From Chrysomallon squamiferum (Eukaryota > Mollusca > Gastropoda > Neomphalida > Peltospiridae): a stretch of 64,000 nt of DNA. The notes under the pieces are model-generated. The model worked only from the letters and a program-made list of their open reading frames with translations, was not told the origin of the DNA and did no database searches. A program made the translations under genes and the position numbers. The stretch lies in assembly GCA_012295275.1 (NCBI GenBank), contig CM022674.1, positions 7,697,409 through 7,761,408 of the forward strand. The letters run 5' to 3'. This document shows positions 1 through 64,000 of the stretch, piece by piece (positions within the stretch are counted from its first letter, which is position 1; every line of letters begins with the position of its first letter).

Positions 1-60
1 GTGTTAGCACAAACCCTGACCGGTTCGATACCTTTACTAAAAAAAAAATAATATTAATAA
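1..60 (+). repeat. 3' part of a possible tRNA-derived SINE
   Basis: The window opens inside a segment with a good polymerase III B-box match, GGTTCGATACC at 22-32, followed closely by an A-rich tail. This is how the tRNA-related head of a SINE looks. The A box would lie before the window, so the element cannot be bounded. A tRNA gene fragment is the alternative. Confidence 0.35.
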
Positions 61-335
61 AAAGATACCTTACCACCTCGAGATGAATATCTAACGTCTT
101 ATAATTTAAAATAAATTTTTAAACAGTCACTTCAAAAAAGTCGCTTAAATGTTGGTCGTTACAGTAAAAAGACAATGCAACAGCGCTGTAGTCTTTTAAT
201 AAGTATACATTTTGTCACACTAAATTATACAGATTTGGTTTTTTTTTTTTTTTTGATAAAAATTTTGAAGATTGGTACTGTTATTTTTTTTTTATTAAAG
301 TGTGGAAACTTTCTTTTGGTTTTTAGTGCTGTTTT

Positions 336-388
<53 letters not shown>

Positions 389-1542
389 TTGCTCTAAATA
401 TAAAAAATTTCTCTTGATCTTTAAGAAAATAAGAAATTATTTTATTTCTTTACTGTTGCCAAAAAAGAACCCAACATACTCTAAGTGTAAAATTTCTTAT
501 TTTGCACACATTTAAGAAAATAAGATTTTTGGTATTTTTGTTTAAAAGCATTCAAAATATTAAGATTTTGTTTTGGACTCTTTTAAGAAACACAATTTTT
601 ATTTATTGCAATTAAAAAAAATATTTAAAAAATTAAAATCTTTAACTGTTGAAATTATATTTTTGTTGTATTTTTTATTCATACTAAAAACAACTCTATG
701 TGTAGAAAATTTCACTTGCTTGTGTTTTTAATTTTTATTTATTATTACTAAGAAATATACTTTATTATTAACTTTAGAAATGTTTGCTTTTTCCCGATCA
801 GTCCTTTTTAACAAACATTCTCTGTCTTCCATCATCAGTTTGAAATTTTTATGCGTTTTCTTATTTTTGCCTTAGAATTAATTTTTTCTTTTGTTCTTCT
901 TGCAGCTGAAGTAGAACAATATGAAGTAATATTTTGATAGTTGTTGGAGGTAGTGGTGGTTGTGGTGATGGTGTTATAATTGTTGTTATTACTTAACAGA
1001 ACATTCTGTCTAGAAGCTCTATAATTTAATAAAGAAAAATTTAAAAAAAAAAGTGATAACATAAAATAAATGAATGAATGAATAATAAAAAAGTAATAAA
1101 TAATAATTATAATTAAAAAATAATAAAATAAAATAAAGTGTAATAGATGTTTCCAATGTTTTTAAAGAAACTTATATATATAGTATCACTTGTACTAGAA
1201 AGTTGGTTTTATGTTACAATTGCTTTTCATGTTACAACTCATCTATTTTTACCTGTTCTTCCTTTGTTTCTTCAAACTGTTTAATGAAAAAAAAAAAAAA
1301 AAAAAAAAAACATTCTACTTAAAAATATGTATGTACTACAGATTATGTATGTATATTTTATGAATTTACATACACAAACACATATACGAACATATCTACA
1401 TATCTATATAATACTTAAATAATTCCTACATAATACAAATATATTTACATACATACACAGATATACCTATTATTTATAATAAATAATCTGAGGAAAGGAA
1501 ATATTTTTTGAATATTCTAAGATAATAAAGATATCAGTCAGC
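61..1542. other. non-coding, low-complexity AT-rich flank
   Basis: I see no supportable gene here. It holds long A and T homopolymers (for example about 338-383 and 1288-1310), short AAT and TTG runs and ATAC-type simple sequence around 1320-1460. Open frames in this stretch are translations of simple repeats. Confidence 0.6.
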
Positions 1543-1716
1543 TTACGGTGTGACAGCCAGTGACAGTTCAAGTTCAGCTTTGCTAGATTCAAATTTCTTG
1601 ATATCGTCTGATGCTTGTTGAACATGATTAATACTGTTCACTTGCTGAAGATTTAACTCAGGAGTAGATAACTGTGGACGCTTGTCTTTTTCCCCCGTAC
1701 CTCTTACTGTGCTGTC
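1543..1716 (-). CDS. possible terminal exon of an unrecognised gene
   Basis: A minus-strand frame runs open from 1716 to a TAA at 1543-1545 (57 codons plus stop). It is compositionally unlike its surroundings: balanced codons, rich in Glu, Leu, Ser and Gln, reading LNLQQVNSINHVQQAS and ending LELSLAVTP. It has no start codon, so it would be a last exon. The upstream side lacks a clear pyrimidine tract, which weakens the splice acceptor. I do not recognise the family; a relic exon or chance frame is possible. Confidence 0.25.
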   Translation of the reverse strand, partial: DSTVRGTGEKDKRPQLSTPELNLQQVNSINHVQQASDDIKKFESSKAELELSLAVTP

Positions 1717-2026
1717 TTACAGCACATGGTAACTTACTATGCTTTATTATTGTCAAATAAAGATGCATTTTATATGACTCGAAAGACATTCAATCCTAAA
1801 TATAAAACAAAAAAAACACAAACAAGTTTGAAGATATCTAAAATATTGACAAAAATATCATATTTCAAAGTTGTCAAAAATCCACACTCCGATCGTAGAC
1901 ATCAATATGTTTTTTTTTTTTTTTTTTTTTTAAAGTGAACCTTAAGTCACAAAAACCTTATTTCAAGAGACATCTTTATCAAGTTTGCATGATCTATTTA
2001 GTAAAGTTTTCTCTTTATAAAGAACT

Positions 2027-2212
2027 TCATAGCGTTAGTCTTATTGAATTAAATACTATGTTTTTTTGGCCTGTTTCAATCAGTGTATAACGAACGCGAT
2101 CATTCTTGAGTAAGAGTTGTTGGTGGTGAATAGATAATTTGCCAATTATTTTCATATTTACTTCTACAGGCGATAAATATAGAGTTGTCTTTCCTGGCGT
2201 GTTATTTTCCAT
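2027..2212 (-). CDS. small unrecognised open frame
   Basis: A 61-codon minus-strand frame starting MENNTPGKTTLYLSPVEV and ending in TAG/TGA-free sequence up to its stop at 2027. Its composition is mixed rather than repeat-derived, unlike most open frames here. It could be a separate exon of the same unknown gene as the frame at 1543-1716. There is no clear donor site, no family match that I can name, and no conserved copy elsewhere in the window. Confidence 0.2.
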   Translation of the reverse strand: MENNTPGKTTLYLSPVEVNMKIIGKLSIHHQQLLLKNDRVRYTLIETGQKNIVFNSIRLTL

Positions 2213-2688
2213 GGATTAGATTTTATCGCTTCACTTCAAATGGTTCTTAAATTAGCATGGACCAACAGGAACGATAACTCGTAATGGCACAAATTGCTTC
2301 TGCTAAAAAAAAAAAAAAATAAATAAATAAATAAAAAGTCTACAAATTTCTCCAGTTTAATGGGTACAAACTATGCCTGAATATTCTTTTCTGAGGGGTT
2401 CTGACATCGGGAACATTGCCAACTAGAAAAGTGAATTCATTAATCTTATAACAAATTATAATTTCAGTTTATTATGCACGCATTTGCACAAAAATAGTCG
2501 TTTGAAAAGTTCGATTAAGTTGAAAAAGTAGTTAGGAAAAGTATCATACATCATGGTTTGATAATATGAACAATCGTCCTTACCTTTACTAGTGTAAATA
2601 ATAAATAATTCTGGAAATGAAAGTAATTTTTTTTTTTTTTTTTCAAATATTATTACGACGTCGTAATAAATAAATAAAATAAAATGAA

Positions 2689-2775
2689 ACAAAAACAAAA
2701 ACAAAAACAAAAACAAAATAATTTTCAAGAGACATGACTATTTTCATTAGGTACCATAATGTGCACAGTTCGGAG

Positions 2776-2850
<75 letters not shown>

Positions 2851-3005
2851 ATACATACACATATATATTAATAATATTATTGATTTCCATTTTTCAATGC
2901 ATTAGAGGTCATAGTTACATGTAAAAAGCAAATTAATCATGTGTTATATGGATGACTGCCCTGATACATTCATTATAGAGCTTGATACCAGTTTTAGAAC
3001 AGAAT

Positions 3006-3043
<38 letters not shown>

Positions 3044-3170
3044 GTCTGTCAAATTGCTTCTGCTGTACAAAACAAAAAGCATTCATCTTCTAAAACCTCT
3101 ACTATTAAGTATCCAACAATCAGTTACAATGGACAATCATTGGACCATGTTACTTAAATAAATACCGAGG
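2689..3170 (+). repeat. dispersed repeat, copy 1
   Basis: Shares blocks with 20330-20850 (and with its duplicate near 27940-28450): the segment around ATTAGGTACCATAATGTG, then CAATGCATTAGAGGTC, then an AAAGCATTCA...TTCTAAAAC block and a CATTGGTCCATG-like block, in the same order. A (CA)n tract sits inside this copy at about 2778-2846. No coding capacity was seen, so it is probably a non-autonomous or decayed element. Confidence 0.5.
2778..2846. repeat. (CA)n microsatellite
   Basis: Roughly 34 uninterrupted CA units, continuing into imperfect CATA sequence. Seen directly. Confidence 0.95.
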
Positions 3171-3200
3171 TTATTTGTCAAACACCTTTTAGAATGTTCC

Positions 3201-3501
3201 ATTTAAATCATAGGTTTTCAATCTGGGGGTCGCCAGCCTTTTTTCTGGGGTTCGCGAGATCGTCCTTGAGCGAGGGGGTGTTTTAGTTTTTTTCAACTTG
3301 ACTTGGAAGGAGGAACAAGTAAAAACATATAGATTGGTTTGGGACCCGTTATGGTGAATATAGATTCATTTTGTACTGTCTTTGGTTGATGAAAATATGG
3401 TAACCCTAGATATTATTGAATCAAAAAATTTAAAGGAGGTCATATTGAATTGCTCATAAGGGGTCGCGGTATAAAAAAGGTTGAAAACCAGTGATTTAAA
3501 T
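3201..3501. mobile_element. hAT-type non-autonomous element with 8-bp target duplication
   Basis: The element itself is 3209-3493 (285 bp). It is bounded by an exact 8-bp direct repeat ATTTAAAT at 3201-3208 and 3494-3501. Its ends are inverted: the left reads CATAGGTTTTCAATCT and the right, reverse-complemented, reads CACTGGTTTTCAACCT, next to GGGGTCGC motifs on both sides. An 8-bp duplication with CA(G/C)TGGTTnTCAA-type termini is typical of hAT transposons. It has no transposase, so it was mobilised in trans. Confidence 0.8.
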
Positions 3502-5081
3502 AATCTAACAAGCCTAATGGACCGTTTTTATTTTATACTTTTTTCTAACATTCAGTTATTTTTTCTTATTTCCGTTATTCACTTTATCTTCAGATTTTCA
3601 ATTACGCCTTTATAAGAAATGCCCCTAACAAATTAAACTGACATTTGAATTCATTCTAGTTTTAAACATAGAGTAAATTATCGTTACATTTGTAGGTCGG
3701 GAATTCGCCCATTTCTGAAAAAAGTGGCAGACAGCGCCACTAACGGCCGTCAGCTTTGCTACTTCACCGCGCCGTTTAGTTTTGTACTGATGAAATCAAA
3801 CACTACGAGTACTGTAGTTTTTCAGTCGCCTTTAGATTAGTTTTCTTCATAAAATACAACCTTCAAAATTAATAATAATAGTAATAAAATATTGTAAATT
3901 GTGATTTTGTTTTACAGGATTCATTATAATTATTTCTATACTGTCTAATCAGTCACATTAGTCAAAGGATTACAGTACACTTTCAAATTTCTTTCTATTC
4001 ACATAACTTGGCTGTGGTGGCTTAATTAAATAACATTAACCTATGATTTGTTGGCAGTTTTAATTTCTCAGCAGGTAAAAAATAAATAAATAAATAAATA
4101 AATAATAATAACAGTAATCACGATACCCATGAAATAACAACAAAACCACTGCAATGAACCCCACAACTTTAATTTTATTTGTATAATTATTTATTATAAT
4201 TCACAAACAATTACTAGAAGTGTTACAGCTGTCACAGTTAATTCTACATATGATCTCAACTATTGTTCAACCATAAGTAATATCACTACAAGTTATTAAG
4301 ATTATATAATATTCCTATTAAAAATATATATGTATATAAAATATAGATAAAATTCTTATTGAAAGAAAAAGTAAATTAGCAACATTTTATTCTGAATAAG
4401 ATTCAAGTCTAATAGCTTGGAGTAAAACTATACTCAAATCCTATTAAAACACTTTTATTAAAAAATAAATAAAGATCCACTTACACTGAAGCTGTTAAAG
4501 TAAATGCTTTAAATAAGATCACACAGAAAAACCACTATTAAAAGCAACACCTCATTATGAAGTCATTCCTATAAACAAATGTAGAAATATTTTATGTTGA
4601 TGTGGAGATGTCCAGAACATCATCTGTTTTCTACAATATCCTTTTTTTAAATATCACCTTCATATATGTTTGTGTTCATCGACTGAATAAAGATAAATAT
4701 TTTTATAGTACATGCTCAAGTGTATCAAAGAGAAAACTATGAAAATTACAAAGCGTTTGATTGTTGTGATGTTCTAACTAAAAAATATAATGTTCTGTCT
4801 TTCTACAAAGTACATGTCAGAAATTTCGTCATACAAATAATTCTGAATTACAGTGTAATTAGTTTTAGAAAATATAATTTTTGAAATATTACTTTAAGTG
4901 AAAAACTTCAATAACTGGTTGAAAGTTTCTCTTGTTCCTGTTTAAAACAACAGATTTAAAATATAAATGATTACTACTACACCAGTTGTATATTGTCTTA
5001 ATAAAATTAATTTTCATCACTGTTAACTTTAAATATCATACTGATATTGATTTTGTATCATCTTTCATCTTAGTAATCTAT
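3502..5081. other. non-coding 3' flank of gene A
   Basis: No gene seen. A short GC-richer patch at about 3700-3790 stands out in AT-rich surroundings but shows no clear promoter element. An (AAAT)n run lies near 4080-4105. The stretch closest to gene A (about 4840-5200) matches the 3' flank of gene B in inverted orientation, so it belongs to the duplicated block and probably includes 3' UTR. Confidence 0.5.
4178..4271 (+). repeat. 94-bp repeat, copy 1
   Basis: Nearly identical to 6799-6892 in intron 17 of gene A, starting TTTGTATAATTATTTATT and ending CAACTATTGTTCAAC. It is absent from the corresponding intron of gene B. Confidence 0.7.
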
Positions 5082-5087
5082 TTTATT
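5082..5087 (-). promoter_or_regulatory. candidate poly(A) signal of gene A
   Basis: AATAAA on the minus strand, about 115 bases past the stop codon of gene A, in the context CATTAATAAAATAG. The same hexamer in the same context lies after gene B (63623-63628), so it has been kept since the duplication. Confidence 0.45.
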
Positions 5088-5200
5088 AATGTCTTTAATG
5101 AAATGTAAGTTAACAACACCTTATATTTACACTATTTTCATCACATTATTATAAACAAGAGTTCAACCAGATATGTTGTGTCTATCTGTCATTTTGATTA

Positions 5201-5402
5201 CTAGTTTTGATGATACTCTATTAAGTATTCTGCATAGCACTGGGCATTGTCAAAAATTACAAATATCTTAGGTTGGTATGTGTTATCGACGACACAGTCA
5301 TAGAGTTCATCTGGCTTTGACTCGTCAACTGGTGGTGGTTTTTTCATTCCTCGTTCACCTTTCGTATATTTTCCAACAAGTACTCTCACATTGAACATAA
5401 AC
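5201..5402 (-). CDS. gene A exon 19: PARP C-terminus
   Basis: Reads FMFNVRVLVGKYTKGERG, then MKKPPPVDE, then KIFVIFDNAQCYAEYLIEY and ends at TAG (5201-5203). It carries the third catalytic position, Ile954 in place of the Glu of poly-ADP-ribosylating PARPs. Acceptor CTAG at the 5402 side. Confidence 0.93.
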
Positions 5403-8400
5403 CTAGGAAAATATAATCATAGCCATTGCAGTTTTTTTTTATTTGTAAAAAAAACAACAACCCCAAAACCCAAAACAACAACAACAAGATGGTAGATAGA
5501 TATATAGACAGAAATTCAGTAATTAGGGTAGGCTGAAAAGTAAATGGCTATGAAGGAGTAATGCTAGAACAGTGAAACTACTCAGAGAAACTGGGATACC
5601 TGACTGAAAAAACACCAGGTTGATCACACTATGAGAGAATTTGGACTGTTTTGAAACAAATCTGCAAATTTCATGGCTCACTTAGAGCCAGAGGCAAAGA
5701 AATAATCAATGCAATTATCATTCTCACTTCCTCCAAAGAAGGCCAGGGTTGTTTCATTAGTGAGGAAGGTGATGGTGTGGTTTTTTTTTTGAAATACAAA
5801 AGTATAGTGTTTATAGACTATCTTCAAACTGGCCAAACAGTAAATGGGAGTGTTCTTTGCTAACTTGTTGAGGCAGTTGTATGAGTCTATCAAGAACAAA
5901 CGTACAGGAAAACTTTCAAGTCTGTGGTTACATGGCTAGTATGCACATTTGGCTTTGAACTGACTGATAATTTTCCAAACTCTCCTGATTTGGCAGTATC
6001 TGATTATCATCTAATTCCAAAACTGAAACAAAAACATTTGGCTGGCAAACCATAATGGAACTGTAATGTTGAGTACTTATGTACTAAATACTGCAGCACT
6101 GCTGAAAGAAGTGTATGGTCTGTAAGCAGTCTGTGTTGAATAAAAACTATATATCATCATATTCCACAAGGGCATCGTGTTAGGCTATGAACTTTTCAAC
6201 CTGTTCTGTTCTATAACGATTGCTTTTTTCAGTTTTCTTTTTTTGTTAAATTGATAAAACATTTCTATTCAAAGATGACCCTCATTTTTATTTCTACAAA
6301 ACGAAAAACAAAATTTAAAATTTATCCGTTAGCTTCTTTTATCAATTCAACTTTTATAAATAATGCTTTGATGAAACTATGCCATTATTAATTATTTGAA
6401 AATAAATCAACATTCTAAATATGATAAAGTAAAATTTATTACAATTAACTTTTAAAAGTCTATTTGTAAATATAATATGATTACATGCAAACATAAATTT
6501 ATTTATTTTGAGTTGGGTGTTTTTTCTTTGGTCATGTTGATTCTAATGAAACTTTAAAAATTTGTGTTACCTGTTTCCTTCTTCATTTGGTTCTGTGTAG
6601 CCATCAGATGTTTTGGATTCTGAAGCAAAGTAGGCACCATCACCATACAATGCTCGCTTTACCACTCTAAAGTCAATACCTTGATTTACAATGCGATCAA
6701 CAATGTCTGCTTTGGTACCATGGAACAGTTGTTGCTCATTTGCACCATCTAGGCCATAATTTCGGTCCATGATTTGTTTTTTCCTGAAATTTGAATAATT
6801 TGTATAATTATTTATTATAATTCACAAACAATTATTAGAAGTGTTACAACTGTCACAGTTAATTCTACATATGATCTCAACTATTGTTCAACATAACAAG
6901 AACTTCTCACTAAAATCCTTGTTACAAATTTCTTAGGACATCAGTATGACATGGTTCATATGCAGCATGGAAATCCTGGAAGTATAATATGGAATTTCAA
7001 AATTAATTTGACAAATTCTGGTAAATTCTTTAAATTTTAGTTTTGTTACCGAATGTTCTAATTTTACTCATCCTGTGATTAAATTTTATTTTCCTCTCTA
7101 ATGTTATGATAGTTAAGTTTTTATTTTAATCAGCTGCACTTTTTGATTCAACGATGCTATCAAAGCACATATCTCTGAACATGTGGTTTTCTTATTTCCC
7201 CACTTAAATTACAGACTAGTATGAATGATGTGATGTGATAATGTGATACGGTGGATGCAGTCTGCTCATGAAGGTATATGACAGGGAGTGTAAAATGAAT
7301 TTACTTTAGTATGATGATGAGATATAACATTAGATGTGCTAAATAGAAAGCTAAATTTCCTCCAACTGCATTTAATGTGTCAAATCAGACAAAGACATTT
7401 TTACAACAAAATCTGCTGTCAGTTTTAGGAAAACATCACTGATCTGAAGTCACAGATTTTCTTTTATTAAAAGCTAAATCATTAATTACATTTTTTTTCT
7501 CAAATCTTAAAATATGTCATATTCAAACACTTATATAAAATGTAAGAAAATTAGGTTCAGAATACTGAATACATACAAAGCAAAAGGTTCCCATCTGTCA
7601 AGATTCTGAATTCTGTGTATTGCTATGACAGATTTTGTAGGGAGCGTCCTCTTGAAATCATTAGAAACTTTCTGATATTCTTCAGATGTCAAGGGGTCTT
7701 TATAACTCAGAGAGATTTTCTGGACCTTGACACCTTGTTGCATGGACTGCCAGTACGAGGGTGAATCAATGGCTGTTTTTGATTTAGTTCTAACATTTTG
7801 AGCAGCTCTGAAAGTAGAAGTCATTTTAGAAATATTACTTAGTTATAAACTTTTAACAATTCTGTATCTGAACATGAGTTTTAACTCATAAATTTAAATA
7901 ACTCAAGTGCAGTCATCAATATAACTAAGATAATGTTTTAATATTCAGCATAGAGCAGTCTAAAGGAGGAAGTGACTGCATTTCATGTGGCTAGCTAAAG
8001 TGTTTAGTATAGAATATTGCAACTGCATTTATTTACTGTGTTAAAAAAAAACAACTTGGAAAAGAGAAATTCATAATTCTGCTTATAAAGAAATCCTAGC
8101 ATTTACCTCATCAGTACCCTGGCTAATTCTTTGTTTTGTATCAGGTCTATGGTTGTATTGCCATCTTTGTTTTTTATTGTGAGATTTGCTCCTTGATCAG
8201 CCAGCATGTAAAGAATATCAATAGATGTATCATCTTTTTCTGTTATCTCATTCCCATCCTGGATAAAAGTGTCCTGAAATGAACAACACAACATCAGACA
8301 ACAACATATAAATTTATTATTGTTTTAATGATGTTACTGTTTCAATGTTATCATAGGTGCTACAAATACATGGTCTATTAAAATTCTTTATACATCCAAG

Positions 8401-10815
8401 TAATTATTTTATTATCATCATTCAAAAATTTTGCGATAGTAAAAGTAACTAATAATATTACAAGACATTTATAATATTTACACTCACTAACTTAAGCTGA
8501 TACTGTAGTTTTATGACGTTAGTAGAAACTTTAACACAAGCAGATCCATCTCTACATGATGACATCACAAATTTTAAATAATGCATAATATACTTCAACA
8601 TAAAACTTTTATCAAATTAATATTTTTCTTTCCTAAATAACTTACTAGCAATTTTAAGGAAGGTTTTTTAAGAACCAAATGTGATGGTGTATTTCCATTG
8701 ATATCCTGAGTATTTACATCTGCATCTATCAAAACATAAGAGCAAAATTATAGTACATTTTCACACCCCCTACCCCAGACACATACTAACACAGACTATG
8801 ACACAGATGTGGACACTTACATATACACATACAGATGCAAACAGACCCATCCACTGACATATTGACACACAGACACATGAACTAAACAAACACACACACT
8901 GAAAAATATCCTAAGAAATAAGCAATAGGTAAGCAGAAAAAATAATTTTAACATAATCTCACTTGTGAAAAGAAGAACGTCAACAATAGGCAAAGATTTC
9001 CTGATCATAGCCAGGTGAAGAGGTGTCTGGTGACTGTTATCCTTAACATTTACATCAGCTTTTCCCTAAAATACAATGTTAAATCCTTATGAGAAGCAGC
9101 ATCAAAAGTTAAATATAGGCAGTGATAGGTCTAGAATAAGATAAAGATTTAACTTTCTGAGAAAATAAAAATGTTATATGTTTCCTAATGGAGATATGAA
9201 TAATTAATGAAAAATAAATCCATCTTGATGTTCCTACTGGAGATATGCATGAATTAAGTAATGAAAATAAATCCATCTTGATGTTCTTACTAGATATAAA
9301 TAATGTAATGAAAATAAATCCATCTTGATGTTCTTACTAGATATAAATAATGTAATGAAAATAAATCCATCTTGATGTTCTTACTAGATATAAATAATGT
9401 AATGAAAATAAATCCATCTTGATGTTCCTACTGGATATAAAAATAGTATAATAGAAGACCAATCATTCATTGTGCTCCTACTAGATATAAATAATGTAAT
9501 AGCAATTCATCACTTATCTCTTAATGAAAATGAATACCTTACTAAGAAGACAGCTGACAAGAGACCTGTATCCATTGATAACTGCAATGTGCAGTGCAGT
9601 GTATCCTCCTTTCTTTGTCTTTAGGTTGACAACTGATGGCTGATTTTTAAATATCAGTTCAGCTAACCTGAAATTAAAAGAAAAATATTTTTTATCACTT
9701 ACTTTATATGTGCACAAACATTTTCAAATAATTATCAACAATATAAGGAAAAACCAAGTTTTTTTTTTTTTTTCACTATCCACACTTTCAGAAATCGATA
9801 GAGAGCATTAATTTGAAAATAATGAGATTATAAAAAGTGTTATTTACTAGATATGAAACAATTGTTAACAATATAGTCTAGCACTGTTTGAATGTATTGA
9901 CAATAAGTAGTCATTTGAGTCTACAAATCAGTGAGTGAGTGAATGATATCCCAGGTCGTAAAACAATTTAGCTATTGTGTCAGACAGAGGTATAAAAATG
10001 ATTTATATATAAAATTAAATGGTAAAACTGTATAAAAATATACTGTCTCATGTGGTGCTTAAAATAATTACCCTTTATGTTAACATGTCTTTATTGGAAA
10101 AATAAAAAAATAAACATCTTTGTATCACTATGCCAATTAAAGGATGTTCCAGCTTCAGGTGTTGTAAACTTGGAGGCACAAAAAAAATGTGTCAGTTAAA
10201 TAAGATATTGGGATGAAGCCTTTTTTCATTAGTTCCAGGGCTTTAAAGTCTGCCCAAACTTCAAGAGTAATAAACATACTGAATCAAGCAATCTCATGGA
10301 AATGTCAATGTCTGACTGAAAAAACACTGCACATCACAGAATTCCCATCCAGGTGATTCATCTGAATTGATAGAAATTCAGTCACAGTATCTTCCTCAAA
10401 TGTCTACTAAAAGTTGCTGATATATAGATGCATCTGAACAATGTTTTTTTTTTTTTTTTTTTTCAAATGCCCCAAATCTAGCACAGTCTTTGGTGGTTAA
10501 AATAAATAATATAATATGTCAGAGAAATCAGTTCTGGCAACAGATTAAATACTGCATGATAAAAAATCCAAAAATAGGTATGGCACTTGGCCTCACATCA
10601 AATATATATTTATTATCAGAAACTGCATTTCAAGTAGGATGTTTTGGTAATGATTTTATCTTCATACTATATAGCAGAAACAGTCAGTCTGCAAACATTT
10701 GGATGAGGATGCCTTTTTTTTAAAATCAGTTCCAGGGCTTTAAAACTATCTACAGGTACAAGCTCTCTCCAATACAAAGTCTGAACACTCCAGAAACAAA
10801 GTCTAAGATCTTGGC

Positions 10816-10846
<31 letters not shown>

Positions 10847-13739
10847 GTAACAGTTATGGCATTTATTCAATGAATCCATAATCCAATTTAGACCTTACAA
10901 AAGATCAACAAAGTAGGAGCATATATTACTGCCTGTAACTTTTCAGGGTCTTTAAGATATTTTTAACATATTTTTGATGGAGTACCAAGGACAACCTTTC
11001 CACCACAGGATTTGGATTTTTATCCAGAAATAGTTGTGGATTTAAATGTAGATCTCTTTTATGGCAGATATACATACAATTTCTCTGAGTCTTTGAAAAC
11101 TAAAACCATTATCTGATGCCCATTGCTGAAGTTTATTCATGCAAAGCTGCAGCTGACACTGGATGATATTAATTTGGATGATCTCTTGCAAATCAGAAAG
11201 AACAATCAATACCAAGTTTTAAACCCTGAGTGATGCTGTTAATTTTCACTGAAAATATAGTTTTTGATTATCCTGAAGTACACCCATCTCTTGCAAATTT
11301 GAAAATGTAGATGTCATCCAAGATTTGTAAAAATCTTTTTTAAAAAGTTATCTATAACAATAGGAGGGTGACCTCTTAGAATGAAGCTATGGAAGTCCTT
11401 CATAATACCATTCTTCCTCATTATATCATAAGCTTTCTCCAAATCAAAACACACTGAAACTAGGTGTTGATTGTGTATGAATATTTCCCTACAAAATATT
11501 TCAAATCCAACAAGTTGATCAATCGAGTTACATCTGGTCATGAACCCATGCTGCATTTAAGTAATAAAGAAACCAGACAAATCTGCAACTGATAATTCAT
11601 TTCATTGTTTTACAGATGCAGTTTGTCAAGGAAACAGGGTAATAATTAGCAGGACTTGATGGATTCTTAACAGCCTTTGGAGCAGGAATGACTATAACTG
11701 TCCTCCAATCAGAAGGAAAGTCACCAGAAATCCAGATTTCATTAAAATATTTAGAAGAGCTGGGTAAACATGTAAGTAATTAGTAGTATGGACACTACCA
11801 GAAGGGTTGGGACTAATTTTCATGGAGAAATCAAGAAAAAGAGACAAATTACAAAGGGTCTGATCTATGAAAGTGACTGTACCATTTACAGAGTGAAAAT
11901 ATGTATGGCTGTTATCATTAAAAAGAATCAAGTCTTTTTAGAGAATTAAATCTTCCAATTATTTACCTCTGTTTTTCACCTTCTTCATATTCCTACAAGG
12001 TGTGATGATGCCTGAAATCTCCCATTAGAATAAAAAGGGACAGGAGTTGGCCTACAAGATCTTGAAGGTCCTTAAGATTAAAACTGAAATGTTTCGGAGG
12101 AGGTAAATAAACTGAACACATAGTTTTATGACTGCAGCCAATAAGTTTAGTATTTTATGCAACTTTACTCTGGGAAATATTTTCATTAACAAGAAAGAAA
12201 ACTTTCTTGGAAACTCTGTTTTTGATTTCCTTGAATTTGTGACTAATAATATTAGTGTCTTTGGGGGAAGTTTTCTGAAAACATATTTAACAACTAATTC
12301 ATCAAAAGTGGGTCAAATCCAGGGAGCCTGATGAGCCTCTTGAAAGATTCTTAGAATCCTGAGAGATCTGTACTGATTTAGAATAAACTGTCTTTACTTT
12401 AGCATTCCATTTCTTTGTTTTCTGAATGTCAGAAATCTTTTTAAATTTATCCTCATCATTTGACCATGTTACGTTAGTCTAATAGCAGCAGCATATGACA
12501 AGTCCTACTAATTATGAAGATTAATCAACATTTTTCTAGCCTCAGGGAATTACAGATAAGTAGTACCATCTTTGTTCCTAGTAAAATTAAACAAATCAAT
12601 AGCTGTTAGCTGCATGAACTCTGGACCAAAGTGAAGAATTGTCAGTGGCAATGTACTTAGTTGCAGACATCAATCATGACTCAACCACCAGGATCCCATC
12701 ATCCACTTCACATGTCACATCTCACAACAAACAAGGTGCCTCATTCGAGGAGGTGGTGCAGTTACTGGTCATTTTAAGAATGTTCTCGTTTTCAATTTTA
12801 TTTCTAAGAAATCATTGTACAACTTTACATTTATGTATTTTCAGGTAGTGGTTACATCATACAAAATATAAACCTAGGATTACATGAAAGACAATGATAT
12901 AATAAAAATAAAAGCAAAGAGTGTTCACATACTCAAAATGTTCTTCAGGTACAGCCAGTATGTGATAACCAGACTATAATGGGTTTGTTTCAGGAACAAT
13001 TAATATTCTAATTAGCTAAGTTGTTTAAAATTTGTTTCATGATGATACTTTATAGCGATCATCTTAATGATATGTGACTACAAAGTTTAAAATAATAATA
13101 ATAATAATAATAATAAAATCTTTAAAAAATTCTGATAAAGGCAACTGACTGACTTGACAGCTGAAAGCCATACATACTTTTCTTTATTATTCATTACAGC
13201 CACATGAAAAGCAGACATCCCCTCACTGTTGAAAATGTCACATCTAATTTTCTTCACCTTCATCAACATCTCACAAATTGGGTAGTTATCCATAGCATCA
13301 TGGAGTGGAGTGTCTCCATCATTGTCCTTTTGTCAGAACAAACTCAATGTTTACATAATATAAGAGATCATGTTTTCAAAAATAATTATATAAAATTATA
13401 TGATTAAGAAATAATTTTATAAATCACAATAAATTGACAATTAATAGATGCAATACAAAGTTAAAACTTTATTATAAAGCTACAAGAATAAATGTATCAA
13501 TGCAAAATTTGCAAACAGGAATAATAATTAGAAAAGGGCATTTTTTGAATTAGGTGGGTTTTTGGGTTGTTTTTTTCTATAACATAATTAGAATCAAGGC
13601 TCAAAATTAAATAAATATATATTTAAATGTATTTTGTGAACTTCAGTTGAAAATACATGAATAAGGTACTGAGGAAAAATATACTGTGCCATTGTATTAA
13701 AAATTAATCTCTCTCTCTCTCTATATGTGTGTGTGTGCC

Positions 13740-13773
<34 letters not shown>

Positions 13774-14382
13774 TACACATGCATATACACCTTTGAATAA
13801 ATAAAAAGAAAATATGTGACATGTTAATAAAAAATGAATACATATATAACCTGTGTGTTAACATCACATCCCTTGTCAGTGAGGATTTTCACAATTTCTT
13901 TATTGTTTGCAGTCACTGCTTGGTGACATGGTGTCAGTCCTTTTTTATTCTTTTTGTTCATGTCAGCACCTTTATCAATTAGGATTTTCACAATTTCATC
14001 TTTGCCTCTGAAAAACATAATAATCATGAAATGACACAATGTTTATCTGTGTTACATAAAAGTATAATTACAGCATTAAAGAGAATAGCGATGCAATAAT
14101 TTAAAGATACACATTTAACTTACAGTGAAACCACATGATGAAGTGATATGTTATACAAATGTTATATATTTAACATACTGTTAAACAGCATGATGAAATG
14201 ATCTGGTGTATAAAAATCTAGATATAAATTGTAAAATAGTATGATGAAGTGATCTTATATAAAGAAAGAGATTTAACTTACTGTGAAATGTTAAAAAAAA
14301 TACCAATCTAACTATGAAGCAGCCAGTTGAAATATGTTGTATAAAGATACAGATACATCATAAAAAAACAGCATGATGATAC

Positions 14383-14423
<41 letters not shown>

Positions 14424-17400
14424 CATCTTAATAAAACAGCATGATGAAATGAAATGATATTAAATAAAGATATAGATTTAATTTACTATGAAATAGCATG
14501 ATTAAGTGATCACATATAAAGAAAGAAATTTAACTTAGTGTGAAATAATGTTAAATAAATACTCATCTTACTATATAGCAGCTAAATGAAATGATATGTT
14601 GTATAAAGATTTAACTTCCTCTGAAGTGATGTTATGTAAAGTTTAACTTACTGAGAAACAGCAAAATGAAGAGCAGTGTCTCCTTCTTCGTCAACCAGAT
14701 TTGGATCAGCTTTATACGATAAGAGAATTTTCACAACTTCACTGCTACCTGTGTAGCAAGCCAGTTGTAATGGACTGTTTCCATCAACAGTCTCATTCAC
14801 CTGCATATATGTATACACCTTTTCTTAATAAAACCTTTCATTATGGAATAAAAATATTTTATTTCTGATCATCATTTCTCTTATTATATATATTTAAAAT
14901 TTTGTGCATTACAAAATGCCCCAAATATGTAGTCTGAAAACAAATAAAAAGAAAAATAAAGAAAAAGAAAAATCCCTCAGTAATCTTAGTTTGATGGTTA
15001 ATGTCAGTTACTCTGAACTGGTTTAACTGTTGTGTTTAAAACTGTACATAGTTATAGAGTCAACACACTGATTAAAACCTCTTCAATATACATGTCACAA
15101 AATTTGATTTAAACCTAATTTGAGATAACTTTGAATTTATCATGTGCAATCTAGCAGAGACTGAAATATCTTTAACTGATGAAATATGAATAATAAAAAA
15201 ATAAAAAAAATTGTAATTTGTTACCAAGGTGGAACTGACCAGCTCATATACTTTATATTTCATATGAAAATATCTTTGAATGTGGTACAAAAATACACAT
15301 TTTTGCAATAGTATTATGGAAAAAATGCTATGACATTAGAACTATGATGTTGCTTTTAGGATTATGAAAATAATCTGATCAAAAAAGGATTATTGGAAAC
15401 AATATAATCAAACTAGGACAATGGAGAAAAATCCTGTCAAACTAGGAATTAGTTTACGATGTTAGCAAACAAGGATTTGGAAAAAGATGTTATCAAACAA
15501 TAACTATGGAAAAGATCAATGGTAGGGGGAAAAAATAGAATTATGGAAAAGATCTTACCAAACCAGGATTATTGGAAAGAATTTCTTTGACAGTTTTGAT
15601 GTCTTCCTGTGCTGCTGCTTCTATAAGTCGTTCAGATAAACTGATTTTATCTCCCTTCTGTATCAGTGACAAAATCATTTCACTAATGTTACTCCCTATG
15701 TCTGAAAATGCTAAAAAAAAAATATCATTCGTATGAAAACTTTTATTTTTTATTATTTTATTTTTTTAAATTTATCTTTCCAATTCATTTTCAAAAAATG
15801 AATAGATGTTAGGTATAGTACATTTATTTATTTACAGCAATATACTTTTATTTTGAATAAACTTATTTTAAAATAAATAAATTTTAATTTGTTTGTGTTG
15901 TTTATCATCTAATTTATCATTCCAATTGATTGTTAAAAAAGGATGAATTTAGAGTATTGATTATTTATTTATTAGCAGCAATTTGTTGTTGTTTTTTTGT
16001 TGTTGTTGTTCATTCTGTTTGTTGTTTATCTGTTTTATTGACAACATAGAAATGAACATTATCTTAATATATAACTTTGCTATAAGTTACAGAATAATGA
16101 TCAGTACACTGAGATAGGAATTCGTCTAATTCTTTGTACATCAAAACCTACTAAGAACTTCATCTCAAGAAGTACCAGTACATCATAATTATAGAAAGTT
16201 GGTGTTTGCAGACTGATAAAAACTTTATTAGATGTTTTTTGTTAACAGTCTATATATGACATCCCATGATATTTTCAGCAAAACTGTTTGACATCAGATG
16301 AAATTGACTGTAATTTTAATTCATATCTCTTGAACAGCTCTGTTTTAAAGTGAATAATACAATTGAATAGTTACTTACCACCAGGAATTATTTCCATTGG
16401 TGTCTCTGATACCTGGTGTTTTGATCTATTCTCATCAGCTGACTCTACATACTGACAACACACAGGACTAAACATCCACTGCTGTTCTCCTACTTTGACT
16501 GTCAGGTCACCATCATCATCAACAGCTACAATGATTCCTAACTCACCAAGAGCCTGGCATCAAATCCACATTAATAATTATGTTAAGTAAGAGAAAGTAA
16601 CTCATACAAACTAGCTAGGTTATACATGATCTATTTGACGTCATTTTGTGATTGTGTTACATGATGTTTGAATTTTCAGAAACGAAATATAAACAATTTA
16701 AAAATAATTTTAATTCCATTCACTGAGAAAATTAGAAACTTTACATCGCAGAAAGAAATAAAATACTGGGATAAAAAATGAAATCAATTATACTAGTCAT
16801 AATAATGAACTAATTGACTAATCAAATTTCAAATAATATCAAAATGAACTTAGTGCTGCTCACTGGAGTTTACAAAACAATCTGAAATGAAATCAAGATA
16901 AAAATAAATTTATACTTTTTCCATTTCATCATTCCAGCCACCATGTCCTTCCTGCAGCTCCTGAACAGCATTGATGTTTTCCAGAATTTGAACAGTCTCA
17001 CCAACAGAAAATGAGTGAATCTGAAAAAAGTGAAAACAGTAGATGTGAAACACATAAATATTTCTTAATTCATAGTAAAGAAAAAAAAAGAAAACATAAA
17101 TTATATTAAAAATATATATAGAATATTTAGATACATATAGATATTTCTTTACTTTAAAATACATAGAAAATAAATGACCCAAATAAATACTTCTGAAAAA
17201 TAAACAGAACAGCATAAAATGGAATTTCGTTAAAAAATAAATAAAACAACATAATAAATATTACAAATATATCATTTTAAATTAAAAATAAAGAAAAGAC
17301 CAATTAAAAATGAAGAAAAAACATTAAAGCAATACTTTTCAAAATTAAATTACATAAAGACTATAGAAATATTTCTTTAATTATATCTAAAGAACCCAAG

Positions 17401-17597
17401 ATAAAACAAATGTACAATTTAAATTAAAATTAAATAAATAACAGATTACCTTAGTTAATACTGATCTATAGAAATACCATGTTTGTGCATCTTCATACTG
17501 AACTTTTGCTATACTTGAGTTTTCTATTTCAATGATTGTTCCTAACTGTGACAAATACTTGAAAAAAAAAAAATAATAATAATTATAAAAACTAAAA

Positions 17598-17657
<60 letters not shown>

Positions 17658-19592
17658 TAAGGACAATAGTGTTGCTCTGATATTAAGATATCCTCTAGTC
17701 ACTACTGACCGCAGAAGAAAGATATTTGCATAATTTTATTTTATAAACACAAACACACACACACACACACACACCACATTTATTTTCATTTGGTAATTAT
17801 TGTGAATAAATAAACATTTATGTTATAATTAATTAAAGTAAATAAATACAAACATCAGATATCTTTTCATGCCACATTCCTTTAGTTTCTGAAAAAATTT
17901 TCTTCACCACTTTGGCATCTATATCCACTTGTACCTTGTCTCCAGGTTTCAGCTGATATTCTGACTGGCTTCTCACATCTAAACCAATAAACTACATTGG
18001 TTAATATTTTATCTTCATCATTATCGTCCTCATCATAATCTCATCATGTGGATCATCATTATTACTATTATTATTTAATATTATTATCTGTGATAATTTA
18101 ATCAAAGTAAAAAAAAAAGATATTAAAATGAAAGTCAAAAACTATTATGAGCTTCTGTGGTACATCTATAGTGCTTCTTTTAAAATTAACTAAAATTATT
18201 AAAACTTAGTATGAGTAACAGGTTTATACAGATTAAAAAACATTGTTTTTAATTAGTTTGTTAATTTATCGTTTTGATATTATTTGTTAGTATAGTTGTT
18301 ATGTATTTGCTGGTAGTTTAAGAAACACACCTAACACAGGAAGATGCTGTGGAAAGTAATACATGCTTTGTGTTTCAGCAATCAGAATGAGATCCATACA
18401 ACCTTCTCCTCCACATCTGTAGTTATTCATTGAACCTTTTTGCCACTTAACTTCAACACCACCTCTATAACTATTTCTTCCCCACTTTACTAAACGTATG
18501 ACTTCACCAGCTTCTTTACTGCCACCTAAATTTTAAGACAAAATAAAAGGAAAATTTCTTTGAAAAGATGCAAAATTCAGATTTCATAATTTTCAAAACA
18601 GAAAAAGATATTTGTTAAAGGAATTTAAATGAAATGAGTATAATTAATTACCTTTATGATTACAAAATAGTGTGATGCTTATTGTCACAATTATTGTAGG
18701 GGAAAGTTAATCTCACTTCAACTGTTATTTTTGTTGATATCTCACCATTCAGTCTATGTCATATCATATCACCTGTCATACTACATAATAACAGGTGACA
18801 CAAAAATTAGTTGTCCATTTTGATCCATGATTATATTACTGAGTGAGCTCAATATTTATGAGGATTTTAATATCTCAGGTGAGTGGCAGCACACAGAATC
18901 TAAACCTTGTATGAATATTTTCTTTCTACAATTTCAATGAAATGTTTTCCACTTTTATTTGTAATATTTGTCAGATTATTTCTTTTTGTATTATATATTA
19001 ATGAAAATATAAAATTTCAGTAGGTATCACATTAATAAATATAGAGGAACATATCATTAATTTCATCAGGTAGTTCCTCAAATAAAACATCAAATAATTG
19101 ATAAATAATAACACACAAAGATTATAAAAATCAGTCTTATGATTAGTATAAAATTACTAAACTTCTTGGTGTTAATTCTTCTAATTGTAAAATTTTAAAA
19201 GAAAAAACTCCATTTTTGACCATAAATGTATTTTAACATAGTAAGAAGTACACTACTGACCTCATTATGAACTCTTTACTGCGAAAATACTTACCATCCT
19301 GATTACTCCACTTCCAGTGTAACCCTCTCTTAACACTAGCACCTGGTAAAATTCCATGCACAGTTTCTGGTTTTAGCAAATTTCTTGAATCTATAGGCAC
19401 TCTAAAAATTATATTAACAGAAATGAATATGTCCTGTTTCAAACGTGACTATTATATATATTTTAATAAAAATATTGGAAGTAAATAATATTATTAAGCA
19501 ATAATACATACCTTTTTGAAATCGTTTGAGAAGATAAATTAGTATTAAATTCAGCAAAAATAAATGTGCAAAACTCTTAATAGTAAAAGGTA

Positions 19593-19639
<47 letters not shown>

Positions 19640-22183
19640 TTTTTTTTTTTTTTTTTTTTTTTTTAATGTAATCTCAGGTTTGCTAACTTACAGTGTAGAT
19701 TGCTGTGTTTGATGGAGAAGGAAAGGATGACTAAGATCATGTTTTCCACTCATGTAACACAGAGTGCAAAGGTCGAAGTCACTGCAGGTAGCACAATTCC
19801 ATCGCATACCTTCTATTGGATCCTTTTTGCAAATATCACATGCAATACCGTCATGAACACAACCTAAAAGTTACATAATACTGTTTTTGTGAGTTAATGA
19901 TGATGATGATGAGGAAATAATCATTACTTTCTAAATATGGTAAAATGTTATATATCAATAACAATGGAAGACATACAAAAACTAGTTACACTAAAAAGGT
20001 CTGAAAAATGGACGCAAAATAATTTAATTTGGAAGTTTAAAAATTTCCGAGAGCTCACAGAAAATTCAGATCGAAATTAATATGGCTGCGTCGAACGCCG
20101 ATTAGTGTTTACAAGCGTTTAAATACGTATGCCTTCATAATACAATCAATTTTACATAATAATTTGGGGAAATATGTCATTTAATCAATGCCTCGCATAC
20201 ATAGATGTCTATTATTGAGTAGAAATTTTCTGCAAAGGTCGAAACCTTTTGTTGTTGTTGTTGTTTTTTTTGGTAACTTTGACGTGATACCATCTCATAC
20301 TCGTTTCGTTTACGACGTCGCCAGCCAAAATTAAAAAAAAAAAAATAATGATAAAATAATAATAAAATAATATAAAATAAATAATTTTCACAGACCCTGG
20401 CGCGTGAATATGAAGATAACTATTCTCATTAGGTACCATAATGTGGACACGTTACTTTGCTAAAACTCCATACCAGACACCTCTCAGTACGAAGTTGTAA
20501 AACGATACTTCAAACCATTATATTCTTTTTTATATATATTTATTTCCTTTTTCAATGCATTAGAGGTCGTATTTACCTGTAAAAAGCAAACTGATCACGT
20601 TTTATCTGAATGATTGCCTTGATACATTCAGTATAAGGCTTGAATCAGTTTTAAAACAGAACATTTTTTTTTTAAAAATTGAAGGTCCGTCAACCGGCCT
20701 TATAAAATGTTTAGTCTTTTTCGTTAAAACAAAAAGCATTCAACTTCTAAAACATGTACTATTATGTATGCAAACAATAAGTTTCCTATTTTTATTTTTA
20801 AAAAATCATTGGTCCATGCTACTTAGATTATCATTATGGTTATTTATGACTTCAAATTAATAATTTATTAGCGAGAAAACAAAATTACTCCAAGATTGTT
20901 TACCTCTGTAGAAAATAAAATGACATTTTTGCTTTGGTTTTCTTTAATATTCTTGATTCACTTTTTTAGAGATAATTTGATTTTGGTTCAGAACGGACGC
21001 TGGTGACAGACGACATCTATCTGTAGAAGGGACATAACTGATGTTGTATTTCCGCATGATATTCATGCTTTAGAGATTTATAAATAAATAAATAAATAAA
21101 ATAAAATAATCATTATCTTGTGATATACATATGAATTTATTACTACTACTATTTTATTTTTATTTTCAAAACATTCGAAAGATTCAAAGAAAAACCTGTA
21201 ATTCTGTTTATTTTAGAAACGATTTCGTACTTAATTTTGAGATTAACACGAACGACATCTACAGAAGGGACGTAACTAATACTTTATTTTTCGTAGTATT
21301 TTAGAGGTTGAGAATTTATTATTTGTCGGAGCCCTCGTCGAATAACTAACTACATCTTGTTATTTAAAGATTTCTGAGAATAAAATTTAGCTTGTTCACT
21401 GAACTTGACGCAAACAAAACAGTGGTGTTCTATTAATAGTGTGATGTAAGGGGAATAACTGTAATAAAGCGAATGATTTGTACATGTCAGAGTATGAGAA
21501 AAGAGGGCTAATAAATCCATCGAAGTCTTACATGCGTTCGCGACATCTATGCTGCTGCATAATTGTGTAGCTACATAAAAGTGCTCCAGAACAACAAGAA
21601 TATTTCCTTAAACCCTTGTATTAATTCTTTCAGAATAAAACCATTTCGAGTTTCAGTACAGTGCACAACGTACTGACAATAAACAACTGACGTATTATGA
21701 TAACTAATTTATGAAAATTTTTCTTAGAAGAAAGAAATAATGAACGTATCGATATAGATATCATTTGTTAATATTTTTCGAATCTTACCTATTTAAAGAG
21801 AGTTTGTTGGGTTTTCGTTTATTTATTTATTTAGTTAGTGGGTTAGTTTTCATGATCTAAATCACGGAGTAATAATTACTCTGCTAGCTCAACAGCAACA
21901 ACAACAACAACGAAAAACTAATATAATATTAGGTGTAAAAAATCTGATAGATTTTTTTTCTTTTTCTAAATAGTTTACCTGTCGGTGCGTTATCATATAT
22001 TTTGAGTTCGTGTCGTCCATCATATCCAGCACGATAATGACCTTCGTGACCTATATCCCATATGACCTTCACCTTGCCATTAGCGACATCCTCTTTCACA
22101 ACAGTGCCAAGACAACCTTCGCCACCATCTTTCCCTTCACCAGCCCAGTCTGGACCTCGAACTACACGTGTTCCTACCGACAT
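5201..22183 (-). CDS. gene A: mind-bomb-like MIB-ZZ-MIB-SH3-ankyrin protein with C-terminal PARP domain
   Basis: Nineteen exons splice with consistent phases into 974 codons. Domains by approximate residue: MIB/HERC2 6-66; ZZ finger 70-115 with eight ligands (C77, C80, C92, C95, C101, C104, H110, H114); second MIB/HERC2 135-210; two mind-bomb SH3-like repeats 230-304 and 305-390, the second with the diagnostic GHGGWNDEM and DGDL; ankyrin repeats about 430-760; PARP catalytic domain about 785-974 with H858 (LFHGT), Y888 (GDGAYFA) and I954 (KIFVIFDNAQ). In mind bomb the modules before the ankyrins bind Notch ligands and C-terminal RINGs add ubiquitin; no RING cysteines occur here. The H-Y-I triad fits mono-ADP-ribosyl transfer, as in PARP10/14-type enzymes. 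No signal peptide or membrane segment is seen, so a cytosolic or nuclear location is likely. The start at 22183 is the first ATG after a plausible acceptor and opens directly into the MIB domain. Domain calls are firm; substrate and biological role are inferred. Confidence 0.9.
5530..6210 (+). mobile_element. mariner transposase remnant in intron 18 of gene A
   Basis: Interrupted plus-strand frames resemble mariner transposase: an IVFIDYLQTGQTVNG-like stretch near 5810-5850 and, further on, NSPDLAVSDYHLIPKLKQ followed by HLAGKP near 5980-6050, the region around the last catalytic Asp. Stops and frameshifts show that it is dead. It lies antisense to gene A. Gene B has the same insertion in its intron 18 with a large internal loss. 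Confidence 0.7.
6571..6783 (-). CDS. gene A exon 18: PARP core
   Basis: Starts by completing a Leu codon and reads KKQIMDRNYGLDGANEQQ, then LFHGTKADIVDRI and YGDGAYFASESK. It holds the NAD-binding His858 and Tyr888. Acceptor TTTCAG, donor GTAACA. Confidence 0.95.
6799..6892 (+). repeat. 94-bp repeat, copy 2
   Basis: Second copy of the sequence at 4178-4271, inserted close to the acceptor of exon 18. The matching part of gene B (about 62230-62320) lacks it, so it arrived in gene A after the duplication or was lost from B. Confidence 0.65.
7577..7807 (-). CDS. gene A exon 17: linker and start of PARP domain
   Basis: Contains EEYQKVSNDFKRTLPTK, then VIAIHRIQNLDRWEPFAL. The F-x-x-T...I-x-RIQN...W pattern, joined to the KKQIM at the start of exon 18, is the N-terminal signature of PARP11/12/14-type catalytic domains. 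Acceptor CTTTCAG, donor GTATGT. Confidence 0.93.
8107..8273 (-). CDS. gene A exon 16: last ankyrin repeats
   Basis: Reads DILYMLADQGANLTIKNKDG followed by NTTIDLIQNKELARVL, a recognisable ankyrin helix pair. No RING-type cysteines follow, unlike mind bomb at this point. Acceptor TTTCAG, donor GTAAAT. Confidence 0.93.
8646..8725 (-). CDS. gene A exon 15: ankyrin repeat
   Basis: Short 80-base exon, NADVNTQDINGNTPSHL, an ankyrin turn with the G-x-TPxHLA-type motif. Acceptor TGATAG, donor GTAAGT. The tail differs from gene B (VLKKPSLKLL against APIKPSLEMI). Confidence 0.88.
8963..9065 (-). CDS. gene A exon 14: ankyrin repeat
   Basis: GKADVNVKDNSHQTPLHLAM, a near-consensus ankyrin repeat. Acceptor TTTTAG, donor GTGAGA. 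Phase 0 in, phase 1 out, matching its neighbours. Confidence 0.92.
9195..9500. repeat. minisatellite in intron 13 of gene A
   Basis: About six tandem units of roughly 50-60 bases sharing AATAAATCCATCTTGATGTT and a C/TTACTAGATATAAATAATG part. Gene B has a longer array of the same family in the same intron (59050-59720). Confidence 0.85.
9538..9667 (-). CDS. gene A exon 13: ankyrin repeats
   Basis: Contains LAELIFKNQPSVVNLKTKKG and GYTALHIAVINGYRSLVSCL, a full ankyrin repeat. Acceptor TTTCAG, donor GTATTC. Confidence 0.93.
10130..12850 (-). mobile_element. jockey-like LINE remnant in intron 12 of gene A
   Basis: Degraded non-LTR retrotransposon on the same strand as the gene. Near 12000-12110 an endonuclease-like stretch reads FILMGDFRHHH. 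At 11314-11760 a reverse-transcriptase-like stretch includes QHGFMTRCNSIDQL and VCFDLEKAYD, containing the F-D-x-x-KAYD motif that precedes finger/palm residues. Frames are broken, so it is inactive. Gene B carries the same insertion in its intron 12. The edges are approximate. Confidence 0.75.
13178..13326 (-). CDS. gene A exon 12: ankyrin repeats
   Basis: DNDGDTPLHDAMDNYPICEM then FNSEGMSAFHVAVMNNKE, two ankyrin turns. Acceptor ACAAAAG is pyrimidine-poor but conserved in gene B. Donor GTATGT. Confidence 0.92.
13851..14007 (-). CDS. gene A exon 11: two ankyrin repeats
   Basis: DEIVKILIDKGADMNKKNKK, GLTPCHQAVTANNKEIVK and ILTDKGCDVNTQ: two canonical repeats. Acceptor TTTTTCAG, donor GTTATA, phase 2 to 0. 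Confidence 0.95.
14080..14640. repeat. degenerate minisatellite in intron 10 of gene A
   Basis: Repeated units of about 50-60 bases built from AACAGCATGATGAA(A/G)TGAT, ATAAAGAT and TTTAACTTACT, with a (TA)n tract at about 14388-14420. The same intron in gene B (about 54310-55020) holds a related array of different length. Confidence 0.7.
14652..14800 (-). CDS. gene A exon 10: ankyrin repeats
   Basis: VNETVDGNSPLQLACYTGSS, EVVKILLSYKADPNLVDEEG and DTALHFAVSQ. Acceptor ATGCAG, donor GTAAGT; phase 0 to 2. Confidence 0.95.
15559..15710 (-). CDS. gene A exon 9: spacer before and first ankyrin turn
   Basis: FSDIGSNISEMILSLIQKGD then LSERLIEAAAQEDIKTVKEI, LSNNPGL. The second part is an ankyrin-like helix pair (xLIEAAxxxDxxTVKxIL). 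The acceptor TTTTTTTAG at the 15710 side keeps the frame. Gene B has lost this acceptor and the frame in this exon. Confidence 0.88.
16379..16553 (-). CDS. gene A exon 8: end of second SH3-like repeat
   Basis: ALGELGIIVAVDDDGDLTVK then VGEQQWMFSPVCCQYVE, the L-G-x-x-G-x-V...DGDLxVxV...W-x-F-x-P pattern of the mind-bomb SH3 repeat. It is followed by a less conserved linker. Phase 0 to 1. Confidence 0.92.
16916..17020 (-). CDS. gene A exon 7: second SH3-like repeat
   Basis: FSVGETVQILENINAVQELQ then EGHGGWNDEMEK; the HGGWN-x-x-M core is diagnostic for mind-bomb repeats. The protein sequence is identical in gene B, the most conserved exon of the pair. Confidence 0.95.
17450..17557 (-). CDS. gene A exon 6: first SH3-like repeat, second half
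   Basis: YLSQLGTIIEIENSSIAKVQ then YEDAQTWYFYRSVLTK, the G-x-I...V-x-Y...W-x-F half of the repeat. Thirty-six codons, phase 0 on both sides. A long (AAT)n tract follows the acceptor side at about 17600-17655. Confidence 0.93.
17854..17978 (-). CDS. gene A exon 5: first SH3-like repeat, first half
   Basis: VRSQSEYQLKPGDKVQVDID then AKVVKKIFSETKGMWHEKIS, matching the F-x-x-GDxV-x-V...HGGWN start of a mind-bomb repeat in weaker form. The donor is GTTTGT, a non-consensus but usable GT site kept in gene B. Confidence 0.9.
18331..18525 (-). CDS. gene A exon 4: second MIB/HERC2 domain, main part
   Basis: GGSKEAGEVIRLVKWGRNSY, RGGVEVKWQKGSMNNYRCGG, EGCMDLILIAETQSMYYFPQ. The V-x-WxxG...YRxGxxGxxDL pattern is the MIB/HERC2 signature. 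Two codons shorter than the gene B exon. Confidence 0.93.
19295..19401 (-). CDS. gene A exon 3: start of second MIB/HERC2 domain
   Basis: VPIDSRNLLKPETVHGILPG then ASVKRGLHWKWSNQDG; the G-A-x-V-x-RGxHWxWxNQDG string is the MIB/HERC2 entry motif. Acceptor TTTTTAG, donor GTAAGT. Confidence 0.94.
19692..19863 (-). CDS. gene A exon 2: ZZ zinc finger
   Basis: One exon holds the entire ZZ finger: GCVHDGIACDICKKDPIEGM, RWNCATCSDFDLCTLCYMSG, KHDLSHPF. All eight zinc-ligand positions are present, including both C-x2-C pairs and the terminal histidines. Acceptor TTTTAG, donor GTAAGT. Confidence 0.96.
20330..20850 (-). repeat. dispersed repeat, copy 2 (intron 1 of gene A)
   Basis: Colinear blocks shared with 2689-3170. 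It lies inside intron 1 and therefore appears again in the duplicated block at about 27940-28450. Confidence 0.45.
21979..22183 (-). CDS. gene A exon 1: start codon and first MIB/HERC2 domain
   Basis: MSVGTRVVRGPDWAGEGKDG, GEGCLGTVVKEDVANGKVKV, IWDIGHEGHYRAGYDGRHEL. The RVVRGPDWxxGxxDGGxGxxGTV...WDxG...YRxGxxGxxxL string is a full MIB/HERC2 domain. An AG acceptor lies just before the ATG (AACTTAG then AGTGATG), so an upstream non-coding exon is likely. Confidence 0.95.
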
Positions 22184-22239
22184 CACTCTAAGTCTCTTTC
22201 AAAAAGAATTAAATGGAATAATTTTGCAGTGAAAATATT

Positions 22240-22370
22240 TATCTGTATGTCTGCCTATCTATCTATCTGTCTATTTATCTATATATATATATCTGTCTAT
22301 CTATCTGTCTGTATATCTATCTGTACTATTATCCATCTGACTGTCTGCCTGCAGGTCTGTCTATATGTCC

Positions 22371-22415
<45 letters not shown>

Positions 22416-22550
22416 GCTATCTAGCTATATGTCTGTCAATCTATACGTCTGTCTGTCTGTCTATATTTCTATTTATTTGTCTGTCTATATTTCTATTTAT
22501 GTATTGTCTATATTTCTATTTATTTGTCTGTCTCTCTGTCTATCTACACA
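22240..22550. repeat. complex (CTAT)n/(CTGT)n satellite upstream of gene A
   Basis: Variable CTAT, CTGT and CTGC tetramers. It repeats at about 29850-30160 in the duplicated block with almost the same interruptions, which supports the duplicate being one locus seen twice. Confidence 0.9.
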
Positions 22551-23650
22551 GAGTTGTACGTTTCTCTAGCAGACTCTGAGATGAGCGGTCATCTACGATG
22601 TACGGACAGTTTTCCAGGGCCCATTTCTTTTCACTGGATATGTCCCTTAGATCAGCGGTCACCTACAGAACGCGATTTTGGAAAGCATTTTAAAATTATA
22701 ATTCAACTGCTAAATGTATTTGGATTTTTTCTCCAATATTAATAATTTTATTGTTGTACGGCAGTTTTATACTATATTTTCTGCGCTGCACAATGCATTC
22801 TGGAATTGTCACTTCTGTCGAATACAAGAATCTGCGAAATGCAGTCGCTTGGCTGTTAAACCGCGCGAATTCACCCCATTTGGTACACAACTTTGATGAT
22901 GTTTAGCGGTCTTTGGGGTCGATAAAATGGTGCGGCTGGCACGATTTGGAGCTCTGTCTCGATTTCAAATTCAATATTTTGCTAAAACATAAATATAATT
23001 TATGCTTATTATGACTGTTATGAACTGCAAAAGTACGATTTATTTACATTTGTCAGTGAACTCGATATGTTTGTTTTAGAGTTTAGCAGAAAGCTCTGGC
23101 GCTTGATGTAATTCTCGGCCACGGTTTATGTTTGTTATGGGTTCTGGTGTGGTGGATGTGAACAACGATAGTAAATAGGTTATTATGGAAAATAATAAAA
23201 TTGCCTGTTATTTTTGTCCCTCTGATGAGGAGACACCTGCGTTGTAGGGACACTTTTGCTTGGCTCCACAGGTGTCCTTACAAGACAGGTTCCATTCTGT
23301 GTGTGTGTGTGGCTCGCTCAGCTGAATGCAATTAATAAACATATTTTTACTACTACTGATAACTGATAAAAATGATAATATTTATAAAAGGGTTATTATT
23401 CATCATTACACATTTCTTAATTTGCTAAGCAAGTCATCCTTATTATAAATATTTCCAATACCTTTGCAGATTTATATATAAACGTTTACACATATACCGT
23501 AATTAATTTTGAAAACAAAACCAAAGCTAAAAACGAAGACAAAAACGAAAAAAAAAAAAATATATATATATTTAAATAAATACAAAATATAACCGTCTAA
23601 AGGTTTTAATAATTTTTGCAAGTATTATGATGATGATGATGATAATAACG

Positions 23651-23703
<53 letters not shown>

Positions 23704-24539
23704 CGTTATTATTATTCTGTTTATATGAGTCTGGACATTAAAAAATCATTTTTAGATTTCCTTTGAATAGACATCTTACGAAATACGCGGTTTAACGTTT
23801 CCTGAGTAGGGATCATGTATCATATATCGAGACAATAGTTGTGACAAGTTTTTACGTGTTTGTCTAAATTACATCCTGGTATGTAAAATGTTGTGGATTA
23901 AATGTATATTATTGTTATGTTTCATTTCACCGCAAAACTCAAACTAAATATATCTTCTTTAAAGTATAAACAATTTTTTTATATTACTAGGTTTACCGTA
24001 TCTGGTTAAAACTGTCAAACTTACCGGGTAAACGGTGTAGTTGTTATCTTGTTCTGCATTCTGGTCGTTCGACGTTGCCTCAGTCTTCGTAGCAATTATC
24101 AACACAGAAATCTGCATGACAAAGGCATGTCGGGAACGTTTCAAATATAGACGACCCGTCAGACTACAGTGATAATTAGTTTATAGAGCATTTTTATCTG
24201 CTACAGTAGTTACCATTTCGCGCTTCGTAGCGGTCAAGTTCGATTTCCTATTCACAAGATATTACTCTTACTATTATTATTATTGTTGTCGTTGTTGTTA
24301 TGCAATGGACTGCTAGAAATTTAAATTAAACAAATGTTAAATTTAAATTAAATAAATGTATGAAATACAACCGTACATTTTCTCCTTTTGCTTCTTGTTA
24401 TCAAAAAAACAGCTCAAGTCACACAGCGTACGCACCGAAACACCACGGTCCATTTCTTTCTCAACAGCTCTACTTTACCTTGGATCGACATGGACTGGTG
24501 TTTACGTTTTGACACCATGAGAGATAGTTTCACTTGTCT
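22551..24539. other. non-coding region upstream of gene A
   Basis: No gene is supportable. Contents: a GC-richer stretch at 22551-22980, a short GT run near 23300, an (ATT)n tract at about 23650-23720 and AT-rich spacer. Small open frames here show no family match and no splice context. The promoter of gene A should lie here or further up but could not be pinpointed. Confidence 0.4.
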
Positions 24540-25060
24540 TAGAAGCCATAGCTAGGTGAAGTTGAAGCGAAATAAGCTAAGAATCTCACAGAATTGCGGT
24601 ATCACAGAAGTGCAGTGTAAATAATGTAAATAAGCACGCCCTACACATAACGCCATCTGTGGCTGCCCAGTAAACAATTCTCTATGTAATTTTGTCCGGA
24701 CTAAAGGAGGTGCCGGGAATTCGGTGGTGTACCTGCAGTATAAATAGGTGAAAGACTTATCCTCGTGGAGCTGGTTACGATTCGATATGCTGGACACTCT
24801 CTTGTGTCCTGCCTAATACTAATTTTAGTAATAATCCCTTTCTGTTTCCTTCCCAAAAACTATTTTTCTACGGCAGACACGCCCGCTGACCTGTGAGAAA
24901 GCATGCCTGTCGTACACGTGCTTCGCAATAGCACGCTCTGTTTAGCACGTTAAATTTTTCCCCAGGTCCCAGATCCTCTTGGGGAATCCCCGAAGAGGTC
25001 ACATGTACTGAAAGTGTACGGATCATAGTGAAGCCGCAATAGCGCTATTCAACTCGTTCG
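24540..25060 (+). promoter_or_regulatory. GC-richer promoter-like segment with TATA box and hairpin
   Basis: A plus-strand TATAAATA lies at about 24738 after a GC-rich lead. Further on, 24975-24998 forms a strong hairpin (CCTCTTGGGGA and TCCCCGAAGAGG). The composition differs from all neighbours. It could be a retroelement LTR or a plus-strand promoter directed towards the orphan exon at 25301. No terminal repeats were found. It recurs at about 32160-32670 in the duplicated block. Confidence 0.3.
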
Positions 25061-25300
25061 TTGTAATGTATCACACTTCTATGCTACATATCAGTATTAA
25101 CAAAATTATTATTAACTGGCGCGTGGTCCAAAACTTCAATACGTTTTTGAGTTTTATTTTAATACCATTTGTACTTATTAAATTATCACAGATAATACTA
25201 TTAAATAATAATAGAAATAATGATGATGCACATGTTGAGATTATGATGAGGAGGATAATGATGCAGATAAATTATAAACTAATGTATTTTGTGGGTTTAG

Positions 25301-25425
25301 ATGTGAGAAGCCAGTCAGAATATCAGCTGAAACCTGGAGACAAGGTACGAGTGGATATAGATGCCAAAATAGTGAAGAAAATTTTGTCAGAAACTAAAGG
25401 AATGTGGCATGAAAAGATATCTGAT
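25301..25425 (+). pseudogene. orphan copy of MIB-PARP exon 5, opposite strand to gene A
   Basis: After a TGGGTTTAG acceptor it encodes VRSQSEYQLKPGDKVRVDID then AKIVKKILSETKGMWHEKIS, one SH3-like half repeat, with an intact 125-base length. Flanking sequence from about 25240 to 25610 also matches introns 4 and 5 of genes A and B. No neighbouring exon 4 or 6 is present, so this is a fragment of a further gene copy. The longer open frame that runs through it from 25066 includes intron sequence and is probably chance. Confidence 0.75.
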
Positions 25426-25591
25426 GTTTATTTACTTTAATTAATTATAATATAAACATTTTTATAATCACAATAATAACCAAATAAAAATAAATGTGTG
25501 CGTGTTTATAAAATAAAATTATGCAAGTACCTCTCTTCTGCAGTCAGTAGTGACTGAAGGATATCTTAATATCAGAGCAACACTATTGTCA

Positions 25592-25625
<34 letters not shown>

Positions 25626-26019
25626 CATATTTATTTATATATATTTTATTTTTTATATGGTGTCTGAATAATAGGAAGCTTCTATCAACCAATTAATAAT
25701 GCTGAGACATAGACAGTCGGTGACAGCCCGATTTTTATATCTGAAGCAGTCATTGGCTGTAATAGATTCCTTTCCTAGTGAGAGCCAGACGTTTACAGGA
25801 CTGAGAAAAATGTTCCATGTTTCTCCTAAACTTGGCAGAACATATGATTAATTCTAACAAGCTCAGTTTGAATTAGTGTCTTGAAATGAGAGACTGGTGA
25901 ATGATAAAATAGAAAGAAAATTAGAAATAAATAAATAGACGAAACGATAAATAAGCTTGAAATGAACCAATTAATAAAAAAGAAGGAACAAAATAATGAT
26001 AATAATAATAATGATAATA

Positions 26020-26053
<34 letters not shown>

Positions 26054-26300
26054 TTAATACAAATAATAATAATAATTATTATTATTATTATTATTATTAT
26101 AAAAATAAATAAATAAAAATAATAATAATGGTGTGTCTGTCTGTATCTAAGTATGTATGTATGTATGTATGTATGTAAATTGAAGCTACCAGTGACAATG
26201 AAGCAAATGCTTTTCAGTACATAGTTTTAATTCATTTTTAAAATTGCACAATTGATATATTTACAGGATACAGACAGAAATAATTATCTTATCTTATTAC

Positions 26301-26500
26301 NNNNNNNNNNNNNNNNNNNNNNNNNNNNNNNNNNNNNNNNNNNNNNNNNNNNNNNNNNNNNNNNNNNNNNNNNNNNNNNNNNNNNNNNNNNNNNNNNNNN
26401 NNNNNNNNNNNNNNNNNNNNNNNNNNNNNNNNNNNNNNNNNNNNNNNNNNNNNNNNNNNNNNNNNNNNNNNNNNNNNNNNNNNNNNNNNNNNNNNNNNNN
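26301..26500. other. assembly gap (200 N)
   Basis: Exactly 200 Ns. The sequence on both sides belongs to the same 7.4-kb block, so the real gap may be zero or negative in length. Confidence 0.98.
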
Positions 26501-26911
26501 GGCAGCACACAGAATCTAAACCTTGTATGAATATTTTCTTTCTACAATTTCAATGAAATGTTTTTCCACTTTTATTTGTAATATTTGTCAGATTATTTCT
26601 TTTTGTATTATATATTAATGAAAATATAAAATTTCAGTAGGTATCACATTAATAAATATAGAGGAACATATCATTAATTTCATCAGGTAGTTCCTCAAAT
26701 AAAACATCAAATAATTGATAAATAATAACACACAAAGATTATAAAAATCAGTCTTATGATTAGTATAAAATTACTAAACTTCTTGGTGTTAATTCTTCTA
26801 ATTGTAAAATTTTAAAAGAAAAAACTCCATTTTTGACCATAAATGTATTTTAACATAGTAAGAAGTACACTACTGACCTCATTATGAACTCTTTACTGCG
26901 AAAATACTTAC

Positions 26912-27018
26912 CATCCTGATTACTCCACTTCCAGTGTAACCCTCTCTTAACACTAGCACCTGGTAAAATTCCATGCACAGTTTCTGGTTTTAGCAAATTT
27001 CTTGAATCTATAGGCACT
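26912..27018 (-). CDS. second copy of gene A exon 3 (probable assembly duplicate)
   Basis: Identical protein to 19295-19401, with the same splice sites. There is no exon 4 to join before the gap. Confidence 0.6.
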
Positions 27019-27294
27019 CTAAAAATTATATTAACAGAAATGAATATGTCCTGTTTCAAACGTGACTATTATATATATTTTAATAAAAATATTGGAAGTA
27101 AATAATATTATTAAGCAATAATACATACCTTTTTGAAATCGTTTGAGAAGATAAATTAGTATTAAATTCAGCAAAAATAAATGTGCAAAACTCTTAATAG
27201 TAAAAGGTATTTTTATTATTATTATTATTATTATTATACGGTATTTTTTTTTTTTTTTTTTTTTTTTAATGTAATCTCAGGTTTGCTAACTTAC

Positions 27295-27466
27295 AGTGTA
27301 GATTGCTGTGTTTGATGGAGAAGGAAAGGATGACTAAGATCATGTTTTCCACTCATGTAACACAGAGTGCAAAGGTCGAAGTCACTGCAGGTAGCACAAT
27401 TCCATCGCATACCTTCTATTGGATCCTTTTTGCAAATATCACATGCAATACCGTCATGAACACAAC
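27295..27466 (-). CDS. second copy of gene A exon 2, ZZ finger (probable assembly duplicate)
   Basis: Same 172 bases as 19692-19863, with all eight zinc ligands. The only nearby difference is the length of the intronic ATT/T tract. Confidence 0.6.
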
Positions 27467-29587
27467 CTAAAAGTTACATAATACTGTTTTTGTGAGTTAA
27501 TGATGATGATGATGAGGAAATAATCATTACTTTCTAAATATGGTAAAATGTTATATATCAATAACAATGGAAGACATACAAAAACTAGTTACACTAAAAA
27601 GGTCTGAAAAATGGACGCAAAATAATTTAATTTGGAAGTTTAAAAATTTCCGAGAGCTCACAGAAAATTCAGATCGAAATTAATATGGCTGCGTCGAACG
27701 CCGATTAGTGTTTACAAGCGTTTAAATACGTATGCCTTCATAATACAATCAATTTTACATAATAATTTGGGGAAATATGTCATTTAATCAATGCCTCGCA
27801 TACATAGATGTCTATTATTGAGTAGAAATTTTCTGCAAAGGTCGAAACCTTTTGTTGTTGTTGTTTTTTTTTTTTGGTAACTTTGACGTGATACCATCTC
27901 ATACTCGTTTCGTTTACGACGTCGCCAGCCAAAATTAAAAAAAAAAAAATAATGATAAAATAATAATAAAATAATATAAAATAAATAATTTTCACAGACC
28001 CTGGCGCGTGAATATGAAGATAACTATTCTCATTAGGTATCCATAATGTGGACACGTTACTTTGCTAAAACTCCATACCAGACACCTCTCAGTACGAAGT
28101 TGTAAAACGATACTTCAAACCATTATATTCTTTTTTATATATATTTATTTCCTTTTTCAATGCATTAGAGGTCGTATTTACCTGTAAAAAGCAAACTGAT
28201 CACGTTTTATCTGAATGATTGCCTTGATACATTCAGTATAAGGCTTGAATCAGTTTTACAACAGAACATTTTTTTTTAAAAATTGAAGGTCCGTCAACCG
28301 GCCTTATAAAATGTTTAGTCTTTTTCGTTAAAACAAAAAGCATTCAACTTCTAAAACATGTACTATTATGTATGCAAACAATAAGTTTCCTATTTTTATT
28401 TTTAAAAAATCATTGGTCCATGCTACTTAGATTATCATTATGGTTATTTATGACTTCAAATTAATAATTTATTAGCGAGAAAACAAAATTACTCCAAGAT
28501 TGTTTACCTCTGTAGAAAATAAAATGACATTTTTGCTTTGGTTTTCTTTAATATTCTTGATTCACTTTTTTAGAGATAATTTGATTTTGGTTCAGAACGG
28601 ACGCTGGTGACAGACGACATCTATCTGTAGAAGGGACATAACTGATGTTGTATTTCCGCATGATATTCATGCTTTAGAGATTTATAAATAAATAAATAAA
28701 TAAAATAAAATAATCATTATCTTGTGATATACATATGAATTTATTACTACTACTATTTTATTTTTATTTTCAAAACATTCGAAAGATTCAAAGAAAACCT
28801 GTAATTCTGTTTATTTTAGAAACGATTTCGTACTTAATTTTGAGATTAACACGAACGACATCTACAGAAGGGACGTAACTAATACTTTATTTTTCGTAGT
28901 ATTTTAGAGGTTGAGAATTTATTATTTGTCGGAGCCCTCGTCGAACCCACTAACTAACTACATCTTGTTATTTAAAGATTTCTGAGAATAAAATTTAGCT
29001 TGTTCACTGAACTTGACGCAAAACAAAACAGTGGTGTTCTATTAATAGTGTGATGTAAGGGGAATAACTGTAATAAAGCGAATGATTTGTACATGTCAGA
29101 GTATGAGAAAAGAGGGCTAATAAATCCATCGAAGTCTTACATGCGTTCGCGACATCTATGCTGCTGCATAATTGTGTAGCTACATAAAAGTGCTCCAGAA
29201 CAACAAGAATATTTCCTTAAACCCTTGTATTAATTCTTTCAGAATAAAACCATTTCGAGTTTCAGTACAGTGCACAACGTACTGACAATAAACAACTGAC
29301 GTATTATGATAACTAATTTATGAAAATTTTTCTTAGAAGAAAGAAATAATGAACGTATCGATATAGATATCATTTGTTAATATTTTTCGAATCTTACCTA
29401 TTTAAAGAGAGTTTGTTGGGTTTTCGTTTATTTATTTATTTAGTTAGTGGGTTAGTTTTCATGATCTAAATCACGGAGTAATAATTACTCTGCTAGCTCA
29501 ACAGCAACAACAACAACAACGAAAAACTAATATAATATTAGGTGTAAAAAATCTGATAGATTTTTTTTCTTTTTCTAAATAGTTTAC

Positions 29588-29792
29588 CTGTCGGTGCGTT
29601 ATCATATATTTTGAGTTCGTGTCGTCCATCATATCCAGCACGATAATGACCTTCGTGACCTATATCCCATATGACCTTCACCTTGCCATTAGCGACATCC
29701 TCTTTCACAACAGTGCCAAGACAACCTTCGCCACCATCTTTCCCTTCACCAGCCCAGTCTGGACCTCGAACTACACGTGTTCCTACCGACAT
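29588..29792 (-). CDS. second copy of gene A exon 1 (probable assembly duplicate)
   Basis: Same start codon context and MIB/HERC2 domain as 21979-22183. If the duplication were real, this would be the 5' end of a truncated gene lacking exons 4-19, or an alternative first promoter for gene A. Confidence 0.6.
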
Positions 29793-29979
29793 CACTCTAA
29801 GTCTCTTTCAAAAAGAATTAAATGGAATAATTTTGCAGTGAAAATATTTATCTGTATGTCTGCCTATCTATCTATCTGTCTATTTATCTATATATATATA
29901 TCTGTCTATCTATCTGTCTGTATATCTATCTGTACTATTATCCATCTGACTGTCTGCCTGCAGGTCTGTCTATATGTCC

Positions 29980-30024
<45 letters not shown>

Positions 30025-31263
30025 GCTATCTAGCTATATGTCTGTCAATCTATACGTCTGTCTGTCTGTCTATATTTCTATTTATTTGTCTGTCTATATT
30101 TCTATTTATGTATCTGTCTATATTTCTATTTATTTGTCTGTCTCTCTGTCTATCTACACAGAGTTGTACGTTTCTCTAGCAGACTCTGAGATGAGCGGTC
30201 ATCTACGATGTACGGACAGTTTTCCAGGGCCCATTTCTTTTCACTGGATATGTCCCTTAGATCAGCGGTCACCTACAGAACGCGATTTTGGAAAGCATTT
30301 TTAAAATTATAATTCAACTGCTAAATGTATTTGGATTTTTTTCTCCAATATTAATAATTTTATTGTTGTACGGCAGTTTTATACTATATTTTCTGCGCTG
30401 CACAATGCATTCTGGAATTGTCACTTCTGTCGAATACAAGAATCTGCGAAATGCAGTCGCTTGGCTGTTAAACCGCGCGAATTCACCCCATTTGGTACAC
30501 AACTTTGATGATGTTTAGCGGTCTTTGGGGTCGATAAAATGGTGCGGCTGGCACGATTTGGAGCTCTGTCTCGATTTCAAATTCAATATTTTGCTAAAAC
30601 ATAAATATAATTTATGCTTATTATGACTGTTATGAACTGCAAAAGTACGATTTATTTACATTTGTCAGTGAACTCGATATGTTTGTTTTAGAGTTTAGCA
30701 GAAAGCTCTGGCGCTTGATGTAATTCTCGGCCACGGTTTATGTTTGTTATGGGTTCTGGTGTGGTGGATGTGAACAACGATAGTAAATAGGTTATTATGG
30801 AAAATAATAAAATTGCCTGTTATTTTTGTCCCTCTGATGAGGAGACACCTGCGTTGTAGGGACACTTTTGCTTGGCTCCACAGGTGTCCTTACAAGACAG
30901 GTTCCATTCTGTGTGTGTGTGTGGCTCGCTCAGTTGAATGCAATTAATAAACATATTTTTACTACTACTGATAACTGATAAAAATGATAATATTTATAAA
31001 AGGGTTATTATTCATCATTACACATTTCTTAATTTGCTAAGCAAGTCATCCTTATTATAAATATTTCCAATACCTTTGCAGATTTATATATAAACGTTTA
31101 CACATATACCGTAATTAATTTTGAAAACAAAACCAAAGCTAAAAACGAAGACAAAAACGAAAAAAAAAAAAAATATATATATATTTAAATAAATACAAAA
31201 TATAACCGTCTAAAGGTTTTAATAATTTTTGCAAGTATTATGATGATGATGATGATAATAACG

Positions 31264-31319
<56 letters not shown>

Positions 31320-32913
31320 CGTTATTATTATTCTGTTTATATGAGTCTGGACATTAAAAAATCATTTTTAGATTTCCTTTGAATAGATATCTTACGAAAT
31401 ACGCGGTTTAACGTTTCCTGAGTAGGGATCATGTATCATATATCGAGACAATAGTTGTGACAAGTTTTTACGTGTTTGTCTAAATTACATCCTGGTATGT
31501 AAAATGTTGTGGATTAAATGTATATTATTGTTATGTTTCATTTCACCGCAAAACTCAAACTAAATATATCTTCTTTAAAGTATAAACAATTTTTTTATAT
31601 TACTAGGTTTACCGTATCTGGTTAAAACTGTCAAACTTACCGGGTAAACGGTGTAGTTGTTATCTTGTTCTGCATTCTGGTCGTTCGACGTTGCCTCAGT
31701 CTTCGTAGCAATTATCAACACAGAAATCTGCATGACAAAGGCATGTCGGGAACGTTTCAAATATAGACGACCCGTCAGACTACAGTGATAATTAGTTTAT
31801 AGAGCATTTTTATCTGCTACAGTAGTTACCATTTCGCGCTTCGTAGCGGTCAAGTTCGATTTCCTATTCACAAGATATTACTCTTACTATTATTATTATT
31901 GTTGTCGTTGTTGTTATGCAATGGACTGCTAGAAATTTAAATTAAACAAATGTTAAATTTAAATTAAATAAATGTATGAAATACAACCGTACATTTTCTC
32001 CTTTTGCTTCTTGTTATCAAAAACAGCTCAAGTCACACAGCGTACGCACCGAAACACCACGGTCCATTTCTTTCTCAACAGCTCTACTTTACCTTGGATC
32101 GACATGGACTGGTGTTTACGTTTGACACCATGAGAGATAGTTTCACTTGTCTTAGAAGCCATAGCTAGGTGAAGTTGAAGCGAAATAAGCTAAGAATCTC
32201 ACAGAATTGCGGTATCACAGAAGTGCAGTGTAAATAATGTAAATAAGCACGCCCTACACATAACGCCATCTGTGGCTGCCCAGTAAACAATTCTCTATGT
32301 AATTTTGTCCGGACTAAAGGAGGTGCCGGGAATTCGGTGGTGTACCTGCAGTATAAATAGGTGAAAGACTTATCCTCGTGGAGCTGGTTACGATTCGATA
32401 TGCTGGACACTCTCTTGTGTCCTGCCTAATACTAATTTTAGTAATAATCCCTTTCTGTTTCCTTCCCAAAAACTATTTTTCTACGGCAGACACGCCCGCT
32501 GACCTGTGAGAAAGCATGCCTGTCGTACACGTGCTTCGCAATAGCACGCTCTGTTTAGCACGTTAAATTTTTCCCCAGGTCCCAGATCCTCTTGGGGAAT
32601 CCCCGAAGAGGTCACATGTACTGAAAGTGTACGGATCATAGTGAAGCCGCAATAGCGCTATTCAACTCGTTCGTTGTAATGTATCACACTTCTATGCTAC
32701 ATATCAGTATTAACAAAATTATTATTAACTGGCGCGTGGTCCAAAACTTCAATACGTTTTTGAGTTTTATTTTAATACCATTTGTACTTATTAAATTATC
32801 ACAGATAATACTATTAAATAATAATAGAAATAATGATGATGCACATGATGAGATTATGATGAGGAGGATAATGATGCAGATAAATTATAAACTAATGTAT
32901 TTTGTGGGTTTAG

Positions 32914-33038
32914 ATGTGAGAAGCCAGTCAGAATATCAGCTGAAACCTGGAGACAAGGTACGAGTGGATATAGATGCCAAAATAGTGAAGAAAATTTTGT
33001 CAGAAACTAAAGGAATGTGGCATGAAAAGATATCTGAT
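32914..33038 (+). pseudogene. second copy of the orphan exon 5
   Basis: Matches 25301-25425 exactly in the exon. Upstream, one base differs (ATGTTGAG against ATGATGAG), consistent with allelic or sequencing difference. Confidence 0.6.
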
Positions 33039-33205
33039 GTTTATTTACTTTAATTAATTATAATATAAAAACATTTTATAATCACAATAATAACCAAATA
33101 AAAATAAATGTGTGCGTGTTTATAAAATAAAATTATGCAAGTACCTCTCTTCTGCAGTCAGTAGTGACTGAAGGATATCTTAATATCAGAGCAACACTAT
33201 TGTCA

Positions 33206-33242
<37 letters not shown>

Positions 33243-33631
33243 CATATTTATTTATATATATTTTATTTTTTATATGGTGTCTGAATAATAGGAAGCTTCT
33301 ATCAACCAATTAATAATGCTGAGACATAGACAGTCGGTGACAGCCCGATTTTTATATCTGAAGCAGTCATTGGCTGTAATAGATTCCTTTCCCTAGTGAG
33401 AGCCAGACGTTTACAGGACTGAGAAAAATGTTCCATGTTTCTCCTAAACTTGGCAGAACATATGATTAATTCTAACAAGCTCAGTTTGAATTAGTGTCTT
33501 GAAATGAGAGACTGGTGAATGATAAAATAGAAAGAAAATTAGAAATAAATAAATAGACGAAACGATAAATAAGCTTGAAATGAACCAATTAATAAAAAAG
33601 AAGGAACAAAATAATGATAATAATAATAATG

Positions 33632-33670
<39 letters not shown>

Positions 33671-33922
33671 TTAATACAAATAATAATAATAATAATTATT
33701 ATTATTATTATTATTATTATAAAAATAAATAAATAAAAATAATAATAATGGTGTGTCTGTCTGTATCTAAGTATGTATGTATGTATGTATGTATGTAAAT
33801 TGAAGCTACCAGTGACAATGAAGCAAATGCTTTTCAGTACATAGTTTTAATTCATTTTTAAAATTGCACAATTGATATATTTACAGGATACAGACAGAAA
33901 TAATTATCTTATCTGATATTAC

Positions 33923-34734
33923 TCTAAGATAAATTTCTGAATGTGAGTTTATATTTTTAATAGCACCATTTAAAAGCTGATAGCTGTTTTTAAAGGAGAG
34001 ATCAGTTAAATATTTTATTATGTACAATTATTTTGTTTTACTTTTAGCCTGATAGTCTACTTGTTTCTGATTAGACAAGAATAAATCAATACATATTCAA
34101 CTTCTCATAAAGAGAAAAGTTCATGCAAGGGGAAGTACTCCTTACAGCAGACTGACGAATGCTTTTATACGGTATAATAATACAACATATAATATTATTT
34201 AGATAATTTTATCGCATAGTTAGAAAATAATTAATTATAATTATCAAGTAAAAAGAAATAAAATTTGAGAAATTCTCGTCAAACTACAGTGTCCATTGAA
34301 TACTAATATTAGAATCAAAATATATACATGTTAAAAAAAGAAATAAAGAAATAACAATGCTGATTAAAGATTGTTTATACAGATTTATTATCCAGTTTAA
34401 TATGATTATTAATAAAATTATTTCATTAAAATTAAATGATGTATTAATACAAAATTTACAGCAGTAATTAAGTATCACTTGTTAAAACAAAGTTCATTAA
34501 AAATATATAAAATCTTTCGAAATATTAATTAAAAAGTGATCCTGAATTGGAGTACACATAGTTATAACAGATAGCAAAGAGTATATATATATATATATAT
34601 TTGATTTCAAGTGTGTAACGTTAAAACTATGATTATATAAATTTGTTGCACACTTGTAAATCTATGGACTGCTATTAATAATAACCTACTATAATTATGA
34701 TTTATTATTGTTATTGTTCTTAAGACAACAAACA
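33923..34734. other. non-coding spacer between the duplicated block and gene C
   Basis: AT-rich, with no open frame of coding character and no transposon signature that I can name. A short (TA)n lies near 34582-34600. Confidence 0.5.
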
Positions 34735-35560
34735 TCTCTATATAATTAATGTAAGTATACACTACTGACAATAACCATCTCTGTATAGTTAATGTTATTG
34801 CACACTACTGAAAATAACCATCTCTATATAATTAATGTTATTGCACACCACTGAAAATAACCATCTCTGTATAATTAACGTTATTTCACACTACTGATAA
34901 TAACCATCTTTATATAATTAATGTTATTGTACATTACTGACAACAAAAAACTCTATATAATTAACGTTATTGCACACTACTGACAATAACCATCTTTATA
35001 TAATTAATGTAATTACACACTACTGAAAATAACCATCCCTATATAATTAATGCTACTGCACACTACTGACAATAACCATCTGTGTATAATTAATGTTATT
35101 GCACACCACTGAAAATAACTATCTCTATATAATTAATGTAATTACAGACGACTAACAATAACCATCTCTGTATAATTAACGTTATTTCACACTACTGATA
35201 ATAACCATCTTTATATAATTAATGTTATTGTACATTACTGACAACAAAAAACTCTATATAATTAACGTTATTGCACATTACTGAAAATAACCATCTCTAT
35301 ATAATTAATGTAACCTCGAACAATAACCATCTCTGTATAATTAATGCTACTACACACTACTGACAATAACCATCTCTGTATAATTGATGCTACTGCACAC
35401 TACTGAAAATAACCATCTCTATATAATTAATGTAATTACAGACTACGAACAATAACCATCTGTGTATAATTAATGCTACTACACACTACTGACAATAACC
35501 ATCTCTATATAATTAATGTAATTAGAGATCACTGAAAATAACCATCACGGTATAATTATT
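34735..35560. repeat. 43-bp minisatellite downstream of gene C
   Basis: About 18 imperfect tandem units of roughly 43 bases, each containing AATAACCATCTCT, TATAATTAATGT and TTGCACACTACTGA. Copies vary by point changes. It ends in an (ATT)n tract at about 35565-35596, 150 bases from the stop codon of gene C. Confidence 0.92.
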
Positions 35561-35751
35561 GTTATTATCATTATTATTATTATTATTATTATTATTGTTA
35601 ACAAACATCTAGGTATAACTATTATTATTATTACATGCTATTATTAACAGACCTGTGTATAATTACTGTTATTACTTTCTGTTGAAACAAGTATCTAAAA
35701 TGTTATTAGAATCAGTATTATTGTTCCATTATATACATAAACCAAAAATAA

Positions 35752-41948
<6,197 letters not shown>

Positions 41949-41964
41949 GTCTATTTTTGTTTTC

Positions 41965-42170
41965 CTGCAAATTCAAAAACGAATATGAATATCGTTTTAG
42001 AAAATTATGTAAACATTATTTTAAAATTAACACCGTCTATACTTATTACATTTTGTTTTTCTTATTTTCTTTTCATTTTTTTTTTTTTTTTTTTTTTTTT
42101 TCGGTGGGGGTATCTTGAAAGGACACAAAAAATCTGGTTAAACCAAAAAAAAAAAAAAAAATTGGTTTGT

Positions 42171-42202
<32 letters not shown>

Positions 42203-43630
42203 TTATTATTATTATTAGTGTAGTAATAGTTATTTTTGTTACTGTGCAGTAGTACTAATAGTACTAGAATGAGTTGTAGTATAATTATTCTAGGTAGTAG
42301 GACCATTAGTAGCAGTAGCAGCAATATTAGTATATATGCAAATTCAAGAACTAATATGAACATATATATATATACTAATATTGCTGCTGCTACTACTACT
42401 ACTAATCGATACCCCCACACACACACACACAGTAAAAAAACATATAACAGAGATTAATGACGAACGTTAATAACTAAGTAAGTTTTGAAGATCTAACCAA
42501 ACACTTTGCATTTTTTTTTTTTTAAATAGGAGAAAACTTTCCAAGTATAAATTTGTGGAAATACACCAAAATAAACTTTATTTTCCAACTTATATTAAGT
42601 TTTGTTTCCTTTCGAAAAATAAATTTTATTCTATTATTTATTGCTGTTTATATTTGTGTTACATACAAATGGTGCACCAAAATTGTTTTAGTGCTTAGAG
42701 CCTCTAAAGATCTTAATCCGACCATGGCGGTAGTTCTACGCCTAGTCAAACACAGAAACAGGACAGCTTTCACCACGTTTCTCACTGCTCTTTATTGTTG
42801 ATTACATATTATTTGTTAATCATAAACACAACTGGCCCCTTCTCTGATCTCACCTAACAGTGGTGACCGTAGCACTCAAAAATCACAATAACTTGAGAAT
42901 TAACGTAAATAATATTTTAATTAATAATCAATTAAAGTTTAACCAGCTTCTCGCATGACGGAAGATCGTACTCCTTGTTACAGCTCTCGAGTCAGCGCAC
43001 CTTGGTAACAGAGATTTGCTCCACCCATTACACTACCCGCTGTTTTTTCCTCCCATATTTATAACGAAGATACGGAAATTTCAAATATTCTGTTCTATTT
43101 ATTTAAGAATTAAAAGACAGACGGGTTGGGTTTTTTCTCGCCTGTCTCTCTTAAAGCAGTCTATAAAAATATAAGCTCAGTGAAAAATGAATAAAATGTA
43201 TTGTTATTATTGATTTGATCTGAATTATGACAAGTATAATGATTAGATAACAAAACCGAAACTTACCTTTAATTCACTTCCTGGTTATAATGGCATGTAA
43301 TAAGTGTACAGTAAATTAACAAAGTTTAAATAATTAAAAATAAAAACACATAGATTAAAACAGAAATGTTAAATATTACTTGGGTAAAATTGTTTTTCTT
43401 CAGCAGCGTGATTCTCATATGACTGTTCTCTAATCACTCATGGAATTATGAATTTTCCTTTACTTCAGCTTTTGTAGGCGTTTTCACATATTGACGTATC
43501 CGATTACTATCGACGTGATTGTGCATATCATTGCACACCGATAAGCTTGCACAATACGCAATGATATTTCTAAATGTGTTAATTTATTCGAATGTTTACC
43601 ATACTTATCAAATTCCAGGAAACTTAGTCA
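41965..43630. other. region upstream of gene C
   Basis: Holds T and A homopolymers (42078-42160), an (ACT)n/(ATT)n run (42172-42218), a hairpin (separate entry) and a GC-richer stretch at about 42665-43050 with no coding frame that I trust. Near 43265 a minus-strand GTAAGT follows a short AG-rich stretch and could be the donor of a 5' non-coding exon of gene C. The promoter was not identified. Confidence 0.4.
42307..42404. repeat. inverted repeat (hairpin)
   Basis: The arm TAGCAGCAATATTAGTATAT around 42316-42335 is complementary to the arm around 42370-42392. Together with AGT-rich ends this gives about 30 paired bases around a short loop. Overlapping open frames on both strands reflect this symmetry. 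Confidence 0.75.
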
Positions 43631-43636
43631 CGTGAC

Positions 43637-44275
43637 TTTTCTTTCATATCTCAGTTTCTGTTTCTGTATTGTTATATATCGGCTGACAGATGTCACATTT
43701 TTAAATCTACATGACTGATAAAGGTGAGTAAGAATGTAGAACTGTCATAGTTTTGTTAAATAAAAGGTAGAAATATGTGTTATGTACAGGTTAGGAGTTA
43801 TTTGAATTTAACAAAACTATTTTTTTTATCTTTCTTTCTACAAAGGGAGCTCACTCAGCAGATTTGATATTTCTTAATGTGCTCACTGATCCGAATATTT
43901 ACCTCATTTTTCAAATTCCACGAAAATTAGTCACGTGTTATTTCACTTTGTTTAATTCGCGAACATTATCGGCCAAATTTCGTAGAAAATAAATATTGCA
44001 TTAAAATATGTATTTGATATCACATTTCTAAATGCGCTCTTTAATCAAGCATCAAGTTGCACAAACCAAATAAATTCACGTTACGAATGTACACTTTATT
44101 TTTACATAACATTACCTTATTAGGAAACATTTCGTATATCGCTTTCACAATGATTTTCTTGTCTTACCGAACCCCGATTCGTGGAATTTAGAAAGGAAAC
44201 TAGAAAGTAGTCGTTTATATAATACTGACTGTTCGTTTGAGAGTAGGGAACATCCAGCGAGAACGTGTAAGTTTG
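43637..44275 (+). repeat. 640-bp direct repeat, copy 1
   Basis: Nearly identical to 44745-45382, offset 1108 bases. Both contain CTACATGACTGATAAAGGTG, AGCTCACTCAGCAG and CCAGCGAGAACGTGTAAG. The ends are not TG...CA with a visible target duplication, so a plain tandem duplication is favoured over an LTR pair. Confidence 0.9.
44216..44266 (+). promoter_or_regulatory. candidate promoter and 5' non-coding exon for gene B (copy 1)
   Basis: TATATAATA at 44216-44224 is followed about 30 bases on by a plausible start region and then by AGCGAGAACGT ending at a GTAAGT donor (44267). An acceptor lies just before the gene B start codon (45716-45717). The combination would give a short leader exon. Inferred from site order only. 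Confidence 0.35.
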
Positions 44276-44744
44276 ATTTAAGATTGTTATTCCTATACTT
44301 TATATTTAACTAATAGTTTATTCATTACTTGTTCATTAAATTATAACTATGATTAACGAATAGTTTATAGATATATAAGAGTTTCAACTACAAGGAAGTG
44401 TCATATACAAACACACAAGAAGGAAACAACACAACACACCAACTAAAAATTCAGCTCAGCACAGTAAGAGCTCGTAAATCTGCGGGAAAGTTTTTTGGAA
44501 CCAGTCAGATTTTCATGGTCTAATAAATATTAGTATTTACATAAGGGTACAGCAAATATTTTTTTCTTTAATTATTTTATTTTTACATTATTGAATTTAA
44601 AAACTAGACGCAGGATATTTGTTGATTATTCTCTGATCCAAACATTAGACTGCTTTAATTCTCAGACTAATAGAAATAGAAACATCAAACTGAAAACTGC
44701 TTTACAAATATTTCTTACATCTTTCTGGTCTGACTACTCGCTAT
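44276..44744. other. unique spacer between the 640-bp repeats
   Basis: About 470 bases of AT-rich sequence; no gene or element recognised. Confidence 0.4.
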
Positions 44745-45382
44745 TTTTCTTTCATATCTCAGTTTCTGTTTCTGTATTGTTATATATCGGTTGACAGATG
44801 TTACATTTTTAAGTCTACATGACTGATAAAGGTGAGTAAGAATGTAGAACTGTCACAGTTTTGTTAAATAAAAGGTAGAAATATGTGTTATGTACAGGTT
44901 AGGAGTTATTTGAATTTAACAAAACTATTTTTTTTATCTTTCTTTCTACAAAGGGAGCTCACTCAGCAGAGATGATATTTCTTAATGTGTTCACTGATCC
45001 GAATATTTACCTCATCTTTCAAATTCCACGAAAATTAGTCATGTGTTATTTCACTTTGTTTAATTCGCGAACATTATCGGCCAAATTTCGTAGAAAATAA
45101 ATATTGCATTAAAATATGTATTTGATATCACATTTCTAAATGCGCTTTTAATCAAGCATCAAGTTGCACAAACCAAATAAATTCACGTTACAAATGTACA
45201 CTTTATTTTTACATAACATTACCTTATTAGGAAACATTTCGTATATCGCTTTCACAATGATTTTCTTGTCTTACTGAACCCCGATTCGTGGAATTTAGAA
45301 AGGAAACTAGAAAGTAGTCGTTTATATAATACTGACTGTTCGTTTGAGAGTAGGGAACATCCAGCGAGAACGTGTAAGTTTG
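44745..45382 (+). repeat. 640-bp direct repeat, copy 2
   Basis: Second copy of 43637-44275 with a handful of substitutions and a 1-base indel. It diverges after GTGTAAGTTTG. Confidence 0.9.
45323..45373 (+). promoter_or_regulatory. candidate promoter and 5' non-coding exon for gene B (copy 2)
   Basis: Same TATATAATA and GAACGT/GTAAGT donor arrangement as at 44216, now 350 bases from the gene B start codon. The closer copy is the more likely leader if either is used. Confidence 0.35.
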
Positions 45383-45721
45383 TCGTAGAAAATAAATAGG
45401 TATTTCAAATCACATTTCTAAATGAGCTGTTTAATCGAGCTATGCAATACTGTAACATATAACAAAACAAAGTTACGCTCAGCGAATTAAATATGTAAAG
45501 ATGAAATAATAAACGATTTATCTATATTATTTATTTATGTATTTTTAACATTGCCGTTTCTTTATCATTTTATCATTAGTAGCAAAAATATGCGTATGAA
45601 TTAAAATCATCTGAGCGACATGCACACCCTCCACACACACACACAATGCAAAGACGCATACAGAGAGAGATTTTCACTGCAAAATTATTCCATTTAATTC
45701 TTTTAAAAGAAACTTAGAGTG

Positions 45722-45926
45722 ATGTCGGTAGGAACACATTTAGTTCGAGGTCCAGACTGGGCTGGTGAAGGGAAAGATGGTGGCGAAGGTGGTCTTGGAA
45801 CTGTTGTGAAAGAGGATGTCGCTAATGGCAAGGTGAAGGTCATATGGGACATAGGTCGCGAAGGTCATTATCGTGCTGGATGTGATGGGCGACACGAACT
45901 CAGGATATATGATAACGCACCGACAG
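45722..45926 (+). CDS. gene B exon 1: first MIB/HERC2 domain
   Basis: MSVGTHLVRGPDWAGEGKDG, then GREGHYRAGCDGRHELRIYD. Intact; differs from gene A at several residues (for example RVVRG to HLVRG). An acceptor AG lies four bases before the ATG. Donor GTAAAA. Confidence 0.9.
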
Positions 45927-46099
45927 GTAAAATGTTTAGAAAATAAAAACATCTGTCAGATTCCTCCTCTATAGTGTTGATAATTTTATTTAGTGTTGTT
46001 GTTGCAGCAAATGTTTTAATAGTAGCAGTAGTAGTAGTAGTAACAGCAGCAGCAGCTGCAATAATAGGAACAAAGTCAGTTTCGAAATCCTGCAGGATT

Positions 46100-46690
46100 A
46101 CTGCGTTAGAGCTAGCAGAGTAATTATTACTCCGTCATTTAGATCATGGAAACTAACCCACTAACTAAATAAATAAATAAACGAAAAAATCTATCAGATT
46201 TTCTACACCTAATGTTATATTAGTTTTTCGTTGTTGTTGTTGTTGTTGTTGAGCTACCAGAGTAATTATTACTCCGTCATTTAGATCATGGAAACCAACC
46301 CACTAACTAAATAAATAAATAAACGAAAAAATCTATCAGATTTTCTACACCTAATGTTATATTAGTTTTTCGTTGTTGTTGTTGTTGTTGTTGAGCTACC
46401 AGAGTAATTATTACTCCGTCATTTAAAGAAACCCCACTAACTAAATAAATAAATAAACGAAAAAATCTATCAGATTTTCTACACCTAATATATATATATA
46501 TATATTGTTGTTGTTGTATATATAAATATATAAAAGATATATATATATATATATACCCCATATCTTTCTAACATTCTTTTCACCGTAGTTCACGTGATTA
46601 GTAAATATCATATATAACAGCAGCAACAACAACAACGAAAAACTAATATAACATTAGGTGTAGAAAATCTGATAGATTTTTTTGTGTGAG
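46100..46690. repeat. tandem and inverted repeat cluster in intron 1 of gene B
   Basis: A unit of about 142 bases (GAGTAATTATTACTCCGTCA ... TATCAGATTTTCTACACC ... GTTGTTGTTGAGCTA) occurs three times from about 46117, and a partial copy lies inverted at 46617-46680. Gene A has a single unit in its intron 1 (about 21826-21950), so the array grew in B. Confidence 0.88.
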
Positions 46691-46778
46691 GAAAAATTAA
46701 TGCTTTTTTGTCAAATTTATTGGTAATGCTAAATAAAATTACTACTTCTCATTTATGATACCTATTCACGAGGTTTTT

Positions 46779-46781
<3 letters not shown>

Positions 46782-46813
<32 letters not shown>
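46782..46813. repeat. (CA)n microsatellite, intron 1 of gene B
   Basis: About 16 CA units. Not present at the matching place in gene A. Confidence 0.9.
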
Positions 46814-46814
<1 letters not shown>

Positions 46815-47623
46815 CATAAAACAAATCTAAACTCAAACATAAAAAATAAACAAATATCACATACCTATAACACAAAAATGTAAACAGAACGAAAGATTTC
46901 CGAAGAATATGCTGTGCATAACATTACGAATATGAAATCTGATAAAAATAACTCAAAAGTGCATTAACTTATTTCACTCTTTCACTCTTGCGGAACCCAG
47001 GTTGAGAAACGGTGCTCTGGAGTTATCGTACTATTAATAGAGGCACAACGTTTCTATATATAAAGTTTTATCAACATTTTATGGGTTAAACTATACAGTC
47101 AGAAACTTTTAAATAAATGTTGTTATTTACTCGACAAGTTTTTGCTGATTGTTTAAAACTTGTTTTGATTAAATCGCAATCTCTCAACCAAGAAAATCAT
47201 GCGGAAATACAGCATCAGTTATGTCCCTTCTATAGATATCGTCTGTCACTAGTGTCCGAATTCAAAAATCTAATTATCTCTGAAAAAAAACAAAAAACAA
47301 CAACTAAAAAAACTGAATCAATAATATTAAAGATAACCAAAGCAAAAATGTAATGTTATTTACAGAGGTAAACAATGTTGGAGTAATTTTGTTTTCTCGC
47401 TAACAAATTATTAATTTGTAGTTCTAAATAATTATAATGATAATCTAAGACTAATGATAATTTGCAATCATTACTTAGTGTAACTAGTTTTTGTATGTCT
47501 GACACTGATATATAACATTTACCATCTTTAAAACGTAATGATTATTTTATTTATTTATTTATTTATTATTATCATCATCATCATCATCATCACCTCGCAA
47601 GAATAGTGTTATGTATTTTTTAG

Positions 47624-47795
47624 GTTGTGTTCATGATAAATTTTATTGTGATGTTTGCAAAATGAATCCAATAGAAGGTATGCGATGGAAGTGTGCTACT
47701 TGCTGTGACTTCGACCTTTGCACTCTGTGTTACATGAGTGGAAAACATGATCTTAGTCATCCTTTCCTTCTCCATCAAACACAGCAATCTACACT
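47624..47795 (+). CDS. gene B exon 2: ZZ zinc finger
   Basis: GCVHDKFYCDVCKMNPIEGM, RWKCATCCDFDLCTLCYMSG, KHDLSHPF. All zinc ligands are kept although the residues around them have changed. Acceptor TTTTTAG, donor GTAAGT. Confidence 0.92.
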
Positions 47796-47920
47796 GTAAG
47801 TCAGCAAACCTGAGATTACATGAAAAAAAAAAATAAAATAAAAAATAATAATAATAATAATAAAATTAAAAAGGCCGTTTACTATTAACAGCTCTGTATA
47901 TTTATTTTATTTTGATTTTA

Positions 47921-48614
47921 CAGTATACCCTCACCTATTCGCGGTTCCCCATTCGCGGCCCCTCATATTCGCGGGTTAGGCTCTTAACCATATCGCATCG
48001 TATGCTGGTATACCAGGCTAGCGTCATAACGTCATAAAAACAAATGCTCGGTAAACCGCACAAACAATATCAAATTTTTTCAGTTATTATTGCAATACAG
48101 TACGTATTTTTTTTATAAATGCATACACTGTATATACAGTGCATATTTTTTGTGACCGTGTATTAATAATGTTTTTAATTGCATATTATTACCTGAACTG
48201 TGCGTACTGTATTTATCTGTCTGTTTTGCCTTTAAATTTGTTCCACTTTCTGTCAATTCTAATACATATGTTGTACGCATAGAAAATGACTTTACGGTGC
48301 AGTAATACTGTATGGGTAACTATGCTATGCGGTGTTACTGTCCTCATGTACTTACGTTTCTTTCTGATTAAAATATTGTTTCAGTACAAAATTAAAATGT
48401 GTTTACATTATCATTACTACATTAGTGAAATACATAACTGCATTATTACTGTATTAATGAGTAAGAGTGTCTTTAGAAAGTGTTTGGGAAGCATTTAGTA
48501 CCGTATATAATCTCATAATAGACGTTTTAAAACTGCATCCAATATTCGCGGTTTTTCGCTATTCGCGGGGGGGGGGTAAAGAACGTAACCCCCGCGAATA
48601 GCGAGGGAATACTG
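47921..48614. mobile_element. pogo/Tigger-like non-autonomous element in intron 2 of gene B
   Basis: 694 bp between TA dinucleotides (47919-47920 and 48615-48616). The termini are inverted: the left starts CAGTATACCCTCACCTATTC and the right, reverse-complemented, starts CAGTATTCCCTCGCTATTC, both followed by GCGG. CAGT ends with a TA target are typical of pogo/Tigger elements. There is no transposase inside. Gene A lacks it (its intron 2 is only about 290 bases). Confidence 0.88.
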
Positions 48615-48795
48615 TATTTCTAATTTACCTTCTCAAATGATTTGAAAAAGGTATGTATTACTGTTTAATAATATTATTTATTTCTAATCTTTTCATTAAA
48701 AAAGTATATATTTCAGTTTGTATGATATCAATAGGTGTGTACAGATAGACATATGTCAAACAGAAGATGTTCATTTCTGTTAATATAATTTTTAG

Positions 48796-48902
48796 AGTGC
48801 CTATAGATTCAAGAAATTTGCTAAAACCAGAAACTGTGCATGGAATTTTACCAGGTGCTAGTGTTAAGAGAGGGTTACACTGGAAGTGGAGTAATCAGGA
48901 TG
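48796..48902 (+). CDS. gene B exon 3: start of second MIB/HERC2 domain
   Basis: Encodes the same peptide as gene A exon 3 (LLKPETVHGILPGASVKRGL, HWKWSNQDG). Donor GTAAGT. Confidence 0.93.
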
Positions 48903-49642
48903 GTAAGTATTTTCTCAATAAAGAGTTCACAATGAGGTCAGTAGTGTACTTCTTACTATGTTAAAATACATTTATGGTTAAAAATGGAGTTTTTTCTTTT
49001 AAAATTTTACAATTAGAAGAATTAACACCAAGAAGTTTAGTAATTTTATACAAATCATAAGAATAATTTATCAATATACTGTATTTAACTGGTGTTTTAT
49101 TTCAGGAACTATGTGATAAAATTAATGATATGATCCTCTATATTTAATAATGTGATACCTACTGAAGTTTTGTATTTTTATTAATATATAATAAAAGGAA
49201 ATAATCTGAAAAATATTACAAATAAGAGTGGAGAACATTTCAATGAAATTGTAGAAAGAAAATATTCATACAAGGGTTAGATTATGTGTGCTGCCACCCA
49301 CCTGAGATATTAAAATCCTCATAAATATTGAGCTCACTCAGTAATATAATCATGGATCAAAATGGACAACTAATTTTTCTGTCATTTTGTGATGCAGTAT
49401 GATAGGTGTTCAGTCATGATGTGACATGGTGGGACATGAATAAAAATAACAGTTGAAGTGTGATTAACTTTTCTCTACAATAATTGTGACAATAAGCATA
49501 ACACTATTTTGTAATCATAAAGGTAATTAATTATACTGATTTCATTTAAGTTCCTTTAATAAATATTTTTTTCTGCTTTGAAAAAATCTGTTTTTGCATC
49601 TTTTCAAAGAAGTTTTTCCTTTATTTTGTTCTTCAAATTTAG

Positions 49643-49843
49643 GTGGCAGTAATGGAGCTGGTGTTGTCATAGGTTTAGTCATGTGGGGAAGTAACAGTTA
49701 TAGAGGTGGTGTTGCTGTTAAATGGCAGAATGCTTCAGAGAATATCTACAGATACAGATGCGGAGGAGAAGGTTGTATGGATCTCATTCTGATTGCTGAA
49801 ACACAACGCACGTATTACTTTCCACAGCATCTTCCTGTGTTAG
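49643..49843 (+). CDS. gene B exon 4: second MIB/HERC2 domain
   Basis: GGSNGAGVVIGLVMWGSNSY, then WQNASENIYRYRCGGEGCMD. Open frame, but charged surface residues of gene A are replaced (E to V, K to M, R to S, E to A), which hints at relaxed constraint. Confidence 0.88.
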
Positions 49844-50095
49844 GTGTGTTTCTTAAACTACCAGCAAATACATAACAACAATACTAACAAATAATATCAA
49901 AGTGATAAATAATAGAAAACTGATTAAAAACAAGAGTATTATATTTTAATAATATCATTTAACATTTCCTTGGTTTATATTAATGACATGCTTACACCAA
50001 TACATTTAACATCAGTCAAAACTCAACTGTAGAAATAGTTCATTTATCCAAACAGTAACAAAATTTATTCTCATATTTTTCACTTTCTTAAATTA

Positions 50096-50715
50096 CAGTG
50101 GTACCTTGACTTACGAGTGCCCCAACTTACATGTTTTTTGAGTTACAAGCAGTTGCACAGTAAATTTTCTGCTTTTAGTAGGCTAGCCAAAATACAAGTT
50201 ATGAGCAAGCCGTTAGTTGGTGCAGTGAACAACATAACATCCAGCCAGCATGCCACATCTCACTTGTTTACTTCACGTGGTTACCTCGCCGCAGAAGCAT
50301 ATCTGTTGTGTTGTGCTCGCATTTTGTGCAGTATTTTGCCAAATTTCTTTTTTCTAAGAAAGTGAGTGCAAAGGACTGTTTGGAGAAGAAGAATCAGATA
50401 ATGTTCATTGAATTAAAGCTTGAATTTATTAGAAAAACATGAGCGAGGTGTGCATGTAGTTGACTTGGCTAGGCAGTACGAGCATAGTACTTCTACGATA
50501 TGTACCACACTGAAGCTGAAGGAGTTGATAAAGACTAACTCCAGCTAAAGGTGTTAAAATAATTTATCTGATCTCCAAGATAAATACACTTTACAAAACC
50601 AATTTATTTCTTTACATTCTCTTTTGTTTTGTTTTTATACAATATTTAGCATTTAAAAATTGATTTGTTTTACAAGTCGCAGAACGAATTAAACTCATAA
50701 GTCAAGGTACCAGTG
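50096..50715. mobile_element. second pogo/Tigger-like element in intron 4 of gene B
   Basis: 620 bp between TA targets. The left end CAGTGGTACCTTGACTTACG and the right end, reverse-complemented, CACTGGTACCTTGACTTATG are inverted. It has no coding capacity beyond chance frames and is absent from gene A, whose intron 4 is about 350 bases. Confidence 0.88.
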
Positions 50716-51148
50716 TATTTTTTAAAGGTGATATCTATTTATAGAGTTAAGACATCTGAGACAATACATTATTTATAACTAACAATAGTGTGTGTTTCAT
50801 AAGAACAAAATCTAGTTAACTTCACTTTGTAATTTTATGCCAAACTTATTTTTATTGAAAATAACTGGGGCACAATTAAACGAAAATGAAAATATTTTTT
50901 AGTGTTTTTTTGTAAAAAAAAAAAGGAAAAAAGAAATAAAGATAAATGAACAAGAAAAACAAATAAACAAAAAAAAAAAAACACCTAGCAATTTCTAAGC
51001 TTAGTTTTAAGACACATTTGTTACATTTTTTATTTCATGATCAGATTATTTCTTACCAAAGGTAATACAGTTAAATAATAATAATAATAATAATAATTCT
51101 CATGAAGGTATGTGATAAATTATAAACTAATGTATTTTCTGGGTTTAG

Positions 51149-51271
51149 ATGTGAGAAGCCAGTCAGAATGTCAGCTGAAACCTGGAGACAAGGTACAAGT
51201 GGATATAGATGCCAAAGTGGTGAAGAAAATTTTGTCAGAAATTAAAAATGTGGAATGAAAAGATATCTGAT
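51149..51271 (+). pseudogene. gene B exon 5: frameshifted SH3-like half repeat
   Basis: Starts VRSQSECQLKPGDKVQVDID like gene A, but two bases are missing after GAAATTAAA, giving a TGA at 51256-51258. The exon is 123 bases instead of 125. The orphan exon at 25301 and gene A both keep the longer form, so the loss is specific to B. Confidence 0.85.
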
Positions 51272-51584
51272 GTTTGTATTTGTTTATTTTAATTAATTAT
51301 AACATAAATTTTATTTATTCATTGCAATTAATAAAAATTAAATACGATATCTAGGTATGTATAGATAGATAGATAGATAGACAGACATATGTTTTTTTTT
51401 TATTATTTATTAATACTGTGTTTGCTAATTGAAATGAACTATTTTCACGCTTTAAATTTAATAATGACTATCTGTTTCAGACTGAAGGAGAACAACAACA
51501 CTTTTTTGTTCTATTTTATTGATTCTATTTACTGTTAATTTTTAATTTTATTTATTTATTTATTTATTTATTTATTATTTTAAG

Positions 51585-51692
51585 TATTTGCCACTGCATG
51601 GAACAGTCACTGAAATAGAAGACTCAAGAATAGCAAAAGTTCAGTATGAGGATGCACAGTCATGGTATTTCTTTAGATCAATGTTAACTAAG
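51585..51692 (+). CDS. gene B exon 6: first SH3-like repeat, second half
   Basis: YLPLHGTVTEIEDSRIAKVQ then YEDAQSWYFFRSMLTK. Intact 36 codons; acceptor TTTTAAG, donor GTAATC. Confidence 0.88.
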
Positions 51693-52102
51693 GTAATCTA
51701 TTATTTACTTTAATTTAAAATGTACATACCTTTGTTTCGTGTTCTTTTCTTAATTTTTTCTAGATAAAGTATTTCCTAATTATGTTCTTTTCTTTATTTT
51801 TAATTTAAATTATCTATTTGTAACATTTTTTTATTTATATTGTTTTATTTATTTTTCTGTAAAGAAATTCCATTAAAGACAGGTCTATGTATTTTAAAGT
51901 AAAGAAATATCTACATGTATTTAAGTATTCTATATTTATTTGTAAATGTAATTTATGTAAGTGTCTACTGTTTTCTTTTCTTTTTTCTTTACTATGAACT
52001 AAGAAATATTTTTAATATAATTTATGTTTTCTTTTTTTTTTTCTTTACTATGAATTAATAAATATTTATGTGTTTCACATCTACTGTTTTCACTTTTTTC
52101 AG

Positions 52103-52207
52103 ATTCACTCATTTTCTGTTGGTGAGACTGTTCAAATTCTGGAAAACATCAATGCTGTTCAGGAGCTGCAGGAAGGACATGGTGGCTGGAATGATGAAAT
52201 GGAAAAA
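52103..52207 (+). CDS. gene B exon 7: second SH3-like repeat
   Basis: Protein identical to gene A exon 7, including GHGGWNDEM. Acceptor TTTTTTCAG, donor GTATAA. Confidence 0.92.
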
Positions 52208-52505
52208 GTATAAATTTATTTTATCTTGATTTCATTTCAGATTGTTTTGTAAACAGTGAGCAGCATTTTGAAATTATTTGAAATTTGTTTAGTCAATTCA
52301 TTCATTATTATGACTAGTCCAATTACTTTTATTTATTTTTTTTGTATTTTATCTCTTTCTAAACTATTTATATTTTGCTTCTAAAAACTCAACCATCACA
52401 TAACACAGTCACAAAATAACATCAAATACATGTATAACATAACTAGGTTGATTGAGTTATTGTCTCTGTTACTTAATATAATTATTAATGTGGATTTGAT
52501 GCCAG

Positions 52506-52690
52506 GCTCTTGGTGAATTAGGAATCATTGAAGCTGTTGATGATGATGGTGACCTGTTAATCAAAGTAGGAGAACAGCAGTGGATGTTTAGTCCTGTGTG
52601 TTGTCAATATGTAGAGTCAGCTGAAGAGAATGAATCAAAATCTGCAAAACGCCAGGGTATCAATGCCACCAATGGAGATACTCTCTGGTG
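52506..52690 (+). pseudogene. gene B exon 8: end of second SH3-like repeat, +1 frameshift
   Basis: ALGELGIIEAVDDDGDLLIK and WMFSPVCCQYVE are intact. A 9-base insertion then keeps frame and one further base in the GGG at 52655-52657 shifts it. The exon ends in phase 2 instead of phase 1. Confidence 0.82.
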
Positions 52691-53123
52691 GTAAGTAAAA
52701 CTGTTCAGTTGTATTATTAGTAACAGAGTCTTCATGTTAAAACAAAACTGTTCAAGAGATATGAATTAAAATTACAGTCAATATCATCTGATGTAAAACA
52801 GTTTTGCTGAAAATATCATGGGATGTCATATATAGACTGTTAACTAAATACAACATCTAATAAAGTTTATCAGTCTGCAAAGATATTATCATCAAATAGC
52901 TTGGGGTTCAGAACAAAAAACCCTGCTTACTATAATTATGATGTACTGGTACTTCTTGAGATGTAGTTCTTATTAGGTTTTGATGTGCAAAGAATTACAC
53001 AAATTCCTATCTCAGTATACTGATCATTACTCTGTGTAACTTTTAGCAAAGTTATACATTAAGATAATCTTCATTTCTGATGTTGTCAATAAAACTGATA
53101 AAAAAACAAACAGAATGACTAAC

Positions 53124-53128
53124 AACAA

Positions 53129-53160
<32 letters not shown>
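53124..53160. repeat. A homopolymer before exon 9 of gene B
   Basis: About 36 adenines. Long homopolymers like this are error-prone in assembly, relevant to nearby single-base differences. Confidence 0.9.
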
Positions 53161-53164
<4 letters not shown>

Positions 53165-53282
53165 CTGCAAATAAATAAATAATCAATACCCTAAATTCAT
53201 CCTTTTTTAACAATGAGTTGGAATGATAAATTAGATGAAAAAAAAATGTTTTCATATGACTGACATTTTCAAACATTTTCAG

Positions 53283-53424
53283 ACATTGGGGATAACATTA
53301 GTGAAATGATTTGTAAGCTGATGTGCAGGAAGAGATGACAAATTTTCCTGAACGTCTTATAAAAGCAGCAGCACAAGAAGACATCAAAACTGTAAAAGAA
53401 ATTCTTTCCAGTAATCCCAGTTTG
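53283..53424 (+). pseudogene. gene B exon 9: first ankyrin turn, broken
   Basis: Recognisable as DIGDNISEM-like start and ERLIKAAAQEDIKTVKEI-like end, but a base is missing after GAAATGATTT and TGA occurs in the middle. The TTTTTTTAG acceptor used in gene A is gone; only the inner CATTTTCAG remains. Confidence 0.8.
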
Positions 53425-54161
53425 GTAAGATCTTTTCCATAATTCTAGTTAGGTCAGATATTTTTCCCCAAACCCTATCTTTTCCATAGTTATAGTTTGC
53501 TAACATCTTTTTCCAAATCCTTGTTTGATAACATCTTTCCTGTAATACTAGTTTTGTAATATATTCTCCTATAATTCTAATTTTGTAATAGTCTGTAGTT
53601 AAGATTGTTTCCTATAATGCTACTTTGATGAAATTTGTTTCCATACTACTGTTGTGAAAATTTGTATTTTTATACCACATACTAAGATAGTTTCACATGA
53701 AACAGAAAATAAATGTGGTCAGTCCTAGCTTGATAAGAAATTACAAGTTTCTTTGTTTATTTTTTTTCATATTTTTCAATGATTTATGAGTTAAAGATAT
53801 TTCAGTCTCTCCTAGTGTTGTACATGATAAATTCAAATTTATCTCAAATTAGTTTAAAATCAGATCTTGTGACATGTATATTGAAGAGGTTTTGATGACA
53901 GTGTGTTCACTCTATAACTATGTACATGTTTAAACATAACAGTTAAATCAGTGTAACTGACATTAATCATCAAACTAAGATTACCGGGGGATTTTTCTTA
54001 TTTTTTATTTCTATTAATTTTTTTTCAGACTACATATTTGGGGAATTTTGTAATGCACAAAATTTTAAATATATATAATAAGAGAAATGATGATCAGAAA
54101 TAAAATATTTTTATTCCATAATGAAAGGTTTTATTAAGAAAAGGTGTATACATATATGCAG

Positions 54162-54310
54162 GTGAATGAGATTGTGGATGGAAACAGTCCATTACAACTG
54201 GCTTGCTACACAGGTAGCAGTGAAGTTGTGAAAATTATCTTATCATATAAAGCTGATCCAAATCTGGTTGACGAAGAAGGAGACACTGCTCTTCATTTTG
54301 CTGTTTCTCA
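54162..54310 (+). CDS. gene B exon 10: ankyrin repeats
   Basis: VNEIVDGNSPLQLACYTGSS, EVVKIILSYKADPNLVDEEG. Intact; almost identical to gene A. Confidence 0.9.
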
Positions 54311-54319
54311 GTAAGTTAA

Positions 54320-55020
54320 ACTTTACATTACATCACTTCAGAGCAAGTTAAATCTTTATACAACATATCATTTCATTTAGCTGCTATATAGTAAGATGAG
54401 TATTTATTTAACATTATTTCACACTAAGTTAAATTTCTTTCTTTATATGTGATCACTTAATCATGCTATTTCATAGTAAATTAAATATAAATCTTTATTT
54501 AATATCATTTCATTATGCTGTTTTATTAAGATGTATCTGTATATTTATATAACATCATTTCATCATGCTGTTTTATTAAGATGTATCTGTATATTTATAT
54601 AACATCATTTCATCATGCTGTTTTATTAAGATGTATCTATATATTTATATAGCATTGCTTAATAATGCAGATTTATTAAATTATATCTATATCTTTATAT
54701 AACATCATTACATAATGCAGTTTTATTAAGATATATCTATAGCTTTAGGTAACATAATTTTGCTGTTTTAATAATTTATATCTATATCTTTATGTAACAT
54801 CATTTCATCATGCTGTTTTAATAATTTATATCTATATCTTTATATAACATCAATTCATTATTCTGCCTCACAGTCAGTTAAATCTATCTCTTTCTCGTGC
54901 TGTTTAACAGTAAGTTAAATATATTTTTATGTGACATGTCATTTCACCATGTGGTTTCACAGTAAGTTAAATGTGTTTCTTTAAATTATCACATTACTGT
55001 TCTGTTTAAAGCTATAATTA
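54320..55020. repeat. minisatellite in intron 10 of gene B
   Basis: About a dozen units of some 50-55 bases built on ATATAACATCATTTCATCAT then GCTGTTTTATTAAGATGTAT. Counterpart of the array at 14080-14640. Confidence 0.82.
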
Positions 55021-55075
55021 TACTTTTATATAACATAGATAAATTGTGTCATTTCATGATTATTATGTTTTTCAG

Positions 55076-55232
55076 AGGCCGAGATGAAATTGTGAAAATC
55101 CTAACTGATAAAGGTGCTGACATGAACAAAAAGAATAAAAAAGGACTGACACCATGTCACCAAGCAGTGACTGCAGACAGTGAAGAAATTGTGAAAATCC
55201 TCACTGACAAGGGTTGTGATGTTAACACACAG
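55076..55232 (+). CDS. gene B exon 11: two ankyrin repeats
   Basis: RDEIVKILTDKGADMNKKNK then GLTPCHQAVTADSEEIVKIL. Intact, splice sites as in gene A. Confidence 0.92.
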
Positions 55233-55721
55233 GTTATATATGTATTCATTTTTTATTAACTTGTCACATATTTTCTTTTTATTTATTCAAAACTGTATAT
55301 ATGTAGTATATATTTCCCTGTGTATTTATATAGAGTTATTTATATATATAATAAGATTAATTTTAATTACAAATAGTTTGTTTTCCTCAGTATCCTATAC
55401 AAATAACTATTCAACTGAAGTTCACAAAACACATTTAAATATTTATTTATTTAATTTTGAGCCTTGATTCTAATTATGTTATAGAAAAAAAAACCCAGAA
55501 ACCCACCTAAATTCCAAAAATGCCCTTTTCTAATTATTGTTCCTGTTTGCAAATTTTGCATTGATACATTTACTTTATAATGAAATTTTAAATTTGTATT
55601 GCATCTATTAATTGTTAGTTTGTTGTGATTTATAAAATTATTTCTTAATCGTATAATTTTGCATATTTATTTTGAAAAGATGATCTCTAATATGTAAACA
55701 TTGAGTTTGTTCTGACAAAAG

Positions 55722-55870
55722 GATAATGATGGAGACACTCCACTCCATGATGCTATGGATAACTACCCAATTTGTGAGATGTTGATGAAGGTGAAGAAAA
55801 TTAGATGTGACATTTTCAACAGTGAGGGGATGTCTGCTTTTCATGTGGCTGTAATGAATAATAAAGAAAA
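55722..55870 (+). CDS. gene B exon 12: ankyrin repeats
   Basis: DNDGDTPLHDAMDNYPICEM and onward, identical to gene A over the readable part. Acceptor ACAAAAG, donor GTATGT. Confidence 0.9.
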
Positions 55871-56229
55871 GTATGTGTGGCTTTCAGCTGTCAAGCCAGT
55901 CAGTTGCCTTTATCCTTTTTGACCAGAACTTTATAAAGATTTTATTATTATTATTATCATTATTATTATTATTATTATTAGTAAAGTTTAGTAGTCACAT
56001 ATCATGTAATTATGAATCATATGAATGATCAGTGGCATTTTAAAAAATCACCTCATGTGATCTCTTTAAATTATCAATATGAACATTTTTTTTAAACAAC
56101 TTAGCTAATTAGAATATTAATTGATTCTAAAACAAACACTTTATAGTCTGTTTATCATATACTGGCTGTACTTGAAGAACATTTTGAGTATGTGAACACT
56201 CTTTGCTTTTATTTTTTTTATCATTGTCT

Positions 56230-58500
56230 TTCATGTAATCCTAGGTTTATAATTTGTATGCTGTAACCACAACCTGAAAATACATAAATGTAAAGTTGTA
56301 CAATGATTTCTTAGAAATATAAATTGAAAACGACATTTTTCTAGTCTCAGAACATTCTTAAAATGACCAGTAACTGCACCACCATTGAATGAGGCACCTT
56401 GTTTGTTGTGAGGTTTGACATGTGAAATCGATGATGGGATCTTGGTGGTTGAGTCATGTTTGATGTCTGCAACTGAGTACATTGCCAGAGTTCATGGTTT
56501 TGTTTAATTTTGTCAAGAAGAAAGATGATACTACTCATCTGTATCTGTTGCTCTTGTGATGATGCTTAGTGTCAATCAGGTGATTTATATTTTTTTGTAC
56601 TTGAATATATCAAACCTGTATCATTGGTTATCAATAGCACCATGTCCCCTTGTTGGACTCAGTGACAGATAGGGTCATTGTTGATAAACTTCTTTAACTC
56701 AATTATTAGTGAACTTCTGAAAAGGCTTCCTACCAATGTTACAGGATCATCATCTTCTGATGAAGAAACAAAGACAAATAGTGTGAAGACATCAACAATT
56801 ATTTCTTGAGGTTTCTCATCATTGGGTCTGCTGAAAAATTATCACCTTTGTGAAACAGAATGGGGCCCAAAAGTTAGCCATTCAGTGCAAATTGTCAAGA
56901 AATTGAGGAATGGATCTCTGATATGTATATCTGTGGAACTATATATTCCAAACGGTCAGTGATATTTTAAATATCATAAGTTTGGTCATGGACAGCATAC
57001 ATGTTATAACAGATGTGCTCAATATAGTCAGTTTAACCATGAAAGCAAAACACATAAAAATCACATTGCAAGTAACAGTTATGGAAGGAAACACTCATGA
57101 GAGTGTTCAAAGTAGAAATTGGTGAAAGCATATAGATAGATAGATAGATAGATAGATATGAAACCTGTCATTCCATGAGGCTACAAAAGTGTTGAGTAAT
57201 CTTCATCAGTAGCAGTTCAAAGATGGACACTGATTATGGCATTGGGATCAATTCTGACATCTGTTTGTTGGGTCATGGCAAATGCATCTGCAAATAACTA
57301 TACTCGCAATTTTTCTTCTTTTGTCACTAAGTAATAAAGCTGAAAAGCATTCTATTAATTTTAAAGTATACAACAAACCCTTCTCAGTAGAAGAGTTGGA
57401 CATTGCTCTATGTTGAACTCACGATATTTCAACAGGCCAAAATGAAATACATTACTAATTATTTAAACTTTTACTTAGCTCTTGTCTCTAGCTTCATCCA
57501 AACATTTTAATGAAATTTGGATTTCTGGTGACTTTCCTTCTGATTAGAGGGCAGTTATTCCTGGTCCAAAGGCTGTTAAGGATCCAACAAATTCTGTTAA
57601 TTATTACCCAGTTTCCTTGACAAACTGCATCTGTAAACCAATGGAATGAATGATCAGTCGCAGATTTGTCTGGTTTCTTTATTACTAACATGCAACATGG
57701 GTTCATGACCAGATGTAATGTGATTGATCAACTTGATGGATTTCAAACATCTTGCAGGGAAGTTTCATCCACAATCAACACTTATTTTCAGAGTGTTTTG
57801 ATTTGGACATTATGGGTATTATCGTATTAGGGACTTTCATGGCTTCAGTCTAAGAGGTCACCCTCCTACTTTTATAGATAACTTTTTAGGTTAGTCTCCT
57901 GACTGCTTTTTTGTGCAAAGATGTTTCTGCTATATGGTATGAAGATAAAATCATTACCAAAACATCCTACAAAAAATGCAGTTTCTGATAACAAAAATGT
58001 ATTTGTTGCGAGGCCAAGTGCCAAACCTATGGACTTTGTATCATGGAGTATTTATTCTGCTTTCAACACTGATTTCTCTAACATTTTGGAACCATCTTCA
58101 TATTTTGTTTTACCACCTTGTATCAAGCAACCAAAGACTGTGCTTGAAAAAAAGTATTCAGATGAATCTATATGTTAGCAACTTTTTATAGAAATTCGAG
58201 GAAGATACTGTGACTGCATTTCTATCAATTCAGATGAATCACCTGGATGGGAATTCTGCGTCATGTGCAGTGTTTTTTCCATCAGAAACTGAAATTTCCA
58301 TGAGACTGCTAGATTTCAGGATCTTTGTTACTATTGAAGTTTGGGCAGTATTTTAAGCCCTGGAACAAAAAAGGCTTCATCCAAATATCTTATTTAACTG
58401 ACATTTTTGTGCCTCCCAGTTTACAATATATGAAACTGGAACCTCCCTTAATTGCAATGGTGATATAAAGATGTCTGTTTTTTTATTTTTCCATAAAGAC
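56230..58500 (+). mobile_element. jockey-like LINE remnant in intron 12 of gene B
   Basis: Same insertion as in gene A. A decayed ORF1 zinc-knuckle region lies near 56940-57120 (KFGHGQHTC, with several other Cys positions changed to Tyr). A reverse-transcriptase region at about 57500-57880 (NMQHGFMTRCNVIDQL) is broken by stops. The endonuclease part seen in A is not found here. Confidence 0.72.
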
Positions 58501-58893
58501 ATTAGTGAACTCTCGGCCATGTTAGCATAAACGGTAATTATTTTAATGCAATTTTACCATTTAATTTTATATATAAATCATTGTTATACCTCTGTCTGAC
58601 ACAATAGCCAAATTGTGAACTGGGATGTCATTAAACATCCACTCATTCATTCATTTCTAGACTCAAGTGATTGATTATTTTCAATACATTCAAATTGTGC
58701 TAGACCAGATTGTTAGCAACTGTTCCTTATCTAGTAAATAACACTTTTTTTAATCTCATTATTTTCAAATTAATGCTCTCTATCGATTTCTGAAAGAGTG
58801 GATCTAAGAAAAAAAGCCTTGTGATTTGCTTGTATTGTTGATAATTATTTGAAAATGTTTGTGATCATCAAAATATTTTTCTTTTAATTTCAG

Positions 58894-59023
58894 GTTAGCG
58901 GAACTGATATTTAAAAAACAGCCATCAGTTGTCAACCTAAAGACAAAGAAAGGAGGATACACTGCACTGCACATTGCAGTTATCAATGGATACAGGTCTC
59001 TTGTCAGCTGTCTTCTTAGTGAG
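58894..59023 (+). CDS. gene B exon 13: ankyrin repeats
   Basis: LAELIFKKQPSVVNLKTKKG then GYTALHIAVINGYRSLVSCL. Intact. Confidence 0.92.
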
Positions 59024-59049
59024 GTATTCATTTTCATTAAGAGATAAGT

Positions 59050-59720
59050 GATGAATTGCTATTACATTATTTATATCTTCAGTATGAACTCCAGAAAGTT
59101 CATATATTATACATTATTTATATCTCTAGTAGGAACATGATGAATGAATGATCTTCTGTTACACTATTTTTATCTCTAGTAAGAACATCAAGATGGATCT
59201 ATTTTTCATTACATTATTTATATCTAGTAAGAACATCAAGATAAATTTATTTTCATTACATTATTTATACCTAGGAAGAACATCAAGATGAATTTATTTT
59301 CATTACATTCTTTATATCTCTAGTAGGAACATCAAGATGGATTTATGTTTTCATTACATTATTTATACCAAGGAAGAACATCAAGATGAATTTATTTTCA
59401 TTACATTATATATATCTCTAGTACGAACATCAAGATGGATTTATATTTTCATTACATTATTTATATCTAGTAGGAACATCAAGATGGATTTATATTTTCA
59501 TTACATTATTTATATCTCTAGTAGGAACATCAAGATGAATTTATATTTTCATTACATTATTTATATCTGTAGTAGGAACATAAAGATGGATTTATATTTT
59601 CATTACATTATTTGTATCTCTAGTATGAACATCAAGATGGATTTGTTTTCATTACATTATTTATATCTCTAGTATGAACATCAAGATGGATTTGTTTTCA
59701 TTACATTATTTATATCTCCT
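59050..59720. repeat. minisatellite in intron 13 of gene B
   Basis: About 12 units of roughly 50 bases, GTAGGAACATCAAGATGGAT then TTATATTTTCATTACATTAT. The array is about twice as long as that in gene A. An open frame of 111 codons across it is repeat translation. Confidence 0.92.
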
Positions 59721-59746
59721 CGTAAGGATTTAACATTGTGTTTTAG

Positions 59747-59849
59747 GGAAAAGCTGATGTAAATGCTAAGGATAACAGCCACCAGACACCTCTTCACCTG
59801 GCTGTGATCAGGAAATCTTTGCCTATTGTTGATGTTCTTCTTTTCACAA
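59747..59849 (+). CDS. gene B exon 14: ankyrin repeat
   Basis: GKADVNAKDNSHQTPLHLAV. Intact. Confidence 0.9.
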
Positions 59850-60175
59850 GTGAGATTATGTTAAAATTATTATTTTTTTAATGAATTTATTTCTTCCTTT
59901 TTTCTTACTTACTGATTATCTTTTGGGATTTAATTTATTTTGTAATTTTATTTTTTATATATGTGTATGTGTCTGCATGTCAGTATGTCAGTGGATGTGT
60001 TTATTTGCATGTGCATATGTGTCTGTAAATGTCTGCATTTTGTAAGAGTCATTTGTGTATTTTTGTATGTGGGTGTGTTGGTATTTTTCTTGGGAGGGGG
60101 TGTGCATATTTGTGAAGAAGAAACTAAATCATTTTTGTAGAAGACATTACAAATGTTATTCTTATTTTTTGATAG

Positions 60176-60255
60176 ATGCAGATGTAAATACTCAGGATAT
60201 CAATGGAAATACACCATCACATTTGGCTCCCATAAAACCATCCTTAGAAATGATA
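60176..60255 (+). CDS. gene B exon 15: ankyrin repeat
   Basis: ADVNTQDINGNTPSHLAPIK then PSLEMI. Intact 80 bases. Confidence 0.86.
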
Positions 60256-60697
60256 GTAAGTTATTTAAGATAGAAAAATATTCATTAGATAAAAGGTTTA
60301 TGTTGAAGTATATTATGCATTGTTTCAAATTTGTATCAGTTTTTCAAACCCATCAAAATTCAGTTAATAACTAAGTCAAAAAAAGAGTTTAAAACTATTT
60401 GCTTTGATCCATGCCTCTGTAGTTGTGATGTCATCATGTAGAGATTTCTACTAATGTCATAAAACTACAGTATCAATATAAGTTAGACAGTGTCTATTAT
60501 ATATGTCTTGTAATATTATTAGTTAATTTTACTATTGCAAAATTTTTGAATGATGATAATAAAATAATTACTTGGATGTATAAAGAATTTTAATAGACCA
60601 TGTATTTGTAGCACCTATGATAACATTAAAACAGTAACATCATTAAAACAATAATAAATTTATATGTTGTTGTCTGATGTTGTGTTGTTCATTTCAG

Positions 60698-60864
60698 GAC
60701 ACTTTTATCCAGGATGGGAATGAGATAACAGAAGAAGATGATACATCTCCTGATATTCTTTACATGCTGGCTGATCAAGGAGCAAATCTCACAATAAAAA
60801 ACAAAGATGGCAATACAACCATAGACCTGATACAAAACAAAGAATTAGCCAGGGTACTGATGAG
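60698..60864 (+). CDS. gene B exon 16: last ankyrin repeats
   Basis: DTFIQDGNEITEEDDTSPDI then LYMLADQGANLTIKNKDG. Intact. Confidence 0.92.
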
Positions 60865-61319
60865 GTAAAAAACCCCAGTAATATTGCAGTCAACATTTAA
60901 TGAAATAAATTAATAATCTCGCACCTGAAAGTATCATTTTATTATTGCTTATCACTGTTGTTCATGGGAAAAGAACTTTTGTGAACTACAAATGTTTCAT
61001 GTTAATATTTGAATGCTAGGATTTCTTTGACAGCAGAATTATGAATTTCTTTTTCCAAGTTCTATTTTTAATACAGGAAATACACAGCTGCAATATTCTG
61101 TACTAAACACCTTAGCTAGCCACATTAAATGCAGTCATTTCCTACTTTAGACTGCTCTATCCTGAATATTAAAAACATCTTAATTATATTGGTGACTGCA
61201 ATTCAGTTATTTAAATTTATGAGTTAAAACTGTTCATGTTCAGATACAGAAGTGTCAAAAATTTATAACTAAGTCATATTTCTTATCAAAAGTGAGTCTA
61301 AAATGACTTCTACTTTCAG

Positions 61320-61550
61320 AACTGTTCGAAATGTTCAAACTAAACCAAAAAATGCCACTGATCCACCATCGTACTGGCAGTCCATGCAACAAGGTGTCAA
61401 GGTCCAGAAAATCTCTCTGAGTTATGAAGACCCCTTGACATCTGAAGAATATCAGAAAGTTTCCAATGATTTCAAGAGGACGCTCCCTAACAAATCTGTC
61501 ATAGCAATACACAGAATTCAGAATCTTGACAGATGGGAACCTTTTGCTTT
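61320..61550 (+). CDS. gene B exon 17: linker and start of PARP domain
   Basis: RNVQTKPKNATDPPSYWQSM then VIAIHRIQNLDRWEPFAL. Intact; linker diverged, domain part conserved. Confidence 0.92.
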
Positions 61551-62320
61551 GTATGTATTCAGTATTCTGAACCTAATTTTCTTACATTTTATATAAGTGT
61601 TTGAATATGACATATTTTAAGATTTGAGAAAAAAAATGTAATTAAAAATTTAGCTTTTGATAAAAGAAAATGTATGACTTTATATAAGTGATGTTTTCCT
61701 AAAACTGACAGCAGATTTTATTGTAAAAATGTCTTAGTCTGATTTGACACATTAAATGCAGTTGGAGGAAATGTAGCTTGCTATTTAGCACATCTAATGT
61801 TATATCTCATCATCATACTAAAGTAAATTCATTTTACACGCCGTCATTTGCCTTCATGAGCAGACATGTCCAAAGTCTTAATATTATCATTTACTTATAT
61901 TAGACTGCATCCACCTTATCACATTATCACATCACATCATTCATACTAGTCTGTAATTTAAATGGTAAAATAAGAAAACCACATGTTGAGAGATATGTGG
62001 TCTGATAGCATCGTTGAATCAAAGACTGCAGTGTAAACAAAAAATATTAAAAATTATATAATAATTCATCTGTCACAAGATTAAAGAGAGAAATTATCTT
62101 TAATTATAGTATAAAAAATTTCATAGTAAAAGTAAAATCTGAAGAATTTACCAGAAACAGTAAATTGAATTTTAAAATTCCATACTATACTTCCAGGATT
62201 TCCATGCTGCATATGAACCATGTTATACTGATGTCCAAAGAAATATATATTTACAACTGCTAACAAGGGTCATACTTAGAACATCTTTTTCTGCCTTCAC
62301 AAAGCCATTTTAAATTTCAG

Positions 62321-62533
62321 GAAAAAACAAATCATGGAACGAAATTATGGCCTAGATGGTGCAAATGAGCAACAACTGTTCCATGGTACCAAAGCAGACA
62401 TTGTTGATCGCATTGTAAATCAAGGTATTGACTTTAGAGTGGTAAAGCGAGCATTGTATGGTGATGGTGCCTACTTTGCTTCAGAATCCAAAACATCTGA
62501 TGGCTACACAGAACCAAATGAAGAAGGAAACAG
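62321..62533 (+). CDS. gene B exon 18: PARP core
   Basis: KKQIMERNYGLDGANEQQ then LFHGTKADIVDRI and YGDGAYFASESK, one residue different from gene A in the first block. Catalytic His and Tyr kept. Confidence 0.94.
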
Positions 62534-62904
62534 GTAACACAAATTTTTAAAGTTTCATTAGAATGAACATGACCAAAATTTAATTGAAAATAAATACAAC
62601 TCAGTGTGTCTACGTGTGTGTAAATGTTTTAATAATCATATTACATATAAAAAAATAGTTTTCAAATGTTAATTTTAACATTAACCTGTTTAGAATGTTC
62701 ATTTATCTGCAAATAATTAATAACTGCATAGTATTTGAACCTAAATCTTTCATATAATTGAATTGATAAAAGAAGCTAGGTCAATAAAAAAAAAAAAAAA
62801 ATATTTTTCATTTTATAGAAGCAAAAATGCCTATCTTTAAATATAAACATATCAATTTTATATAAAATAATGAAAAGAAAAAAGAAGAAAAGAAAATAGT
62901 AGTC

Positions 62905-63225
62905 ACAAAACAGGCTGAAAAGTTCACAGGCTAACATCATGCCCTTGTGGAATATGACCACATATAGCTTATTTTTCAGTGTAGTCCCTATTGCATCAAT
63001 ACACTTCTTCCAGTGATGCTGCAGTATTTAAGTCCCCTTGGCATAGAAGTACTTGTACTTCATCTGACATAACTGCTTCAGTACTGCAACAAATGGTTTT
63101 ACACTTCTTCCAGTGATGCTGCAGTATTCGGGTCCCCATGGCATAGAAGACCTCAACAGATATACTTTATCTGACATAATGGCTTCAGTATTGTTAGCCA
63201 GCCAAATGGTTGCTGTTGGGTTTAT
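62905..63225 (-). mobile_element. mariner remnant in intron 18 of gene B
   Basis: The minus strand matches the end of the mariner copy in gene A (CCACAAGGGCAT, GAACTTTTCA block). Most of the element is lost and a segment of about 50 bases (ACACTTCTTCCAGTGATGCT) is repeated at 63003 and 63100. Antisense to the gene, as in A. Confidence 0.65.
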
Positions 63226-63319
63226 GTATTTTTTTATTTTTTATTTTTATATTTTGTGTTTGTGTGAAGAAACATTAATGTAATTAAAATAAGTAATGAA
63301 TACGATTATATTTTTCTAG

Positions 63320-63515
63320 GTTTATGTTCAGGGTGAGAGTACTTGTTGGAAAATGTACAAAAGGTGAAAAAGGAATGAAAAAACCACCACCTGTTGACCA
63401 ATCTGTGCCCGATGAACTCTATGACAGTGTCGTCAATAACATAGACGAAACTAAGATATTTGTAATTTTTGACAATGCCCAGTGCTATGCAGAATACTTA
63501 ATAGAGTACTATTAA
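63320..63515 (+). CDS. gene B exon 19: PARP C-terminus
   Basis: FMFRVRVLVGKCTKGEKGMK then TKIFVIFDNAQCYAEYLIEY, stop TAA at 63513-63515, two residues earlier than gene A. The Ile at the third catalytic position is kept. Confidence 0.92.
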
Positions 63516-64000
63516 ACTGTTCACAAAAATGACATATGTGTTTGAACTCTTGGTTATAATATATTTTTGATGAAAGTAGTCTAAATATAAGGTGTTGTTA
63601 ACTTACATTTCATTAAAGACATTAATAAAATAGATTACTAAAATGAAAAGTGATACAAAATCAATATCAGTGTGATATTTAAAGTTAACAGTCAGTAATG
63701 AAAATTAATTTTATTAAGACAATTTTATTAATGACTGTGGTGCAGTTGTAATAATTTATATTTTAAATCTGTAGTTTTAAACAGAAACAAAAATTTTCAA
63801 CCAGTTATTAAAGTTTTTCACTTAAAGTAATATTTAAAAAATTATATTTTCTAAAACTAATTACACTGTAGTTCAGAATTATTTGAACATGTAATATCAA
63901 AATTGGAATTATTTACGCACAGAAATATTTTATATTGAAAAACTATATATAATTTGAAAGTATTAGTAGCTAATAACTGATATGACAACTGTTAAACTGC
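63516..64000. other. 3' flank of gene B
   Basis: Matches the 3' flank of gene A in inverted orientation up to the end of the window, so the duplicated block runs beyond it. Candidate poly(A) signal AATAAA at 63623-63628. Confidence 0.6.

Follow-up and report, generated by a model that had tools for sequence, protein, structure and literature searches.

A molluscan gene combining a mind-bomb scaffold with a PARP catalytic domain: a putative mono-ADP-ribosyltransferase

Structure of the gene and of its locus

The window (the whole 64,000-nucleotide stretch of Chrysomallon squamiferum DNA analysed in this study) carries on its minus strand a gene of 19 exons (Table 1). The gene spans 17 kb and includes 18 introns; splicing yields 2,925 nt encoding a protein of 974 aa. 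GT-AG ends were found in all introns (donors GT 18/18, acceptors AG 18/18), the phases are consistent and the frame is kept. Re-splicing of the minus strand reproduced exactly the coordinates and the 974-residue length given by the original prediction. The sole run of N in the window (26301-26500) lies outside the gene.

Table 1. Positions of the MIB-PARP gene (copy A) and of associated duplications in the window
Feature	Position	Strand	Content
Exon 1	21979..22183	-	First MIB/HERC2 domain; start codon (ATG) 22183
Exon 2	19692..19863	-	ZZ zinc finger
Exons 3-4	18331..19401 (19401-19295, 18525-18331)	-	Second MIB/HERC2 domain
Exons 5-8	16379..17978 (17978-17854, 17557-17450, 17020-16916, 16553-16379)	-	Two mind-bomb SH3 (REP) repeats
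Exons 9-16	8107..15710 (15710-15559, 14800-14652, 14007-13851, 13326-13178, 9667-9538, 9065-8963, 8725-8646, 8273-8107)	-	Ankyrin repeats
Exons 17-19	5201..7807 (7807-7577, 6783-6571, 5402-5201)	-	PARP catalytic domain; triad H858-Y888-I954; stop 5201
Second, inverted copy (copy B)	45722..63515	+	Homologues of all 19 exons, same exon order
Direct duplication	18885..33922 (18885-26300 and 26501-33922)		99.25% identical around a 200-N gap; repeats exons 1-3

The inverted copy B is probably a pseudogene, or an assembly error: the length of exon 5 is changed by two bases, the frame shifts in exon 9, and the acceptor AG of exon 9 is altered. Comparison of copies A and B gave a dN/dS of 0.70 (dN 0.058, dS 0.084). 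This weak constraint is as expected if copy B is decaying and does not support selection on copy A; the ratio was rejected as proof of selection because copy B is degraded. No coding differences between the copies were observed in exons 3 and 7, although the introns beside them diverge by about 12-17% where they can be aligned; either gene conversion or strong constraint would account for this identity. A reverse-transcriptase-like remnant was detected in intron 12 of copy A (11314-11556, minus strand; RVT_1, E 0.007, below the Pfam cut-off). Since a similar stretch is found in intron 12 of copy B (about 57490-57888), the remnant probably predates the duplication.

The direct duplication is probably an assembly artefact. 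It is not certain which copy of exons 1-3 joins exon 4; for exons 1 and 2, both arms encode the same protein sequence. Each arm also contains an extra inverted exon-5-like fragment (25290-25425 and 32903-33038, plus strand). Open frames of a possible gene, which may encode an asteroid-type protein, lie between the two MIB-PARP copies (39093-41972, minus strand); one of four frames tested (40771-41208) gave a weak XPG_I_2 match (E 0.001, below the Pfam cut-off).

Domain content of the protein

Pfam analysis of the 974-aa protein identified two MIB_HERC2 domains, a ZZ finger, two SH3_15 repeats, ankyrins and a PARP domain (residues 801-972, 84 bits), in the order MIB/HERC2-ZZ-MIB/HERC2, two mind-bomb SH3 repeats, ankyrins, PARP catalytic domain. 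The MIB-type MZM and REP modules and MIB-type ankyrins are thus all present. Splicing, Pfam and RING patterns agree with the earlier proposal that mind-bomb modules are joined to a complete PARP domain with no RING: every module named was found, and Pfam gave no RING match in the 974-aa protein. The RING pattern had no match in the spliced protein and a looser pattern none in six frames of the window, although a RING split by an intron would escape; as a control, the looser pattern found a RING in 8/8 RING-bearing MIB proteins tried and in 0/4 MIB-PARPs. A RING in an unseen exon after the ankyrins, which the original prediction had named as the case against itself, was looked for by Pfam and the six-frame scans and was rejected within these limits. 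The zinc-ligand pattern of ZZ was matched in 11/12 rows tried, the exception being P0006. The predicted structure has a pTM of 0.41, and the modelled arrangement of the domains relative to one another is uncertain.

The order MIB/HERC2-ZZ-MIB/HERC2, REP repeats and ankyrins is that of MIB2 and MIB1. Residues 2-375 match the MIB1 MZM-REP structure 4xi6 (E 5e-82), and a RING-bearing MIB2-like protein of Haliotis (P0067) shares 34% identity over residues 1-784 of the window protein; on these alignments MZM, REP and ankyrins are homologous to those of MIB1/MIB2. MIB2 and MIB1 end in RINGs, whereas the window protein, in which none was found, ends in a PARP catalytic domain. Homology to six MIB2-type proteins stops at window residues 763, 784, 767, 699, 766, and 762. 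In five of the six comparisons this end lies close to the boundary of exons 16 and 17 (aa 759/760), in keeping with a replacement of whole exons.

By sequence, the PARP domain is nearest to PARP12, then PARP15, then PARP14, and tankyrases rank far below. The catalytic triad is H-Y-I/V in 36/38 rows (37 representatives of the family described below plus the window protein); in all 36 complete rows the third residue is I or V, never E. H-Y-I/V is the sequence pattern of a mono-ADP-ribosyltransferase. The domain had been called PARP14-like: a mono-type PARP domain it is, with PARP14 only the third nearest relative. The window protein resembles PARP12, PARP15, and PARP14 in its catalytic domain, with the H-Y-hydrophobic triad and a tree position beside PARP12-like rows at moderate support. 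It differs from them in the mind-bomb scaffold in front and in lacking any WWE, CCCH, or macro domain match by Pfam.

A molluscan family and its origin

The original prediction knew of no described protein with this full order. The order is not unique, and a molluscan family is already represented in the databases. In three protein searches MIB_HERC2, PARP, SH3_15, and ankyrins were found together in at least 37 representatives (clusters at 90% identity) among the matches listed: 31 among 120, five more among 117 and one more among 23. Pfam gave the order of the domains for six of them (P0001, P0002, P0004, P0025, P0030, P0125), and 26 were aligned collinearly. All 23 organism-assigned representatives among the matches listed are from molluscs, including eight from gastropods (Gigantopelta 2, Patella 2, Haliotis 3, Littorina 1), 14 from bivalves and one from a chiton. 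Neither a non-molluscan organism-assigned match with the full domain set nor a cephalopod was among the matches listed, in searches that depend on shared 5-residue words. The closest relative among these matches is Gigantopelta P0001 (56% identity over 939 columns), which is collinear across the ankyrin/PARP junction; its model ends early inside the PARP domain. Two distinct MIB-PARP representatives each were found in Gigantopelta and Potamilus. The remaining 14/37 representatives (973-1,032 aa) are on contigs of 3,140-4,368 bases. Because the window gene spans far more than this with its introns, we infer that these contigs are most likely spliced transcripts in which the two halves, scaffold and PARP, are joined.

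Most members are filed under ligase names. Of the 23, 19 are called mind-bomb (11 of these MIB2 or MIB2-like) and four hypothetical protein, and several UniProt entries are titled Poly [ADP-ribose] polymerase. Magallana gigas P0025 (E3 ubiquitin-protein ligase MIB2), Patella vulgata P0121 (MIB2-like) and Haliotis rufescens P0004 (mind-bomb-like) have the full domain set and belong to the family; although they are named as if they were ubiquitin ligases, their entries list no RING. No paper describing a mind bomb-PARP fusion was found in the open-licence literature searched, and the terms 'MIB' and 'mind bomb' are absent from the main text of PMC2964712. The parts are known; their combination, which two molluscan classes retain mostly with ligase annotations, appears to be new. 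Another pairing of MIB/HERC2 and PARP was seen in P0226, an MMETSP transcript (from transcriptomes of marine protists) whose protein also carries a kinase domain; its layout is different and its PARP domain is distant in the PARP tree.

Trees were computed separately for the two halves, with midpoint roots used for drawing only. The PARP tree (47 rows, including 22 MIB-PARP rows; 21/36 representatives and 25 other matches were taken in) separated the 22 MIB-PARP rows from the others by a branch supported at 95/91, and the chiton was the outermost of them; without it, support for the 21 gastropod and bivalve rows was 90/77. The tie to PARP12-like rows was supported at 84/73, and the wider group with PARP14 at 99/91. 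The scaffold tree (28 rows, 18 representatives) left out P0031, P0027, P0121, P0125, P0033, and P0065, which were present in an earlier 34-row tree. In it, a branch supported at 100/99 sets 18 gastropod- and bivalve-type MIB-PARPs apart from the other rows. Within gastropods and bivalves, a single fusion passed on ever after agrees with both trees, with moderate support on the PARP side.

The scaffold of the chiton protein (Liolophura sinensis P0030) grouped with RING MIB2 and MIB1 in the 28-row tree, as it had in the 34-row tree, and a single group of all 19 MIB-PARP scaffold rows including the chiton was rejected (AU p 5.4e-5). Between its ankyrins and PARP domain P0030 has two WWE stretches and a CCCH finger read by eye. 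It is either a separate or mosaic fusion that shows a PARP12-like donor or a joined gene model. With an MIB2-type scaffold and a PARP domain that groups with the MIB-PARPs, it could be an intermediate as well as a gene-model join. As its scaffold and PARP placements conflict, the single-fusion account is not settled beyond gastropods and bivalves.

RING-bearing MIB2-like proteins were found in Gigantopelta (P0016) and Haliotis (P0067); in at least these two genera, therefore, the fusion was added to MIB2 and not swapped for it. To judge from these two genera, it is plausible that MIB-PARP acts beside mind bomb and not plausible that it replaces it. A likely origin would be the duplication of an MIB2-type gene and then, still before the gastropod/bivalve split, replacement of the RING exons with 3' exons of a PARP12-like gene; RING-type MIB2 would have been retained alongside.

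Possible function and its alternatives

In other proteins the mind-bomb body serves to ubiquitinate Notch ligands or NF-kB partners. In the window protein a PARP12/14/15-type catalytic domain sits after the scaffold, at the position of the RINGs in MIB2. As judged from domain content, this molluscan protein is probably a mono-ADP-ribosyltransferase on a mind-bomb scaffold, with the mind-bomb body choosing the substrates. The scaffold would recognise peptide motifs in membrane or signalling proteins; once such a protein is bound, the PARP domain would move single ADP-ribose units from NAD+ onto it, and a mind-bomb-like recognition step would then end in ADP-ribosylation instead of ubiquitination. 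The interpretation first offered for this gene is partly supported: its coordinates, the lack of a RING and the mono-type PARP domain stand, and the uniqueness of the domain order does not. It is possible, though less likely than not, that MIB-PARP provides a second output of mind-bomb recognition in molluscs, in which an overlapping set of proteins would receive mono-ADP-ribose. This mark would either compete with ubiquitination by the RING MIB2 of the same genomes or prime it.

The Notch reading draws on what is known of MIB1/MIB2. In the available part of one study, the MZM is described as binding the N-box and the REP the C-box of Notch ligands, most of the function of Mib1 being carried by the MZM (PMC11887331). 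We counted 99 conserved columns, kept in at least 9/10 rows of a set consisting of human MIB1, RING-bearing MIB proteins and chiton P0030; these are counts of column conservation and not of MIB1-Jagged1 contact residues. At least 90% of 19 MIB-PARP rows keep 58/99 of them (MIB/HERC2-1 17/24, ZZ 17/21, MIB/HERC2-2 15/29, REP 9/25), which amounts to 49/74 for the MZM. Since the signature residues of REP are poorly kept, the specificity of this module has probably changed in MIB-PARPs. The scaffold may still bind Notch ligands, one class of substrate suggested by the original prediction, with the N-box side partly and the C-box side poorly kept.

It is also possible, if short of probable, that the protein is an immune or stress effector unrelated to Notch, combining an MIB2-like NF-kB scaffold with a PARP12/14-type antiviral transferase; its chemistry may match that of the mono-ADP-ribosyltransferase proposed above. 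PARP12/14 have an antiviral role in vertebrates, and the divergence of REP and the presence of two distinct representatives in both Gigantopelta and Potamilus would be in line with such a role. In the available text of three studies, a gene called MIB2 is named in a TLR/NF-kB pathway tied to resistance to POMS in oysters (PMC10491289), an MIB2 is among the ubiquitin ligases upregulated in stimulated mussel haemocytes (PMC7773633), and in oyster haemocytes an MIB2 is predicted to be targeted by a microRNA (PMC4650145); however, each could be MIB-PARP or RING MIB2, which these texts do not distinguish. The immune reading is as plausible as the Notch reading.

Some PARP family members are inactive (PARP13/ZAP), and the scaffold is kept here with no RING found, so that a decoy competing with MIB1/MIB2 for ligands, its PARP domain inactive or a reader only, can be considered. 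This is unlikely: the H-Y-I/V triad is retained in all but two of the rows, and the PARP region of MIB-PARPs is conserved to the same degree as their binding regions. A poly-ADP-ribosylating enzyme like tankyrase is very improbable. Tankyrases likewise have ankyrins followed by PARP, and the UniProt titles mentioned above would agree, but the window protein has a mind-bomb N-terminus, a far weaker PARP match, no Glu in the triad and no SAM domain by Pfam; tankyrase identity was rejected on the triad, the ranking and the SAM result. Two adjacent genes or an assembly join are hardly credible at all and were rejected: the duplication around the N gap takes in exons 1-3 and a join of this kind could underlie the chiton model, but there is no N within the gene, its frame is kept through 18 introns, the domains occur together in the listed representatives, including those on transcript-sized contigs, and inverted copy B has the same exon order.

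The mono-ADP-ribosyltransferase reading, if correct, would make MIB-PARP, which gastropods and bivalves have both retained, a natural case of one modification enzyme exchanged for another while the targeting scaffold stayed recognisable, and would offer a direct test for crosstalk between ubiquitin and ADP-ribose on one recognition system. Some mollusc genes annotated as mind-bomb ligases may deposit another mark than ubiquitin. In studies of oyster, mussel, and abalone, a gene taken for a ubiquitin ligase under the name 'MIB2' or 'mind bomb' may sometimes encode an ADP-ribosyltransferase; each such gene can be checked individually.
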